A stretch of 64,000 nt of DNA, taken from positions 372,001-436,000 of the forward strand of contig JAOALD010000003.1 of assembly GCA_025153755.1 (NCBI GenBank). Direction: 5' to 3'. Positions within the stretch are counted from its first letter, which is position 1. Every line of letters starts with the position of its first letter. This document shows, piece after piece, positions 1 to 64,000 of the stretch. Source of the DNA: SAR92 clade bacterium H921 (GTDB lineage: Bacteria > Pseudomonadota > Gammaproteobacteria > Pseudomonadales > Porticoccaceae). The translations under genes and the position numbers were made by a program. Below the pieces are notes generated by a model. It was not told the DNA's origin, searched no databases, and saw nothing but the letters and a program-made list of their open reading frames with translations.

Positions 1-834
1 ATAATCAGGCGCCTGCTCGGCCATACGGGCAACAGCTCCTAACACATCGCTACCAGTGCCTGATGATAGGGCGTTGCAGATATCCACCACATAACCACGC
101 TCGATTGTACCAAGCATACTGCTAACTTCAGTCTCGTTTACCTGCCCGCCACCATGACCAATAGCCTGATCAGTTAAACTTAGAGCATCTCGCATACTGC
201 CGTCAGCGGCTCGTGCTAGTGACCATAGAGCCGCCTCTTCAAAAGGCACCTGCTCTTCCCCTAACACGAACTGTAGATGCTGAGTAATGCGTTCGGCACT
301 CAGATTTTTTAAATTGAACTGTAAACACCGCGAAAGCACAGTAATTGGCAGTTTTTGCGGATCGGTGGTTGCAAATAAAAACTTTACATGGGGTGGTGGT
401 TCTTCCAAGGTTTTTAGCAGTGCCGCAAAACTGGATTTAGACAGCATATGGACTTCATCGATCAGATAGATTTTATAGCGACCGCGCGATGGTGCGTATT
501 GGACATTATCGAGTAGGTCACGCATGTCATCAACGCCGGTGCGCGATGCAGCATCTACCTCAATGAGATCCATAAAGCGGCCATCATTAATCTCATTGCA
601 ACTTGCACATTCACCGCAGGGCACTGAGCCTATGCCCTTCTCGCAATTGAGGCATTTGGACAAAATCCTCGCAATAGTGGTTTTACCCACACCGCGAGTG
701 CCGGTAAACAAATAAGCATGGTGTAGACGGTTATTATCTAAAGCGTTGATCAGCGCCTGGAGCACATGCTCCTGGCCTGCCATCTCGGCAAATGATCGCG
801 GACGCCACTTTCGGGCAAGGACCTGATAACTCAT
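1..834 (-). CDS. dnaX: DNA polymerase III subunit gamma/tau, N-terminal part (cut by window edge)
   Basis: Clamp-loader ATPase that loads the beta clamp for the replicative polymerase. Translating the minus strand from the ATG at 834 gives 278 codons without a stop, running off the left edge. The start MSYQVLARKWRP is typical of the family. Visible motifs are Walker A GTRGVGKT (about residues 45-52), zinc-binding cysteines C64, C73, C76 and C79, Walker B DEVH (126-129), the sensor-1 region FATTDPQK and the SRC motif (168-170). Only the AAA+ core is present here; the tau C-terminus and any frameshift site lie outside. It follows the 4.5S RNA gene on the same strand, a common gammaproteobacterial arrangement. 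Confidence 0.97.
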   Translation of the reverse strand, partial: MSYQVLARKWRPRSFAEMAGQEHVLQALINALDNNRLHHAYLFTGTRGVGKTTIARILSKCLNCEKGIGSVPCGECASCNEINDGRFMDLIEVDAASRTGVDDMRDLLDNVQYAPSRGRYKIYLIDEVHMLSKSSFAALLKTLEEPPPHVKFLFATTDPQKLPITVLSRCLQFNLKNLSAERITQHLQFVLGEEQVPFEEAALWSLARAADGSMRDALSLTDQAIGHGGGQVNETEVSSMLGTIERGYVVDICNALSSGTGSDVLGAVARMAEQAPDY

Positions 835-864
835 CGCATAATCTGCTTTCGTTTAAAGATGCTT

Positions 865-893
865 ATTATAGGGAGATAAGGGGAGCGCTGGAA
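865..893 (-). promoter_or_regulatory. Candidate dnaX promoter
   Basis: On the minus strand a perfect TATAAT (870-865) lies 30 bases upstream of the dnaX ATG. A weak -35-like TTCCAG (893-888) sits 17 bases further up. The -10 is convincing; the -35 is poor. Confidence 0.4.
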
Positions 894-902
894 GGGCTAA
901 TG

Positions 903-1016
903 GCGATGACCCCCAATAGCCACACCTCGGCACACAGCGTAACCACTACCGTTGCTCCCTTCCGGGCCTGGCGGGGTTCATGGCTGGCTGTTGCGAGGGG
1001 ACCAAAGGGGGCCACC
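903..1016 (-). ncRNA. ffs: 4.5S signal recognition particle RNA
   Basis: Minus-strand sequence carries the universal SRP RNA domain IV signature: CAGGCCCGGAAGGGAGCA, with GNAR-type tetraloop GGAA and the asymmetric internal loop, followed by GTGTGCCGAGGTGTGGC. The ends GGTGGCCCCC and GGGGGTCATCGC can pair to close a long hairpin of 114 nt, the same length as the E. coli RNA. The RNA binds Ffh and takes part in co-translational membrane targeting. A predicted protein-coding frame on the same strand (866-1090) is a by-product of this RNA gene. Exact ends are inferred from the terminal pairing. Confidence 0.93.
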
Positions 1017-1034
1017 ATTAAGTAGAAGCGCGAG

Positions 1035-1063
1035 ATTATCCGAGGTTTGCCCAGCAAGTGCAA
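1035..1063 (-). promoter_or_regulatory. Sigma-70 promoter of the 4.5S RNA gene
   Basis: On the minus strand TTGCAC (1063-1058) is separated by exactly 17 bases from GATAAT (1040-1035). Transcription would begin about 12 bases before the mature RNA end, leaving a short 5' leader to be trimmed, as is known for E. coli 4.5S RNA (RNase P). Confidence 0.65.
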
Positions 1064-1210
1064 CCGCTTAAGCCGATAAATATATAGCAAATGACCTAAT
1101 GTGCATACTCGATTACCTCAGTAAGCTAATGGGACTGACTCAGGCACGGTAACAGGGCTAACCTCTAGATTTACAGCGCGCCAATTTAAATAGACCCTGC
1201 ATAATCCTAG

Positions 1211-1241
1211 GCAAAAATCATCGTCAATGATAAATTTTTGC
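1211..1241 (+). promoter_or_regulatory. Inverted repeat upstream of the peptide transporter operon
   Basis: GCAAAAAT (1211-1218) and ATTTTTGC (1234-1241) form a perfect 8-bp inverted repeat, with an inner CAT/ATG pair (1219-1221, 1227-1229). It lies about 60 bases before the substrate-binding protein start. It could be an operator or a leader hairpin; the sequence alone does not decide. There is no U-run directly after it. Confidence 0.3.
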
Positions 1242-1302
1242 TAAACTCATAAAATTCAAGTTAGAGCTACAACAAAATTACAAAGTGAAGGTTTTACCAT
1301 TA

Positions 1303-2970
1303 ATGAAAAACTGTGCAAGGCTGCCTCTTTTATTTTCTCTATTTCTACTTATGCCTACACTTTTGCTATCCGCCTGCGGCGGTGGCGAGAATAATGTCGA
1401 TCAGGGTAATCGTGATGGCACATTGCATTGGGGCAATGGAACTGAACCCCAGAGTCTCGATCCACATATAGCCACAGGTGTCCCCGAGCACAATATTATC
1501 ACCGCACTGATGGAAGGATTAGTTGCAAAGGATAGTAAAACCTTAGCACCCAAGGCCGGCGTTGCCGAATATTGGACAATCAGTGAAGACGGTCGTGTTT
1601 ACACCTTTAAGTTGCGAGAGAATGCCCGCTGGTCTAACGGCGACCCCCACAATGCCCATGATTATGTCTGGTCCTGGTGGCGCGCGCTGCAACCCGCTCT
1701 GGGCAACCTCTATGCCTACATGTACTTTTCTATCGACAATGCCAAAGAATATTACGAGGGTACGATCACCGACTTCGATCAGGTTGGCATCAAGGCGCTG
1801 GATGATTTTACCCTGCAGGTCACTCTGTCCAATCCAACTCCTTACTTCCTTCAGTTACTGGATCATTACAGTCTCTATCCCGTCCATCGTGGCACGGTAG
1901 AGAAGTTTGGCACTGCCGATGAGCGGGGCACAAGATGGACCTACGAGGGAAATCATGTTGGCAATGGGGCTTTTCAACTATCGGCTTGGAAAATTAATCG
2001 TCGCATTACTGTGCAACGCAACCCCTTTTACTGGAACGCCGACCATGTTGGTCTGAATCAGATCGTATTTTATCCTACCGAAAATGCAGTTAGTGAAGAG
2101 CGCATGTTTCGAGCTGGACAATTACATCGGACTAGTAGCGTACCATCAGATAAAATCCCCTCTTACCTAGAGACACAAAATTCCTCTCTGCGCATATCCC
2201 CCTACCTTGGCACTTACTTCTACCGCATCAATACCAGCGTACCCCACCTGCAGAGTAAACTGGTGCGCAGGGCCCTAGCTCTGACCATAGATCGCGAAGC
2301 AATCACCAAGAATATACTTAAAGGCGGCCAAATTCCTGCTTACGCCTTTACACCGCCGGGCACCATGGGCTATTACCCAGAATCGAATTTACGCTTTGAC
2401 CCCGAAACTGCTCGCCAACTTCTGGCCGAGGCCGGATATCTTAATGGCAAGGACTTTCCGACCACTGAAATCCTCTACAACACAAACGAAAGCCATCGCA
2501 AGATAGCGGTGGCTATCCAGCAGATGTGGAAGAAACATCTCAATATTGATATTAAACTGCTCAATCAAGAATGGAAGGTTTACCTAGATAGCGAATCTAT
2601 TGGTAACTATGAGATATCTCGCGCTGCCTGGATAGGAGACTACGTAGACCCCAACAACTTTTTGGATATGTTTTTATGTAACGGTGGCAATAACCGCACT
2701 GGCTGGTGCAATGCCGAATATGATTATCTTATCGGCGATATTGCTCCAACCGTAAAAACCCATGCCGAACGATTAGCAGTATTTGGTAGGGCCGAAAAGT
2801 TGCTAATGGATGAGCTACCAGTGATTCCCATCTATACCTACACCTCAATCAGTCTGGTTAATCAAGCGGTAAAAAACTATCCAAGCAATATTCTTAATAA
2901 GGCCAACTACAGCGAGATATATCTGCAAGCTGAGCCACAGCAAATGCCTTTAACCGAGGATCAGTATTGA
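1303..2970 (+). CDS. Peptide ABC transporter, substrate-binding lipoprotein (OppA/DppA family)
   Basis: Periplasmic binding protein of the SBP_bac_5 family that would capture oligopeptides and pass them to the permease encoded downstream. The first 25 residues form a lipoprotein signal peptide with lipobox LSAC, so Cys25 should be acylated. The family signature near the N-terminus (GTEPQSLDPH) and the typical WSNGDP and FTPPGTMGY segments are visible. I chose the ATG at 1303, preceded by GTGAAGG about 11 bases away; an in-frame GTG at 1285 would add six residues. At 555 aa it matches OppA length. The next gene overlaps its stop codon by one base, so the four genes form an operon. Confidence 0.93.
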   Translation: MKNCARLPLLFSLFLLMPTLLLSACGGGENNVDQGNRDGTLHWGNGTEPQSLDPHIATGVPEHNIITALMEGLVAKDSKTLAPKAGVAEYWTISEDGRVYTFKLRENARWSNGDPHNAHDYVWSWWRALQPALGNLYAYMYFSIDNAKEYYEGTITDFDQVGIKALDDFTLQVTLSNPTPYFLQLLDHYSLYPVHRGTVEKFGTADERGTRWTYEGNHVGNGAFQLSAWKINRRITVQRNPFYWNADHVGLNQIVFYPTENAVSEERMFRAGQLHRTSSVPSDKIPSYLETQNSSLRISPYLGTYFYRINTSVPHLQSKLVRRALALTIDREAITKNILKGGQIPAYAFTPPGTMGYYPESNLRFDPETARQLLAEAGYLNGKDFPTTEILYNTNESHRKIAVAIQQMWKKHLNIDIKLLNQEWKVYLDSESIGNYEISRAAWIGDYVDPNNFLDMFLCNGGNNRTGWCNAEYDYLIGDIAPTVKTHAERLAVFGRAEKLLMDELPVIPIYTYTSISLVNQAVKNYPSNILNKANYSEIYLQAEPQQMPLTEDQY

Positions 2971-3908
2971 TGTTTAGGTTTGCGTTTTATCGCCTCCTGC
3001 AGGCCATACCTGTGCTGTTTATTGTGATCAGTCTGACCTTTATGCTGGTCCACTCAGCTCCAGGTGGGCCGTTTTCAGCCGACAAGGCTGTGCCCCCTGA
3101 GGTGATCAAAGCCTTGGAGGCACAGTACAACCTGGATCAACCCCTGTGGCAGCAATATGTCAGCTATGTTGGCGATGTGTTACAAGGTGACTTTGGTCCG
3201 TCCTTTAAATACCCGGGTCGCGATGTCACCGAACTAATTGCCGCCGGCTTGCCGGCGACCGCAGAGTTAGCTCTTTACGCAATGTTGGTGGCTCTGGTGA
3301 TTGGTGTTAGCGCCGGTGTTGCTGCGGCCATGCGCCCCAATACAGCCCAAGACTATATCCCTATGTCTGCGGCCATGATCGGGATCTGCATGCCATCATT
3401 TTTGCTCGGACCTCTTTTGGTATTGATTTTTGGCATTCATTTAGAGTGGCTGCCAGTCTCAGGTTGGGGTGATATACCCGGAGATAAAATACTGCCCGCT
3501 ATTACACTGGGTACAGGCTATGCAGCCTATATTGCTCGGCTATCTAGAGGGGGCATGCTGGAGGTGCTGTCTCAAGACTATATCCGTACCGCTAGAGCCA
3601 AAGGACTCAGTGAGCCTGTAGTGGTTGCGAAACATGCTCTGCGCGGTGGCCTGATACCAGTGATTGCATTTTTAGGTCCAGCCTTTGCCGGCCTGCTTGG
3701 CGGCTCGTTTGTGGTTGAAACCGTCTTTCAAATTCCCGGCCTGGGGCGCTTCTACGTGCAGGCCGCCTTTAATCGTGATTACACCATGATACTGGGTACC
3801 ACTGTGTTCTTTTCTACCCTGATTATTATTTTTAATCTGCTCTCAGACATGCTGGCAATTTGGCTAAATCCCAAACTGCGGCAGCAAACCCAAGGAGCGA
3901 GCTTATGA
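2970..3908 (+). CDS. Peptide ABC transporter permease, OppB/DppB type
   Basis: Inner-membrane permease half of a dipeptide/oligopeptide importer. It has about six hydrophobic segments, the N-terminal signature YRLLQAIPVLFIVISL, and the cytoplasmic EAA loop (ARAKGLSEPVVVAKHALRGG) that contacts the ATPase. The ATG at 2970 overlaps the TGA of the preceding gene; a TTG one codon earlier is possible. At 312 aa it has the usual length. It pairs with the OppC-type permease that begins before its stop codon. Substrate range cannot be told from the sequence. Confidence 0.95.
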   Translation: MFRFAFYRLLQAIPVLFIVISLTFMLVHSAPGGPFSADKAVPPEVIKALEAQYNLDQPLWQQYVSYVGDVLQGDFGPSFKYPGRDVTELIAAGLPATAELALYAMLVALVIGVSAGVAAAMRPNTAQDYIPMSAAMIGICMPSFLLGPLLVLIFGIHLEWLPVSGWGDIPGDKILPAITLGTGYAAYIARLSRGGMLEVLSQDYIRTARAKGLSEPVVVAKHALRGGLIPVIAFLGPAFAGLLGGSFVVETVFQIPGLGRFYVQAAFNRDYTMILGTTVFFSTLIIIFNLLSDMLAIWLNPKLRQQTQGASL

Positions 3909-4771
3909 CTACAGTTGAGCAACAAGGTACCTCTCTATGGCAAGACGCCTGGATCAAGCTGAGTAAAAACTACCTGGCGCTCTTTGGCCTAGTCATCATA
4001 GGTTTGCTCTGTGTGCTATCAGTCTTAACACCATGGATTGCCCCCTATGGTTACGAGGAGCAGAACCTGTTGTTGGGTGCGACGTCCCCCTCTTCAGAGC
4101 ACTGGTTAGGCACTGATGTCTTTGGTCGGGATATGCTCACTCGCATCATGTATGGCGGCCGCGTGTCACTCACCGTTGGTTTTATTGCCACCGCTGTCGC
4201 CTTATTAATCGGCGTGCTCTGGGGGGCCGTCGCCGGATATGTTGGAGGCCGTCTCGATGCGATGATGATGCGTATTGTGGATATTATGTACGCCCTTCCC
4301 TTTATGATATTTATCGTTCTGTTGATGGTTGTATTCGGACGCAATATCCTGTTGCTATTTATCGCTATAGGAGCGGTGGAATGGTTAACTATGGCTCGCA
4401 TTGTCCGCGGTCAAGTCATGTCTCTGCGCAAGCAGGAATTTGTCGAAGCAGCTCATTCCCTAGGTTTGTCCCAGTGGACCATTATTCGTCGCCATATTAT
4501 CCCCAACACCCTGGGTCCAGTCATTGTCTATACCACTTTAACTATACCTAGCGTAATGCTACTCGAAGCCTTTTTAAGTTTTCTGGGCTTGGGTATACAG
4601 CCGCCACAAAGTTCATGGGGGCTTCTGATTAACTATGGCGTGGAAACTATGGAAGAGTACCCATGGTTGCTTATCTTTCCCGGTGTAACATTGTCCCTTA
4701 CATTGTTTGCACTCAATTTTCTCGGTGATGGCTTGCGCGATGCACTCGACCCCCGAGTATCCAAAGACTAA
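3905..4771 (+). CDS. Peptide ABC transporter permease, OppC/DppC type
   Basis: Second inner-membrane permease of the importer. It carries the N-terminal OppC_N segment (LSKNYLALFGLVIIGLLCVL), five to six hydrophobic helices, the conserved HWLGTDVFGRDMLTR motif, and the EAA loop EAAHSLGLSQWTIIRRH. The ATG at 3905 is used because it follows AAGGAG with good spacing; the frame is open 15 codons further upstream but that part overlaps the OppB gene. The protein is 288 aa. It overlaps the preceding stop by a few bases, which fits translational coupling. Confidence 0.95.
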   Translation: MTTVEQQGTSLWQDAWIKLSKNYLALFGLVIIGLLCVLSVLTPWIAPYGYEEQNLLLGATSPSSEHWLGTDVFGRDMLTRIMYGGRVSLTVGFIATAVALLIGVLWGAVAGYVGGRLDAMMMRIVDIMYALPFMIFIVLLMVVFGRNILLLFIAIGAVEWLTMARIVRGQVMSLRKQEFVEAAHSLGLSQWTIIRRHIIPNTLGPVIVYTTLTIPSVMLLEAFLSFLGLGIQPPQSSWGLLINYGVETMEEYPWLLIFPGVTLSLTLFALNFLGDGLRDALDPRVSKD

Positions 4772-4784
4772 CAAGGAAAGCATC

Positions 4785-6428
4785 ATGGCGCTGCTAGAGG
4801 TAGAGGGCTTAAAAGTATATTTCCACACCAGAAATGGAGTGGTCAAAGCGGTCGACAACGTTAGCTTTTCCGTGGACTCTGGCGAGACCTTGGCCATAGT
4901 TGGCGAATCTGGCTCAGGAAAGTCTGTCACCTGCTATAGCCTGCTGGACCTTCTGCCCCAACCACCGGCTAAGATCGAAGGAGGCAGCGCTCTTTTCGAT
5001 GGTGAAGATTTGCTGCAATGTGATAGGAGCAGTATGCGTCATTATCGGGCCAATGAGATAGCAGTGATCTTTCAAGATCCCATGACCTCATTGAATCCCT
5101 TTATCAGTATCGGTGAACAGCTAATTGAGCCACTGATTTATAACCCAGATAGTGATCGCCGAAAGAGTCGAGAAGATGCTCGCGCCCGCGCTATAAAGCT
5201 ACTTGATGAAGTCGGTATTATTGACCCGCAGTCACGCTTCGACTCATATCCCCATGAGTTTTCTGGCGGCATGCGTCAACGAGTTATGATTGCCATGGCT
5301 CTGATTAATGAACCGCGCCTTCTCATCTGTGACGAACCAACCACGGCGTTGGACGTTACTATTCAGGCTCAGATACTAGAGCTTATTAAAAAATTGCAAC
5401 AAAGCCACGACATAGCAGTTATTTTTATAAGCCATGACTTAGGTGTGGTAGCCGGTATAGCCGACAAGATACTGGTTATGTGCGAAGGGACCATTAGAGA
5501 GACTGGTGATACAGACACCATCTTTTACAACAGTAAAAATGACTACACCAAAAAGCTTTTAGCGGCGATTCCCGAGGGCGCGAAAATTTCGCCCAACTCA
5601 AAAAAACAGGATAGACCTCTAGTCGAAGTGACAGACCTAAAAACCTACTTTAGACATGGCGGTAAAGCAACTCAGCACGGCGGAATAATAAAAGCCGTAG
5701 ATGGAGTATCACTAGAGATTCAGCGTGGTGAGATCCTTGGCTTAGTCGGCGAGTCCGGTTCAGGAAAGTCCACCCTAGGACGCTCTATATTGCAGCTAGC
5801 ACCAACCACCGCTGGCTTAGTAAACTTCGACGGACAACCATTGACTGGTCTCAACGCCAAACAAATGGTGCCCTGGCGCCGCAAGATGCAAATGATTTTT
5901 CAAGATCCTTACGCATCACTTAATCCACGTATGACCGTCTACCAAACCTTGGCGGAGCCTCTGCTCTACCATGGTTTAGCCAATAGTAAAACCATAGAGC
6001 AGCAGATACGCCAACTAATGGATGACGTCGGCCTGGCCCATGGCCAGATGCGTAAATACCCCCATGAATTCTCAGGTGGCCAGCGCCAGCGTATTGCCAT
6101 TGGTCGCGCCATCGCCACCAAACCAGAATTGATTATCGCCGATGAACCCGTCTCAGCATTAGATGTGACTATTCAGGCACAGATATTGGATTTGATTCTG
6201 AATTTGGTAGAGCGCCACAACCTTACCATGCTGTTTATCTCCCATGACCTTTCGGTAGTGCGCTGTATTTCAGATCGAGTGATGGTGATGAATAAAGGTG
6301 TGATTATCGAACAGGGAAATACGGAAGCGCTATGGAAAAATCCGCAGCAGGCCTATACACAGCAATTGCTTAAAGCCATTCCTATTGCCGACCCTAAATT
6401 AGAGCGAAGTCGATTATCTGGCCTATAG
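4785..6428 (+). CDS. Peptide ABC transporter, fused double ATP-binding protein (OppD-OppF fusion)
   Basis: One chain holding both ATPase subunits of the importer. The first cassette (about residues 1-265) has Walker A GESGSGKS (40-47), signature FSGGMRQRV and Walker B LLICDEPTTALD. The second (about 285-547) has GESGSGKST, FSGGQRQRIAIG and LIIADEPVSALD. Each is followed by the oligopeptide-transporter C-terminal extension. Such DF fusions are known in YejF- and GsiA-type systems. The ATG at 4785 follows AAGGAAAG; the longer open frame from 4707 runs over the OppC gene and is unlikely to be used. It is the last gene of the operon. Confidence 0.95.
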   Translation: MALLEVEGLKVYFHTRNGVVKAVDNVSFSVDSGETLAIVGESGSGKSVTCYSLLDLLPQPPAKIEGGSALFDGEDLLQCDRSSMRHYRANEIAVIFQDPMTSLNPFISIGEQLIEPLIYNPDSDRRKSREDARARAIKLLDEVGIIDPQSRFDSYPHEFSGGMRQRVMIAMALINEPRLLICDEPTTALDVTIQAQILELIKKLQQSHDIAVIFISHDLGVVAGIADKILVMCEGTIRETGDTDTIFYNSKNDYTKKLLAAIPEGAKISPNSKKQDRPLVEVTDLKTYFRHGGKATQHGGIIKAVDGVSLEIQRGEILGLVGESGSGKSTLGRSILQLAPTTAGLVNFDGQPLTGLNAKQMVPWRRKMQMIFQDPYASLNPRMTVYQTLAEPLLYHGLANSKTIEQQIRQLMDDVGLAHGQMRKYPHEFSGGQRQRIAIGRAIATKPELIIADEPVSALDVTIQAQILDLILNLVERHNLTMLFISHDLSVVRCISDRVMVMNKGVIIEQGNTEALWKNPQQAYTQQLLKAIPIADPKLERSRLSGL

Positions 6429-6901
6429 GCAAACCTAAACCCTTAACTGCGCTTCGGATAACAAGAAAATAACCGGGCGGTTAAAGCAATATCTATGTAA
6501 GTCTTAACCTAGGGTGCTATAGATTTGGGACTCAGCGCAGGCACGAAGCTTTCCAGCTGTTTAAGTAACATTTCTGTACTCTGGTCACTGTTTAGCGACA
6601 ACAATAGCTCTTTATCACCAAAGACTTACTACTGAGCAAGCTGGCTACCTGGCAATTACGGAGACATAAAATGGGTAGATCCTATATTCAAACGCTTCAT
6701 TATTAGCTCGTGATCGGCGGCACGGTTATGTCAAACCGAGTTTGCTGTAAAATTGCTAATAGTTTCACCCTACTGGCATCGGACTCAGGATTGTTACATA
6801 GACCTGCGCGAACATACCATGCATTGAAACGTCTGCACTGGGCTGAGGTCTCTGCGCCTGTCCAACAGGTTTTAGCCCAGTGGCATATGCGTGGCTAAAA
6901 C
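6429..6901. other. Intergenic region with a structured inverted repeat; possible decayed gene
   Basis: This 473-base gap lies between convergent genes (transporter operon and msrA). CACTGGGCT (6836-6844) and AGCCCAGTG (6874-6882) form a 9-bp inverted repeat enclosing CCTGT (6857-6861) and ACAGG (6865-6869), so a two-stem structure is possible. No U-run follows. A short plus-strand frame (6710-6898) and broken minus-strand frames (for example 6509-6627 and 6703-6894) have protein-like composition but no recognised family; they may be remnants of one decayed gene. AACCGGGCGGTT (6471-6482) is a small palindrome near the end of the operon. Confidence 0.3.
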
Positions 6902-7528
6902 TCAGGCGCAGCTGATGCCAGTACCACGCAATCCACAGTATCCTCCGGGATTCTTAGCCAGATACTGCTGGTGATATTCTTCTGCATAGTAGAATGTTGG
7001 AGCGGCCATAATTTCTGAGGTGATTGCACCAAAACCCAAATTAGTAAGCTGGATCTGAACGGCTTCTGCAGAGGCTATAGCCGCATTAAGCTGCTCGATG
7101 TTGGCGCAGTAGATAGCTGAGCGATACTGAGATCCACGGTCGTTACCCTGACGCATACCCTGCGTTGGGTCATGAGCTTCCCAAAACACCGCTAACAGCT
7201 TTTCATAACTAATCAGTTTAGGATCAAATACCACAAGTACCACCTCTGTATGGGCGGTTAAACCTGTGCAGGTTTCTTCATAGGTGGGATTGGGCGTATG
7301 TCCACCGGCGTAGCCAACAGCTGATGTAACCACACCTGTCTGCTCCCAGAAACGGCGCTCAGCGCCCCAGAAACAACCCATCGCAAAATAGGCGATTTCT
7401 AAACCTTCAGCAAAGGGGGCTTGAATCGGCTGACTATTAATAAAGTTAACATTATTAACCGGCATTGCTACGCTGCGGCCAGGCAGAGCCTGGTCGGCAG
7501 TTGGCATATCTGGTGCAGTGCGAAACAT
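6902..7528 (-). CDS. msrA: Peptide-methionine (S)-S-oxide reductase
   Basis: Repairs oxidised proteins by reducing methionine-S-sulfoxide. The catalytic GCFWG motif contains Cys52, and the C-terminal [12 protein letters not shown] region holds the recycling cysteines, as in the E. coli enzyme. The N-terminal [12 protein letters not shown] segment is also characteristic of E. coli-type MsrA and supports the start at 7528. At 208 aa it is full length. It lies directly downstream of metZ on the same strand, so two methionine-related genes are side by side; the 12-base gap suggests cotranscription. Confidence 0.96.
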
Positions 7529-7540
7529 AGAAAACCCTTT

Positions 7541-8725
7541 TTATAATGCGCCTAACCCTAGTTCTAAGTCGGCTTTGATATCAATCATATCTTCTAGCCC
7601 TACCGCTATACGAATAAGACTCTGGCTGATGCCTGCAGCTTCGCGGTCGGCTTCAGTTAGACGGCTATGAGTTGTTGTAGCGGGATGCACAATCGTAGTT
7701 TTGGCATCGCCCAAGTTAGCCGTCAATGAAAACATTTTGGTGCTGTCGATGACCCGCCAAGCATCTTCGCGGCTACCCTTCACGCAGAACGATACCACCC
7801 CACCAAAACTACTCTGTTGTTTTTTAGCCAGCGCATGTCCGGGGTGACCCTCTAGACCTGCGTAGTAAACTTTAGTGACTTTAGGATGTGCATTTAACCA
7901 AGCTGCCAACTCTGCTGCATTGGCAGAATGGGCCTGCATCCGCAGGCGCAATGTCTCCAAACCTTTCAGAAATACCCAGGCATTAAACGGGCTCATAGTT
8001 GGACCTGCTGCACGCAAAAACCCGACCACCTCATCCATTAAAGCAGCGCTACCAACAACGGCACCACCCAGGCATCGGCCCTGACCATCAATATATTTTG
8101 TCGCCGAATGAACCACAATATCAGCGCCCCAATTAAGCGGCTTTTGTAAAATTGGAGTACAGAAACAGTTATCCACCACAAACAGAGCATCTGCCTTTTT
8201 CGACAGTGTCGCAAGAGCCTCAAGGTCAGCGACCTCTGAAAGAGGATTTGAAGGTGTCTCACAAAACATCATCTTAGTGTTAGGCTGAATAGCATCGGCC
8301 CATGCGGTGAGATCGGCAAGCGGTACATAGGTGACATCTACACCAAATTTCACAATGTACTTATTCATCATTACTCTGGTGCTACCAAACACATCTTGCG
8401 AACAGATAACATGATCACCCGACTTGAGCAGAGCCATAATCACTGACAGCGTAGCAGCCATTCCAGAGGCGGTCGCCACGCATTGCTCGCCTTCTTCCAT
8501 GGCCGCTAGGCGCTGTTCAAAACTGCGTACTGTGGGGTTGGTGTAGCGTGAATAGACATTGCCTTGCAGATCATTGTTAAAATGCTTAGCGGCCATTGCT
8601 GCATTTTCAAAAACATAGCTTGAGGTCAGAAACATGGCTTCTGAATGCTCATTCTCATGGGTACGCTGATAGGCCCCACGAATAGCCTTTGTATCGGGTT
8701 GCCACTGATCTTCCTGATTAGCCAT
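7541..8725 (-). CDS. metZ: O-succinylhomoserine sulfhydrylase
   Basis: PLP enzyme of the Cys/Met metabolism family that makes homocysteine from O-succinylhomoserine and sulfide. The start region (THENEHSEAMFLTSSYVF) and NVYSRYTNPTV closely match pseudomonad MetZ. The PLP lysine lies in the motif SATKYIDGQGR. The ATG at 8725 is chosen; a TTG at 8737 is also in frame, and the AAAAGG upstream would be too close to it. At 394 aa it is full length. It follows purF, the order seen in Pseudomonas (purF-metZ). Cystathionine gamma-synthase is the related alternative but is less likely in this context. Confidence 0.93.
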   Translation of the reverse strand: MANQEDQWQPDTKAIRGAYQRTHENEHSEAMFLTSSYVFENAAMAAKHFNNDLQGNVYSRYTNPTVRSFEQRLAAMEEGEQCVATASGMAATLSVIMALLKSGDHVICSQDVFGSTRVMMNKYIVKFGVDVTYVPLADLTAWADAIQPNTKMMFCETPSNPLSEVADLEALATLSKKADALFVVDNCFCTPILQKPLNWGADIVVHSATKYIDGQGRCLGGAVVGSAALMDEVVGFLRAAGPTMSPFNAWVFLKGLETLRLRMQAHSANAAELAAWLNAHPKVTKVYYAGLEGHPGHALAKKQQSSFGGVVSFCVKGSREDAWRVIDSTKMFSLTANLGDAKTTIVHPATTTHSRLTEADREAAGISQSLIRIAVGLEDMIDIKADLELGLGAL

Positions 8726-8758
8726 CCTGTTTATCAATACCTTTTATAACACCACCCA

Positions 8759-10297
8759 CTACTCAATGGCGGTTGAATTGTTGTTGTGAATACCAATAAC
8801 CTGAACTGCTTTGGCTTCACCTGAACTATCTTTATTTTTTTTCGCTGAGTCATTTCGCTGCGCTTCAATCCGCTCTAAATAGGCTTTGTCTACATCGCCA
8901 GTGATATAGTTGCCATCAAATACTGAGCATTCGAAACGTTTAATGCTGTCATTACCCTCAAGACCTGAATCAATTAAGTCTTGTAAATCTTGATAGATAA
9001 TCCAGTCGGCGCCAATAAGCTGGCCCACTTCTTCATCGGTGCGACCATGAGCTATTAGTTCTGTGGCCGATGGCATATCGATACCATAGACATTGGGGTA
9101 GCGCACTCCGGGAGCCGCCGATGCAATATAGACTTTCTTGGCACCAGCGTCCCGTGCCAACTGAATAATCTCTTGAGAGGTGGTACCGCGCACAATGGAG
9201 TCATCGACTAATAATACATTTTTCCCAGCAAATTCTAACTTTACTGCATTGAGCTTTTGACGTACTGATTTTTTTCGCTCGGTCTGACCCGGCATAATGA
9301 AGGTGCGACCAATATAGCGATTCTTCATAAAGCCCTCGCGCAACTTTATGCCCAACCTCTCTGCCATTGCCTGTGCCGACACTCGACTGGTATCTGGAAT
9401 GGGGATAACAACGTCAATATCATGATCTGGTTTTTCGCGAGTTAGCTTGTCAGCCAACTTCTCACCCATACGTAATCGGCATTTGTAGACTGAGATGTTA
9501 TCGATTAAAGAATCTGGACGGGCAAAATAAACATGTTCAAAAATACAGGGAACTAGCTCATGTTTTTTTGCACATTGCTGGAAATGAATCTGGCCAGACT
9601 TGTCCACAAACATAGCCTCTCCAGGTTCCAGATCTCTAATAAACTCAAAGCCCAGACTGTCTAGGACAACAGATTCAGACACCACAGCGTACTCAGTGCC
9701 AGCTTCCGTTTCACGTTTACCAAAGCACAGGGGGCGAATGCCATAGGTATCACGAAAGGCAAACATGCCATAGTTGGCAATAAGCCCGACTACCGCATAG
9801 GCGCCGCGGCAACGCTCGTGCACATGGCTAACCGCAGCAAAAATATCATCACTCGTTGGCTCTAGTTTTCTTCGTGATTGCAGCTCATGGGCAAATACGT
9901 TGAGCAAAACTTCAGAATCAGAATCTGTATTGAGATGGCGTAAATCATCGCGGAAAATATTATGGCGCAACTCGGCTGCATTGGTGAGATTGCCATTGTG
10001 CGCTATAAAAATACCATAGGGAGAGTTGACGTACATCGGTTGTGCCAGTGCCGGCCCAGAACTACCCGCGGTGGGATAACGCACATGACCAATACCCACA
10101 TCACCAACCAGACGTAGCATATGCCGACGATGAAACACATCGCGCGCCAGCCCTTCGCCTTTGCACTGATGTAACTCACCATTGGCTTCGGTTACTATGC
10201 CCGCAGCATCCTGTCCACGATGCTGTAACATAGTCAACGCATCATAAAGCCGCGTGTTAACGTCAGAAGTTCCCGAGATTCCTACTACACCACACAT
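8759..10297 (-). CDS. purF: Amidophosphoribosyltransferase
   Basis: First committed step of purine synthesis: transfers ammonia from glutamine to PRPP. The protein begins MCGVVGI, so Cys2 becomes the N-terminal nucleophile of the class II glutamine amidotransferase domain (about residues 1-230). The phosphoribosyltransferase domain carries the PRPP loop [14 protein letters not shown]. At 512 aa it matches E. coli PurF. It starts 3 bases after the cvpA stop codon, the conserved cvpA-purF arrangement. Confidence 0.98.
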
Positions 10298-10300
10298 CTG

Positions 10301-10801
10301 CTATACCCAACCCGTAATAAAGTCTATGACTGCAGTTGCCGCTTCCCGACCCCAGGCTTCGAAGCCCTGAAATAAAGGAATTAGCGACGACGCCAACCAC
10401 CAGGGGTCCTTATCTACCGGCACGGCTTGCGGCAATGCTATTACCAATGCCAATACTATCAACAATCCCCTAAACACACCAAAAACTAAGCCTAACGTCC
10501 TGTCCGTGCCACTCAATCCAGTTGAGCTAACCAGTTTCCCCAATAAAAAATTAACCACAGCACCCAGTAATAATGTGCCAACAAATAAGCCACCCCAGGC
10601 CGCCAACTGTCTGATTGATGCCAAGGCTATAAAGTTTACTAACAAGTCTGCTACCGGCTCTTTGAAGCTCATGGCTACGACAAAGGCCGCAATCCAAATC
10701 ACAAGTGACATCGCCTCTTTGACAAATCCACGTACCAGACTAATCAGACCAGAGATGCTGATAACGCCAACGATTCCCCAATCTACTATTGCTATGTCCA
10801 T
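10301..10801 (-). CDS. cvpA: CvpA family membrane protein
   Basis: Small inner-membrane protein with four hydrophobic helices, named for its need in colicin V production; its molecular role is unclear. The segment SLVRGFVKEAMSLVIWI is the family signature, and the protein has the usual length (166 aa). I use the ATG at 10801; a TTG at 10816, five codons upstream and close to GAGGG, is an alternative start. It lies between dedD and purF as in other gammaproteobacteria. Confidence 0.94.
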   Translation of the reverse strand: MDIAIVDWGIVGVISISGLISLVRGFVKEAMSLVIWIAAFVVAMSFKEPVADLLVNFIALASIRQLAAWGGLFVGTLLLGAVVNFLLGKLVSSTGLSGTDRTLGLVFGVFRGLLIVLALVIALPQAVPVDKDPWWLASSLIPLFQGFEAWGREAATAVIDFITGWV

Positions 10802-10830
10802 TACTATTAGGTCCAATTTCCCTCAGGCGC

Positions 10831-11352
10831 TTAGGGTATGTACTGCAGCACGATTGAGTCAGTTTTAAAGGCCGCATCGATATCTGATTTATCTTTTAAC
10901 GCTCTGCGTTTATCAATTTTGGGGCCCACATAGACCCGATAACGAGTCTTATTTTTAACCATCGCACTTTTAATAAAGGCTTTGAATTTTTGTTTGCGCA
11001 GCCTATTCATAAACTCTTCAGCAGCGCTTTTCTGAGCAAAACTGCTCACCTGAACGACCCAAGCGTTGGGCAGATCACTGGAATTTAGTCCGTAGTTTTT
11101 TTCACTGTTATCGTCCACGGGCTGGGATTTTTCGACATCAAAGATAGAGGATAATAATGATTTCTCTGGCACGCCTGTTGGGCGCTCCGCCTTAACCACT
11201 TGCTCAGCTTTTATTTCAGGGGCAGGAGGCAATTTACTGCTTCGGTCTACTTTTAGCGGGTCGGCAAAATCAAACAGCACAGGCAATATGATTAACCCCA
11301 GAGCACCCAAAACCAGCGCACCGGCAATTCGCTGTTTTAAACCATCACTCAC
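10831..11352 (-). CDS. dedD: SPOR domain protein, DedD-like
   Basis: Predicted cell-division protein anchored by an N-terminal membrane helix (ALVLGALGLIILPVLFDF, about residues 12-29). A linker follows, then a C-terminal SPOR domain (about 95-173) that binds denuded septal peptidoglycan. WVVQVSSFAQKSAAEEFMNRLRK and RVYVGP are the SPOR hallmarks. It overlaps the end of folC by 8 bases and precedes cvpA, the E. coli order folC-dedD-cvpA-purF. Confidence 0.93.
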   Translation of the reverse strand: MSDGLKQRIAGALVLGALGLIILPVLFDFADPLKVDRSSKLPPAPEIKAEQVVKAERPTGVPEKSLLSSIFDVEKSQPVDDNSEKNYGLNSSDLPNAWVVQVSSFAQKSAAEEFMNRLRKQKFKAFIKSAMVKNKTRYRVYVGPKIDKRRALKDKSDIDAAFKTDSIVLQYIP

Positions 11353-12616
11353 TAGAGACCTCTGCCAAAATAATATTCAACACTGCAGCCACCGTATGAA
11401 ATGAGCCAAACACTACGATTCTATCTTCTGCGGTTGCCTGTTCAAGCGCACTGTCCAGCGCCTGCTCAATCGACTCGAGTAACTGCCCTGACTGTCCGGC
11501 ATTGTATACCACTTCGAGCAAGCTGTGTCCCTTGCTAGCCCTAGTAGAGTCGCTTATTTGTGCAATAAACCAGTCATCGACAACATTGCCCATAGCCAAG
11601 ACTATTCCGGCCCAGTCTTTATCTTCTAACACTGAGGCAACAGCCAGAGTTCGCCGTTCGGCGCCTGCTAGGTTTTGTGCTAGAGCGCTCGCTGCTGCTG
11701 GATTATGAGCAACATCTAAGATAATTTTAATACCCTTATAGCTAAGAGTTTGATGCCGACCAGTGAGTTCAACAGACTCAAGTGCATTGCGACTATCGCG
11801 ACTATTAAGCTCTAGACCAGCCGCAAGTAGAGCCTGCAGAGCTAGAGTTTTATTGATGGGCAACAGACCCGCCCGAGGCAACTGATCAATGTGCATAGGA
11901 CCATTTTTAGCAATCAGATTGACACGAAAAGACGGCTCATCTGTAAATGAAAAATCGCGGCCAATGTAAAGGGCATCGGCGCCTGTCTCTGCTACCATCT
12001 GCTCGAAGCCACAAGGATAGTCCTGTTCACCAATAATCAGCGGCCGTTTAGCTCTAGCAATACCGATTTTCTCACCAGCTATAGCCTCCCTGGTATCACC
12101 CAGCCAGTCTTGATGATCTAATGCAATACTAGTAACCACTGCCACATCAGCATCGATGATATTAATCGCGTCTAGGCGACCGCCAAGACCCACCTCTAAC
12201 AGCATGACATCTGGGCTGGCATCCCTAAAAATTAATAGTGCTGCCAATGTGCCAAATTCAAAGTAGGTCAGTGATATATCGCCCCTAACCTCTTCTATTT
12301 CCTCAAAGGCGTTAACAATTAACTGGTCTGAAACTGGTTTTCCAGCTAGACAGATACGCTCGTTATAGAGTAAAAAATGGGGCGAGGTAAACATGCCCAC
12401 GGTATAGCCATGTTGCAACAGCAGAGCCTGCATACTGGCAATACAGGATCCCTTACCATTGGTGCCCGCAACGGTAATAGCAATTGAAGGCTTGATGCCG
12501 GAGGTAGTTTGCAGTCGTTGCCAAACATTGTTGACTCTGCCTAATCCCAGCTCTATTTCACTGGGATGTCTGCTCTCCAACAGAGTCAACCATTCCGCTA
12601 GAGCGCGGTTAGGCAT
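11345..12616 (-). CDS. folC: Bifunctional dihydrofolate synthase / folylpolyglutamate synthase
   Basis: Mur-ligase-family enzyme that adds glutamate to dihydropteroate and to folates. The P-loop GTNGKGS is at residues 51-57. The segments [24 protein letters not shown] and LDVAHNP are characteristic. At 423 aa it has E. coli FolC length. It overlaps accD upstream by 8 bases and dedD downstream, so the whole accD-folC-dedD-cvpA-purF run is probably one transcript. Confidence 0.97.
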
Positions 12617-13478
12617 TGACAGGTTCTGGCACGTTGATTAGCTTGGAAAGAATACTAGCGAGGCGGTCACGCATTTGATGGCGAGAAATAATCATGTCTA
12701 TGTGACCTTTCTCCAATAAAAACTCACTGCGTTGAAACCCTTTGGGCAACTTTTGCCGTATGGTCTGTTCGATAATGTTGGGGCCAGCAAATCCAGCGCG
12801 AGCACCTGGTTCGGCAACATTCAAATCACCCAGCATCGCCAGGCTGGCGGAGACACCACCGTATACTGGATCCGTCATAACTGAAATATATGGCACGCCC
12901 GCAGCACTTAAACGCTCTAAGACAGCACTGGTTTTAGCCATTTGCATCAAAGAGATCAATGCCTCTTGCATGCGCGCACCGCCGGTGGCAGAGAAACAGA
13001 TAAATGGGCGCTTTTCAGCCAGCGCCAAGTTGGCGGCTCGGGTAAACTTTTCGCCGACCGCATACCCCATAGAGCCACCATGAAAGGCAAACTCAAAGGC
13101 TACGGCGACAACAGGAACGCCCTTTACGCTGCCAGACATGGCGATTAACGCATCCTTTTCTCCAGTTTTTTTCTGTGCATCTGTTAGGCGGTCTTTGTAC
13201 TTTTTGACATCGCGAAACTTGAGCCGGTCAATAGCAGTAACGTCTTCTGCCACTTCGGTACGGCCCTGCTCATCGAGAAACACATCCAGACGACGGCGGG
13301 CACCAACACGCATATGATGCTCACATTTCGGACACACATCGAGGTTGCGCTCTAATTCTGGGCGGTAAAGTGGAGAGGTACATTTAGGACATTTTTTCCA
13401 TAACCCCTCGGGCACGGAGCTAGACCGCTCCAACCCACTGGAGGGCCCTTTGGGTCTAATTTTATTCAGCCAGTTCAT
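12609..13478 (-). CDS. accD: Acetyl-CoA carboxylase carboxyltransferase subunit beta
   Basis: Forms the carboxyltransferase with AccA and makes malonyl-CoA for fatty-acid synthesis. The N-terminal zinc ribbon has C30, C33, C49 and C52. The crotonase-like carboxyltransferase core includes [22 protein letters not shown] and [11 protein letters not shown]. At 289 aa it is close to E. coli AccD. It is the first gene of the accD-folC-dedD-cvpA-purF run; trpF lies about 110 bases upstream. Confidence 0.98.
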
Positions 13479-13586
13479 CTATTTCCCTTTCACTAATCGA
13501 TGGCTATAGCTGCGTTAAAAGGCGCTATAGAGCCGGAGCCGAACATTCTACCATGACAAGTTCACGGTGGATAAGACCTGGGATAA

Positions 13587-14228
13587 TTATTTATTCCCGA
13601 GATTTATTATGGCTGCCTGTTTTGCCCGCTGAACAAAAGCCGCCACCTTGACTGGATCCTTAATGCCTGGCGATGCCTCAACACCACCACTGACATCGAC
13701 CATATCAGGTTTCACTAACCGCACCGCATCGGCAACATTGTCTGGATTTAACCCCCCTGCCAGAATAAGCGGGTAGTCAGTTGAGGTCGGCAGTCTACTC
13801 CAGTCAAACTGATGCCCAGTACCTCCGTATTGATCCTCACTCCAGGCATCAAACAAGAACCCAGCTTCGGCGCCGTAGGCGTTTACCTCAGCGTCAATAT
13901 TCAAACCTTCGCGCATGCGAACCGCACGAATGAAAGGAAAGTTAAATTGCTGACAAAATTCCGGGCTTTCATCACCATGAAACTGCAGTAGGTCTGGCTT
14001 TACCTGATCAATTACCAAATCGACTAGGGCTTTGTCGGCATTGACCAATAACACTACACACTTAGCCCCAGGGCCAATAACCTGACGAATTTTCACAGCC
14101 TGCTGGACCTGAACATATCTAGAACTTTTAGGGTAGATCACCAAACCTAATAGATCGGCGCCAGCATCCTGAGCCATAAGTGCTTGCTCTGGCGAGGTGA
14201 TACCACAGATTTTTACAAGAACTGTCAT
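13587..14228 (-). CDS. trpF: Phosphoribosylanthranilate isomerase
   Basis: Third step of the tryptophan branch, a TIM-barrel isomerase. It starts MTVLVKICGIT with the conserved KICG motif (catalytic Cys8), and has LILAGGLNPDNV and the phosphate-binding VDVSGGVEASPG near the C-terminus. At 213 aa it is a free-standing TrpF, not fused to TrpC. It follows truA on the same strand. The usual pseudomonad order truA-trpF-accD is kept; no trpB or trpA is seen between trpF and accD. Confidence 0.96.
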   Translation of the reverse strand: MTVLVKICGITSPEQALMAQDAGADLLGLVIYPKSSRYVQVQQAVKIRQVIGPGAKCVVLLVNADKALVDLVIDQVKPDLLQFHGDESPEFCQQFNFPFIRAVRMREGLNIDAEVNAYGAEAGFLFDAWSEDQYGGTGHQFDWSRLPTSTDYPLILAGGLNPDNVADAVRLVKPDMVDVSGGVEASPGIKDPVKVAAFVQRAKQAAIINLGNK

Positions 14229-14242
14229 TGCTAAAGTATACC

Positions 14243-15112
14243 TTAACTAGCATCGGATAATTGAGCGGGCAAAAACATCGGGCCTAGGGGTAAATTAGGT
14301 ATACCGAACCCACCTGGATAACGCACGTCGACAAGATATAGTCCATTTGGCGCCGCAGTTGCCGCACTCTTGCCGCGATCACCCTGCGTCAGTAATCTTT
14401 TAATCCAGCCTGGCTCTTGACGGCCAAACCCAACTTCCAACAATGATCCAATCATATTGCGCACCATGTGTAACACAAAGGCGTTGGCTGTTACCTCAAA
14501 AATTAATAACTGACCCTGCCGATAAATATTGGCACTGGTCACATTGCGAAATGGTGATAATGACTGACAACCGGCACCCCGAAATGCGGAGAAATCCTGC
14601 TCACCTAATAGATGAGCACATGCCAACTGCATTGCCGCAGCATTTAAAGGATATTTAACCCAGGTCACACCCTGAGAAAAAATTCCCGGTCGAGCATCAC
14701 TGGCAGCTATTACGTAACGGTAAGTGCGCGCTGTAGCGCTAAAGCGGGCATGAAAGTACGGCTCTACTTGATCGGCCCAGACCAATGAAACGCTGTCCGG
14801 AAGTTGACTATTGGCACCCATTACCCAGTTGCGACTGGTTCGATCGGCCTCTGTATCAAAGTGCACTACCTGGTGACTAGCGTGCACCCCACTATCGGTG
14901 CGTCCGGCACAGCTGAGCACTAGCGCTTTATTAGCAACATAGCTCAGTGCTCGCTCCAACTCCGCCTGCACCGATGGGCTGTGCTTTTGTTTTTGGAAAC
15001 CACAAAAAGTACTGCCGTCGTATTGAACAACGGCGGCATAGCGTTTAATTCCATGAGGAAGACTCTGACCCTCAGGAATCTTACAGTTGGGGGTGTAGGC
15101 CCATTCAGCCAC
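14243..15112 (-). CDS. truA: tRNA pseudouridine(38-40) synthase
   Basis: Isomerises uridines 38-40 of the tRNA anticodon arm. The catalytic motif CAGRTDSGVHA contains the nucleophile Asp73, and YDGSTFCGFQKQ near the N-terminus is typical. At 289 aa it is slightly long because of a short N-terminal extension (about 22 residues before the conserved core), so an internal start is possible but no better ATG is evident. It starts 2 bases after the fimV stop. Confidence 0.96.
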   Translation of the reverse strand: MAEWAYTPNCKIPEGQSLPHGIKRYAAVVQYDGSTFCGFQKQKHSPSVQAELERALSYVANKALVLSCAGRTDSGVHASHQVVHFDTEADRTSRNWVMGANSQLPDSVSLVWADQVEPYFHARFSATARTYRYVIAASDARPGIFSQGVTWVKYPLNAAAMQLACAHLLGEQDFSAFRGAGCQSLSPFRNVTSANIYRQGQLLIFEVTANAFVLHMVRNMIGSLLEVGFGRQEPGWIKRLLTQGDRGKSAATAAPNGLYLVDVRYPGGFGIPNLPLGPMFLPAQLSDAS

Positions 15113-15114
15113 AG

Positions 15115-17265
15115 CTACAGCTTCTCCAATACCGCCCGGGCTTTGGCCTGACCAATTTGGTCGGCTTCGTTAATAATCTCTTCTAAAATTTCCCGTGCTC
15201 CTTCCAAGTCATCCATTTCAATATAGGTCTTCGCAAGGTCCAGCTTTACCTCAACCGCATCAATATCGTCCACACCATAGAAGTCATCTGCGTCGTCAAG
15301 ACCTTTTGCAACAGTTTCGCCGACCGTTTGCTTGAGCTCTGCTTCACTGGGTAAATCTGGTTCTTGGGAGAAGATGCCGCCATCTATTGAGTCGTCGTCC
15401 ATGAAGCCACCGGCCAATACAGTCTCATCAAGTTCATCAGTGGCAGTATCATCGCTGGGAGGTAATCCGTCCTCAAGCAGGTCTGATATGCTAATGCCCT
15501 GCTCAGCTTCAACCGGCTGATCATCATCCAAAACATCCTCAGTCTGCGCGGATGATACAGGCGCTTCCAAACCGTCATCTGAAGCCGCCTGCTCAGAGCG
15601 AGCAATCGCCGATGCCTTGTTGATAGCATCTAGATCACCCGTCAGTTCAATTTCTAGCTGGAGATCTCGCAGTTCGTCTAGACGCTGCTCATCACAATAG
15701 ATTTCCATTAACGTCAAGCGTGAGCCTGTGTCCCCTGAATCTCTTGCTCGCGCTTTCTCAAGAATATCAATGGCCTGATCTACATTACCCAAAGACAGGT
15801 AAACCTCAGCCTCAGTTGCGGCTTCAATCATCGAGTCAAAGATCTCTGGACTTACTTCGCTGTCTCCTTCCGGAAATATCTCCCTGTCTGTTTCATCGAA
15901 TAATTTGGCATCTGGATCTAAATCTAAACCATCGAGGTCATCGATTAACAAATTAGCGCCAGTGTTAACCTTAGGTTCTTGATTATCTTGCGAGCTCTCA
16001 CCAGCAGAGGCCTCGTCATCGACATCATGGCTGGGTTTTGGTCGTCGTATTAACAGCAGAAGCAACAAAGCCAAAACCCCAACCCCAACCCAAATATACC
16101 AAGGCTGATATTGCAGCTGCTTGACTAAGCTGAAAAGCTCTTGACTATCAATTAGGCCTAGATTTTTGGTTTCAGGTGGCGTCTGCTTCACACCTACAGT
16201 GGCGTCGCTTTTGACCTCTAGTGCCTGATCACCCATTTGATCGACCTGAGCTTCCAAAAGAGTCATGCGCTTGCGCAATGCAGTATTTTCTAACTCAGCT
16301 CTATTCTTTTCATCTTGAGCCACCGCGAGTTCAGAGCTCAACTGCTCGTAGCCATCGTCAGTGATAATTTCGTCTTCGATAATGGGTGCATTAACTGAGG
16401 CGCTCCCATCCTCGGAAGAACTCCTTTCGGAATACGAATCTAAACTCTCGAAGTTCACTGGGTCATTATCATCACCCCCCTCATCAGCGGAGGTCTCGAC
16501 AGCGGCATCGCTGACCTCCAGCACTAACTCTTCTGGCTTTTGCTCGGCCAAACCAATTTGAATCGAGACGATATCGCCCGGTTCGTCGCTAATTTTTTCA
16601 CTCGAGGGTAACCGAAGAATCGCACCCTTCACCATTCTATTGGCATCGCCATCGACAAATGCATTGATGTTTTCTTTATACAGCGCGTCCATCGTTTGCA
16701 AAATAGTAGAGCCTCGAGGCCGCAGACGTTTCGATACATTCCACAGAGTATCTCCGACGACAACACGATGACTACCAGCAGCAAGCTTTGTCTTGGCTTG
16801 AGCTGCTTTTCTCTCAGCTGCCTTCAGCCCCTGAGGTTCAGCTTTTTTCTCGCTGTCAGTGGGTCGATCTAAGCGCAAGGTGTACTCTTGCAATATGCGC
16901 CCTTCAGGCCATTCTAACTCGACAAGAAAATCCACATAGGGTTCAAGAATCGGTTCTTGACTGGCCACTTTTACAACAGGTTTCCCCTCTGCGCTGTTTT
17001 GAATCTCAAAAGACAGCTGGGTTAGATAATAGTCGCGAGTAACTCCAGCCGAGGCAAAAGCGCTTGCCGGAGCCAAGCGCACTACTAAAAGATCTGTATC
17101 AATAGCCTCTACATTGGTCACGGATATTTCTGCATCTAGTGGCTCGTTGAGCGCGGTATTTAATGTTATGTCCCCAAAACCAACCGCGTTTGCCACAGTT
17201 GTGTAAAACACCGCCGCCAATACATAGGCGGCTGCCAGATTAGTAGTCCATTTTTTGGTTAGCAT
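15115..17265 (-). CDS. fimV: FimV-like peptidoglycan-binding polar protein
   Basis: Polar hub protein family; in Pseudomonas it supports type IV pilus function and polar targeting. In order: signal peptide (about 1-28, ending ANA), the conserved FimV N-terminal domain (VGFGDITLNTALNEPLDAEI), a periplasmic LysM (about 160-215, HRVVVGDTLWNVSKRLRPRG), a coiled-coil (ELAVAQDEKNRAELENTALRK region), one membrane helix (WVGVGVLALLLLLLI), a long acidic cytoplasmic linker, and the C-terminal FimV/TPR domain (VKLDLAKTYIEMDDLEGA). The ATG at 17265 follows GGGGAAG; the frame is open 7 codons further up. It sits between asd and truA as in pseudomonads. Confidence 0.92.
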   Translation of the reverse strand: MLTKKWTTNLAAAYVLAAVFYTTVANAVGFGDITLNTALNEPLDAEISVTNVEAIDTDLLVVRLAPASAFASAGVTRDYYLTQLSFEIQNSAEGKPVVKVASQEPILEPYVDFLVELEWPEGRILQEYTLRLDRPTDSEKKAEPQGLKAAERKAAQAKTKLAAGSHRVVVGDTLWNVSKRLRPRGSTILQTMDALYKENINAFVDGDANRMVKGAILRLPSSEKISDEPGDIVSIQIGLAEQKPEELVLEVSDAAVETSADEGGDDNDPVNFESLDSYSERSSSEDGSASVNAPIIEDEIITDDGYEQLSSELAVAQDEKNRAELENTALRKRMTLLEAQVDQMGDQALEVKSDATVGVKQTPPETKNLGLIDSQELFSLVKQLQYQPWYIWVGVGVLALLLLLLIRRPKPSHDVDDEASAGESSQDNQEPKVNTGANLLIDDLDGLDLDPDAKLFDETDREIFPEGDSEVSPEIFDSMIEAATEAEVYLSLGNVDQAIDILEKARARDSGDTGSRLTLMEIYCDEQRLDELRDLQLEIELTGDLDAINKASAIARSEQAASDDGLEAPVSSAQTEDVLDDDQPVEAEQGISISDLLEDGLPPSDDTATDELDETVLAGGFMDDDSIDGGIFSQEPDLPSEAELKQTVGETVAKGLDDADDFYGVDDIDAVEVKLDLAKTYIEMDDLEGAREILEEIINEADQIGQAKARAVLEKL

Positions 17266-17481
17266 ATTATTCTTCCCCTTGAGCACAATTCAGCGCTCAG
17301 TTTAAGCTCTATCGATCAGGCGCTAGACAACCATACTAAATTCTAGAGACTAGGACGAAATTTTCTAGTGAAAGTTGGCGTTTTTTGGCCAATACTGGGT
17401 GAAAATCCTAAAAAAATGGGCTTATCAGGGAATGTAACCATTGATGCACCCTTAGAGATCGGTAAAAAACTTGTCGAACTC

Positions 17482-18591
17482 CTAATCAATAAGGACCCTC
17501 AGCATTCGACGCAAAGGTTCTGCTGCTCCCCAAAGTAACTGATCACCCACAGTAAATGCAGACAGGTACTGATTACCCATATTCATTTTACGCAGGCGCC
17601 CCACAGGAACGTTTAGTCCACCAGTCACGGCCGCAGGAGTTAATTGGCTTACTGAGGATTCCTTGTTGTTAGGGATAACCTTGGCCCATTGATTGGCTTC
17701 ACTCAGCATGGATTCAATCTCATCTAGGGGGACATCCTTTGTCAGCTTGATGGTCAAAGCCTGGCTGTGACAGCGCATAGAACCAATGCGTACGCAAAGG
17801 CCGTCAAGAGGTATTGGATTGCCCTCACGATTAAGGATCTTGTTGGTCTCAGCTTGGTTTTTCCACTCCTCACGACTTTGACCATTTTCCAACTGAGAAT
17901 CTATATAGGGCAATAGACTGCCCGCTAGAGGATAGCCCCAGTTATCGACTGGAAAGCTATCGCTGAGCAAGGTTTCAGTAACCTTACGGTCAATATCCAA
18001 AATCGCCGAAGATGGGTTGGCTAACGTATCAGCCACCGAGTCCTCAATAACACCCATCTGATTGATCAGTTCACGCATATTCTGCGCACCAGCACCAGAG
18101 GCGGCCTGATAAGTCATAGACGAAGCCCATTCGACTAAATTAGCGTTAAACAGCCCACCCAAACTCATCAGCATCAAACTTACGGTGCAGTTACCTCCGA
18201 TAAAGTCCCTAACACCATTAGCCAAGCCGTCATTAACAACATTCATATTGACTGGGTCGAGAACAATAATTGAGTTATCTTTCATCCGCAGGGCCGACGC
18301 TGCGTCAATCCAATAGCCATCCCAGCCAGCTTTTCGTAACTGTGGGTATACCTCTTTGGTGTAATCCCCGCCCTGACAGGTCACAATGATATCCATCTGC
18401 CGCAGCGCATCGATATCAAGGGCGCTCTGTAGCAGGGGAGTTTCTACGCCCACATCTGGCCCCGCTTGACCAACCTGAGACGTAGTAAAAAATATTGGTT
18501 CAATGTGGGCAAAGTCATTTTCTTCACGCATTCTGTCCATCAGCACGGATCCAACCATGCCGCGCCAACCTATAAATCCCGTTTTTTTCAT
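17482..18591 (-). CDS. asd: Aspartate-semialdehyde dehydrogenase
   Basis: NADPH-dependent reduction of aspartyl phosphate, on the path to lysine, threonine, methionine and diaminopimelate. The start [18 protein letters not shown] is the nucleotide-binding segment, and the catalytic cysteine is Cys135 in GGNCTVSLM. At 369 aa it matches E. coli-type Asd. The start follows AAGGGCTTAGATAA. The gap to leuB upstream is about 165 bases; the gap to fimV (216 bases) shows no clear terminator. Confidence 0.97.
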
Positions 18592-18756
18592 TTATCTAAG
18601 CCCTTCATAAATTTTTAATTCTTAGCATTAAAAACTGCATGTTATTTATGTAACCCTGATTCGATTATGTTGCTCAGATTCAGGTATTACCCTAATCAGA
18701 CCAGCAAAAGTCTATATTGGCCATTAACCACAGTCCGAGACTGTCCTAATATCTCC

Positions 18757-19830
18757 TTACAGGGCCGCGACTACCGCATTACCCATCTCAACAGTTCCTA
18801 CTCGTGTCATGCCATCCGTATAAATATCTCCGGTCCGCAATCCCTGATCTAGAACATCACTCACTGCCTTTTCAATTGCATCTGCCGCCTCTGCCGCCGC
18901 TAATGAATAGCGCAACATCATAGCCACAGACAAAATAGTAGCCAGCGGATTGGCCACACCCTGCCCCGCAATATCTGGCGCAGATCCATGGCAGGGTTCA
19001 TACATTCCACCGCCGTCTTTATCCAAAGACGCCGAGGGCAACATCCCAATAGAGCCCGTTAACATCGCTGCTGTATCCGACAAAATATCGCCAAACATAT
19101 TGCCAGTTACCACCACATCAAACTGCTTAGGCTCCATTACCAGTTGCATAGCTGCATTATCCACATACATATGACTCAGCTTTACCTCTGGGTAGTCCAC
19201 CGCCATATCGCTAATGACCTCACGCCACAAAATAGTCGCTTCCAATACATTAGATTTATCTACCGAGCAAAGGCGCTTACCTCGCACCATGGCGGCTTCG
19301 AAGGCCATCTTGCCAATGCGGCGAATTTCAGACTCATTGTATTTGTAGGTGTTATAGCCCTCGCGTTCACCATTTTCTAAGGTGCGAATACCACGGGGTT
19401 CCCCAAAGTAAATACCTCCGACTAACTCGCGCACGATTAGAATGTCTAACCCTGAAACAAACTCAGGCTTGAGCGAGGATGCATGGGCCAACTGCGGATA
19501 CATAATTGCCGGACGCAAGTTACCAAACAAGTCCAGCTCAGAGCGAATAGTCAATAGCCCTTTCTCTGGGCGTAAATGACGTTCAACGTCATCCCACTGG
19601 GGGCCACCTACTGCGCCGAGCAATATAGCGTCCGATCTACGTGCCTTATCAAGCGTCTGCTGTGGGCAGGGCTCGCCCACCGCATCTAGAGCTGCACCAC
19701 CTAGGTGAGCGTAATCCAGCTCAACACCCAAATTGAACTGCTCGCTTACCCGCGCCAACACTTTGACTGCTTCTGAAACAATTTCTGGGCCAATATTATC
19801 GCCAGGCAATACCAATACTTTCCTACTCAT
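18757..19830 (-). CDS. leuB: 3-isopropylmalate dehydrogenase
   Basis: NAD-dependent oxidative decarboxylation of 3-isopropylmalate in leucine synthesis. Visible motifs are [11 protein letters not shown] at the N-terminus, [24 protein letters not shown], and the conserved [19 protein letters not shown]. At 357 aa it is full length. Its ATG overlaps the leuD stop codon, so leuCDB is translationally coupled. Confidence 0.98.
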
Positions 19831-20474
19831 TTAATCGCTCCAAATACCCAGGGATGCTGCTGAGCACGATTTGTTTCATAAGCCTTAATGGCATCTGCCT
19901 CTTGCAACGTTAAGCCAATCTCATCCAGACCTTTCAACAGACAATCCTTGCGGAATTGATCCAACTCAAAACTAAAGACATGGCCTGAGTCGGTGGTGAC
20001 AGTTTGCGCCTGAAGATCAATGCTAAGCTCATAGCCCTGCTCGGCATCCATTTGTGCAAATAAAATATCGACTTGTTCTTCGGTTAAAATGACTGGCAAC
20101 AAACCATTTTTAAAACAGTTATTATAGAAAATATCAGCGTAGCTTGGTGCGATTACCGCATTAAAACCATAATCTTCTAGGGCCCAGGGTGCATGTTCAC
20201 GGCTGGAGCCACAGCCAAAGTTTTTCCGTGCCAACAAGATTGAGGCACCTTTAAAGCGAGCCTGATTTAACGGGAAATCTGGATTGATTGGTCGGTTGGA
20301 GCAATCAGCACCCGGCTGACCTTCATCCATATAGCGCAACTCATCAAATAGGTTAGGGCCGAAACCACTGCGCTTAATCGACTTTAAAAATTGTTTCGGG
20401 ATAATCATGTCCGTGTCGACATTGGCCCGATCCATAGGACCAACTAATCCTCGATGTGTGGTAAAAGCTTTCAT
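19827..20474 (-). CDS. leuD: 3-isopropylmalate dehydratase small subunit
   Basis: Small (swivelling) subunit of isopropylmalate isomerase, working with LeuC. Signatures are [14 protein letters not shown] and [18 protein letters not shown]. At 215 aa it is typical of the proteobacterial type. Both ends overlap neighbours (leuC stop and leuB start), so stoichiometric expression with LeuC is expected. Confidence 0.98.
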
Positions 20475-21907
20475 TATTCAGCACCTCCCTCAAATGAACG
20501 AACATCGACAATATGCCCTGCTACTGCCGCCGCAGCTGCCATAGCTGGGCTCATTAGATGTGTGCGCCCACCATTGCCCTGACGCCCTTCAAAATTTCGA
20601 TTACTAGTGGATGCACAGTGCTCACCGGCACCTAACTTATCGGCGTTCATCGCCAGACACATAGAACAACCCGGCTCACGCCAATCCATTCCCGCCTCCG
20701 TAAATATTTTGTCCAGCCCCTCGGCTTCAGCCTGTGCTTTAACCATCTGCGAACCCGGCACAATCAATACCTGTTTGACCGAACTGGCCACCTTGCGACC
20801 TTTAGCTACAGCGGCGGCTGCACGCATATCTTCAATACGGGAGTTGGTGCAAGAGCCAATAAACACACGATCAACTGCAATTGAATCAATCGCTTGCCCA
20901 CCCTCAAGACCCATATATTCAAGTGCACGCTCAAGACCTTTGCGCTTCTCTTCATTAGGCTGTTGCTCCAATGTCGGAACTGATGCTGTGACCGCAGAAA
21001 CCATTTCTGGGGAAGTTCCCCAGGTCACCTGTGGTGCTATTTCCTCGGCAACCAAGACCACCTCAGTATCAAACACCGCGTCACTGTCAGTCGTAAGGGA
21101 TCTCCAGTAACTTACAGCCTGATCAAACATTTCTCCCCGGGGAACAAACTGGCGGCCTTCACAGTAATCTATTGTCTTATCATCTACGGCCACCATGCCT
21201 ACACGAGCACCGGCTTCGATAGCCATATTGCACACAGTCATGCGGCCTTCGATTGACATGTCACGAAATACCGAACCAGCAAACTCAATAGCATGCTCAT
21301 TACCACCAGCAGTGCCAATTTGGCCAATAATAGCCAGAACCACATCTTTCGGCGTAACACCAACTCCAAGAGTACCCTCAACGGTGACTCGCATATTCTT
21401 CATTTTTTTGGCCACTAAACATTGGGTTGCCAGCACATGCTCAACCTCAGAGGTACCAATACCATGGGCCAAACAGGCCAGTGCGCCATGAGTTGCAGTA
21501 TGGGAGTCGCCACAGACCACTGTCATACCCGGCATAGTCGCGCCCAGCTCGGGACCCATCACATGGACAATACCCTGGCCCATCTCATTGATCTTAAATT
21601 CTTTGATTCCATAAAGATCGCAGTTATCATCTAGAGTCTGAACCTGAATGCGTGATACTTCATCACTCATTCCAGCCACACCAGCATCTCGCTCGGTTTT
21701 ATCTGTCGAGATATTATGATCTGGGGTAGCGATATTAGTATCCAGACGCCAAGGCTTACGCCCCGCTATTCTTAGACCTTCAAAGGCCTGAGGTGACGTC
21801 ACCTCATGAATGACATGCCGGTCAATATAGATAAGTGATGAACCATCGCTGTTTTGTTTAACCAGGTGGCTATCCCATAACTTGTCGTAAAGTGTTCGTC
21901 CCGCCAT
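20474..21907 (-). CDS. leuC: 3-isopropylmalate dehydratase large subunit
   Basis: Aconitase-family 4Fe-4S subunit that isomerises 2- to 3-isopropylmalate. The cluster cysteines are in GSCTNSR and in CSMCLAMN, and [16 protein letters not shown] and [10 protein letters not shown] are family motifs. At 477 aa it is full length. GGGAGAG precedes the ATG at 21907. It is the first gene of leuCDB and is divergent from a LysR regulator, as in pseudomonads. Confidence 0.98.
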
Positions 21908-21971
21908 AACTCTCTCCCAGAGAATTCATATATTGCCGCCATTGTATTACTGCTTTATGATGAAATAAATT

Positions 21972-21990
21972 CATATTTAGCATAAATATG
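21972..21990. promoter_or_regulatory. Operator-like palindrome between leuC and the LysR gene
   Basis: CATATTTA (21972-21979) and TAAATATG (21983-21990) form a perfect 8-bp inverted repeat around a 3-base spacer in the divergent promoter region. It fits the T-N11-A dyad that LysR-type regulators bind. It is 31 bases from the regulator's ATG and 65 from that of leuC. Confidence 0.55.
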
Positions 21991-22020
21991 ATTCCTTTTA
22001 GGAATTCGAGAGTATGTAAA

Positions 22021-22896
22021 ATGGATAACCAAAATCTTAAAGCTTTTATCACTGTCGCAAATTGCGGGTCATTTTCAGAGGCCGCCGACCGACTTTATAT
22101 AACTCAGTCAGCCATAAGTAAGCGTATTGCCCAGCTAGAACTTCAGATAGGGAAAAAGCTTTTTGATCGGATTGCAAGACAGGTCTCTCTCACCGAAGCC
22201 GGCAAAGAACTACTTCCCAGAGCTCAACGAATCCTCAAAGAATACGAGAACGCATTGCAAGCGATCAATGACTTATCCGGCAAAGCCACAGGCACATTGA
22301 GACTAGCGATCAGTCACCATCTTGGTTTACATCGCCTACCACCTATCCTTAAGCAGTTTTCTCAGCAGTATCCTAATGTATCTTTGGATATTGAGTTCAT
22401 GGATTCAGAAAAAGCCTACGAACAGGTATTACAAGGAGAATCAGAAGTCGCAGTAATCACGCTTGCCTTAGATAGCCACCACAACATAAAGAGCAAGAAG
22501 ATTTGGAATGACCCTCTGCGCTTTATCTGTGCTCTAGATCATCCTCTTGCGAGCCTCAAAGAACCCCAACTAGACGACCTAGCCAAGTATCCAATAATTC
22601 TACCTGGACTAAACACCTATACCGGAAGAATCATACAAAACCTATTTCTGCGTGAGGGCATACCTCTAAAAGCACCTATGTCGACAAACTATTTAGAAAC
22701 TATCAGCACTATGGTTGAAATTGGATTGGGTTGGAGTGTGCTACCGGAGACTTTGGTAAAAGGCCTACATGTAATGCCTTTCGGGCACATTAGTATTGAG
22801 CGAGAGCTGGGTTACATTCATCATATGAAGCGAAGTTTATCGAATGCTGCTGTGGGATTTTTACAGCTTATAGACGCCGCAAAACATAAAGGCTAA
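22021..22896 (+). CDS. LysR-type transcriptional regulator, divergent from leuCDB
   Basis: DNA-binding regulator with an N-terminal winged helix-turn-helix (about residues 1-60; FITVANCGSFSEAADRLYITQSAISKR is split by the recognition helix) and a periplasmic-binding-like effector domain (about 88-290). The ATG at 22021 starts MDNQNLKAFITV, the normal family start; the frame is open 11 codons upstream but runs through the operator-proximal region. At 291 aa it is full length. The divergent position and the palindrome in the gap suggest control of leucine synthesis, though the effector is unknown. Confidence 0.93.
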   Translation: MDNQNLKAFITVANCGSFSEAADRLYITQSAISKRIAQLELQIGKKLFDRIARQVSLTEAGKELLPRAQRILKEYENALQAINDLSGKATGTLRLAISHHLGLHRLPPILKQFSQQYPNVSLDIEFMDSEKAYEQVLQGESEVAVITLALDSHHNIKSKKIWNDPLRFICALDHPLASLKEPQLDDLAKYPIILPGLNTYTGRIIQNLFLREGIPLKAPMSTNYLETISTMVEIGLGWSVLPETLVKGLHVMPFGHISIERELGYIHHMKRSLSNAAVGFLQLIDAAKHKG

Positions 22897-22942
22897 CCGC
22901 TCGAGGAAAGGCTATCTTAGGGCCTGCTGCTCCGGTCTTTAT

Positions 22943-24028
22943 TTAAATCGGCGTTAAACCTGAATCCACATCAGCATTCTGACCGCGATTACGCAAGTAG
23001 TGGTCCATAAGCGTTATCGCTAACATTGCTTCAGCGATAGGCACTGCACGAATTCCCACACAGGGATCATGACGTCCAGTCGTAATAACTTCAGCTGGTT
23101 GTCCATCAGTATTGATTGACTGGCCAGGAATACGCAAGCTTGAGGTTGGTTTGAGTGCAATATTTGCGACTATATCTTGCCCCGAGGAAATACCGCCTAA
23201 AACGCCCCCCGAATTATTTGAGGTAAATCCCTGTGGGGTCAATTCATCCCGGTGTTCGGTGCCCTTTTGCACTACTGAGTCAAAACCTGCACCTATCTCA
23301 ACGCCTTTTACCGCATTGATACCCATCAAACCATGGGCGATCTCTGCATCCAAACGATCAAATATCGGCTCGCCCAGGCCCACGGGCATATTTTTTGCGA
23401 CGACAGTTACCTGCGCGCCAATAGAGTTACCCTCTTTGCCCAGTGCCTGCATATACGTTTCGAGCTCAGAAATCTTACCTGGGTCTGGAAAGAAGAATGG
23501 ATTTTTCTCGATTTGATCTTGATCAAAATGCTCGGCAACAATCGGCCCAAGTTGGGAGACATAAGCGAATATTTCTACGCCCAAACGCTCCTTTAAATAC
23601 TTTTTGGCAATACCGCCAGCAGCTACACGCATTGCTGTTTCTCGGGCAGAGCTGCGCCCACCGCCACGGTAATCGCGCTCACCATACTTCTGATGGTAGG
23701 TATAATCCGCATGAGAAGGTCTGAATAAGTCTTTGATTTTACTATAATCTTTTGATTTCTGATCTTTGTTTTCAATCATCATCCCAATAGCTGCACCTGT
23801 AGTTCGGCCTTCGAAGACACCTGAGAGAATTTTTACCTCGTCGTCCTCCTTACGCTGTGTGGTGTAGCGTGACTGCCCAGGCTTGCGACGGTCTAAATCT
23901 GGCTGCAAGTCCGATGCGCTAATCTCTAGCCCTGGAGGACAACCGTCAACAATGCAGCCAATAGCCAAACCATGGCTCTCGCCGAAGCTGGTTACAGTAA
24001 ACAGTTTTCCTATTGAGTTTCCGGACAT
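22943..24028 (-). CDS. aroC: Chorismate synthase
   Basis: Last step of the shikimate pathway; needs reduced FMN. The three family signatures are visible: [18 protein letters not shown] near the N-terminus, the [17 protein letters not shown] stretch and, near the C-terminus, [18 protein letters not shown]. At 361 aa it matches the enterobacterial enzyme. It lies 51 bases downstream of prmB on the same strand, a common pairing in gammaproteobacteria. Confidence 0.98.
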
Positions 24029-24079
24029 AATGGGGTTGTGCCTTGTTTAATTCACGTTGATGACAGGATTATACGTAAG

Positions 24080-24982
24080 TTATTGAAAAGATTCGCGGTG
24101 TTCCAACAATTGCTCTCGAGTTAATAAAAATACACCTGAATCACCCTCAGCAAACTCAAGCCAGACAAAGGGTACATTGGGGAATGCGCGCTCTAGGGCG
24201 ACCGATGAATTACCCACCTCAACCACCAATACGCCGTTGTCAGTTAGACGTTCACAGGCCTGCTGGAGCAGACGCCGGGTAAAGTCTAGGCCATCATTGC
24301 CTGAAGCTAAAGCTATCTCCGGTTCGTGCTGATACTCCTCAGGCATGCTAGCGAGGTCCTGCGCATCAACATAGGGCGGGTTGCTGACGATCAAATCAAA
24401 TACCCGCTCATTTTCCAGACCTGCGAACAGGTCAGATTCGACTGTTGTTATGCGGTCGTTTAAATCATGTCCAGCGATATTCATCGCTGCTACGGCTAGT
24501 GCCTCTGACGAAATATCGCTCAGTACCACCTGCGCCTCAGCAAAAGCATAGGCGCAGGCTATTCCTATACAGCCACCACCGGTGCAAAGATCCAATATCT
24601 GCCGTGGCTCACTTTCACACCAGGGTTCAAAGCCATTCATAATAAGTTCGGCTATCGGCGAACGCGGGATGAGCACGCGCTCATCAACAATAAAAGGTAA
24701 CCCGCAAAACCAAGCTTGGCCAGTGAGATAAGGTGCTGGGATACGCTCACTAATACGCCGCTTAAAAAGGGCTTGGATACTGACCTGCTGATCATTTGTC
24801 AGCTCCTGATCAAGCACCGAACGATCTGCATTAGGTGGTAATTGCAGCACATATGAGAGCAGATAAACCGCTTCATCCCAAGCATTGGTGGTGCCATGGC
24901 CAAAGTAGATACCTTGAGATTCAAACAAGGTTTGTCCATATTCAAGCATCGCAGCAACGGTAAGGGTTTGAGTTTGTGACAT
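24080..24982 (-). CDS. prmB: Ribosomal protein uL3 N5-glutamine methyltransferase
   Basis: SAM-dependent methyltransferase of the HemK/PrmC family that modifies a glutamine of ribosomal protein L3. The catalytic NPPY motif (SNPPYVDA) and SAM-binding motif LDLCTGGGCIGIACA are present. The N-terminal region (FGHGTTNAWDEAVYLL) is specific for PrmB and separates it from PrmC. At 300 aa it is full length. It precedes aroC on the same strand. Confidence 0.95.
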   Translation of the reverse strand: MSQTQTLTVAAMLEYGQTLFESQGIYFGHGTTNAWDEAVYLLSYVLQLPPNADRSVLDQELTNDQQVSIQALFKRRISERIPAPYLTGQAWFCGLPFIVDERVLIPRSPIAELIMNGFEPWCESEPRQILDLCTGGGCIGIACAYAFAEAQVVLSDISSEALAVAAMNIAGHDLNDRITTVESDLFAGLENERVFDLIVSNPPYVDAQDLASMPEEYQHEPEIALASGNDGLDFTRRLLQQACERLTDNGVLVVEVGNSSVALERAFPNVPFVWLEFAEGDSGVFLLTREQLLEHRESFQ

Positions 24983-25091
24983 TGTGCCTCCAATAGGCCT
25001 CTATTTTACCTTTGAAACTAGCAATGGTCTCTAGTTTGTTACAAAATGTAGACCTGTTAACTACTCCTATTTGATTCGCGGAAACTAATAT

Positions 25092-25631
25092 ATGCAGGAC
25101 TCCTTCTTAAAAATTATTCAGAGCACTGGCGAAGACGTTTCACGTCCAGGTTTGCTAGATACACCTCAAAGAGCGGCCAAGGCCTTTTCCTATCTAACCA
25201 GTGGCTATGACATGGACCTAGACACAGTGATTAACAATGCGCTGTTCCCCTCTGACTCTGAAGAGATGGTGATTGTTAAGGATATTGAACTGTATTCCCT
25301 GTGTGAGCATCACCTGCTGCCCTTTATAGGTAAATGCCATGTAGCCTACATTCCTAGTGGTCAGGTATTGGGCTTATCCAAGGTTGCGCGGGTTGTTGAT
25401 ATGTTCTCCCGTCGCCTACAAATACAGGAGGCTCTCGCTCAGCAAATCGCCTCGACTATTCAGCAAGTCACCGATGCCCGCGGTGTCGGCGTCATTATTG
25501 AAGCTAAGCATATGTGCATGATGATGCGTGGTGTTGAAAAACAAAATTCAACCATGAAAACCTCATCTATGCTCGGGCAGTTTAGAACCGACCAGGCTAC
25601 CCGCACAGAGTTCTTGACCCTGTTAAGTTAG
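25092..25631 (+). CDS. folE: GTP cyclohydrolase I
   Basis: Converts GTP to dihydroneopterin triphosphate for folate and related pterins. Zinc ligands are in [10 protein letters not shown] and HMCMMMRG, and [18 protein letters not shown] is the family core. At 179 aa it is a compact FolE. It stands alone on the plus strand, divergent from prmB. The A/T-rich sequence after the stop could hold a weak terminator, but I could not find a clean stem. Confidence 0.97.
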
Positions 25632-25803
25632 TGGCAACTAGCCGTTAATAAAAAGCTCGTTGCTCTTTTTTAGTGCCGGGCTTTTTTTATGCCCAGTGGT
25701 TACCAGCCCAGATGTTGCTCAGCGTTCAAAACTCAACCACAGGCTTATGGTTAGATGCCCCACTAGGTTGCAAAATATATTACTACCTTGCGCGCAAGCG
25801 CTC

Positions 25804-26052
25804 CTACAAAATTAGCCGTAAAGCCAAATAAGGCACTAGGTTGAACATAATAATCAAAATTTTATAGTTGCCAAGCCATGTGAAATATAGCTTGGGTAGG
25901 CTAACCGGGTCTACTTGAAATAGCCGACTATGCAAACCGATGACAAAGCGATTGGTTAGCATAAACATCAGTGTCGAGAATATGAGAATGCCAGCATTAA
26001 TAGCTGCGCACCAACCAAGAAAGGCTGTTAATTGCTGTAACGTTATAGCCAC
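25804..26052 (-). CDS. Small membrane protein, DUF6868-like
   Basis: An 82-residue protein with two hydrophobic helices (about residues 8-32 and 58-80). The pattern FLGWCAAINAGIL at the start and FNLVPYLALRLIL at the end resembles the DUF6868 family of uncharacterised proteins, from memory. GGAGG lies upstream of the ATG at 26052. The neighbours give no functional hint; the gap of about 170 bases to folE has no other gene. Confidence 0.75.
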   Translation of the reverse strand: MAITLQQLTAFLGWCAAINAGILIFSTLMFMLTNRFVIGLHSRLFQVDPVSLPKLYFTWLGNYKILIIMFNLVPYLALRLIL

Positions 26053-26100
26053 AGGTTCCTCCTAGGAAGAGAATGACAACCACGTCATGCTAAATCACTT

Positions 26101-26958
26101 TTAGCCAAAAAACACCTGTACTTTCTCAGCCACTACTTCAGCGGCTCCTTCTAGATGAAGATGGTGGGAACCCGCTAGTTTTTGCACCTGCATCTGGGGA
26201 ATCCAACTAAACACCTCGGTTTGCTGGTCGTCTGGTTTAAATTGGCTATTCTCGGCCGTTATCAGCAGTACCTGAGCACTAATTGCCGTGAAGAAACTCT
26301 CTAAATGATCCTTGGTAAGCTTGAAATTAGATGCCGCTTTTAAGCGTTGGTCATTACGCCAGAAAAAACCCTGCTCCGCTTCCACTACACCTCGCTCTGC
26401 CAGCGTGGCCGCGGCTTCGGGTTGCAGAGGTAAAAAACCATTTACCCGTGCGCGCACTGCACTTTCGTAATCTCTAAACATAGTCGGCGAACTGCTGCCA
26501 AACCGCCGATTTTCGTGCAGACTCTTAGCTAGCTGCTTAGCGGCATCCCTCGCATCCTCTGGGATAGGTATAAATCCATCAATCAGCACTGCATGGCTAA
26601 TTCGTTCAGGGTAGGTACCAGCAACTAGACCGGAGATAACAGCTCCCCTGGAATGGCCGAGCAAAGCAAAGCGCTCCCAACCCATAGCATCGGCCACGGA
26701 CATAATATCGCTTATGTCATACCAAATGTCATAGCCAGAATCAGCCGAGCGAAAATCGCTGCGACCATGACCTGCAAGATCCATCGCAATCACATGGAGA
26801 TTATCCAAATAAGGCAACATGCGATCAAAGCTATTGGCGTTATCTAACCAGCCATGAACTGCTATCACAGGTAAGGATCCTGACCTGCCCCATTCTTTGG
26901 CTGCAAATGTTAGGCCACGATTTTTGAAGCTACGTTCTCGTACAAACTCAATTGACAT
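26101..26958 (-). CDS. Alpha/beta hydrolase
   Basis: Single-domain alpha/beta hydrolase of 285 aa. The oxyanion-hole region is VHGWLDNANSF, the nucleophile elbow GHSRGAV contains Ser103, and the probable catalytic His is in GSHHLHLEG near the C-terminus; MDLAGHGRSD is a family motif. No signal peptide, so probably cytosolic. It resembles human SERHL/MEST-type hydrolases, but the substrate is unknown. Its start overlaps the sixA stop by 11 bases, so it is in the gpsA-DUF4389-sixA transcript. Confidence 0.9.
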   Translation of the reverse strand: MSIEFVRERSFKNRGLTFAAKEWGRSGSLPVIAVHGWLDNANSFDRMLPYLDNLHVIAMDLAGHGRSDFRSADSGYDIWYDISDIMSVADAMGWERFALLGHSRGAVISGLVAGTYPERISHAVLIDGFIPIPEDARDAAKQLAKSLHENRRFGSSSPTMFRDYESAVRARVNGFLPLQPEAAATLAERGVVEAEQGFFWRNDQRLKAASNFKLTKDHLESFFTAISAQVLLITAENSQFKPDDQQTEVFSWIPQMQVQKLAGSHHLHLEGAAEVVAEKVQVFFG

Positions 26959-27400
26959 GATGTATCCAGTTCAATATTGCATTTCCCTGTGCGGGAAATT
27001 TCATAGAGAGAGAAGCTAGGTTCGCTGTGCCCATTCGGGTACCTCTCTCTCCGGTTAAATAATCGATTAAAAGACCCACCAAGGGCAAATGACTCACCAT
27101 TAATAGCGTCTCAGCATGAGTTCGTTGCAAAAATGCCTCGATAGCACGCAGATCACCTTCTGGCCTCAGATCATCTAAATAATCAATTCCGTATTCTAGC
27201 TTTGCTGTGCAAGTAAAAATCTTCGCAGTTTCCACTGCTCTTGCATAGGGACTGCTCAAGACCTGTTCTATTGCCTCACTTTCGACCCCATGCCTAAAGG
27301 CTATGCATTCCACCTGTTCTCGCCCATAGGCTGACAACTGCCGATGTTGATCTGAGCAACCTTCAACAGCATCGCCATGACGTAATAGATAGAGTTGCAT
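26948..27400 (-). CDS. sixA: Phosphohistidine phosphatase SixA
   Basis: Histidine-phosphatase-superfamily enzyme that removes phosphate from phosphohistidine in regulators (E. coli: HPt of ArcB, NPr). The catalytic RHG motif is at the N-terminus (LYLLRHGDA, His8), and LMVSHLPLVGLLIDYL carries the second catalytic histidine. At 150 aa it is the usual short SixA form. The order gpsA-DUF4389-sixA is conserved in pseudomonads. Confidence 0.93.
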   Translation of the reverse strand: MQLYLLRHGDAVEGCSDQHRQLSAYGREQVECIAFRHGVESEAIEQVLSSPYARAVETAKIFTCTAKLEYGIDYLDDLRPEGDLRAIEAFLQRTHAETLLMVSHLPLVGLLIDYLTGERGTRMGTANLASLSMKFPAQGNAILNWIHHVN

Positions 27401-27429
27401 CTTCGCAGGACCCGATTATCTATTTTTGA

Positions 27430-27831
27430 CTACTTTTCGCCGTCAAACTGCTCAATATCTCCACCGGCAGTAAACGAAGGCACATCATCCTCATCGACTT
27501 CAACAAACTCACCATCCTCAACCTGTTCAGATGGACGTATCGAGTACCCTTCCGCAGGGTCGGTCTCTGGCCACTCATCGAAGGGAAAGGGTTTACTCTC
27601 AGTGTTAAAGGTTAAGAACATAACTGTTTGATAAACCCACTTACCTAAACCCTGACCAAGGTTACGCAGATTTTCATTGTCTTGACCAATCACAAGTACC
27701 AGAACAAACTGCACTACTACCACAAGGGTTACAACTAGACGAGCGGCCATGAGTAGCAGGATAAACAGCACCATGTAAGCCAAGCGAATCCAAGTGTTGG
27801 TATTACTTAAAGACATTTTGCTATCTGTCAT
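27430..27831 (-). CDS. DUF4389 membrane protein
   Basis: A 133-residue protein with one or two membrane helices: WIRLAYMVLFILLLMAARLV, then LVVVVQFVLVLVIG. The motif NENLRNLGQGLGKWVYQTVMFLTF.TE.KPFPF is the DUF4389 hallmark, and the tail is acidic. Function unknown; in pseudomonads it is regularly found between gpsA and sixA, as here. Its start overlaps the gpsA stop by 11 bases. Confidence 0.9.
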   Translation of the reverse strand: MTDSKMSLSNTNTWIRLAYMVLFILLLMAARLVVTLVVVVQFVLVLVIGQDNENLRNLGQGLGKWVYQTVMFLTFNTESKPFPFDEWPETDPAEGYSIRPSEQVEDGEFVEVDEDDVPSFTAGGDIEQFDGEK

Positions 27832-28855
27832 TGGGCTTCACCATAAATTCTACATCTGTATTTTGCTCTGCAAGCATCATGCTACTAAGGGATTCTTTGA
27901 TCGATCGCTGTTCAAACAATGTTGCGTAAAGCGCAGAGGCCAGCGGCATGTAAATACCCAAGTAGTCGGCCTTTTCCTTTACTAATTTAGTTGTATTTAT
28001 TCCCTCGGCAACTTGACCCACTTCTTTTATTGCTTGGTCGAGACTTTTACCCTGACCAATAGCTAATCCTATTTGATAATTACGGCTCAGGGGCGACGTG
28101 CAGGTAACATACAAATCACCAACGCCACTAAGACCTAAAAAGGTCATAGGGTTGGCCCCTAAGTAGACAGCAAAGCGACTCATTTCAGCAAGGCTACGAG
28201 TTAATACCACACTCTTTGTATTTTGGCCCGTTGTCAAAGCCGCGGCAATACCCGAAACAATGGCATAGATATTTTTCAAAGCTCCCGCCAACTCGACACC
28301 GTAGCGATCGGGATTAGCATAGATACGAAAATACTTTGAGGCCAAAAGGGCCTGGACCCGCTGACAGAGATCATCATTATCACTCGCCACTACAGTCGCG
28401 GTAATCTCAAATTGGGCGATTTCTTTAGCTAGGTTTGGACCGCTGATCACACCTACTGGACAGTGACTAATCTCTTGTTCAAGAACCTGACTGGGCAGCA
28501 TAAAACTTTCAGCCTCTACCCCTTTGGCCATACTGAGCAGCATCGTGCCCGGCTTAAGAAACGGGCTTACTATTTTAGCTAAAGAGCGAAAGGCACTACT
28601 GGGTACCGCAAAAAAGACCGTATCGCACCCTCCTATCGCCTGTTCAAGGTCGGTGCTAATGATCAAGTCTCCATGCAACTTATAGCCGGGCAAGTAGGCC
28701 GCATTTTCACCAGTCTCTCGAATGCTCTGAGCTATGTCTTCACTGCGTAGCCAGAGCGTTGTACTCTGATTATTCGCCGCGATCATATTGGCTATAGCAG
28801 TTCCAAAACTACCGCCGCCTAATACCGCTACTGTGTGACTTATTTTGTTTCCCAA
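27821..28855 (-). CDS. gpsA: Glycerol-3-phosphate dehydrogenase [NAD(P)+]
   Basis: Makes sn-glycerol-3-phosphate for phospholipid synthesis. The dinucleotide-binding motif VLGGGSFGTAIANM is at the N-terminus, ISGPNLAKEIA and the catalytic Lys region GALKNIYAIVSG follow, and LSGVGDLYVTCTSPLSRN is a strong family signature. At 344 aa it is full length. It is the first gene of the gpsA-DUF4389-sixA-hydrolase unit; a terminator for htpG lies just upstream. Confidence 0.97.
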   Translation of the reverse strand: MGNKISHTVAVLGGGSFGTAIANMIAANNQSTTLWLRSEDIAQSIRETGENAAYLPGYKLHGDLIISTDLEQAIGGCDTVFFAVPSSAFRSLAKIVSPFLKPGTMLLSMAKGVEAESFMLPSQVLEQEISHCPVGVISGPNLAKEIAQFEITATVVASDNDDLCQRVQALLASKYFRIYANPDRYGVELAGALKNIYAIVSGIAAALTTGQNTKSVVLTRSLAEMSRFAVYLGANPMTFLGLSGVGDLYVTCTSPLSRNYQIGLAIGQGKSLDQAIKEVGQVAEGINTTKLVKEKADYLGIYMPLASALYATLFEQRSIKESLSSMMLAEQNTDVEFMVKPNDR

Positions 28856-28929
28856 GATTAGCCCTACGTAGTCTTTCCAGTTTAACTGGCATTATAGGTT
28901 TAGACCTGCATACTGTCAGCCGCCAAACC

Positions 28930-28958
28930 AAAAAAAGCGCCCTTAAGAGCGCTTTTTT
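28930..28958 (-). terminator. Rho-independent terminator of htpG
   Basis: On the minus strand AGCGCTC-TTAA-GGGCGCT forms a 7-bp stem with a tetraloop, flanked by A-run and T-run (28931-28958). It lies about 40 bases after the htpG stop. The symmetric A/T tails would also let it work on the other strand. Confidence 0.88.
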
Positions 28959-28999
28959 GTCCGTACAGACCATTTCAAGTCAAAACTCTAAAGTCTGTC

Positions 29000-30967
29000 C
29001 TATCCAAACATTAGATGATTGAGCTCTTGCACAAACTCTGCTGGATTTTCCAATGGTCGACCTGCAGATAGCGCCGCTTGATCAAATAATACTCTGGCTA
29101 AGCGTTTGGCACCCTCCTCATCGGCTTCGGCATCGAGCTTGCTAACCAGTGGATGCTCCATATTAATTTCAAGAATGGGCTTAGATTCAGGCAGCGCCTG
29201 ACCGGCAGCAGCCATGATTTTACGCATCTGCTCGCCCATATCATTGTCGCCCACCACTAGGCAGGCAGGTGAGCTGGTCAACCTAGTAGTACTGCGAACC
29301 TCCTCAACCTTTTCGTCCAGTAAGCTTTTGATGCGCGCTAACAATTCAGCGTGCTCGGCACTGCCTGCCTTGTCATCACTATCTTCACTCTCAGGTTTAG
29401 GTTCTTCACCAGTAATCTTGCTTAGATCTAGCTCACCGCGGGCTACGTCTTGGAAGGACTTACCATCAAACTCGGACAGATAACCCATCATCCATTCGTC
29501 GATACGATCAGACATCAGCAATACTTCGATACCATGCTTACGGAATACTTCCAGGTAAGGGCTGTTAGCAATCACTGAATGACTGTCGCCAGTCACATAG
29601 TAAATCTTATCCTGACCTTCCTTCATGCGCTCTATATAGTCCACCAAGCTTACCTTGGGCTCTGCGCCTTCACTAGTCGAACTGGCAAAACGGAAAAGTT
29701 TAGCAATTTTCTCCCGGTTGCTATGATCTTCACTGGGGCCCTCTTTCAGCACAGCGCCAAACTGAGCCCAGAATTTACTGTATTTCTCTGGCTCCTTGGT
29801 CGCCATTTTGCCCAACATATCCAATACACGCTTTGTCAGCGCCGCACGGATACTGTCGACCATCGGGGTTTTTTGCAAAATTTCACGGGACACATTGAGA
29901 GGTAAGTCGGCGCTATCCAGAACGCCTTTGACAAAGCGCAGATACATCGGCATGAACTGTTCAGCATCGTCCATAATAAAGGTTCGCTTGATATATAGTT
30001 TTATGCCACGCGAGGCCTCGCGTTGATAAAGGTCCATCGGCGCCATGCTTGGAATATACAGTAGGCTGGTATATTCATGTTTACCCTCAACACGATTGTG
30101 GCTCCAATCCAATGGCTCAGAAAAATCACTAGAAACGTGACGGTAAAATTCTTGATATTCCTCATCGCTCACCTCGCTTCGAGAGCGAGTCCAAAGCGCC
30201 TTAGCATCATTGACCGCTTCCCACTGAGGGACTACTTCCGCCTGCTCTTCATCTTCTTTACCTTCTTCTGCAGGCATGGATGGCGGCTCTTGCTTGAGCA
30301 TCTCTACGGGTATAGCAATATGGTCTGAGTATTTTTTAACAATGCTGCGCAGACGCCAGTCATTACCAAATTCATGCTCCTCGGTCTTAAGGTGCAGAGT
30401 AATCGCAGTGCCGCGCTCAGCCCGTTCGATATTTTCTAACTGATAGTCAGCTTCGCCTTCACAACTCCAACGCACGGCCTCGTTTGCCTTGGCACCAGCG
30501 CGGCGAGTTTCTACTACCACTTTATCGGCGACAATAAATGACGAGTAAAAACCAACACCAAACTGACCAATAAGTTGGGAATCCTGCTTTTGATCGCCGG
30601 TTAGATTCTTAAGAAACTCAGCGGTACCGGACTTGGCGATGGTACCTAAATTGGTAATCACCTCATCTCGCGACATGCCAATGCCATTGTCCGAGATAAC
30701 AATGGTCTTGGCCTCTTCGTCAACCGCAATTCGAATAGCCAGGTCACCATCGTCTTCATAGAGGCCGGCATTTTCTAGGGCTTCCACACGCAGTTTGTCG
30801 GTGGCATCTGAAGCATTAGAGATCAGTTCACGTAAAAATATCTCTTTATTGGAATAAAGAGAGTGAATCATTAGATGCAGTAACTGCTTGGCTTCCGTTT
30901 GAAAGCCTAAAGTTTCGGCTTTTCCCTTTGCACTATTTTTTCCTTTAGACGTGGCTTTGGCTGTCAT
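29000..30967 (-). CDS. htpG: Chaperone HtpG (bacterial Hsp90)
   Basis: ATP-dependent dimeric chaperone. The GHKL ATPase domain shows [22 protein letters not shown] and [13 protein letters not shown]; middle and C-terminal dimerisation domains follow with [18 protein letters not shown]. The first 15 residues are Lys/Ser-rich ([15 protein letters not shown]), an extension before the usual [12 protein letters not shown] core. At 655 aa it is full length. A sigma-32-type promoter is visible upstream and a clean terminator downstream, so it is a single heat-shock gene. Confidence 0.98.
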
Positions 30968-31025
30968 TTCCGGTATTTCCCCTAGTTGGTATAAAAAGTT
31001 ATGGATTAACTATTGATATTTGCAA

Positions 31026-31054
31026 AGATGGGGGCAGGGAAATAAATTTCAACC
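31026..31054 (-). promoter_or_regulatory. Sigma-32 (heat-shock) promoter of htpG
   Basis: On the minus strand GGTTGAAA (31054-31047) is separated by 13 bases from CCCCATCT (31033-31026). This matches the RpoH consensus CTTGAAA-N11-15-CCCCATNT at nearly every position and lies about 60 bases upstream of the htpG ATG. Confidence 0.85.
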
Positions 31055-31069
31055 TCTATGCGGTGAATC

Positions 31070-31516
31070 TTAGTTGATAAGGAAATGGCATCTTGCGGTA
31101 GCGATGGGTGTGTCCGAGCTATCTTGCCACGCAGTGGCCGAGACATTAACCAGTTTGCGACCCTGACGTAATACCGTACAGTTAGCATACATAGTTTTAT
31201 AACGACCAGGGCGCAGATAATCTAGGGAGAAGTCGACCACCTTGGGCACCTCATTAACATCCAAAGTGTAGAGAATTTCGATGGCCGCAGACAACTCAAG
31301 AAAGCCGCCAATAACCCCACCGTGAATAGCCGGCAATGAGGGGTTACCGATATTTGATGGGCGCCTATCCATCCGGTACAACACGTCAGCGCCTTCGATC
31401 TTTGCCTCAACGCCAATAAAATTGCTATAAGGAATCAAATCCAAAATTTGCTGAGGGCTTGACTCAGCGCGGGCTTTCAACAGACTCTCTTGCAGTATTT
31501 TTAAAGCATCACTCAT
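31070..31516 (-). CDS. PaaI-type hotdog thioesterase
   Basis: A 148-residue single hotdog-fold protein of the acyl-CoA thioesterase (4HBT/PaaI) superfamily. The motif PSLPAIHGGVIGGFLELSAAI is the hotdog helix with the HGG turn, and DYLRPG follows in the strand after it. It overlaps the start of its neighbour by an ATGA, so two hotdog genes are coexpressed. Substrate unknown; the pair may form a heterodimer, which is only an inference from the coupling. Confidence 0.88.
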   Translation of the reverse strand: MSDALKILQESLLKARAESSPQQILDLIPYSNFIGVEAKIEGADVLYRMDRRPSNIGNPSLPAIHGGVIGGFLELSAAIEILYTLDVNEVPKVVDFSLDYLRPGRYKTMYANCTVLRQGRKLVNVSATAWQDSSDTPIATARCHFLIN

Positions 31517-32031
31517 TTGTCAGCCTCTTTCTCAAAGGCTTTGGCACCGCGAATCAAATGATTAAAGCGTCGACGAATAATATTGGTTAACGAAATACTC
31601 GGCGTCTCTACTTTCATAAAGGTAGCAACACAATGAGCAATAGGATTTTCGGGGTCGTCCTGCCAGGCTGAACCACGGCAGAACATTACATTTGAGGTAT
31701 TTCGATAGACTTTGGCCACCACATAAATAGGCTTATGGGGTTCCGCTGGATGCATATAGTCGAGGCGTAAATCCATGGTTGGTGTGACCGCAGCGCTGGT
31801 CAGGGTGGTAATTGCGGCAGAGCCACAGCAGGTATCGAGGAGGCTCACAATAACGCCTCCATGAACCACCCCAGTGACCGGATTACCTATCACTTCTGCT
31901 TTGTAGGGAAACATCATCTCGACTTCGCCACGCCCTATTTTGGTTATTTTAAAACCCAGCGCCGCGCCATGGCCGGTTCGCTCCATGGCTAGCTTTAGCA
32001 TAGGCTTAAAAATCGCCAACCTTAAATTCAT
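31513..32031 (-). CDS. PaaI-type hotdog thioesterase
   Basis: A 172-residue hotdog-fold protein with NPVTGVVHGGVIVSLLDTCCG, the catalytic-helix signature of PaaI-like thioesterases, followed by DLRLDYMHPAE. It is a diverged paralogue of the downstream hotdog gene. Its ATG overlaps the stop of the SulP transporter (TAATG), so transporter and both thioesterases form one operon. Confidence 0.88.
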   Translation of the reverse strand: MNLRLAIFKPMLKLAMERTGHGAALGFKITKIGRGEVEMMFPYKAEVIGNPVTGVVHGGVIVSLLDTCCGSAAITTLTSAAVTPTMDLRLDYMHPAEPHKPIYVVAKVYRNTSNVMFCRGSAWQDDPENPIAHCVATFMKVETPSISLTNIIRRRFNHLIRGAKAFEKEADK

Positions 32032-33596
32032 TAGGCTAGGCTATCTTCAGCGACAAAGTATTTAGGGTCTTCGATGACATTCACCTCAACCAAACTTCCA
32101 GCTTTGTTTAACAGTTTGCGGCACTCTTCACTTAGATGCACCAGATGCAATTTTTTACCCGCATTTAAATAACGCTCGGCAAGCGTATCAATTGCCTCAA
32201 GGCCAGAATGGTCCGCCACCCGAGAGCGAGCGAAATCAATAACCACGTCATCATTGTCAAGCTTAGGATCAAAGCGCTCTAAAAACGATGTGGCTGAGCC
32301 AAAGAACAGCGGACCTGTAACGGCATAGACAGTTGAACCCTTGTGGTCTTCTCGGGCTTCAATACGAATATACTTGGCGTGCTCCCAAGCAAATACCAGC
32401 GCAGAAATAATAACACCTACTACGACAGCAACAGCTAGATCAGTGGCCACAGTGACTGCAGAAACAGTTACCAAGATAAGTGCGTCACTGCGAGGTACCT
32501 TGCCAACGATGCGAAAGCTCGACCATTCAAATGTACCAATAACAACAATAAACATTACCCCAATCAACGCAGCCAGGGGAATCTGCTCAATTAATGGCGA
32601 GGCCACCAATATAAATAGCAACAGGAACAGGGCCGCACTAATGCCTGACAAACGGCCACGACCACCAGAGTTTACATTAATCATGCTCTGCCCAATCATG
32701 GCGCAACCACCCATGCCGCCAAAAAAACCAGTGATTGTGTTCGCCACACCTTGCCCGATACATTCACGATTACCGCGACCACGAGTCTCGGTAATCTCAT
32801 CGATCAGGCGCAAGGTGAGTAGAGATTCAATTAAACCAATGGCTGCCAAAATAATGGCATAGGGTAGAATAGTAAACAGCGTTTCAAGATTGAATGGAAC
32901 CTTTGGAACGCTAAAACTTGGTAACCCACCTTTAATAGATGCAATATCTCCCACCACCTTAGTGTCTAAGTCTAGGCCCAGTACTAAGCCAGTCACCACC
33001 AATATAGCAACTAATGAAGATGGCAGCGCCTTGGTCAGGCGCGGTAAGAAATGGATAATCATCATGGTTACTAGCACCAAACCGGAAAGCATATAGAGTT
33101 GCTCACCCTGCAACCAGGCCACATCAATGATGCTGTCCTGCATAAAGGTACCTTGCAACCAGCCCGGCTGACCCGCTTCTCCAAACTGCCCCAACTGCGC
33201 TAGAAATATTACAATAGCCAGACCGTTTACAAAGCCTAGCATGACCGGATAAGGCACCATACGAATAAATTTACCCAGCCTTAACACCCCAGCAGTTATC
33301 TGCAACAACCCCATCAGCACTACGGTGACAAATAGGTACTGGATACCATGGTCAGCTACCAGTGATACCATCACGACTGCCAATGCACCCGTGGCGCCAC
33401 TGATCATCCCCGGTCTACCACCGATGCAGGCAGTAATAAAACCCACCATAAAGGCGGCGTAAAGACCCACTAGAGGACCGACGCCGGCCACAAAGGCAAA
33501 GGCAACTGCCTCTGGCACTAGCGCTAAAGCGACTGTGAGGCCGGACAACAAATCATTTCTAAAAGTAGCAACTTTTCTAAATTGTAACTCAAACAT
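32031..33596 (-). CDS. SulP family anion transporter with STAS domain
   Basis: Inner-membrane transporter of 521 aa with about 12 hydrophobic segments (residues 15-395) and a C-terminal STAS domain (about 420-510; [22 protein letters not shown]). The SulP core signature [27 protein letters not shown] is clear. Family members carry sulfate, bicarbonate or dicarboxylates; ion specificity cannot be fixed here. A sulfate-activation operon (cysC-sat) starts 5 kb away, which makes sulfate possible, but linkage to thioesterases argues for no firm call. Confidence 0.92.
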
Positions 33597-33667
33597 TAAT
33601 AGGGTTTCTCTTGGTGATTATTGAGATTAGATAAGGCTTAAACTAGCCTGGCTGAACCTACTGGTCG

Positions 33668-35176
33668 CTATCTTGTACGACCAGAACTGCGGTTAGAATT
33701 ACCCCCAGACGGACGGTTGCGGCCGCTAGTATTTCGATTGCCTCCAGTCTTGCCATAGGGTGAGTTACCCGCTGGTTGGCTTGAGGGCGCAACATTGCCA
33801 TTTACATCTCCACGTTGTTCAGAAGATCCTCTGGTGTGGGAATCAGACCTGTTCGATTGATTGCGACCAGCAGATTTATTCTTGTTGCCAGGCTGAGGGC
33901 CATGGCCGTAAACAGCGCGTTTTTTAGCCTTAGTAGAATTATTGTTATGGCGAGAATTATTCTGAGCATTAGTACTGTTATTTAGAGCCTTACGCGGTTT
34001 CTTGCTACGTACAGGTCGGTTGAGGGTGGTTTCCTTAACCGTTTGCTCCGGCTCAAAACCCTCAATTTCACGACGTTCTAACAGTTTTTGAGTTAGTCGC
34101 TCAATATCGGACAACAGATCAACCTCATCGGCACTGACCAGCGAAATGGCTTCGCCCGTAGCGCCGGCACGCCCGGTGCGACCAATCCGGTGAACATAGT
34201 CCTCAGACACATTGGGTAAATCGAAATTAACCACATGGGGGAGCTGCTCTATATCCAATCCCCGCGCAGCAATATCTGTGGCCACCAAGATACGCACCTC
34301 TCCGGCCTTAAAATCCGCCAGTGCTTTAGTACGTGCGCCCTGACTTTTATTGCCATGAATAGCCGCCGCGGTAATACCCTCAGCTTCAAGAAACTTAGTC
34401 AGTTTGTTAGCGCCATGCTTGGTTTTACTAAATACCAATGCCTGTGACCAACTACCATCTTTAATCAGCTTGGCCAATAGTGCTGGCTTTTTCTTCTTGT
34501 CGACAGGGCAGACCCACTGCTCTACCGAGGGCGCGGCTGCATTGCGCGGACTCACAGATATCTCGATAGGATTGCGCACTAAGCCTTTGGCCAGTTTACG
34601 AATATCATCGGAAAAGGTTGCCGAAAACATTAGGTTCTGACGACGTCTAGGCAACAGGTCAATAATACGTTTAATATCATGAATAAAACCCATATCCAGC
34701 ATGCGATCAGCTTCGTCTAGAACCAGCACTTCCAAATGGTCGAACTTGATTGCATTTTGACTGTGTAGGTCCATTAGGCGACCAGGTGTCGCTACCAACA
34801 CATCTACGCCACGACGCAACTTTTGCATCTGTGGGTTAATTTTCACACCACCAAATACCACAGTAGAAGTGAGATTGAGGTGCGCACCATAGAGTGCAAC
34901 ACTCGCTCCCACCTGAGCGGCGAGCTCACGGGTGGGTGTCAATATTAGTGTACGTGCTTGATTAGCCTGAGCGCGACGCCCCTTAGACAGTCGCTCCAAA
35001 ATAGGCAGAGTAAACCCGGCGGTTTTGCCCGTACCAGTCTGAGCTGCAGCCATAACATCGTGGCCAGCCAGTACCGCAGGAATGGCTTTCGCCTGAATTG
35101 GGGAAGGTTCGCTGTAGCCCTGCTTGGCAATAGCTTTCAAAATAGGAGCGCCGAGGCCCAAATCATCAAAGGTCAT
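33668..35176 (-). CDS. DEAD-box RNA helicase, RhlE-like
   Basis: ATP-dependent RNA helicase. Motifs in order: Q motif ([12 protein letters not shown]), motif [10 protein letters not shown] (about 44-52), PTRELAAQV, motif II DEAD, motif III SAT, and in the second RecA domain [18 protein letters not shown] and motif [13 protein letters not shown] basic, low-complexity tail of about 120 residues rich in Asn, Ser, Gly and Arg (from about 385) follows, as in RhlE and other cold-shock helicases. RhlE is the best fit; SrmB or DbpA are less likely. It stands alone. Confidence 0.93.
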
Positions 35177-35314
35177 AGAATCGTCTTATAAGTTAGCCCT
35201 GCAAACGTGCCCTGCAGGGTAATGCCGACTTTGGACCTGAGTGGCAAATATGGCTAGAGGAATGAAGGTGGCCCGGATCGCCGGCATGGTACAGAAAAGT
35301 TGCTACTAATGCAC

Positions 35315-35334
35315 CCTAAACCATTGAATTTAGG
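35315..35334 (-). terminator. Weak hairpin after the VOC gene
   Basis: CCTAAA (35315-35320) and TTTAGG (35329-35334) form a 6-bp stem with an 8-base loop just after the VOC stop codon on the minus strand. No T-run follows, so terminator function is uncertain. Confidence 0.25.
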
Positions 35335-35339
35335 CGATT

Positions 35340-35822
35340 TTAGGCCTCCGCAAGCACTTTATAGGCATTAATGACGTTATGCGGTGCCTGCACCAACTCA
35401 ACCAACACGCCCTGTGAGCTAAGGGGAAATTGTTCATTGCCTTTGGGGTGCACAAAACAGACGTCATACCCAGCCGCACCTTTACGAATTCCACCTGGGG
35501 TAAACCGCAGCCCCTGCCCCGCCAACCAACTAACCGCAGCGGCCAAATCATCTACCCAAAGACCAACATGGTTAAGTGCTGGAATATCCACACGGGGTTT
35601 TTTCTCTCTATCCAAAGGTTGCATTAAGTCTACTTCCACTACGAATTCACCGGCACCCATTTCGCAGATGTCCTCATCAACATTTTCCCTTTCGCTGACA
35701 AATGTGTCGCGATAGGTGAGGCCCAGTAGGTCAACCCAAAAGCTGCGCAGTTTTTCCTTATCGGCGCCGCCAACAGCAATCTGTTGAATACCTAAAATCG
35801 AAAACGGGCGTGAATCTGACAT
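35340..35822 (-). CDS. VOC family protein (glyoxalase/dioxygenase fold)
   Basis: A 160-residue protein of the vicinal-oxygen-chelate superfamily: two beta-alpha-beta-beta-beta repeats starting at [21 protein letters not shown] and [19 protein letters not shown]. Candidate metal ligands are His in the second repeat (NHVGLWVDD), Glu in EVDLMQP and Glu in VLVELVQAP. This layout resembles methylmalonyl-CoA epimerase or glyoxalase I, but the exact reaction is open. It starts 2 bases after the DHH gene stop and ends the cysC-sat-DHH-VOC unit. Confidence 0.87.
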
Positions 35823-35824
35823 GG

Positions 35825-36790
35825 TTAACTTCCTCGGTAAGATTGCGTAAATGCGGCGATAAATTCATCCAGCATCGCCACAGGTAAATCATTGATGCCA
35901 GCGGCGGCCTCGCGACCACCTCCAGTAGGAAACTGCATACATAGAGCGGCTGCGCCTTGCTTATTATTTAATGGAGCGCGCACACTGACCAGATAATTGC
36001 CGTTGGCCTTAGCCGTTAATACCGCATGAGCGCGATCCGGATTTTGATTGCTCAGACCATTGCTATAGACACCGCTTACACGGCGAGCCCAGGGTTGGTC
36101 TGGCAGGGAGAATATCGCAACGGACTCGCTAGCCTGCAGCGCCTTGGTCGACTGCGCGGTATTCAAATCTTCATGGTAACCAGTCTCAAGTCGTTCGAAG
36201 GTTTCGCCATCAGAGGCTATAAAATCTAGTGGATTGGCAAAATTACTCAGTAACTTGTATAGCTCAGCAGGACGAACATGCAGTTCATCGACATCTGCGC
36301 CATAACCATTATAGTTAACGTACACGCCCAGCTTTTCCAACGAAATCAGTTGATCAGCACTAATATCCAAATTTTTAGCCAGTCCAGTAGCACTCTTTTT
36401 GAGGTTGTCGCCAAAGGTACCAACCACAGCCCAGCCAGTATGAGCGCCCCGTAAATAATGGTTAATTAGTAGACTGGTACAGACGTCTGGAGCCTCATTA
36501 ATTAGTGACTTGAGCTGCGCCGAGGCTGGGACCTGACCAGAAAAATGATGGTCTACATAGAACACCTCGGCTCCTGCAGCTAGCATTCGCTGCAGAGCAT
36601 CATGGTTTTTGTCCATGGAGATATCGAGAACGGTAATACGATCGCCCTGCTCAGCATTCACCTGTTTAAGAAGACTGATATCCCGTTTAACTCCGGTAAC
36701 AAGCTGGCTATTCCGAGGCTCGACAAGACGTAACTGCACCAGAGCACAGATTCCATCGGCGTCGCCATTAAAAACATCATAGTCAGTCAT
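35825..36790 (-). CDS. DHH family phosphoesterase
   Basis: A 321-residue protein of the DHH/DHHA1 superfamily. The N-terminal metal motif is [15 protein letters not shown] and the DHH motif is FYVDHHFSG (His-His pair); [14 protein letters not shown] near the C-terminus fits the DHHA1 domain. Members hydrolyse short oligonucleotides, c-di-AMP or 3'-phosphoadenosine 5'-phosphate (pAp). Its place directly after cysC and sat, which make PAPS, makes pAp recycling an attractive inference, but it is unproven. Confidence 0.85.
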
Positions 36791-36832
36791 ACAGTCACCA
36801 CTCGGGGCCTTTGCGGGTTAATGACCTTTGAA

Positions 36833-38023
36833 TTAAGCATTCTCTAACTGATAATAATCCATTAATATTTTGGCCACCTCGGGTCGAGCAAACTCTGGAG
36901 GTGGCGCAATACCATCACCGAGCATCTGTCGCACCTTGGTACCAGACAGTAGAATAAAATCGTCTTTGCTGTGCTCTTGCGCTTCATTCATCATCACCAC
37001 ACGACCCAATTTAGTTGAATACGCAGTGTGATCGGCGTTAAAGATCTCTATTTCTAGCGACCCGGCAGGCACTTTGTCAGCAAAGATAGTTTGAGCATCA
37101 AAGGCGCCGTAATAGTCCCCAACACCGGCATGATCACGACCCACGATTAAATGGCTGCAACCCATGTTCTGACGAAATACTGCATGCAGAACAGCCTCAC
37201 GGGGGCCAGCATAAAGCATATCAAAACCATACCCAGTAACCATCACCGAGTTCTCTGGGAAGTATAGTTCAACCATTTTGCGAATACAGTCATCACGGAC
37301 AGAGGCTGGAATATCACCTTTCTTCAGCTTGCCCAGCAACATGTGTACTACGACGCCGTCGGCGTCTAGGCGCTCCATAGCCATGCGACAGAGTTCTTCA
37401 TGAGCCCTATGCATAGGGTTTCTAGTTTGAAATGCCACAACTTTTCCCCAGCCCCGATGAGTAATCTCATCGCGAATTTCAGCGGCCGTGCGAAAGGTAT
37501 CTGGAAAGTCTGCCTGAAAGTAGCTGAGGCTCAGCACCTGAATATCACCGGACACAATATTTCGTCCCAGGCTGGTAAACGTTCCTACCCCAGGATGCTC
37601 AGTATCCAGAGTACCAAAAATTTCTTGCGCCATGATCTCAATTTGGGCATCAGAAACGGTTTCAATCGCCGTCACATCCATAATCGCCATCACAGGATGA
37701 CCATCGGTATTTGGGTCACGTAAAGCAATGCGACTCACCCCTGTAATTTCAGACACATCTTCTACCAAGTTAAGCACAGGCACTGGCCAAAACAATCCAT
37801 CGATAGTGTGAAGGGTGCTCGCAACACTCAGCGCATCGGCCAAATTCATATAGCCAGTCAAAGGGTTAAAATAGCCGGCCCCCAGCATCACAGCATTGGC
37901 CGCAGCGGCAGAGTTGAGTAGTAGCGATGGAAGAGTTTCTGCTTCGGATAAAAGCTGTTGCTGTAGTTGCGCATCTTTTACAAATAGGGGGTTCAAAGTA
38001 TTTGAGCCGTGTGGCTTGATCAA
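36833..38023 (-). CDS. sat: Sulfate adenylyltransferase (Sat type)
   Basis: Monomeric-type ATP sulfurylase that makes adenosine 5'-phosphosulfate from sulfate and ATP. The motifs QTRNPMHRAHE (HxGH-like nucleotide site) and VGRDHAGVGDYYG are diagnostic, and an N-terminal PUA-like domain precedes them. At 396 aa it is the Sat form, not the CysDN heterodimer common in enterobacteria. It is 42 bases downstream of cysC on the same strand, so the two consecutive steps of sulfate activation are cotranscribed. Confidence 0.97.
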   Translation of the reverse strand: MIKPHGSNTLNPLFVKDAQLQQQLLSEAETLPSLLLNSAAAANAVMLGAGYFNPLTGYMNLADALSVASTLHTIDGLFWPVPVLNLVEDVSEITGVSRIALRDPNTDGHPVMAIMDVTAIETVSDAQIEIMAQEIFGTLDTEHPGVGTFTSLGRNIVSGDIQVLSLSYFQADFPDTFRTAAEIRDEITHRGWGKVVAFQTRNPMHRAHEELCRMAMERLDADGVVVHMLLGKLKKGDIPASVRDDCIRKMVELYFPENSVMVTGYGFDMLYAGPREAVLHAVFRQNMGCSHLIVGRDHAGVGDYYGAFDAQTIFADKVPAGSLEIEIFNADHTAYSTKLGRVVMMNEAQEHSKDDFILLSGTKVRQMLGDGIAPPPEFARPEVAKILMDYYQLENA

Positions 38024-38065
38024 GGTTCTGTCTCCGTCTGTGTGAATTATAAAAAACTAGAATAG

Positions 38066-38689
38066 TTACTGGTGGCGATTGATAAAGCCGTGCTGTTCGA
38101 GATACGCAATAATAACATCTACCTCCTCGTCGAGGGTCATTTTATCCGTAGGTAGATGAATCTCTGCCTGAGTTGGCGCCTCATAGGGATCGTCAATACC
38201 GGTGAAGTTTTTAATCTCTCCGGCCCGAGCTTTTTTATACAGGCCTTTGGGATCTCGCGCCTCTGCCTCTTTCAATGAGCAGTCCACAAAGATTTCTATA
38301 AAGGCAAAGCTCGCGTGCATATGTAAATCGCGAACTCTGTCTCGGTCAGCCCGATAGGGACTGATAAAACTAGACAACACAATCACCCCAGAGTCGACAA
38401 ACAGCTTGGCGATCTCACCTATTCTTCGAATATTCTCGGTGCGGTCATCCGCAGAAAACCCAAGATTTTTATTAATGCCGAGGCGGACATTGTCCCCATC
38501 TAAGCGATAACTCAGTTTATTACGCTCAAATAGGGCCTGCTCCAGAGCCACAGCTATGGTGCTTTTACCGCTGCCCGATAGACCGGTAAACCAGAGTGTC
38601 ACACCTTGCTGACGAAGCAATTTATTACGATCTTTATGGGTAATCTCGCCGTCGTGCCAGGTAACATTTGTTGCCTTTTGCTCTGTCAT
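38066..38689 (-). CDS. cysC: Adenylylsulfate kinase
   Basis: Phosphorylates APS to PAPS. Walker [10 protein letters not shown] is at residues 36-44, [28 protein letters not shown] is the APS-binding region, and [38 protein letters not shown] is split family signature. At 207 aa it is full length. It leads the cysC-sat-DHH-VOC unit and is divergent from a LysR gene. No cysH or cysIJ is in the window. Confidence 0.97.
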
Positions 38690-38705
38690 AGTGATATCTC
38701 AATAA

Positions 38706-38816
38706 GCGAATTATTTATTTCGCGCCTAATATTTTATATATTTAGGCTGGATAGTAGGCCCATTCTATATATATGTAAAATAGGATATTATGGATTTCTT
38801 AATCGATTTTATCGAT
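38706..38816. promoter_or_regulatory. Divergent cysC/LysR control region with three dyads
   Basis: Three small inverted repeats occupy the gap: GCGAA (38706-38710) with TTCGC (38719-38723); CCTAA (38725-38729) with TTAGG (38742-38746); and ATCGAT-TTT-ATCGAT (38802-38816). The A/T-rich dyads are of the kind bound by LysR-type regulators; which, if any, is the operator cannot be told. Confidence 0.4.
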
Positions 38817-38839
38817 ATGTATTAAAATAAGGGCAACCT

Positions 38840-39712
38840 ATGAAGTACAGCCTCAGACAGCTAGAGATTTTTCTTACCATTGCCAGATATCAAAATATTT
38901 CTAAGGCCGCGGAGCAGTTGTACATGTCGCAGTCGGCTGCCAGTGCCGCATTGCAAAATCTCGAACAGACCTACAATATCGCTCTGTTTAATAGAGTGGG
39001 TAAAAAACTAGAGTTAAATGAGGTGGGCAGAACTCTGCGTAGCAAGGCTGTTTTACTCGTTGACCACGCCCAAGAATTTGAGCAGGCACTTAAAGGTCAC
39101 GGTGATATAGGCCATTTAAAAGTTGGTGCTAGTTTTACTATTGGTAACCATTTAGCCGTGACCTACCTTGCTGGCTACTTAACTGAACATCCTGAAGCTA
39201 AGGTCGATATCAATGTCGCCAATAGTGCCGACATAGTGGCACAGGTGCTGAACTTTGAGGTCGACATTGGCATGATTGAGGGCGAGGTGAAAGACAAGGC
39301 ATTAGAGTTAATTCCCTGGCGCGAAGATCGACTAGTAGCTTTTTGTAGCCCAGAGCACCCATTGGCAAAAAAGAAAAACCTCAGCGACAACGATATCAAG
39401 CAGGCCAACTGGATACTGCGTGAACCTGAATCTGGTGCACGCCAGACTTTTGCCCGCGCCATGAGCAGCCTTATGCCTGACATTGATATCTACCTAGAAT
39501 TCAAACACAACGAAGCCATTAAAAAAGCCGTAGAAGCTGGCTTGGGCATAGGTTGCCTCTCTGAAATAGTACTGAAAAATAACTTTAAGACTGGCGACCT
39601 AGTGCCTCTGAACCTACCGAAACGGGATATGAAACGGACCTTTTATTTTGCCCTTCCAAAAAAACGCCACAAAACCGCAGCGATTGAATGGTGGATGGCG
39701 GGCTGTAACTAG
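38840..39712 (+). CDS. LysR-type transcriptional regulator, divergent from cysC-sat
   Basis: A 290-residue LysR regulator: winged helix-turn-helix at 1-60 (FLTIARYQNISKAAEQLYMSQSA), then an effector domain (about 90-290). AAGGGC precedes the ATG. Divergence from cysC suggests that it controls sulfate activation; it is shorter than CysB (about 324 aa) and lacks an obvious CysB signature, so it should not be named cysB. It converges with the nitronate-monooxygenase-like gene, 40 bases away. Confidence 0.92.
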   Translation: MKYSLRQLEIFLTIARYQNISKAAEQLYMSQSAASAALQNLEQTYNIALFNRVGKKLELNEVGRTLRSKAVLLVDHAQEFEQALKGHGDIGHLKVGASFTIGNHLAVTYLAGYLTEHPEAKVDINVANSADIVAQVLNFEVDIGMIEGEVKDKALELIPWREDRLVAFCSPEHPLAKKKNLSDNDIKQANWILREPESGARQTFARAMSSLMPDIDIYLEFKHNEAIKKAVEAGLGIGCLSEIVLKNNFKTGDLVPLNLPKRDMKRTFYFALPKKRHKTAAIEWWMAGCN

Positions 39713-39752
39713 TTCAGAGATTTCTGGAGTTGTAGCAGCTCGAAAAGCGCAC

Positions 39753-40688
39753 CTAATTGTACTGCTTGGCCAACCCTGTAATAGTTCTATCAAAGCCATC
39801 TATGGTGTCGTCGACAATTTGCTTGGCAGTCAAAATCTTATCTATGCGTCCTGTTACCTGGCCCCCCAAAGGAATCGCCGCCTCCATATCGCCCCCGAAA
39901 TATAGTTCATGAAGATTGGCCATATGTTCCATCACATTAAATTTACCCATGGGCTCAAGGCTAGCAATAAGCTCCGTGCGCAATGCACGCAGTGCCGGTC
40001 TACCCTGTTGGTTTAAAAATACTGTATCTGTCTCTTGAGAATTTACAATTGCATCTTTCCAATTGCTATGAACAGGCGATTCTGCGCAGGCTAGCATGCG
40101 TGTTCCCATCTGCACACCCTCTGCGCCCATGGCAAAAGCCGCAGCCATAGAGGGACCATCGGCAATACCGCCGGCAGCGATAATCGGTACATCACATTGG
40201 GAGCGGACCAACGGTAATAGAACCATAGTTGAAACGGGGCTAGGGTTTTTGAAGCCACCTCCTTCACCGCCCTCAACAATCAAGCCATCAACACCAGCAT
40301 CGAGAGCTTTAAGAGCCATTTCCAAGGTAGGCACTACGTGAAAAACAGCGATTCCGGCGTCCTGAAACTCTTTTGTGCAAACGGCAGGACTACCCGAGGA
40401 GGTCGTTACAAACTTAATATTCTGTTCGATAACAAAGTCAATAATATTAGTCCCACGCACATAGGACAGTGCCACATTCATACCAAAGGGTTTATCAGTG
40501 AGGCCCCGCATCTTGGCAACCTCAACTTTGATGTTGTCCAACTCACCAGAGGACGTTTCAATAATGCCCATACCACCAGCATTGCTCACAGCAGCAGCTA
40601 GTTGGGCTCTGGCAATCCACCCCATCGGCGCCTGAATAATCGGGTATTGAGTCCCCGTCAGAGCGGTCACTCTATTACTGATTGCCAT
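39753..40688 (-). CDS. NMO/FabK-fold FMN protein lacking the usual catalytic histidine
   Basis: TIM-barrel flavoprotein of the nitronate monooxygenase / enoyl-ACP reductase II (FabK) superfamily, 311 aa. N-terminal PIIQAPMGW, AVSNAGGMG and the phosphate-binding IIAAGGIADG are typical. At the site where classical members have GGH, this protein reads EGGGFKN (Phe146), so the usual catalytic His is missing. True nitronate oxidation is therefore doubtful; an enoyl-CoA reductase-type role is possible. It is the last gene of the FadJ-like operon, separated by 62 bases and a small AACCAG/CTGGTT dyad (40721-40742). Confidence 0.85.
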   Translation of the reverse strand: MAISNRVTALTGTQYPIIQAPMGWIARAQLAAAVSNAGGMGIIETSSGELDNIKVEVAKMRGLTDKPFGMNVALSYVRGTNIIDFVIEQNIKFVTTSSGSPAVCTKEFQDAGIAVFHVVPTLEMALKALDAGVDGLIVEGGEGGGFKNPSPVSTMVLLPLVRSQCDVPIIAAGGIADGPSMAAAFAMGAEGVQMGTRMLACAESPVHSNWKDAIVNSQETDTVFLNQQGRPALRALRTELIASLEPMGKFNVMEHMANLHELYFGGDMEAAIPLGGQVTGRIDKILTAKQIVDDTIDGFDRTITGLAKQYN

Positions 40689-40750
40689 AGGCTTACTAAT
40701 CTTTTTATTCCCTTGTAGTTAACCAGCAACTATTTACTGGTTGTTCTTTG

Positions 40751-41785
40751 CTATTGAACGATGAAGCCAAGAGCATTGACGGCTAATGGCTGAACCATGT
40801 CAGCCACACCAGAGGCCGATTTACTCGAAGCATTGCCATCGGCCGCTCTTTTGGCCACCCCTTGGCAGATAGCTGCTAAACGGAAAAAGCTAAAGGCCAT
40901 ATAAAAAGGCCAGCCAGCAATCTCGTCTAAGCCCATGCGTTCACAATAGGTCGCTACATACTCAGTCTCTGAAGGAATCCCAAGAGCAGCGGCATCTAAT
41001 CCAGCTAGACCAGATGAAGGACCATTTGTCTTACCGGAGGGTAGCCTCAGCCCCATGCATTGATAGGCAAGATCTGCGTAGGGATGTCCCAATGTAGACA
41101 GCTCCCAATCCAGCACAGCTATTACCTCTGTATTGTTCTTATCGAACATCAAATTATCTAAACGATAATCACCATGAACCAGAGAAACCTTGCCATCATC
41201 TGCTGGAATATTCTCCGCCAGCCAAGCCATGACAGTGTCCATCTCCGGAATTGCAGTCAACTCGGAGGCCCTGTACTGGGCAGACCAGCGATCAACCTGA
41301 CGCTGAAAATAATTACCGGGACGGCCGTAATCTGCCAAACCAACTTTCTCCAAGTCCACCGAGTGAATAGCTACCAGCACGCGATTCATCTCATCGTACA
41401 TTTTGGCGCGCTCCTCATTGCTCGAAAGCTCTTCTAGAGCCGAAGACCAGTGCACATTGCCATCGCAAAACTCCATGATATAGAACATGGATCCTATGAT
41501 CTCAGGGTCTTCACAAAGGTGGTAAACTTTGGCCACTGGCACCTCGGTATCAGCCAGTGCCGCCAGCACGCGATACTCGCGATCAACTGCATGGGCAGAC
41601 TTTAGTAGCTTACCCGGAGGCTGACGCCGCAACACATAGGTGCCAGATGCAGCATCGATCTTAAAGGTTGGATTAGATTGGCCACCGGCAAATTTACTCG
41701 CCTTCAAAGGCCCTTTAAACTCGCTAATGTGAGCCTCTAAATAGCTGGCCAATTTAAGTTCATCTAGTGTATCAACGTTGGACAT
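40751..41785 (-). CDS. APH-fold phosphotransferase, ACAD10/11- and LvaA-like
   Basis: A 344-residue kinase-like protein of the aminoglycoside phosphotransferase family. The catalytic loop is VHGDYRLDN (HGD at 204-206, Asn211) and the metal motif is LDWELS (226-230). FAGGQSNPTF and LRRQPPG near the N-terminus are typical of the kinase half of mammalian ACAD10/11 and of LvaA of Pseudomonas levulinate catabolism, which phosphorylate 4-hydroxyacyl-CoAs. Its place among beta-oxidation genes supports such a role rather than antibiotic resistance. It lies between two NMO-like genes on the same strand. Confidence 0.88.
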   Translation of the reverse strand: MSNVDTLDELKLASYLEAHISEFKGPLKASKFAGGQSNPTFKIDAASGTYVLRRQPPGKLLKSAHAVDREYRVLAALADTEVPVAKVYHLCEDPEIIGSMFYIMEFCDGNVHWSSALEELSSNEERAKMYDEMNRVLVAIHSVDLEKVGLADYGRPGNYFQRQVDRWSAQYRASELTAIPEMDTVMAWLAENIPADDGKVSLVHGDYRLDNLMFDKNNTEVIAVLDWELSTLGHPYADLAYQCMGLRLPSGKTNGPSSGLAGLDAAALGIPSETEYVATYCERMGLDEIAGWPFYMAFSFFRLAAICQGVAKRAADGNASSKSASGVADMVQPLAVNALGFIVQ

Positions 41786-41835
41786 AATCCCTTCTTATTA
41801 AATGTTTTTAGTAGTGTTAGGTCGCTCCCCTAAGA

Positions 41836-42804
41836 TTACAGACCCGCCAAGCGTTCCTTAATAAGGCTATCCGCTTCGGACATAATACGGTTCATTAACT
41901 CCTGCACGGTTGGCACATCATTGATCAGACCAGCCACCATTCCGCAGGACCAGGCTCCGGCGTCCATATCGCCATCTTTCATGATCTTGGGATACACGCC
42001 GGCAACTTCGGGAAGAATATCTTCAATTTTGATGTCGGTGCCCAGTGATTTTTCTTTTTCTAACAAACGCTCCACCGCAGTATTATTCAGCACGCGCTCT
42101 GTATTTCGTAATGGCCGCATTACCAGACGAGTATCCAGCTCGCTCGCCGCCAATATCGCCGCTTTTACATTGTCATGCACAGGTGCTTCTTGAGTCGCAA
42201 TAAAGCGAGTACCCATGTTCATACCCTCGGCACCCATAGCCAGGGAAGCAACTAGGCTGCGAGCATCGGCCATACCACCAGAGGAAACAAAGGGAATAGT
42301 GAGTTCGTCCGCCGCCCTCGGTAACAGGATAAAGTTAGGGATGTCATCTTCACCCGGGTGACCACCACATTCGAAACCATCGACTGAAACCGCATCGCAA
42401 CCTACTTTCTGAGCTTTCAGTGCGTGGCGCACAGCGGTACATTTATGGATGACGACAATACCTGCTTCCTTAAGCGCCGGCATGTAGGGTGCCGGATTAT
42501 TGCCTGCGGTTTCAACAATCTTAACGCCGCCATCAATCACCGCCTGAATCAGCCCTGGGTAATCTGGGGGCGTCATCGAGGGTAGAAACGTAATATTCAC
42601 ACCAAAGGGCTTGTCGGTCATCGTCTTGCAACGGGCAATTTCCGCAGCTAATTTTTCTGGAGTACCCTGTGTTAGGCCTGTAATAATGCCAAGACCGCCC
42701 GCATTAGAAACTGCCGCTGCCATCTCGGCCAAGCCCACGTGGTGCATGCCTCCTTGAATAATCGGATGCTCAATACCAAGTAGCTCTGTGATACGTGTTT
42801 TCAT
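41836..42804 (-). CDS. Nitronate monooxygenase-family flavoprotein
   Basis: TIM-barrel FMN protein, 322 aa. PIIQGGMHHVG, AVSNAGGLGI, the catalytic-site motif CGGHPGEDD (His149) and IPFVSSGGMADARS place it in the NMO/FabK superfamily with the usual His retained, unlike the paralogue at 39753-40688. Members oxidise alkyl nitronates or reduce enoyl thioesters or quinones; in a beta-oxidation operon an enoyl-CoA-type substrate is plausible. It follows the FadJ-like gene after a 41-base gap. Confidence 0.9.
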   Translation of the reverse strand: MKTRITELLGIEHPIIQGGMHHVGLAEMAAAVSNAGGLGIITGLTQGTPEKLAAEIARCKTMTDKPFGVNITFLPSMTPPDYPGLIQAVIDGGVKIVETAGNNPAPYMPALKEAGIVVIHKCTAVRHALKAQKVGCDAVSVDGFECGGHPGEDDIPNFILLPRAADELTIPFVSSGGMADARSLVASLAMGAEGMNMGTRFIATQEAPVHDNVKAAILAASELDTRLVMRPLRNTERVLNNTAVERLLEKEKSLGTDIKIEDILPEVAGVYPKIMKDGDMDAGAWSCGMVAGLINDVPTVQELMNRIMSEADSLIKERLAGL

Positions 42805-42845
42805 TTTCCCTCTTCCTCTGTGATTATCAAATAATTAGCAATTAT

Positions 42846-44918
42846 TTACTTAAAACGTTTGCCCTGCTCTGCCAGAGATACCAGCAGCGGGCTCGGCGCC
42901 CAAAAATCATCGCCTGTCAATTCATGGTAGTGACGGATTTTAGCCAGCACCTTGTCCAGACCAATGGTGTTGGCGTAGTGCATTGGACCGCCACGATAGA
43001 CCGGCCAGCCATAGCCATACACATAGGTCACATCAATATCACTGGCCCGCATGGCGATACCCTCGTCCAGAATCTTTGCACCCTCATTGATCATTGGCAG
43101 CAAGCATCGGTCAAGAATCTCTTCCTCAGACATCTGTTTCTGCTTAATACCTTGAGTGGCAGCCACCTCGGCAAATAATTCGGCGGTAACAGCCGCAGGG
43201 GTGGGCATACGATTTTCATCATAATCATAGTAGCCTGCACCAGTCTTCTGACCATAGCGACCTAGATCACAGAGCCGATCTTTAACGTCTGTTGGATTGG
43301 AGTTACCCTTATCCCAGCCCAGATCTAAGCCTGCCAAGTCGCCCATTTGGAAGGCACCCATAGGAAAACCAAAATCAAATAACACCTTGTCTATCTGCTC
43401 AATAGGCGCGCCGGCAAGGGCCAGATTTGAGGCTTCGATCTGACGCATAAACAGGATACGGTTGCCTACAAATCCCGGGCACACACCAACCAACACTGCC
43501 ACTTTACGAATTCGTTTAGCCAGAGCCATACCGGTTTTAATCACCGCATCGGAGGTTTTGTCTCCGCGCACTACCTCGAGTAGTTTCATAACATTCGCGG
43601 GTGAGAAAAAGTGCAGCCCAATAACCGATTCCGGGCGATTGGTTACAGAGGCAATCTCATTTAGATCCAATGCCGAAGTATTGGAGGCCAAAATAGCTCC
43701 GGCTTTAGCAATGCCGTCCAGACGCATGAAAATATCTTTCTTCACCGCCATATTTTCAAAAACAGCTTCGATAATTAGATCACAGTCGGCAAGATCAGCC
43801 ATATCCAATGTACCCTGAATCAAACTACAGCGCTGCTCAACGGCTTGTTCGGTTAGGCGACCTTTACGTGCTGTGTTTTCATAATTTTTCCGAATAGTAC
43901 CTAGACCACGGTCAAGCGCTGCCTGATTAGTTTCAACAATTGTGACGGGTATCCCGACATTGGCGAAGTTCATTGAGATTCCGCCACCCATCAAACCTCC
44001 ACCAATAACACCCACCTTGGTGATGGGTAGCTCAGCAACATCTTTATCGATGCCTGGAATCTTACTTGCCTGACGCTCGGAGAAGAAAAAATATTGCTGA
44101 GCCTGTGACTGAGCTCCAGTGACCAACTCGGCGAACAGCTTGCCTTCGGTCTGTAAGCCTTCATCAAAGGGTTGGTTAACTGCCGCCTCAATACAGCGAA
44201 TATTGTATTCCGGGGCCAAAAAACCACGTGTCTTTCGAGCGATCATCTTGCGAGTAGCCGCAAAAATTTCTGGGTTATCTTTAGCGCCCTGAAGTTTTTC
44301 ATCATTGTCGCGCACCCTTGGGTGAGGACCGGCTTCGGCACCTTTTTCAATGGCCAGGGCAAGTCCAGCAGCCCGCAGATCATCGCCCACCATCTGATCA
44401 ATAAGACCCAGTTCAAGGGCTTCAGCAGCACCAATCGGTGCGCCAGAAGTTACCATCGCCAGAGTCTTCTCAACACCAATAACACGCGGCAATCGCTGTG
44501 TACCACCCGCGCCAGGAAGCAGACCAAGATTTACCTCTGGCAGACCAAATTTGGCACTGGCCACTGCCACTCGGTAGTTGCAACAAAGTGCAGTTTCCAG
44601 ACCGCCACCCAAAGCAGTGCCATGAATCGCTGCAACAATAGGCTTGGGCGAATTATCCATGGTCGAGAGTACCTCATGAAAATTGGGTTCCATGGGACCA
44701 GAGGAAAATTCCGATATATCGGCGCCAGCAATAAAAGTTCGGCCTTCACAAACTATTAGAACGGCCTGCGCAGAGTCATCGGCTAAAGCTTTTACAACTC
44801 CATCTTTAAGGCCCTGACGAACACCTTGACTCAAGGCATTGACCGGCGGGTTATCAAGGGTTAACACAGCGACACCCTCCTCGACGCTGTAGTCAACCAT
44901 AGATGTTAGCGCGACCAT
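42846..44918 (-). CDS. Bifunctional enoyl-CoA hydratase / 3-hydroxyacyl-CoA dehydrogenase (FadJ/peroxisomal type)
   Basis: Beta-oxidation protein of 690 aa. The N-terminal crotonase domain (about 1-200) has GRTFIAGADISEF, GTALGGGLETAL and LPEVNLGLLPGAGGTQRLPR. The central NAD-binding domain has VGVIGGGLMGGGISMNFA (about 300-320), and IGLHFFSPANVMKLLEVV and VCPGFVGNRIL belong to the dehydrogenase; the C-terminal half-domain ends the protein. AGGAG precedes the ATG. It leads the operon FadJ-like/NMO/APH kinase/NMO, and a 17-bp palindrome overlapping a TTGACA lies about 30 bases upstream of its start. Confidence 0.95.
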   Translation of the reverse strand: MVALTSMVDYSVEEGVAVLTLDNPPVNALSQGVRQGLKDGVVKALADDSAQAVLIVCEGRTFIAGADISEFSSGPMEPNFHEVLSTMDNSPKPIVAAIHGTALGGGLETALCCNYRVAVASAKFGLPEVNLGLLPGAGGTQRLPRVIGVEKTLAMVTSGAPIGAAEALELGLIDQMVGDDLRAAGLALAIEKGAEAGPHPRVRDNDEKLQGAKDNPEIFAATRKMIARKTRGFLAPEYNIRCIEAAVNQPFDEGLQTEGKLFAELVTGAQSQAQQYFFFSERQASKIPGIDKDVAELPITKVGVIGGGLMGGGISMNFANVGIPVTIVETNQAALDRGLGTIRKNYENTARKGRLTEQAVEQRCSLIQGTLDMADLADCDLIIEAVFENMAVKKDIFMRLDGIAKAGAILASNTSALDLNEIASVTNRPESVIGLHFFSPANVMKLLEVVRGDKTSDAVIKTGMALAKRIRKVAVLVGVCPGFVGNRILFMRQIEASNLALAGAPIEQIDKVLFDFGFPMGAFQMGDLAGLDLGWDKGNSNPTDVKDRLCDLGRYGQKTGAGYYDYDENRMPTPAAVTAELFAEVAATQGIKQKQMSEEEILDRCLLPMINEGAKILDEGIAMRASDIDVTYVYGYGWPVYRGGPMHYANTIGLDKVLAKIRHYHELTGDDFWAPSPLLVSLAEQGKRFK

Positions 44919-44950
44919 ATATTTCTCCTAAATTTTAGCTACATTTGTAT

Positions 44951-44967
44951 TGGCATATTTTATGTCA
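44951..44967. promoter_or_regulatory. Proposed TetR-type operator 1 (upstream of FadJ-like operon)
   Basis: TGGCATA-TTT-TATGTCA, a 17-bp palindrome with one mismatch between the arms. On the minus strand it includes a perfect -35 hexamer TTGACA, so bound protein would block the FadJ-like operon. It also lies upstream of the broken gene at 45087. It shares the pattern TGRCAYA-N3-WMYGYCA with four other sites in this window. Confidence 0.6.
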
Positions 44968-45086
44968 AATAGTACATTACAATCGAGACTGAATACCAGA
45001 TGTTTGAATAATAATAACCCACTGGTCAGTGATCTGCCTCATCAGATAGTGACTATGGGGTTGCGTTATATTAGGGATTATTAAAA

Positions 45087-45377
45087 ATGACACAGACCGC
45101 CAAACGTTGGCTGTCCAGCCTAATTATCTAAGGTTTATTTATACTCTGGCACACCGACTTTTCTAGGCCCCTAAGAGACGAAGAAGCGGAATAGTTTGTC
45201 GCCACTTTTAAGGCTCGTAACAGTACATCAAAATACATTAGCTACATCGAAAGATTTTTGCGCATTGACACAGGGCGACAATTTTTAATGCTCAATATTT
45301 TGGGTATGGCCGACAGCCCGCGATATGTTGCGGGCGCCCAGCCCGGTGAAAGCGCCGATCTTAAAGCCGTCTATTAG
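45087..45377 (+). pseudogene. Truncated, stop-interrupted paralogue of the membrane protein at 61092-61682
   Basis: Reading from the ATG at 45087 gives 96 codons with in-frame TAA (45129-45131) and TAG (45192-45194) before the final TAG. The protein-like parts align with the 196-aa protein encoded at 61092-61682: WHTDFSRPLRDEEAE / WAWYVGLQGKLSQSEVAE, and FLRIDTGRQFLMLNILGM / FLANDDGREWFMINLLQL. It stops where the convergent GST-like gene ends (4-bp overlap), so the 3' half is lost. It starts next to operator 1, as its intact relative starts next to operator 4. Confidence 0.75.
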
Positions 45378-46495
45378 AGCCAGACTTCAACATTGTCCCG
45401 CTGCTCCATTCGGCGTTGTAGTTTGATTTCCAACAGCCCCCCAAGCTGACAGGACTCAAGCAAAGAATCGATATCAGCCCTCTCAGACTCAGCACAGGCC
45501 TGATAGGCATCCTGTACCAACTGCAACTGGAAAAATCTATAGGGCTGGGCACCCGCTTCAAGTTGCTGCCCACGGACTGTAAAGATTGCCTTGCCATCAT
45601 TTTGCCCCAGATAGCGAGAAGCAGGATCGCCAGCGGTTATAGAACTAGCCGCAAGTACTGAGTTAATTGAATCCGCCGCTGCTATAGTCTCGGGCAACAG
45701 ATCTTCTGCTACGACTCTCAGCACTTTTAGTAAGGTGTCCGGTATATGGTCATCAGCTATAAAATCTGTGCCGCCAGCGTAATGCTCAGGCGCATCCTGA
45801 TAAGAGCGATTCATACGCTCCACCCAACGATAAACATGCACCGCTTGTCTCTGCATAATGTGCAACGGTTTTGGGTCACGCCCCAAATGAGCAAAAAGAG
45901 GTGCTAGCAAACCAAAATCACCAATACAGGGCTTCCAGCCAAGTAGATAAGGATACTGTTCAAAGTGCTTATCCAGAGCCAGTAAAAACTCCATATAAAG
46001 AGTCTCCACCAACGTCTGACTCTCATCATTTACACCAAATATAGCAGCCGCATAGCGCATCTTATTCATCATGTGCTGAGTCTTTGCTTCCCGATCTGGA
46101 TGTTCTCTTTGGGAGTGGAAAAAATGATAATGCAAAAACGTCAGATTCTCTTCCGGAAAATTCCACCGATAATGCATCGCAGGACGCAGCAAACCCTCAG
46201 TACCAATTAGATCGAACAGTCCACTTACAACTTGCTGTTTTGCCGTAGTTGGCTTACAGGGGCGGCCATTAGCTGCCTCAAAATATTCAATAATAGCTGC
46301 ACCATCCCGGATCACCTGCCCCTGCTGCGTTCGCAAGACTGGAATAGTAGCCAGTTTCGCTTCAGGCAAAATCTCAGCCTTAAAACTCTCGTGACCACAG
46401 GAAATTTCCTTGAAGGAAATACCATTTTTAATTAAATAAGAACGAGCACGTCCAGAGTAAAGAGAATGAGGAATAGCGTAAAGAGAGTGAGTCAT
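45374..46495 (-). CDS. Glutathione S-transferase-like protein (large form)
   Basis: A 373-residue protein with an N-terminal thioredoxin fold (about 1-80; SLYAIPHSLYSGRARSYLI, with VIRDGAAIIEYFE as the glutathione-binding Ser/Glu turn) and a longer all-helical C-terminal region containing GDFGLLAPLFAHL. No Cys is at the active-site position; Ser/Tyr are candidates. The ATG at 46495 follows AAAGGA with 8-base spacing. It is a diverged paralogue of the gene at 50786-51823; both are much longer than classical GSTs (about 210 aa). It is the last gene of the sulfatase operon. Confidence 0.82.
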   Translation of the reverse strand: MTHSLYAIPHSLYSGRARSYLIKNGISFKEISCGHESFKAEILPEAKLATIPVLRTQQGQVIRDGAAIIEYFEAANGRPCKPTTAKQQVVSGLFDLIGTEGLLRPAMHYRWNFPEENLTFLHYHFFHSQREHPDREAKTQHMMNKMRYAAAIFGVNDESQTLVETLYMEFLLALDKHFEQYPYLLGWKPCIGDFGLLAPLFAHLGRDPKPLHIMQRQAVHVYRWVERMNRSYQDAPEHYAGGTDFIADDHIPDTLLKVLRVVAEDLLPETIAAADSINSVLAASSITAGDPASRYLGQNDGKAIFTVRGQQLEAGAQPYRFFQLQLVQDAYQACAESERADIDSLLESCQLGGLLEIKLQRRMEQRDNVEVWL

Positions 46496-46496
46496 T

Positions 46497-48293
46497 TCAA
46501 AGTCCTTTGCGGTGCTTAGATTTATACACAACCGCAAAAGGCAGTATGAGTAAAAAGAGAATAATAATAATCAGGATATTGTCCCGATAAATAAGGTGAA
46601 GAGCGTTAAATATAATCTGAGTTTCATGTCTGTAACCAGCAGGCACAGGCAAGATATTATTATCATCGATATATTGCTGGTACCGGTTCAGCATAAGTTG
46701 TAATTGAGCGGGATTCTCAGCACTGAGATCTCTGGTCTCTCCTGGATCAACTTGAATATTAAACAGGTGCCACTGGCTGTCACCCTGGGTCCCGTGATTA
46801 AATACAATTTTAAAATCACCCATAAACAATGCACCTTGGCCCGCCAATTCAAAGCCCACAGCGTTGTCGGTACCATGAACAGACTCTACTTTGCCTTCAA
46901 CTAAGGGCGCCAGACTACGCCCAATCATTGGCTCCACCTTGCGCCCACCGTAGCGCCCGCGTTTAAGACCCTGGGGATGCTCCACTTCAGCCAGAGATAA
47001 AATCGTCGGTGTAATATCAGTTACATAGGCGGAGGCATTGCTAAATTGATTTTTGATGGCTACTGGCCCACCGGCAATAATCATCGGAACTCTCAAGCCC
47101 CCTTCGCCAACATAAAATTTGTAATAGGCTAAGGGAGATGCCGCCGCACTCGCAAAGCCCGGATTAATTGCATTAAAGCTGCCTTTTAATCCCAGAGTCT
47201 CGTAGTCAACACTATAGTCTCGAGCCGCTAATGTCAGAGTATTCCCCCACGAATTCTGACGCGCTAAACCCATGGCTTCAGCTCCATTATCGGAGGTGAA
47301 AATAAATACCGTATTATCATATTGGCCAATCGCTTTTAGATACTCAACTAGTCTGCCAATATGGTGGTCCATCGCCTCAACCATGGCCCCATAAACAGCC
47401 ATTCGTTTGGCTTCATAAGCTTGTCGCTGGGGACTTAAAGCCTCCCAATCAGCAGTACTGGCCATTTGCACTGTCATAGTATCGGCGGGCACAACTCCCA
47501 ACTCAATGGCCCGCTCCAGTCGCTGTTGCCGCAGTGCGCTCCAACCCTGATCATAAACGCCCATGTAACGGTCAATAAATTTCTGGGGGGCCTGCACTGG
47601 GATATGCACGGCTTGAAAAGGCACATAGGCAAAAAATGGTTGCCCGTCATTCTTATTACTGTCGATAAACTCAATGGTTTTATCCACTAAAAAGCGCGAC
47701 GAATAAAAGTTATCTGGGAGCTGATACTCTTCGCCGTCCGCATACCAATTAGCTTTTTTATAAATAGGAATATAGGGTTTTTGTTCCCAGTTATCCGCAC
47801 CGGAATCTGCAAGAGCCAAGGTACGGTCAAAACCACGCCTACTGGGTAATTTGTCCTCTGTTTGCCCCAGATGCCATTTCCCGGCTAGATAGGTGTGATA
47901 GCCAGCATCCTGCAACAGGGAAGCAACCGTCACCACATTATGGCTCAACGTGCCCGCATAATGGCTGTGTACCGCCTGCACCGGGGGAATCATTTCGGGA
48001 ATATTTGGCACACCTGCTCTATGGCTATCTACCCCCGTTAACAACATCGCACGAGACGGCGCGCAGTTGGCCCCTGTGTGATAATTTGTAAAACTAACGC
48101 CCTGCTCTGCCAGAGCAGTTATGCTTGGAGTACGGATTTCACTACCATAGGAAGCAAGATCACTGAACCCCAGATCATCGGCCAGAATCAATACAACATT
48201 GGGACTGTTTTGAGCAAATATCAAAGAGGATTTGCCAAGTGTCAGCAACATAATAACTAGGGCGGCCAACGCCTTGCCTACTCCCAAAATCAA
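46497..48293 (-). CDS. Arylsulfatase (type I, formylglycine-dependent), exported
   Basis: Hydrolyses sulfate esters. Metal-binding ILADDLGFSDLASYG follows a signal peptide (1-27, ending FAQ). The CxPSR motif (GANCAPSRAMLLTG) has Cys77, the residue converted to formylglycine, and GKWHLGQ, FAYVPFQAVHIPVQ and TSDNGAEAM complete the active site. At 598 aa it is full length, with a C-terminal membrane helix (ILIIIILFLLILPFAVVY) that suggests anchoring at the membrane. It is coupled to the DUF4345-like gene upstream by a 4-base overlap. The substrate cannot be told. Confidence 0.95.
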   Translation of the reverse strand: MILGVGKALAALVIMLLTLGKSSLIFAQNSPNVVLILADDLGFSDLASYGSEIRTPSITALAEQGVSFTNYHTGANCAPSRAMLLTGVDSHRAGVPNIPEMIPPVQAVHSHYAGTLSHNVVTVASLLQDAGYHTYLAGKWHLGQTEDKLPSRRGFDRTLALADSGADNWEQKPYIPIYKKANWYADGEEYQLPDNFYSSRFLVDKTIEFIDSNKNDGQPFFAYVPFQAVHIPVQAPQKFIDRYMGVYDQGWSALRQQRLERAIELGVVPADTMTVQMASTADWEALSPQRQAYEAKRMAVYGAMVEAMDHHIGRLVEYLKAIGQYDNTVFIFTSDNGAEAMGLARQNSWGNTLTLAARDYSVDYETLGLKGSFNAINPGFASAAASPLAYYKFYVGEGGLRVPMIIAGGPVAIKNQFSNASAYVTDITPTILSLAEVEHPQGLKRGRYGGRKVEPMIGRSLAPLVEGKVESVHGTDNAVGFELAGQGALFMGDFKIVFNHGTQGDSQWHLFNIQVDPGETRDLSAENPAQLQLMLNRYQQYIDDNNILPVPAGYRHETQIIFNALHLIYRDNILIIIILFLLILPFAVVYKSKHRKGL

Positions 48294-48667
48294 TCTTCCT
48301 CTGCCAATCTAATCGAGCCAACATAAAGAATTACGCAGACAATAACTTCCACAGCAATCATATCTAACGCCAGACTAGCGTTATGAAACATCCATGCCAT
48401 AGTGCGCATAATTGCAGTTAGAGCGAGCAGAATAATCGGTGGGTAGTACCAGATCCGGCGGCCGGTAGTAAGAGCCAGCAAAATAAAGATCGCAATGGAT
48501 AAAAAGAAGGCTCCCAAATCACCAATCTGTGAACTCAGTCCTGAACCTTCCATCAAGGTCATACCAAACTCTGCCGCAACACCTTCAGGCGCAACAATCC
48601 AGCGCAGACCAATTGAGGCAAAAATCACTGCCGTTAATGCCACTATAATTTTTAAAATTTTAATCAT
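48290..48667 (-). CDS. Small four-helix membrane protein, DUF4345-like
   Basis: A 125-residue protein with four hydrophobic helices and the motif GLRWIVAPEGVAAEFGMTL, followed by QIGDLGAFFLSIAIFILLAL; the pattern is like DUF4345, an uncharacterised family. The ATG at 48667 follows GAGG with 6-base spacing; the frame is open 12 codons upstream. It overlaps the sulfatase start by 4 bases. A helper role for the sulfatase or its substrate transport is only a guess. Confidence 0.75.
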   Translation of the reverse strand: MIKILKIIVALTAVIFASIGLRWIVAPEGVAAEFGMTLMEGSGLSSQIGDLGAFFLSIAIFILLALTTGRRIWYYPPIILLALTAIMRTMAWMFHNASLALDMIAVEVIVCVILYVGSIRLAEED

Positions 48668-48704
48668 TATTAGCCTCGAGTTTTTTAATATTGAATTTAA
48701 CAAA

Positions 48705-48995
48705 TTAAATAATATCTAGGACTTCGATAACTGGCGCTGCCATAACTAGAGCCCCCATCGCTTTATTAGCCTCGCGGAAATAGTCTGTTTTGCCATGGGC
48801 ATCTATGTCCGCTGCACTGCGATACTGCTCCATCACTACATATTCTTGTGGGTTTGACTTACTGCGCGTTAGCGTATACATCAATGCGCCTTTCTCATTA
48901 GCCAAAACTTTTTCAGTCAGTTGCAAAAACAATGTTTCAAATTCTTCATTTTTACCCTCTTGTACGGTAATTCTTGCTATTACTGCTAGTGCCAT
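48705..48995 (-). CDS. Antibiotic-biosynthesis-monooxygenase (ABM) domain protein
   Basis: A 96-residue ferredoxin-like alpha-beta barrel of the ABM/YgiN family (quinol monooxygenase or similar): ALAVIARITVQEGKNEEFETLF at the start and YVVMEQYRSAADIDAH in the middle. GGAGG lies 5 bases before the ATG at 48995; an ATG four codons upstream is less well placed. Members are dimers acting on quinols, aromatic or polyketide substrates without cofactors. It lies between the tandem DsbA-like gene and the DUF4345-like gene in the same operon. Confidence 0.85.
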   Translation of the reverse strand: MALAVIARITVQEGKNEEFETLFLQLTEKVLANEKGALMYTLTRSKSNPQEYVVMEQYRSAADIDAHGKTDYFREANKAMGALVMAAPVIEVLDII

Positions 48996-49042
48996 GATGG
49001 CCTCCATTTATTTATTGAATTGTCGACTAATACCTGTGGATT

Positions 49043-50431
49043 TTATTTGTTATCTGTTAACTGATGTTCAATCTCTCGAGCCACCAACCAAAGCCTGTCC
49101 TGCCCCCAAAGGGACAGCACCGATTCACCCTGTTTATTTAAAAGCCTAAAGCTCGGTACACCCCAGAGGCCCGATTCATACATCGCCAGGCGATTGCTCT
49201 CGAGCATGTCCTCCCAACCAGACTTTCCCACAATGGTCTTGGCCACTGACCAATCTAGCCCAGCGTTCTCAACCACCTGCTTTAGACCATGAGAATTGTT
49301 CGTACTGACACCATCGACGAATGCCGTCTTTAAAAAACTAGATATCAACTGGTTGCCCCGCCCCTGCGAACAGGCCCAAGGGTAAAGGGAATAACAACGC
49401 CGCACTGGCTCCCCAATCGGATCATAAAATTTACCAAAGGGTACACCTGCTCTGCGCGCCTCTCGCGCCGCATCAGCAAAGATATACAGACCTTTTTCCC
49501 TTGTCGCAGGCACACCGCGCATGACCATAGGCAGTACCGGGCGCACTACTAAGTTAATGCCTGTTGACTCAGCTAATTTAAGCGTCTGATCAAAGACCAC
49601 AGCAGTATATGGACTGCGCAATGACGGATATATCTCAAGTGTCAGACTACCGTTGTCTCGGAGATTGTCCACTTCGACCACAAAGCGCTTTGTCAACATT
49701 GGTTTTTCACGATCAAGGTCAGCGCCTAATTCGGCGAGACGCTCTTCAAGATAATGCAGACGGTCAACACCCCAGTACCATTCTTCACCGTAATAAAACA
49801 TGGCCCCTGAATAGTGTTTCAACTCAGTACGGCGTGCGTTGCCAGTAACGAGGCAGTCTCGACGTTGCTGAGCCGTCGCGCAGCCATTTTGCTCTGCTAA
49901 CGTATTAAGAGTTTCATTATCACCAGACCAGAGCGCGGAGCCAACGGTTGCCGCCAGAGCAATAAAATTTGCGCTCGATTGCTGCTCCAAAATAGTAAAG
50001 GCCAAAATCGATTCAGCCAATTCAATAGCGGCTCGACCAGGTAAGCCCTTGGCATCTGGTGGCTCCAGACCGTAATGAGGCGCAATACAACAGGCGTCGT
50101 TTTGAGATAGTTTTATTAGTAATTCAGGTTCAACAGAGTTGTCTCCTGAAGGCCCAGTCACTAAATGACAACGCAGTTCAATATCATAACGGGCGCTAAG
50201 CGCCATCAGTACTTGAGCCGCTAAATGGCTATAACCGTCCTCTACCTGATGAAAGTACTCAACCACATGCCGAGCGCCCGCGGAATGTCGGCGCTTTTCA
50301 ACCTTTTTGCGCCTCTTTGCCGATCGATGAGAACTAATTACTAAAGTCATAATTTTAGAGGATAACCAGCGATAGGCTGTGCTGGGATCCATGGTGGCGG
50401 CACCCCCCTGCTCTTTGAACTGCTTGACCAT
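49043..50431 (-). CDS. Tandem DsbA-like / 2-hydroxychromene-2-carboxylate isomerase-family protein
   Basis: A 462-residue protein with two thioredoxin-fold DsbA/kappa-GST-type modules. The first begins near VEYFHQVEDGYSHLAAQVL and is degenerate; the second begins near LEIYPSLRSPYTAVVFDQT and has the GVPFGKFYDP segment and the C-terminal GVPSFRL of the family. Neither has a CxxC pair, as in HCCA isomerases and kappa GSTs, which use glutathione. A two-module fusion is unusual. It heads the operon tandem protein/ABM/DUF4345/sulfatase/GST-like. Confidence 0.82.
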   Translation of the reverse strand: MVKQFKEQGGAATMDPSTAYRWLSSKIMTLVISSHRSAKRRKKVEKRRHSAGARHVVEYFHQVEDGYSHLAAQVLMALSARYDIELRCHLVTGPSGDNSVEPELLIKLSQNDACCIAPHYGLEPPDAKGLPGRAAIELAESILAFTILEQQSSANFIALAATVGSALWSGDNETLNTLAEQNGCATAQQRRDCLVTGNARRTELKHYSGAMFYYGEEWYWGVDRLHYLEERLAELGADLDREKPMLTKRFVVEVDNLRDNGSLTLEIYPSLRSPYTAVVFDQTLKLAESTGINLVVRPVLPMVMRGVPATREKGLYIFADAAREARRAGVPFGKFYDPIGEPVRRCYSLYPWACSQGRGNQLISSFLKTAFVDGVSTNNSHGLKQVVENAGLDWSVAKTIVGKSGWEDMLESNRLAMYESGLWGVPSFRLLNKQGESVLSLWGQDRLWLVAREIEHQLTDNK

Positions 50432-50785
50432 TGTCGCACCCTAGGTTGGTTTTTATTACTATAAGTTAGTGACAAACTATCAACTTATGCTTAGAAAATA
50501 AACTGGCATAGATACTGATATTTATTTTAATCGACTATAACGGTTATTTGCTATCATGATCAGACTTGGCCAATCGCTCCAGTGTCAACGCCCTTATCTA
50601 CAAAGACCAATAAGGGCTATTGAGTTAGTGACGGTGCTCAGTAAGTTTCTTGTGTACTAGTTGCCCTATATACTTTTCGTGGTTTTTTAGACTCTCTGAC
50701 GTTAGAGTTGCAGGAGGTATAAATCTGCTCGAGCACAATACCACCAAGATGACGATAAGTTTTTACTTCTAGTCCAGTCTGAAAC
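50432..50785. other. Promoter region of the sulfatase operon and 3' flank of the GST-like gene
   Basis: This 354-base gap has no gene that I can support. It contains a weak copy of the 17-bp operator motif at 50504-50520 near the sulfatase operon start. A stop-free minus-strand frame (50638-50817) has no usable start and no recognised family. Confidence 0.4.
50504..50520. promoter_or_regulatory. Weak proposed TetR-type operator (sulfatase operon)
   Basis: TGGCATA-GAT-ACTGATA has the left arm of the shared motif intact and the right arm degraded. It is 73 bases upstream of the tandem DsbA-like gene. Given alone it would not be convincing; it is listed because of the neighbours' sites. Confidence 0.3.
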
Positions 50786-51823
50786 TTAAAATATAATCTT
50801 CTCGCAACCGGTGCCCTCTAGCATGCCGTCCACTCGGCTACGATCATCAGCACTAAGCGCTTGGTACTCTCCGTTAATCCACTGCAAGCACTTGCCCTGA
50901 TAGTTAAAGGTTTGCTGAGTCCAGCGACTGCCATCAATCTCAGTCTCCCAGGATTTCTCGCCCGACTGCATCGCCGCAGCATTGGCAAGCAGCGCTGGTG
51001 CATAGACATGGCCGACCTCGTTAAGCAGGCCTTTGAGGGTGGCAGGCGCGGTTTCAGTAGTGGCCCAGTCTCTAGACTGAGGCTCCAGACCAGCTTGATC
51101 CTCTAACAAGTCTGTATAGGCCACGCTACGTGGCGAAAGGCTATGGGCAATCGCTCTAGATGTGGGATCAAAACCCACCAACTGTGTTAGTTGGCCGTAT
51201 ACCGCAAAGTCAGAGGTTCCAGGGCGGCCGCCCATAAGGTAAGGCTGTTGCGATAAATGCGCCTCCATCGCGCGCAGAAAACGTTTATAGCTGGCATCAA
51301 TAACAGGTGCCGTAACCTCATTGGATCCCACTACATGCAGTCGCCCCACCTGGCGTTGGGTAATATATGATTTAGCTTGATGTAATTGCTCGACAGGTAA
51401 ATTAATTTTTTGCAATAGCGGTAATAGTGTGCCGGCATTGTCAGCATCGGTCTCTTTGTGCCAGCGATAATGGAACATATACTTGGTACACCATTCATCA
51501 GCAAAGTCTTCCAGCAGATAATCGATAAATGCCATGGCCGGATCATTAGGAATCACTGAGCGCCCTTCATGTTCGGCCTCCAAGCGGCGAATAATCGGGG
51601 TAGAGTCGCAAACAGCCTGTTGCTGTCCTGCCGCATCGGGCAACACATAGGTTGGCAATAAAGTCACCTTGGGCTTGGGAACACCCATCTCGGTCAATAT
51701 CGCGGCAGGGTCACCCCAGGCAATACAATAGGCAATGCGGCGATATCTCATGAGCGCAATCATTTTTCTGGTGTAAGGAGATGCCGGTGCGCCGATTAGG
51801 GTAATAGCATTACTTTTCAGCAT
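50786..51823 (-). CDS. Glutathione S-transferase-like protein (large form)
   Basis: A 345-residue paralogue of the gene at 45374-46495. The N-terminal thioredoxin fold starts ITLIGAPASPYTRKMIALMRYR, the turn before the glutathione site is CDSTPIIRRLE, and the helical domain contains LMGGRPGTSDFAVYGQL, typical of GST C-terminal domains. The CxxC position is occupied by SPYT. The ATG at 51823 follows AAAGGA with 6-base spacing; the open frame extends 11 codons further. It is divergent from the metallo-beta-lactamase-fold gene with operator 2 between them. Confidence 0.83.
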   Translation of the reverse strand: MLKSNAITLIGAPASPYTRKMIALMRYRRIAYCIAWGDPAAILTEMGVPKPKVTLLPTYVLPDAAGQQQAVCDSTPIIRRLEAEHEGRSVIPNDPAMAFIDYLLEDFADEWCTKYMFHYRWHKETDADNAGTLLPLLQKINLPVEQLHQAKSYITQRQVGRLHVVGSNEVTAPVIDASYKRFLRAMEAHLSQQPYLMGGRPGTSDFAVYGQLTQLVGFDPTSRAIAHSLSPRSVAYTDLLEDQAGLEPQSRDWATTETAPATLKGLLNEVGHVYAPALLANAAAMQSGEKSWETEIDGSRWTQQTFNYQGKCLQWINGEYQALSADDRSRVDGMLEGTGCEKIIF

Positions 51824-51884
51824 AGGGTTTCCTTTAATAACGGCCATTTTTTGCACTAGCTCTTAACGGTCAGGCGAAATATAT

Positions 51885-51901
51885 TGACACAGCAACTGCC
51901 A
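51885..51901. promoter_or_regulatory. Proposed TetR-type operator 2 (between GST-like and MBL-fold genes)
   Basis: TGACACA-GCA-ACTGCCA, sharing the pattern TGRCAYA-N3-WMYGYCA, lies between two divergent starts (61 bases from one, 48 from the other). It overlaps a TTGACA hexamer on the plus strand, so it could control both directions. Confidence 0.55.
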
Positions 51902-51949
51902 ACATGTCACCATCTTTTTAAACATTTAACATATCAGACGAGGGTGACT

Positions 51950-53020
51950 ATGAAAAAAACTATTATTATTGGCATGATTGCCCTTGTAATAGCGATTGGT
52001 ATCTTTAGTAAGCGCAGTGAAATTGCTCTGCGCATTTTGCCTGCCGCAGTGGAAACCATGTTAGCCGGCAATAAAATTGAAGCGCTTGGAGACGGTCTTC
52101 ATATCGCCCTTTGTGGTGCTGGTGGTCCCATGCCAGCAGCCAATCGCTCAGGGCCCTGCGTTGCTGTTGTTGCAGCAGGTAAACTATTTTTGGTTGATGC
52201 AGGCGCAAATGGCGTACGTAACTTGGGCCGCATGGGCTATCAGGTGGGTAGTATTAGCGGCGTATTTTTGACTCACTTCCATTCTGACCATATTGATGGT
52301 CTTGGCGAGGTCGCTACTCTCCGCTGGGCGTCGGCAAGTCACAATGCTCCGTTAAATATTTACGGCCCCGAGGGTGTAAGTCAGGTAGTCGACGGCTTCA
52401 ATCAGGCCTATGGGCAAGACAAAATTTATCGCAATGATCATCATGGAGACACCGTTACACCACTGCGTGGCGCGGGTATGATTTCCGTGAGTAGCCCAAC
52501 ACCAATCGATGGAGAACTGATCAGCGTTTATCAACAGGATGGCTTAAAAGTGGAGATGTTAGCCGTAGATCATGTTCCAATCTCCCCTGCTGTGGCCTAT
52601 AGATTTAGCTATAAAGACCGCACTGCGTTGATCTCTGGTGACACCAACAAATCAACCAATATAGAAAAGTTTGCCCAAGATATTGACCTTTTGGTGCATG
52701 AGGCACTGAGCCCTAACATGCTCAAAGCTATGAATAAGGGCGCCACCGCCGCTGGTTTGCCCAATACAGCCCAAATATTTCACGATGTCCTTAATTACCA
52801 TGCCTCTCCCATCGAGGCCGCCGAAACCGCACGAGATGCCAATGTGGGCCATCTGCTCTACTACCATGTAGTGCCGCCACTAACCATGCCAGGCAGTGAG
52901 GCCATCTGGCTAGAGGGCGTCGAAGAACGATTTAGCAACTACACGCTGGGAGAGGATGGCACTAGCATATCACTGCCGGTCAACTCTACTGAAATCATTG
53001 TCAGTGGCAGTAGCCTATAA
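51950..53020 (+). CDS. Metallo-beta-lactamase-fold hydrolase, membrane-anchored or exported
   Basis: A 356-residue protein with an N-terminal hydrophobic segment (KTIIIGMIALVIAIGIF, residues 3-19). The zinc motif THFHSDHIDG (HxHxDH) is clear, SGDTNKSTN supplies the bridging Asp, and HVVPP the last His region. It resembles RNase Z/AtsA-type hydrolases; in this context a sulfatase, esterase or lactonase role is possible. The ATG at 51950 follows GAGGGTGACT; the frame is open 22 codons further upstream, but that part runs over operator 2. The TetR gene follows 56 bases downstream. Confidence 0.88.
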   Translation: MKKTIIIGMIALVIAIGIFSKRSEIALRILPAAVETMLAGNKIEALGDGLHIALCGAGGPMPAANRSGPCVAVVAAGKLFLVDAGANGVRNLGRMGYQVGSISGVFLTHFHSDHIDGLGEVATLRWASASHNAPLNIYGPEGVSQVVDGFNQAYGQDKIYRNDHHGDTVTPLRGAGMISVSSPTPIDGELISVYQQDGLKVEMLAVDHVPISPAVAYRFSYKDRTALISGDTNKSTNIEKFAQDIDLLVHEALSPNMLKAMNKGATAAGLPNTAQIFHDVLNYHASPIEAAETARDANVGHLLYYHVVPPLTMPGSEAIWLEGVEERFSNYTLGEDGTSISLPVNSTEIIVSGSSL

Positions 53021-53035
53021 AAAGCTGAGTAATTG

Positions 53036-53052
53036 TGACATAATGAACGCCA
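53036..53052. promoter_or_regulatory. Proposed TetR-type operator 3 (upstream of tetR)
   Basis: TGACATA-ATG-AACGCCA ends 24 bases before the start of the TetR gene. Its position suggests autoregulation. It is the clue that ties the shared motif to this regulator. Confidence 0.55.
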
Positions 53053-53076
53053 TATTACCCAGAGCAGTGGCACCCT

Positions 53077-53670
53077 ATGACCAATAACGCCAGCAGTCCC
53101 GCTAAAATTGATGGCAGACGTCTCCGCAGTGATCGCAGCCGCCAGTTGATTATTGAGTCAATGCTGCAATTGATCAAAGAAGGCAATCTAGTACCCACAG
53201 CTCAGCAAGTGGCCGACCATGCCAAAGTGGGTATCCGCTCCGTGTTCCGACACTTCGAAGATATGGAAGCTATTTTTGCTACCGCCGATGAGTTATGGCG
53301 TAAGAATTTTGAAGACTATCTGGTAATTATTGATCCTCAGTTAAGCGTGAGCCAACGGATTTCTGTCTCCGCTGAACATCTTGGCAATATGTTTGAGGCC
53401 CATTCTAATATTTTAAAATCCACTGCTACCCGGCGCTGGCGGTCGAACTTTTTGAAGCAGAAGTATGCCAGCTATCAGGAAAAAATACGTAATAACCTGA
53501 GGGCCAGGTTACCAGAGCTTGAAACTCTCTCTCCCAGTAAGCAGGAAGCGATTATTGGTATTTTATCTTTTGAGTACTGGGACCGCCTTCGCGAACATCA
53601 ATCTCTAAGTACGGCCGATAGTATAAAGTCCATTATCGAACTCCTGAGTTCCCTTCTTGGCTCTAAATAA
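53077..53670 (+). CDS. TetR family transcriptional regulator
   Basis: A 197-residue regulator. The helix-turn-helix (about residues 15-65) contains LIIESMLQLIKEGNLVPTAQQ and the recognition part VGIRSVFRHFEDMEAIF; the rest is the helical ligand-binding and dimer domain. It lies in the middle of the catabolic region, and a palindrome shared with at least four other promoters is just upstream. I infer it represses this regulon and is released by an acyl-CoA or other pathway intermediate. The ligand is unknown. Confidence 0.93.
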   Translation: MTNNASSPAKIDGRRLRSDRSRQLIIESMLQLIKEGNLVPTAQQVADHAKVGIRSVFRHFEDMEAIFATADELWRKNFEDYLVIIDPQLSVSQRISVSAEHLGNMFEAHSNILKSTATRRWRSNFLKQKYASYQEKIRNNLRARLPELETLSPSKQEAIIGILSFEYWDRLREHQSLSTADSIKSIIELLSSLLGSK

Positions 53671-53798
53671 AAAGTATTTTATTCCGAACTTGCGGGTCAT
53701 GGTTTTACATTTACAGAGAAAGCACCGCAGAGCTACTCTCTAGCTCAGTGAGGGTTAACGGCCCTGATGTAGTTATTATTAATGTTCGAGGTATCCCC

Positions 53799-54383
53799 AT
53801 GGCGCAAACCATTGAGTTTTATTTTGACTTTGGCAGCCCTACAGCCTATTTAGCCCATAAGCGCCTGCAACAGTTAAAGGTACAGTACGCCTGTTCTCTA
53901 GACTACAAACCAGTTCTTCTCGGCGGTCTGTTCAAAGCCTCAGGTAATACGTCTCCAGTTACAGTGCCCGCAAAAGGTAGGTACATGATGACTCAGGATC
54001 TGCCTCGCTTCGCTGCCCTTTATGAGGTGCCACTGACTGTAAATCCCCACTTCCCCATCAACACATTGAATTTAATGCGTGGTGCAGTTTCAACCCAAGG
54101 CCGTGAGGACTTCGATAGCTATGTTGAAACCGTCTTCAATGCGATCTGGGTCAATGGTGATAATATGGGTGATCCAGATGTAGTGGCCAACGTACTTAAA
54201 AACGCGGGTCTGGATGCAACTAAAATAATGGCCTCCACTCAGGAAGCAGAGGTCAAATCTAAATTAATCAGCAACACCGAAGCCGCCGTGGCCCGAGGAT
54301 GTTTTGGTGCGCCAACTATGTTTGTTGGCGATAATATGTTTTTTGGTCAAGACCGCATGCAGTTCATTGAAATGTTACTATAA
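53799..54383 (+). CDS. 2-hydroxychromene-2-carboxylate isomerase-family (DsbA-like) protein
   Basis: A 194-residue thioredoxin-fold protein: IEFYFDFGSPTAYLAHKRLQ, KPVLLGGLFKASGN, and FGAPTMFVGDNMFFGQDRM are the signatures of HCCA isomerase / kappa GST-type proteins that use glutathione. The active-site Ser is in FGSPTAY. The ATG at 53799 has GAGGT 7 bases upstream; the longer frame from 53748 is less likely. It is 40 bases before the PQQ dehydrogenase gene, so both may act on one compound. Confidence 0.9.
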   Translation: MAQTIEFYFDFGSPTAYLAHKRLQQLKVQYACSLDYKPVLLGGLFKASGNTSPVTVPAKGRYMMTQDLPRFAALYEVPLTVNPHFPINTLNLMRGAVSTQGREDFDSYVETVFNAIWVNGDNMGDPDVVANVLKNAGLDATKIMASTQEAEVKSKLISNTEAAVARGCFGAPTMFVGDNMFFGQDRMQFIEMLL

Positions 54384-54423
54384 TAAAAAAATCAGTCTTC
54401 TTTAAAGAGACCCGGAGAATCCT

Positions 54424-56631
54424 ATGCTTTCTCGCCTAACCCAAGTAGCAAGCGCGCTAACACTAATCAGCTGTTTTATGCAGGCTCAAGCCACTGTGGT
54501 CAACGAACAGTCAATTGCCGACCCAGACAAGGAGTGGCTAAGTTATGGGCGGGATTACAAAGAGCAGCGCTTCAGCCCCATTGCTAAAGTTAACCGAGAC
54601 AACGTCAACAAGCTTGATTTGGCTTGGTCGTTTAAATTTGATACTGCGCGAGGAATGGAAGCAACGCCCCTTGTGCATAATGGCGTCATCTATGTCAGCA
54701 CCGGCTGGAGCCATGTTCATGCTCTAGATGCCAGAACTGGCGAACAAATCTGGCATTACGATGCAAAAGTACCCAAGGACCACCTAATTAAAACCTGCTG
54801 TGGAGCTGTAAACCGTGGCGTAGCCATGTGGCAGGGTGATACTGAGACCGGTTTGCAAATATTTTTTGGCACACTCGATGGCCGCCTAGTAGCCCTAGAT
54901 GCTAAAACCGGCACAGCAAACTGGGTAGTACAGACTACTCCAGATAATAGCAACTACAGTGTTACCGGCGCACCGCGCATAGTCGATGGTAAAGTAATAA
55001 TTGGTAATGGTGGCGCCGAACTTGGCGTACGTGGTTACATCACCGCTTATGACACTGCCACCGGAGAGCAATTATGGCGTTTCTACACTGTGCCGGGCGA
55101 CCCCAGCAAGCCGCAGGAACACCCAGCGCTAGAGGCAGCTGTTAAAACATGGGGTGGCGATGAATGGCATAGGCTGGGTGGTGGCGGCGGTACCGTTTGG
55201 GATTCCTTAGTCTATGATCCGGAACTCGACCTACTTTATATAGGAACAGGCAATGGCTCTCCGTGGAATCGGGAACTGCGCAGTCCAGGTGGTGGAGATA
55301 ACCTCTATTTAAGTTCTATAGTGGCTCTGCGCCCAGATACCGGCGCCTATGTCTGGCACTATCAGGTAACCCCGAAAGACAACTGGGACTACACTGCCAC
55401 ACAGCAACTTACATTAGCTGAGATAGAAATCAATGGTGAGCAACGTAAGGTAATAATGCAGGCACCCAAAAATGGTTTCTTCTATGTTTTAGATCGAGAA
55501 ACAGGGGAATTATTGTCTGCCGAAAAATTTGCCAAAGCCACTTGGGCCAGTCACATCGATATGGCAACCGGCCGTCCCGTAGAAACTGAATATGCCGACT
55601 ACCAAAAGAATGGTGGCAGTTATATCTGGCCATCGCCCTATGGCGCCCACAACTGGCAGCCCATGTCGTTCAGCCCCAAGTCTGGCCTTATGTATATTCC
55701 AGTACAGAATATACCCCATTATTTCAGTGCTCAAAAATCTGTTGAGTACCGAGTAAACCGTTGGAATACTGGCGTAGATTTAAATGAGTCTAGAGACCCT
55801 CTAAGTTGGGTAGCAGGACAGGCCGCAGCCGATGCATTGATCAGCGGAGAACTACTTGCCTGGGATCCAGTTAATCAGCGGCCAGCATGGAAAGTACCAC
55901 ATGCAAGCCCGGCTAACGGCGGCATACTCAGTACTGCCGGGAACCTGGTATTCCAAGGTAAGGGTAACGGTACCTTCGCCGCCTATGACGCAGACAACGG
56001 TGATGCGCTATGGCAATATCAGTCGGACAGCGCCGTTCTTGCCGGCCCCATGACCTATGAGCTAGATGGCGAGCAATATGTAGCCGTTGCTCAGGGCAGT
56101 GGAGGTACAGTTATGCTGACCATCGGAGATAATCTCAAACGCAATAAAGTAAATCAGAACAAACTTCTTGTATTTAAACTCGGCGACTTTGGCCTTACCA
56201 GAAGCCTAGCCGATGAGAGCCTGGCTACCATCTTGCCTCTGAGTGAAGAATTGACTGCCACTCCAGAAGATATTAGAAAAGGTGAAGAGCTCTACGGCCA
56301 TAACTGCGGCACCTGCCACGGCATCAGCGCCAAAAGCAACTATATAGTACCGGACCTGCGCTACATGAGCGACCAGACCCATCGCGACTTTATCGGCATT
56401 GTGCTGGGTGGTTCTAAATCACACAAAGGTATGGTGGGTTTCTACGAGACTCACTCAGCCCAGGATGTCGAAAATATCCACTCCTACCTCAAGCATCAGC
56501 AGCAGCGACTACCCGAGATGGTAGAGATGACCTTTGCCCAGAAGATAGAGTATTGGTTTTCCTACGGCATAGCTAAGTTGGGAGAAAAGTTTCCCTGGAT
56601 ATTGAACGCTACAAGAGACATGATGTATTAA
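54424..56631 (+). CDS. Quinohaemoprotein (PQQ, haem c) alcohol dehydrogenase
   Basis: Exported periplasmic oxidoreductase of 735 aa. After a signal peptide (1-23, ending AQA) comes an eight-bladed PQQ propeller: VNRDNVNKLDLAWSFKF, vicinal Cys125-Cys126 (the disulfide over PQQ), GGGDNLYLSSI with probable catalytic Asp292, and W-docking repeats (LDARTGEQIW, YDADNGDALWQY). A C-terminal cytochrome c domain has CGTCH (628-632). This is the type II quinohaemoprotein layout, oxidising primary or secondary alcohols. No pqq biosynthesis genes are in this window. It is followed by a strong terminator. Confidence 0.95.
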   Translation: MLSRLTQVASALTLISCFMQAQATVVNEQSIADPDKEWLSYGRDYKEQRFSPIAKVNRDNVNKLDLAWSFKFDTARGMEATPLVHNGVIYVSTGWSHVHALDARTGEQIWHYDAKVPKDHLIKTCCGAVNRGVAMWQGDTETGLQIFFGTLDGRLVALDAKTGTANWVVQTTPDNSNYSVTGAPRIVDGKVIIGNGGAELGVRGYITAYDTATGEQLWRFYTVPGDPSKPQEHPALEAAVKTWGGDEWHRLGGGGGTVWDSLVYDPELDLLYIGTGNGSPWNRELRSPGGGDNLYLSSIVALRPDTGAYVWHYQVTPKDNWDYTATQQLTLAEIEINGEQRKVIMQAPKNGFFYVLDRETGELLSAEKFAKATWASHIDMATGRPVETEYADYQKNGGSYIWPSPYGAHNWQPMSFSPKSGLMYIPVQNIPHYFSAQKSVEYRVNRWNTGVDLNESRDPLSWVAGQAAADALISGELLAWDPVNQRPAWKVPHASPANGGILSTAGNLVFQGKGNGTFAAYDADNGDALWQYQSDSAVLAGPMTYELDGEQYVAVAQGSGGTVMLTIGDNLKRNKVNQNKLLVFKLGDFGLTRSLADESLATILPLSEELTATPEDIRKGEELYGHNCGTCHGISAKSNYIVPDLRYMSDQTHRDFIGIVLGGSKSHKGMVGFYETHSAQDVENIHSYLKHQQQRLPEMVEMTFAQKIEYWFSYGIAKLGEKFPWILNATRDMMY

Positions 56632-56642
56632 AAAGAGTGTAT

Positions 56643-56675
56643 AAAAAAAGGGATAATTTATTTATCCCTTTTTTT
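56643..56675 (+). terminator. Strong rho-independent terminator after the PQQ dehydrogenase
   Basis: AAAAAAAGGGATAA (56643-56656) pairs with TTATCCCTTTTTTT (56662-56675) around a 5-base loop. It would also work on the minus strand. Confidence 0.9.
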
Positions 56676-57015
56676 TAGCCTGCCGTGCTACAGGGGCACC
56701 TGTACTCGATACATTTAAGATTAGTCTATTTAGGAGCCGGATTGACTGTTACCAAACCACGCTTAGTAACATTAGTAAAACTTGTAAAAAAACTCACTAC
56801 CTAGGATTATTGGCTTCCTTCCTTTTCATATGTTGGACATTCAAGTGCAGTAGCACAAATACTCTATCAATCGACTTATTTGACCATCTTTAAAATTAAA
56901 ATGTGCGCATTGAAGCGGTCTTAATGCTCGCCATTCGCTACTAATCCCTTCGACTGCCCCCCTTCTTTAAAAAAAGAAAGTTTGGGTGCCCCTGAAAGAT
57001 TCGATCAAAAGAGTA
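56676..57015. other. Convergent intergenic gap with distant inverted repeats
   Basis: About 340 bases without a recognisable gene. CAGGGGCACC (56691-56700) recurs inverted as GGTGCCCCTG (56985-56994), about 285 bases apart; the first copy also sits in a TACAGG-GGCA-CCTGTA hairpin. An A/T-rich weak hairpin (CTTTC..., about 56961-56982) could end the minus-strand operon. No ORF or target duplication is visible. Confidence 0.3.
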
Positions 57016-57843
57016 TTAGCTACCGGTAAACTTCGCTGGCCTGCGCTCGGCAAAGGCCATGATTCCCTCACTTAAATCATTCGACTCTAGGCTGGTCATC
57101 ATTGTGTACATACCGTTCACCATTAAACTTTGCTCGTCAGTCAAATTCTCTGATTGACGCAGTATGAACTTGGTTCCGCGCACAGCCATAGGAGAATTGC
57201 TTGCTATTTCTTCTGCCAGTGCTAGGCCCGCAGCCATAGTGGCCTCGGCCGTTTCATACACGTCATTTACCAAGCCAATCTTTTCCGCCCGATCAGCTTT
57301 AATATCTTTACCGGTATAGGCCAGCTCAGCAACATGACCAGCATTAAGTATCTTGGGCAAACGCTGCAAGGTACCTACATCGGCTACGAGACCTAGGCGA
57401 GTTTCGCGAACACTAAAAACTGAGCAGGCACTGGCGACACGAATATCGCAGGCAGTAATCAAGTCTACACCCGCACCCAAACAAAAGCCCTGCACCACGC
57501 CAATAACCGGCAATTCACATTCGGCCAATGAACTTATGGCCTGCTGAAATTTTTGCGTGTTACTCAACTGCAGGATGTTGGCTTCAGCTTTGGAGCGCGC
57601 CTTGGTTTTCTTATGCTGGCTTAGGCCGTCCTCTGCTAGGTCAATGCCAGCACAGAAATGCTTACCTCGACCAGCTAAAACAATAGCACCAACATCTGGG
57701 TCTTCGCACAGCGCCTCCAAACCATGAGGTATGGATGACCAGAGCTCGGTAGACAGCGCATTGTATTTGGCCTCACGATCTAACCAGATAATGCCGACCC
57801 GACCTTGTTTTTCGATACTTAGTACATTGGATGAAAAGCTCAT
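57016..57843 (-). CDS. Enoyl-CoA hydratase/isomerase (crotonase) family protein
   Basis: Acyl-CoA enzyme of 275 aa. The oxyanion-hole segments GRGKHFCAGIDLAEDG and VVQGFCLGAGVDLITACDIRVAS are present, and RLGLVADVGTLQRLPK resembles delta3,5-delta2,4-dienoyl-CoA isomerase (ECH1-like) because of the Asp in GLVADVGT. Hydratase activity therefore is not assured. The ATG at 57843 is used; TTG at 57849 is possible. It is the last gene of the operon with ACAD, SDR, OYE and the unknown membrane protein. Confidence 0.9.
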   Translation of the reverse strand: MSFSSNVLSIEKQGRVGIIWLDREAKYNALSTELWSSIPHGLEALCEDPDVGAIVLAGRGKHFCAGIDLAEDGLSQHKKTKARSKAEANILQLSNTQKFQQAISSLAECELPVIGVVQGFCLGAGVDLITACDIRVASACSVFSVRETRLGLVADVGTLQRLPKILNAGHVAELAYTGKDIKADRAEKIGLVNDVYETAEATMAAGLALAEEIASNSPMAVRGTKFILRQSENLTDEQSLMVNGMYTMMTSLESNDLSEGIMAFAERRPAKFTGS

Positions 57844-57863
57844 TATCAATTCTCTATATTCGT

Positions 57864-59090
57864 TTAAGACTGCGACTCTCTGTTGAGTGAGCGCATGGTC
57901 ATTTTGGCTAGCTGGGACATGTGCACTTCATCTGGGCCATCAGCTATACGACAGAATCTACTGGTCGTCCAAATAAGAGCCAATGGTGTATCTTGGCAAA
58001 CACCCATGCCGCCAAATATTTGCATAGCGCGGCTGGCTACGTCTTCACACATTTTAGGCGCGACTATTTTAAGCATAGAGATATCTTCTCGAGCGGCATC
58101 GACGCCGTATTTGTCCATCTTTTCAGCGGCGGCCAATACCAGCAAACGGCACTGCTCAATGTCGCAGCGACTGCGCGCAATCTCATGCTGTACGCTAGTT
58201 TTTTTGCTCAGGGCCTCACCAAAGGCGACACGCTGCTGGGCTCGCTGACACATGAGTTCCAGGCTGCGCTGAGCCATGCCGACAAACATCATGGCATATT
58301 GGAAACGGCCTGGCCCTAAACGGCCCTGGGCGATTTCAAAACCACGACCTTCGCCGAGGATTAAATTACTGGCGGGAACCCGTGCATCTTTAAAGATCAT
58401 ATCCCCTTCACCACCGGGAGAATGATACTCGCCAAATACTTTTAATGGGCGCGACATCACTACACCTTTGGTATCGGTAGGAACTAATATGGTGGAGTGT
58501 TGCTGGTGGCGCGGTGCATCTGGATTTGACTTGCCCATGACAAGCATCACTTTACAGGTGGGGCCAATAACATTAGTGGTCCACCATTTACGGCCATTAA
58601 GTACGTATTCGTCGCCATCGCGCTCAATTTTTAGTTCCATATTGGTCGCGTCAGATGAGGCGACATCGGGCTCAGTCATGGCATAGGCCGAACGAATATC
58701 TCCCGCCAATAACGGCAGCAACCACTGCTCTTGTTGCTCTGGAGTACCGTATTTGGCTAGCACTTCCATATTCCCGCGGTCGGGAGCATTGCAGTTAAAT
58801 ATCTGCTGAGACCAGGCCGAGCGAGACATGGTTTCAAACAGCGGAGCGATCTCTAGGTTGGTTAGGCCAGGGCTCCAAGGTTTGTACTCTTCGGGTAGGA
58901 AAAGGTTCCAAAGACCTTGCTTTTTTGCTTCGTCTTTTAAGCCCTGATACCAGTCTGGGTATTGCCACAGATTATTCTGATCATTTGTGAACTCCTCGTA
59001 ATCCCGCTCTCGCGGATAGATATGCTCTTCCATGAACGCAGTTAGACGATTATTAAGGTCCTCTGCTCTGGCTGTTAATTCGAAACCCAT
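57864..59090 (-). CDS. Acyl-CoA dehydrogenase, ACAD10/11-like
   Basis: Flavoenzyme of 408 aa in the cytosol. GLWNLFLPEE, GNMEVLAKYGTPEQQEQWL, CMTE-like YAMTEPDVASSDATNMELKI, and the C-terminal RIADGPDEVHMSQLAK are distinctive of the ACAD10/11 subfamily. In mammals that enzyme is fused to an APH-type kinase and works on 4-hydroxy-acid derivatives; a stand-alone APH protein is encoded at 40751-41785. GGGAGAA precedes the ATG. It lies between SDR and crotonase genes on the same strand. Confidence 0.94.
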   Translation of the reverse strand: MGFELTARAEDLNNRLTAFMEEHIYPRERDYEEFTNDQNNLWQYPDWYQGLKDEAKKQGLWNLFLPEEYKPWSPGLTNLEIAPLFETMSRSAWSQQIFNCNAPDRGNMEVLAKYGTPEQQEQWLLPLLAGDIRSAYAMTEPDVASSDATNMELKIERDGDEYVLNGRKWWTTNVIGPTCKVMLVMGKSNPDAPRHQQHSTILVPTDTKGVVMSRPLKVFGEYHSPGGEGDMIFKDARVPASNLILGEGRGFEIAQGRLGPGRFQYAMMFVGMAQRSLELMCQRAQQRVAFGEALSKKTSVQHEIARSRCDIEQCRLLVLAAAEKMDKYGVDAAREDISMLKIVAPKMCEDVASRAMQIFGGMGVCQDTPLALIWTTSRFCRIADGPDEVHMSQLAKMTMRSLNRESQS

Positions 59091-59117
59091 TATATTCTCC
59101 CGTAAATTAATTTGTTG

Positions 59118-59894
59118 TTAGAGACCACCGGTGATTTTGCGCATTAGTTTATTCATTCCACCAATCCAGCGATCATAATTGTTCGTTTTGTTTTGCATAA
59201 ATTCCCTCACAATAGGGTGAGGAAGTATTAAAAAACTCTCTTCGCGCAACCCCTCAACCACCGTATCTGCAAGTTCCTCTGGCTCGATCATGCCGTTGTT
59301 TGCGGCGGCGGCGACGGCGTCATTATCAACAGCAGTCATGGCTGTCCGCACAGCCTGAGGGCACAGCATCGAGACGCCAATACCTTCATGCTTGTGATGG
59401 ATTGCCAGCCATTCGCCAAAGCCTATGGCGGCATGTTTAGTTACACCATAGGCGGCGCCACCGATTTGATTGAGCAGCCCGGCTGCAGATGAAGTGTTAA
59501 GAAAATAGCCGCTACCTCGCTCCACCATTCTCGGCACGAGGTGCCGGGCAGCGTAGACATGAGACATTACATTGATATCCCAAATAGACTGCCACTCGGC
59601 ATTGGGAGAATGGATACTCTCACCTAAACCAACACCGGCATTACAGCAAAACAGGTCTATAGGGCCTATCTCGCTTTCTGTATCTTCGATGATACGCGCT
59701 GTGTCCTCTTCTTTGGCAACATCTGCCATCATGGCAACACCACCAATCATGGCAGCAGTCTCTCGAGCGTTGGCGAGATTGATATCCGCGCAGACGATTT
59801 GTTTGGCGCCTTCGGTGTGAAAGCGGACTGCTAGTGCTCGGCCTATACCACTGCCCGCTCCGGTAATTACGACTATTTTATTTTGCAGTTCCAT
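59118..59894 (-). CDS. Short-chain dehydrogenase/reductase
   Basis: NAD(P)-dependent oxidoreductase of 258 aa. The Rossmann motif is TGAGSGIGRAL (about 11-21), NAG is in FCCNAGVGLG, catalytic Ser is in NTSSAAG, and the YxxxK motif is AYGVTKHA. At ADINLANARE the acidic residue after beta-2 hints at NAD preference. It may oxidise a hydroxyl produced or handled by its operon partners. Substrate not determinable. Confidence 0.92.
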   Translation of the reverse strand: MELQNKIVVITGAGSGIGRALAVRFHTEGAKQIVCADINLANARETAAMIGGVAMMADVAKEEDTARIIEDTESEIGPIDLFCCNAGVGLGESIHSPNAEWQSIWDINVMSHVYAARHLVPRMVERGSGYFLNTSSAAGLLNQIGGAAYGVTKHAAIGFGEWLAIHHKHEGIGVSMLCPQAVRTAMTAVDNDAVAAAANNGMIEPEELADTVVEGLREESFLILPHPIVREFMQNKTNNYDRWIGGMNKLMRKITGGL

Positions 59895-59964
59895 ACTCTT
59901 CTCTCTCGAGCTATTAATGTGAGTTTTTCAACTTACACTGTTGTCTTCGTTCTCTGACCTCGGT

Positions 59965-61074
59965 TCAAATTAGCTGGCCCAGATGTTCTTTACGAAATGG
60001 CTTTAGACTCTGCATACGTTTGGCTTCAACCAGATTAACCCAGTCTGGGTTTGCAATCATCGCTCTGCCTACGGCCACTAGATCAAACTCATCCTGCTCC
60101 AGTCGCGCCAATAAGGTGTCTATGCTGGCGGGTTCAGCTTCTCTAAAATGCTCTTCGCCCGGCTTGGGAGTAAATTCTGCATCCAGACCTACGCTACCAA
60201 CGGTAATCGCTGGCTTGCCCGTAATCTGCTTGGTCCAACCGGCTAAATTTAATTCACTTCCTTCAAATTCTGGCTCCCAAAAACGCCTCTGGGAGCAGTG
60301 AAAGATATCTACCCCAGCGTCAGAAAGAGGCATAAGAAAGCGAGTTAGCTCCTCCGGTGTAACGGCTAAACGCGCAGTGTAGTCTTGTTGCTTCCATTGG
60401 GACCAACGAAGAATAATCGGATAATCTGGACCTACTGCTGCGCGCACTGCGCTAATAACTTCCACAGCAAAACGACTACGGTTTTCTATGCTACCCGCAT
60501 AATGGTCTTCCCGCTGATTGGTGCCCTCCCAGAAAAACTGATCAATTAAGTAACCGTGGGCGCCGTGTAGCTCAACCGCATCAAAACCGATAGTTTTAGC
60601 ATCGGCCGCCGCCTGAGCAAAAGCGGCAACGACATCATCTATATCTTGCTGAGTCATAATCTGGCGATTAACCTTACCAGGCACATTCATTCCCGAGGGC
60701 CCATAGCCTGGAACGTCACCTTCGGGAGGGGTGCCAGCTTTGCGCACCGCGCCCACATGCCAGAGCTGAGGGGCTATTTTGCCCCCTGCTGCATGCACAG
60801 CTTTGACCACTTTTCCCCAGCCGGCCAATCGCTCCTGACCATAAAAATAGGGTACGCCGGGATAGCCACTAGCACCCTCGTGGTCGATGCAGGTGCCTTC
60901 GGTGATCACCAGTCCCACGCCTCCTTCGGCGCGACGACGATAGTAGTCCACTACATTATCGCCGGGAATATTGTCATTGGGTGAAAAATTGCGAGTCATA
61001 GGTGCCATCACAAGGCGATTCTTTAGATGCAAAGTACCCAGTTTGAATGGTTTAAATAAGGGGTTAACAGTCAT
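59965..61074 (-). CDS. NADH:flavin oxidoreductase, Old Yellow Enzyme family
   Basis: FMN-dependent ene-reductase of 369 aa. NRLVMAPMTRNFSPNDN at the start, VELHGAHGYLIDQFFWEGTNQR, and the phosphate-binding AVGRAMIANPDWV near the C-terminus are typical. The His-x-x-His pair in HGAHGYL is a variant of the HxxN active site. Members reduce activated C=C bonds in cyclic enones or unsaturated acyl derivatives. AAGGAAG precedes the ATG. It is 17 bases after the unknown membrane-protein gene. Confidence 0.93.
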   Translation of the reverse strand: MTVNPLFKPFKLGTLHLKNRLVMAPMTRNFSPNDNIPGDNVVDYYRRRAEGGVGLVITEGTCIDHEGASGYPGVPYFYGQERLAGWGKVVKAVHAAGGKIAPQLWHVGAVRKAGTPPEGDVPGYGPSGMNVPGKVNRQIMTQQDIDDVVAAFAQAAADAKTIGFDAVELHGAHGYLIDQFFWEGTNQREDHYAGSIENRSRFAVEVISAVRAAVGPDYPIILRWSQWKQQDYTARLAVTPEELTRFLMPLSDAGVDIFHCSQRRFWEPEFEGSELNLAGWTKQITGKPAITVGSVGLDAEFTPKPGEEHFREAEPASIDTLLARLEQDEFDLVAVGRAMIANPDWVNLVEAKRMQSLKPFRKEHLGQLI

Positions 61075-61091
61075 AGGATCTTCCTTGTTAA

Positions 61092-61682
61092 TTAAACGAC
61101 TAAAATCTGTACAAGGGCCGCAATCAAGGCCAAGCCCAGAGCGACAAGCACTCTCGGCGACCCCATTAACAGGCTTGTACTGGCGGGAAATGCCAATGTC
61201 TTTTCCAATGCCGCCAACTTATCAGCATGGTGATCACTGCCAAAGGTGACCATTAATGTTTCCGCACAGTCACGACGACTTCGGTATCTGACGATCGCCG
61301 ACATCGTCCAATTGTCGGCCTGATCACAGCTCACATTTTCAATATTTTTCGCTCGGGCATTGGCTATAAAAAAAGGATGTCCAGCACGCTTAAACATCCC
61401 TGCCATAAACGTTTTACTGTAACTTTGCAAAAGCTTTCTCGACTCCCGTTTGGGTGACTTTAATTGCAAAAGATTAATCATAAACCATTCTCGGCCATCG
61501 TCATTGGCCAAGAAGTGATGTAGGTTTTCTAACTTATCTATAGGTAATCCGGCAGCCTCGAAGCGCTCCATATACTCCGCGACTTCTGATTGGGAAAGCT
61601 TGCCTTGTAAGCCGACATACCATGCCCAAAACATAGCATAAAGTAATGCCGCTATCGTCCAAATACTTATAATTGAGATCAT
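61092..61682 (-). CDS. Unrecognised membrane-anchored protein
   Basis: I do not recognise this 196-residue protein. It has an N-terminal hydrophobic helix (IWTIAALLYAMFWAWYVGL), a soluble middle with GREWFMINLLQL and a conserved-looking RAGHPF, a segment DNWTMSAIVRYRSRRD that resembles ferredoxin-like dimeric barrels, and a C-terminal helix (VLVALGLALIAALVQILVV). The middle may therefore be a membrane-tethered alpha-beta barrel (inference). It heads the OYE-SDR-ACAD-crotonase operon with operator 4 upstream, and a broken paralogue lies at 45087-45377. Confidence 0.8.
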   Translation of the reverse strand: MISIISIWTIAALLYAMFWAWYVGLQGKLSQSEVAEYMERFEAAGLPIDKLENLHHFLANDDGREWFMINLLQLKSPKRESRKLLQSYSKTFMAGMFKRAGHPFFIANARAKNIENVSCDQADNWTMSAIVRYRSRRDCAETLMVTFGSDHHADKLAALEKTLAFPASTSLLMGSPRVLVALGLALIAALVQILVV

Positions 61683-61740
61683 AACTAGCCTCGTATTATT
61701 TATACCGTTACAGCTTGCTTCTTGTTAACACGCTATATAT

Positions 61741-61757
61741 TGGCACATATTATGCCT
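61741..61757. promoter_or_regulatory. Proposed TetR-type operator 4 (upstream of the five-gene catabolic operon)
   Basis: TGGCACA-TAT-TATGCCT, 58 bases upstream of the ATG at 61682. It fits the shared pattern except for the last base. Confidence 0.55.
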
Positions 61758-62474
61758 ATATTTAACTCTTAATTCGACCTATATCTTCGAACTATGCCTG
61801 CCATTGATTACTTTTTCAGAATAAAGCGCGGATACCCAGTCACATCCAACGCAGTACGACTATTGACTCCAGTAAACAAGACTACGAGGCTATCGGTAAA
61901 ATATTGAATTCTCGCAACTAAACTAGTTATGGGGAACAATTGGTCAGCGAAATTACAGCACCACTATCCATACTCTGAGCCTGAACTAAACGCCTACCAA
62001 CACTTAATAATTCCATGAACTTTTCGTCCCACAAGGTTTAAAAATGTCGGTAATGGTAGAGACTATTTGCCTGTAATAAAAATAGCGCGCTAGGTTTTAG
62101 TGGCTCCCTTACAGCTAACACCGGTTAGATGGCGCAACTTTGGATTGCAAGAGAGGTTGAGTTAACAACCGCGTTATTATTGGAACTACCCAACCCTACA
62201 AAAGCGGCTCACTTTTTAAATCGCGAGTGTTGTGAGGGTCCTTCATCATAGATCTTTTAAGTCCAACTAGTTTTCTAGTCCGCCGAGCTCGCCATTTAAG
62301 TCGCATTTGAAACATGTGCAGATGGGCCTACCATGGAACGGCGAGTTAGTTGCGATTATTGATATTTTGACGGCAGCCATTCTACTTATGACCGACTGGA
62401 CTCAGTTTGCCGAATTGTAGCCTCCAAAACCCATATAACTCCGATATACTCAGTTTGCAGCAAAAATAGTATAA
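61758..62474. other. Long intergenic region
   Basis: About 720 bases between divergent operons with frequent stops in all frames. A 40-codon plus-strand frame (62129-62251) has no recognised family or good ribosome site. CTCAGTTTGC occurs twice (about 62401 and 62450). I see no RNA gene or mobile element; it may be a decayed gene. Confidence 0.35.
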
Positions 62475-62491
62475 TGACATAGGTAATGCCA
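62475..62491. promoter_or_regulatory. Proposed TetR-type operator 5 (acyl-CoA synthetase gene)
   Basis: TGACATA-GGT-AATGCCA, followed one base later by a perfect TATAAT (62493-62498), so the palindrome occupies the spacer of the core promoter. The acyl-CoA synthetase ATG is 53 bases downstream. Repression by occlusion is the natural reading. Confidence 0.62.
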
Positions 62492-62544
62492 CTATAATGG
62501 CGGAGTAGTGACTGACAAATAATCGTTTAATTTAGGGATAAGTT

Positions 62545-64000
62545 ATGAGTAAAATTATCGAATTCTTCCGCGTAGTCTGGGACTTTCTCAGAGCCGCGCC
62601 TGTGTTGATACTTTTTAAGCCCCCGCTAGATGAAGCCAAAACTTCGTTGGGATTGATGTTTCAGACTACCGCCGCCAAGTTTCCACAGAAATCAGCTGTT
62701 ATCTGTGAGGGCAAGGAGCTCAATTGGTCGCAGTTTAATGCCTTAACCAATCAGTTTGCTCACAGCCTCAAGCAGCAGGGTGTTTCTCGGGGCGACTGTG
62801 TGGCCGTATTGATTGAGAACCGCATTGAATTACTGTGTAGTGTGTTTGCGTTAGCCAAAATTGGAGCCACCGCGGGCATGATCAATACCGGCCTTACCGA
62901 CCGTCCACTGGCTCATTGTATTAGTAAAATAAATTCGAAAAAATGCCTTGTAGGTCAGGAGTTACTATCTTCAGTTACCGATGTCAAAAGCGGGCTTGAC
63001 CTCAAAGATAAGGATTATCTGTGGGTAAGGGATCTTCAGACGCAACAGGTAGCACCGAGCTGGGCTACTGACTTTAGCGCTACCTTAGCTGAGATGCCTA
63101 CTGACAATCTTCCCGAGACCGATGATATTGCCGCAGGTGAAATCGCTCTATACATCTTTACCTCTGGAACCACGGGCCTGCCAAAACCAGCTATTGTCTA
63201 TCATCGTAAGATTATGTCTGCGGCCAAGCCTTACTCTAAGGCGGGTTTCCATGCCAAATCCTCAGACCGTATGTATATCTGTCTGCCCCTTTATCATGCT
63301 ACAGGGTTTTTATTAGGCATTGGCAGCTGCCTCTACTCTGGCGCCTCCATGTTCATACGTCGGCGCTTTTCAGCCACTCAGTTTTGGCCAGAGGTACAGG
63401 AACATCAAACAACATTATTTATCTATGTGGGCGAACTATGTCGCTATCTAGCCATGGCCCCAGCTTGCCCAGAGGAGAAAAATAACCCTCTTAAAACTAT
63501 GCTTGGTAATGGTCTGCGCCCGGATGTTTGGAATATATTCCGCAATCGCTTTGGGGTTAAACGCATTACGGAAATTTATGGCTCCAGTGAGGGCAATGTC
63601 ACCTTGCTGAATATTCTTAATAAAGACTCAACTATTGGCACTGGCTCTGTAGTGGTGATGCTGGTGAAATATGATATTGACAGTGATGAAATTGTGCTGG
63701 ATGAAAATGGAAAAGTGATCGAAGTGGAGCCTGGCGAAGCCGGCCTGATGCTGGGCCTAATTGATGATCGCTTTAAGTTCGATGGCTATAAAAGTGCTGA
63801 GGCAACCAATGACAAAATATTGACTGATCTGCGTGAACCTGGGGACCGCTGGTTTAATACCGGTGACCTGATTCGCGTTGTCGATGTAGGTTTTGCGATG
63901 GGATTGCCCCATTACCAGTTTGTTGATCGAGTAGGTGATACCTTCCGCTGGCGAGCAGAAAATGTATCAACTAACGAGGTAGGCGAGATTCTTAATGCCT
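62545..64000 (+). CDS. FATP-like acyl-CoA synthetase (cut by window edge)
   Basis: AMP-forming ligase that activates carboxylic acids as CoA thioesters. From the ATG at 62545, 485 codons are open to the edge. The AMP-binding P-loop is FTSGTTGLPKP (about 205-215), YGSSEGN is the A5 motif, and GDRWFNTGDL with FVDRVGDTFRWRAENVST matches very-long-chain acyl-CoA synthetase/FATP proteins. An N-terminal hydrophobic stretch (VVWDFLRAAPVLILF) suggests membrane association. It is the likely entry step of the pathway encoded next to it. Confidence 0.93.
   Translation, partial: MSKIIEFFRVVWDFLRAAPVLILFKPPLDEAKTSLGLMFQTTAAKFPQKSAVICEGKELNWSQFNALTNQFAHSLKQQGVSRGDCVAVLIENRIELLCSVFALAKIGATAGMINTGLTDRPLAHCISKINSKKCLVGQELLSSVTDVKSGLDLKDKDYLWVRDLQTQQVAPSWATDFSATLAEMPTDNLPETDDIAAGEIALYIFTSGTTGLPKPAIVYHRKIMSAAKPYSKAGFHAKSSDRMYICLPLYHATGFLLGIGSCLYSGASMFIRRRFSATQFWPEVQEHQTTLFIYVGELCRYLAMAPACPEEKNNPLKTMLGNGLRPDVWNIFRNRFGVKRITEIYGSSEGNVTLLNILNKDSTIGTGSVVVMLVKYDIDSDEIVLDENGKVIEVEPGEAGLMLGLIDDRFKFDGYKSAEATNDKILTDLREPGDRWFNTGDLIRVVDVGFAMGLPHYQFVDRVGDTFRWRAENVSTNEVGEILNA

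Follow-up and report, generated by a model that had tools for sequence, protein, structure and literature searches.

According to previous work, the SLF module of Psychrobacter pP62BP1 (SlfR-SlfCHSL), which degrades alkyl sulfates such as SDS, combines a sulfatase, alcohol/aldehyde oxidation, an acyl-CoA synthetase and a dedicated repressor, with desulfation outside the cell (PMC10779009), and the locus described here resembles it in these respects. Its single proteins also have characterised counterparts. The S4 sulfatase AtsA of Pseudoalteromonas carrageenovora has the MBL fold, an HxHxDH motif and a position near RNase Z in common with the protein here called MBL (PMC5066984); the S1_4 sulfatase AtsA of P. 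aeruginosa (1hdh) is homologous to SULF over its full length, including the CxPSR motif; 2-hydroxychromene-2-carboxylate (HCCA) isomerase (NahD) and kappa-class GST share their fold and active-site serine with HCCA and the C-terminal half of DSB2; and ADH-IIB of P. putida HK5 (1kv9) is homologous to PQQ, with the same Cys-Cys pair and haem c domain. The features of the window (the whole stretch of 64,000 nucleotides that was analysed) are as follows.

39753-42804, minus: NMO1, APH-like and NMO2, the downstream part of the FADJ operon (Pfam, NCBIfam, synteny)
42846-44918, minus: FADJ, two-domain enoyl-CoA hydratase/3-hydroxyacyl-CoA dehydrogenase (Pfam, NCBIfam)
44946-44972, no strand: predicted operator upstream of FADJ, TGTATTGGCATATTTTATGTCAAATAG (PWM score 22.4; exact pattern match C7:416949)
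45374-46495, minus: GSTa, GST-like, about 373 aa (Pfam GST_N_3, synteny; reading frame listed to 46537, start set from sister genomes)
46497-48293, minus: SULF, predicted exported FGly-type sulfatase with C-terminal membrane anchor (PF00884, 207.8 bits)
48290-48703, minus: TM137, small membrane protein, in most cases encoded ahead of a SULF-type sulfatase (no family match)
48705-49007, minus: ABM-fold protein (PF03992)
49043-50431, minus: DSB2, tandem HCCA-isomerase/kappa-GST-like protein, 462 aa (profile and structure comparison)
50786-51823, minus: GSTb, GST-like, about 345 aa, Ser at the N-terminal active-site position (profile and fold comparison)
51880-51906, no strand: predicted operator in the divergent GSTb/MBL promoter, TATATTGACACAGCAACTGCCAACATG (block conserved in 13 genomes; PWM)
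51950-53020, plus: MBL, exported MBL-fold protein, S4-type arylsulfatase-like (reading frame listed from 51884)
53031-53057, no strand: weak operator-like site just upstream of TETR (score 14.1)
53077-53670, plus: TETR, TetR-family regulator, proposed operator binder (Pfam)
53799-54383, plus: HCCA, HCCA-isomerase/kappa-GST-like protein (PF01323, 151.8 bits; reading frame listed from 53748)
54424-56631, plus: PQQ, exported type II quinohaemoprotein alcohol dehydrogenase, PQQ propeller and haem c (TIGR03075, 646.8 bits, cut-off 480)
57016-61682, minus: operon g196-OYE-SDR-ACAD-ECH, read from 61682 down to 57016 (Pfam, NCBIfam)
61736-61762, no strand: predicted operator upstream of that operon (score 28.4)
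62470-62496, no strand: predicted operator, 48 bp before the start of the acyl-CoA ligase operon (score 29.4)
62545-64000, plus: long-chain acyl-CoA synthetase, running past the window end, with ECH and SDR after it (NF006134, 696 bits, cut-off 625)

A sequence-only reading had drawn attention to two long GSTs, a tandem protein, an HCCA-like protein, a sulfatase, an ABM protein, an MBL-fold hydrolase and a quinohaemoprotein dehydrogenase, and all of them were recovered by Pfam and NCBIfam profile searches at about the places it gave. The genes inside its span of 45374-56631 were thus confirmed, but the limits of the unit were not, as the set reaches past both ends. Gene order is the same in six sister genomes, subsets recur in Halieaceae and Spongiibacteraceae, and within the genus MBL and GSTb are always present or absent together (14 genomes with both, nine with neither, p = 1.2e-6). 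The reading would have fallen if its genes were not kept together; they stay together across species and recur jointly in other families. Because order and presence patterns are conserved, a chance concentration of thioredoxin folds was ruled out. FADJ adjoins the set throughout the loci of the genus, TM137 is paired with SULF in unrelated loci as well, and ABM and GSTa are fused in a relative. No transporter was found in the gene set, and the PHROGs search gave no hits. A plain polysaccharide utilisation locus was rejected, because the conserved set contains no GH, PL or CBM genes.

SULF and MBL are predicted to hydrolyse sulfate esters. The best PDB match of SULF is the P. aeruginosa arylsulfatase 1hdh (E 3.6e-117), and the FGly activation motif C-x-P/A-S/A-R reads CAPSRAMLLTG in SULF, while each of the 16 listed members of the family has either CAPSR or CAPAR there. 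An FGE maturase of 322 aa with a CxxxxC pair (CSDNYC) is encoded in the same genome (G000:C1:415963). In four sister genomes, FGE occurs only as a PEGA-FGE type of about 697 aa; the member of that type in G000 lacks the Cys pair and was rejected as the sulfatase maturase, and no anSME maturase was found in the genus. MBL carries the HxHxDH motif as HFHSDH, with its best PDB match to the arylsulfatase 8gyg (E 1.9e-23), followed by PNGM-1 (E 3.4e-13), and RNase Z models match below cut-off. The MBL-fold hydrolase of the earlier reading is present, with its identity corrected to arylsulfatase-like; since a solved MBL-fold arylsulfatase is its best match, predicted sulfatases of two unrelated kinds occur in the set. 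The cluster sulfatases are of S1 type and S4-like, and no S3-type alkylsulfatase was found in the cluster; a second FGly sulfatase, f13, a relative of SULF, belongs to the putative regulon. A literature search for DUF3604 together with a sulfatase found nothing.

The quinohaemoprotein PQQ matches 1kv9 (E 4.7e-235, 658 residues aligned), with the adjacent Cys pair and the haem c domain. Both pqqC and pqqE are absent from G000, though the quinohaemoprotein is kept, while the sister genome G009 has both; the dehydrogenase therefore appears to need imported PQQ, and the presence of an enzyme that depends on PQQ where PQQ is not synthesised predicts that marine bacteria exchange this cofactor.

Among the glutathione-type proteins, a DsbA-like fold together with the glutathione-activating serine was found in HCCA (PDB match 2imd, E 4.4e-24, serine kept) and in the C-terminal half of DSB2. 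The two halves of DSB2 match the HCCA profile with E 1.7e-6 (N half) and 1.1e-14 (C half), and its structure was predicted by AF2 with a pLDDT of 90.9. The C half keeps a Ser-Pro-Tyr site (S273-P-Y, invariant in 41 sequences), whereas the N half has lost it; when the halves were aligned directly by HHalign, only a terminal WG-DRL motif was common to both. A GST pathway for isoprene or styrene epoxide was rejected: the weak IsoI matches and a StyI fold match lie far below cut-off, and no matching monooxygenase is present.

The new observation here is a predicted palindromic operator (consensus about TATATTGnCAT-N5-ATGnCAATATA) which the sulfatase/GST set shares with the flanking beta-oxidation, OYE and acyl-CoA-ligase operons. 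The PWM was trained only on 12 orthologous GSTb/MBL sites and tested on 66 loci, mostly of other families, that had not been used for training. In these test loci it gave 71 matches in 150 kb of intergenic DNA against 41 in 971 kb of coding DNA (shuffled, 102 in 3.36 Mb), an enrichment of about 16-fold in intergenic DNA. The sites stand upstream of TETR (13/21), the f13 sulfatase (7/10), f48 (4/4), GSTb (4/8), GSTa (5/11) and MBL (6/17). The run DSB2-ABM-TM137-SULF-GSTa has no strong site directly before it in the window, with a degenerate one in sister genomes. A strict pattern search of 36 genomes returned 45 sites, 44 of them in the 19 TetR-bearing genomes (reversed control, four); the genome-level association (p = 2e-6) is partly phylogenetic, because TetR and its targets are inherited together. 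The recognition-helix region of TetR (VxIRSxFRHF) is almost invariant at an overall identity of 31-65%. Comparison of genomes places one predicted operator upstream of the divergent GSTb/MBL(-TETR-HCCA-PQQ) genes, of the FADJ, OYE/SDR/ACAD/ECH and acyl-CoA-ligase operons and of several more that lie far off, and across genomes the operator follows the TetR encoded at 53077-53670. As a palindrome conserved across genomes upstream of both regulator and targets, the arrangement by which a TetR regulon is recognised, it is probably a shared DNA switch site worked by this TetR-type regulator.

Targets of the predicted operator include two sulfatase families, MBL, GSTs, acyl-CoA ligase, an ACAD pair scoring as PimC/PimD-like, MaoC-SDR-thiolase, a haloalkane-dehalogenase-type hydrolase and an HMG-CoA-reductase homologue. 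The g196-OYE-SDR-ACAD-ECH operon also stands behind an operator in G022 (L162). In the FADJ operon, NMO1 and NMO2 are nitronate-monooxygenase/FabK-like flavoproteins, and the APH-like protein has the phosphotransferase fold of the type that partners acyl-CoA dehydrogenases. Outside the window, f12, a member of the putative regulon, is homologous to HLD-I type haloalkane dehalogenases (6f9o, E 1.2e-86; 5esr, E 3.3e-100) with the QDWGG nucleophile and GHF base motifs, and is predicted to be a hydrolase of this type.

Judged from sequence comparison, the locus is rather likely to be the core of a catabolic regulon for a sulfated lipophilic molecule, comprising periplasmic desulfation, alcohol oxidation, CoA activation and beta-oxidation. 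TetR would repress the operons until the sulfated compound, or the CoA product made from it, is present. In the periplasm, the sulfatases SULF, f13 and MBL would release an alcohol, which the quinohaemoprotein would oxidise. After uptake of the acid, the long-chain acyl-CoA synthetase would activate it, and its chain would be shortened by acyl-CoA dehydrogenases, hydratases and the FadJ-like enzyme of the regulon; GSTs, the HCCA-like isomerase, DSB2 and the haloalkane-dehalogenase-type hydrolase may remove or isomerise awkward groups. The earlier interpretation survives in part: both the enzyme families and the signal sequences of the proteins agree with its proposal that desulfation and alcohol oxidation take place outside the cytoplasm. 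Since the operator adds a long-chain acyl-CoA synthetase, several ACADs, FadJ-like, ECH and haloalkane-dehalogenase-type enzymes, a sulfated aliphatic or lipid-like substrate is at least as indicated as the cyclic or aromatic one it proposed. The boldest fit, which we regard as doubtful, would be algal chlorosulfolipids (polychlorinated C12-C27 alkyl mono- and disulfates). In that case two FGly sulfatase families and the MBL sulfatase would strip the sulfates, the haloalkane-dehalogenase-type enzyme and GSTs would take off chlorine, the freed alcohol would be oxidised by the quinohaemoprotein, and what is left of the chain would be broken down by the long-chain acyl-CoA synthetase and the paired ACADs. 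We know of no genetic system proposed earlier for these lipids, and a literature search for bacterial chlorosulfolipid dehalogenation found nothing. During blooms of diatoms and dinoflagellates, coastal water has been found to contain chlorosulfolipids (PMC13413282), and SAR92 is abundant in bloom-type settings (PMC8371827).

The aromatic version, in which a sulfated cyclic or phenolic compound is desulfated outside and opened inside by glutathione-dependent HCCA-like isomerases, draws on the resemblance of both SULF and MBL to arylsulfatases, on the HCCA homologue with its active-site serine and the tandem DSB2, and on L029, where a gene of the 2-keto-4-pentenoate-hydratase type (identified by eye) lies close to a paralogue of DSB2. 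We consider it unlikely, as the conserved set has no ring-hydroxylating or ring-cleaving dioxygenase, and a long-chain ligase and beta-oxidation operons lie under the same operator. A regulon for sulfated sterols or other terpenoids, with desulfation, ring or side-chain oxidation and CoA-dependent side-chain degradation, seems rather improbable. Diatoms contain sterol sulfates (PMC6356472), steroid degradation is listed in a SAR92 genome report (PMC6588378), and the paired ACADs, MaoC, SDR and thiolase of the target operons, the HMG-CoA-reductase homologue and P450 and Rieske genes near the f20 operator site would suit it; yet no steroid-ring enzymes were seen among the operator targets, the ACAD pair is PimC/PimD-like, and the ligase scores above cut-off as a long-chain acyl-CoA synthetase rather than a steroid ligase. 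A search of the literature for steroid clusters with an HCCA isomerase found nothing.

That the genes are no more than a loosely assembled catabolic island under no common control, with an unrelated regulator acting at the palindrome, would accord with their occurrence in other combinations elsewhere and with the few operator sites in genomes without detected TetR, such as the incomplete G012 and G021. Two results make this very unlikely: in loci not used for training, the sites are enriched in front of just the families of the set, TetR among them, and sites and TetR are correlated across the 36 genomes.

SAR92 and its OMG relatives are abundant when algae bloom, and the sulfatases they encode are generally taken to serve the breakdown of polysaccharides. 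No glycan-active genes were seen in this set, and the operator ties it to lipid-type beta-oxidation; together these outline a specific route, open to testing, for the use of sulfated and possibly halogenated small molecules from phytoplankton. The proposed regulon for a sulfated lipophilic molecule, as conserved in SAR92-type genomes, suggests a dedicated feeding route on sulfated, perhaps also chlorinated, lipid-like algal molecules, and the operator offers a direct way to track down every gene of the pathway as well as its inducer.

Compared with the characterised proteins, MBL differs from the Pseudoalteromonas AtsA in being exported with an N-terminal anchor and in its genomic partnership with FGly sulfatases, and the likeness runs through 8gyg rather than an alignment to AtsA. 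SULF departs from the P. aeruginosa AtsA in its C-terminal membrane anchor, its partner TM137 and its operon context. Unlike NahD and kappa GST, DSB2 consists of two fused halves, the first of which has lost the catalytic serine, and no naphthalene pathway is present here; unlike ADH-IIB, PQQ is encoded in genomes without pqqC/pqqE. The SLF module differs in its AraC-type regulator, single alkylsulfatase and single operon (PMC10779009), and it is without the GSTs, the tandem kappa-like protein, the quinohaemoprotein and the dispersed beta-oxidation operons under one operator that characterise this locus.

The genome studied, that of a marine gammaproteobacterium, is 2.57 Mb in size and 98% complete, and its nearest named kin are SAR92-clade and Porticoccaceae genomes. 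The window spans 372001-436000 on contig C7 of this genome (G000). All results of the analysis are comparative, and some of the comparison genomes (genus and order) are fragmented. The genes listed by the sequence-only reading are all present, each supported by Pfam and NCBIfam, and the set also includes a TetR regulator (TETR) and a small membrane protein (TM137) absent from that list. The set is arranged as follows:

Minus strand, in this order: GSTa (long GST-like), SULF (FGly sulfatase), TM137, ABM monooxygenase, DSB2 (tandem HCCA-isomerase/kappa-GST-like), GSTb (long GST-like)
Plus strand, in this order: MBL (MBL-fold arylsulfatase-like), TETR, HCCA (isomerase-like), PQQ (quinohaemoprotein dehydrogenase)

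The grouping of these genes, proposed from the window alone, holds elsewhere: six sister genomes (G004, G009, G011, G013, G019, G022) keep the full order with protein identity of 61-92%, and subsets surround DSB2 in other families. A shorter core, PQQ-HCCA-TETR-MBL|GSTb-DSB2-FADJ (FADJ, FadJ-like enzyme), is found in G003, G015, and G020. Across 23 genus genomes, the presence patterns of MBL and GSTb are identical, and that of DSB2 is nearly so. In the neighbourhoods of 80 named loci retrieved with a DSB2 alignment as query, TETR, MBL, GSTa/GSTb, the TM137-SULF pair, and a second FGly sulfatase family (f13) recur in rearranged orders, in Halieaceae, Spongiibacteraceae, and other families. In five of the six sisters, DSB2 and ABM are separated by a gene for an acyl-CoA-carboxylase beta subunit (e.g., L016:7965-9488), which is missing in G009 and in the window (gap 49008-49042); some sisters also have a small membrane gene ahead of DSB2, which the window does not. 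In one relative, ABM and GSTa form a single 489-aa ORF (L129:13960-15429), a fusion that would tie the two window genes functionally. By eye, glutathione-dependent formaldehyde dehydrogenase-type and S-formylglutathione-hydrolase-type genes lie near TETR-DSB2-MBL in Luminiphilus-type loci L066, L068, L070, and L082.

Alignment of the divergent GSTb|MBL intergenic region from 13 genomes revealed one conserved block, TATATTGACA-N6-TGCCAnnATGTCA. The first matrix, built solely from these sites, found further sites, including the promoter of family g196 in the window and loci of other families, with zero matches over threshold in shuffled window sequence. The refined motif is a palindrome, TATATTGnCATAnnnTATGnCAATATA. 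In 66 loci outside training, mostly beyond the genus with a few genus members or their second loci, there were 71 matches in 150 kb of intergenic versus 41 in 971 kb of coding sequence (shuffled control, 102 in 3.36 Mb), i.e., 16-fold above background between genes and about background within them. TETR, f13 sulfatase, f48, GSTb, GSTa, MBL, g196, DUF2855, and other families lie downstream. The predicted sites in the studied genome (C1, C6, C7, contigs) are:

Window 44946, before FADJ
Window 51880, between GSTb and MBL
Window 53031, weak, before TETR
Window 61736, before g196-OYE-SDR-ACAD-ECH
Window 62470, before acyl-CoA ligase
C7:440727, before DUF2855-f13 sulfatase
C7:19918, between f12 (haloalkane-dehalogenase type) and HMG-CoA-reductase-DUF3604
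C7:94812, before the acad pair
C6:611017, before a third nitronate-monooxygenase-like gene
C1:468560, near family f20

Sites precede the same target families in other genomes. Ahead of the DSB2-SULF operon, the site is degenerate. Downstream of one operator of the regulon, L151:5978-9294 (G000:C7:19978-23294) encodes a homologue of HMG-CoA reductase and a DUF3604 protein. L029 (G000:C6:128001-148000) holds, with no operator, a DSB2 paralogue (~54% identical) whose neighbours include genes for TonB receptors, an SDR, and an acyl-CoA ligase, as well as one of haloalkane-dehalogenase type.

Assignment of the palindrome to the TetR is inferred but well supported, because the two co-occur (of 36 genomes, both in 16, neither in 16, TetR only in three, strict site only in one; a partly phylogenetic correlation), the HTH region is almost invariant while the remainder is 31-65% identical, and a site precedes the TetR gene in 13 of 21 test loci.

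SULF is homologous over its full length to P. aeruginosa arylsulfatase and carries a CAPSR motif, a predicted signal sequence, and a predicted C-terminal membrane segment. MBL has an N-terminal membrane segment and an HFHSDH motif; its best solved relative, arylsulfatase 8gyg, leads by ten orders of magnitude, and its RNase Z model matches, below cut-off, fit SulfAtlas (PMC5066984), which describes S4 as a family of MBL arylsulfatases resembling RNase Z. The studied genome encodes a true FGE; in G004, G011, G019, and G022, which have a Cys-type sulfatase, neither canonical FGE nor anSME was found. In G031, a sulfotransferase-family gene (L121:8856-9590) adjoins an f13 sulfatase under predicted operator control.

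PQQ (54424-56631) is a type II quinohaemoprotein ADH. Neither pqqC nor pqqE was found in the studied genome, and most quinohaemoprotein-carrying genus genomes lack PQQ synthesis, both genes occurring only in sister G009, the positive control for the search. G030, of another family, has 21 matches to the dehydrogenase, yet neither gene. Thus, either PQQ is supplied from outside, which would point to exchange of the cofactor among marine bacteria, or the protein does not work as a PQQ enzyme. HCCA is similar to both 2-hydroxychromene-2-carboxylate isomerase and kappa GST. DSB2 contains two HCCA-isomerase/kappa-GST-like domains, and its confidently predicted fold matches kappa GST, FrnE, and HCCA isomerase; Ser273-Pro-Tyr is invariant in the C half, the equivalent N-half position being Asp-Gly. 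GSTb adds C-terminal structure to a GST fold.

The regulon comprises predicted exported enzymes (sulfatases of two folds and an alcohol dehydrogenase), a long-chain acyl-CoA synthetase scoring above the family cut-off, several acyl-CoA dehydrogenases, two of them forming a PimC/PimD-like pair, hydratases, FadJ-like and thiolase enzymes, GSTs, and HCCA-like enzymes. It also has a hydrolase of haloalkane-dehalogenase type, with close relatives among the solved haloalkane dehalogenases. On the simplest reading of these gene contents, it would handle a sulfated lipophilic molecule, which may be desulfated, oxidised, activated with CoA, and degraded by beta-oxidation. Since the regulon includes a dehalogenase-type enzyme and GSTs, a halogenated substrate is suggested. 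Chlorosulfolipids, recently reported from coastal Pacific water during blooms (PMC13413282), are offered purely as a hypothesis, and sterol sulfates or aryl sulfates may be the substrate instead. As a putative pathway for a sulfated lipophilic molecule, the regulon is alike in logic to the Slf module for SDS degradation (PMC10779009), but it is larger and its parts are different.
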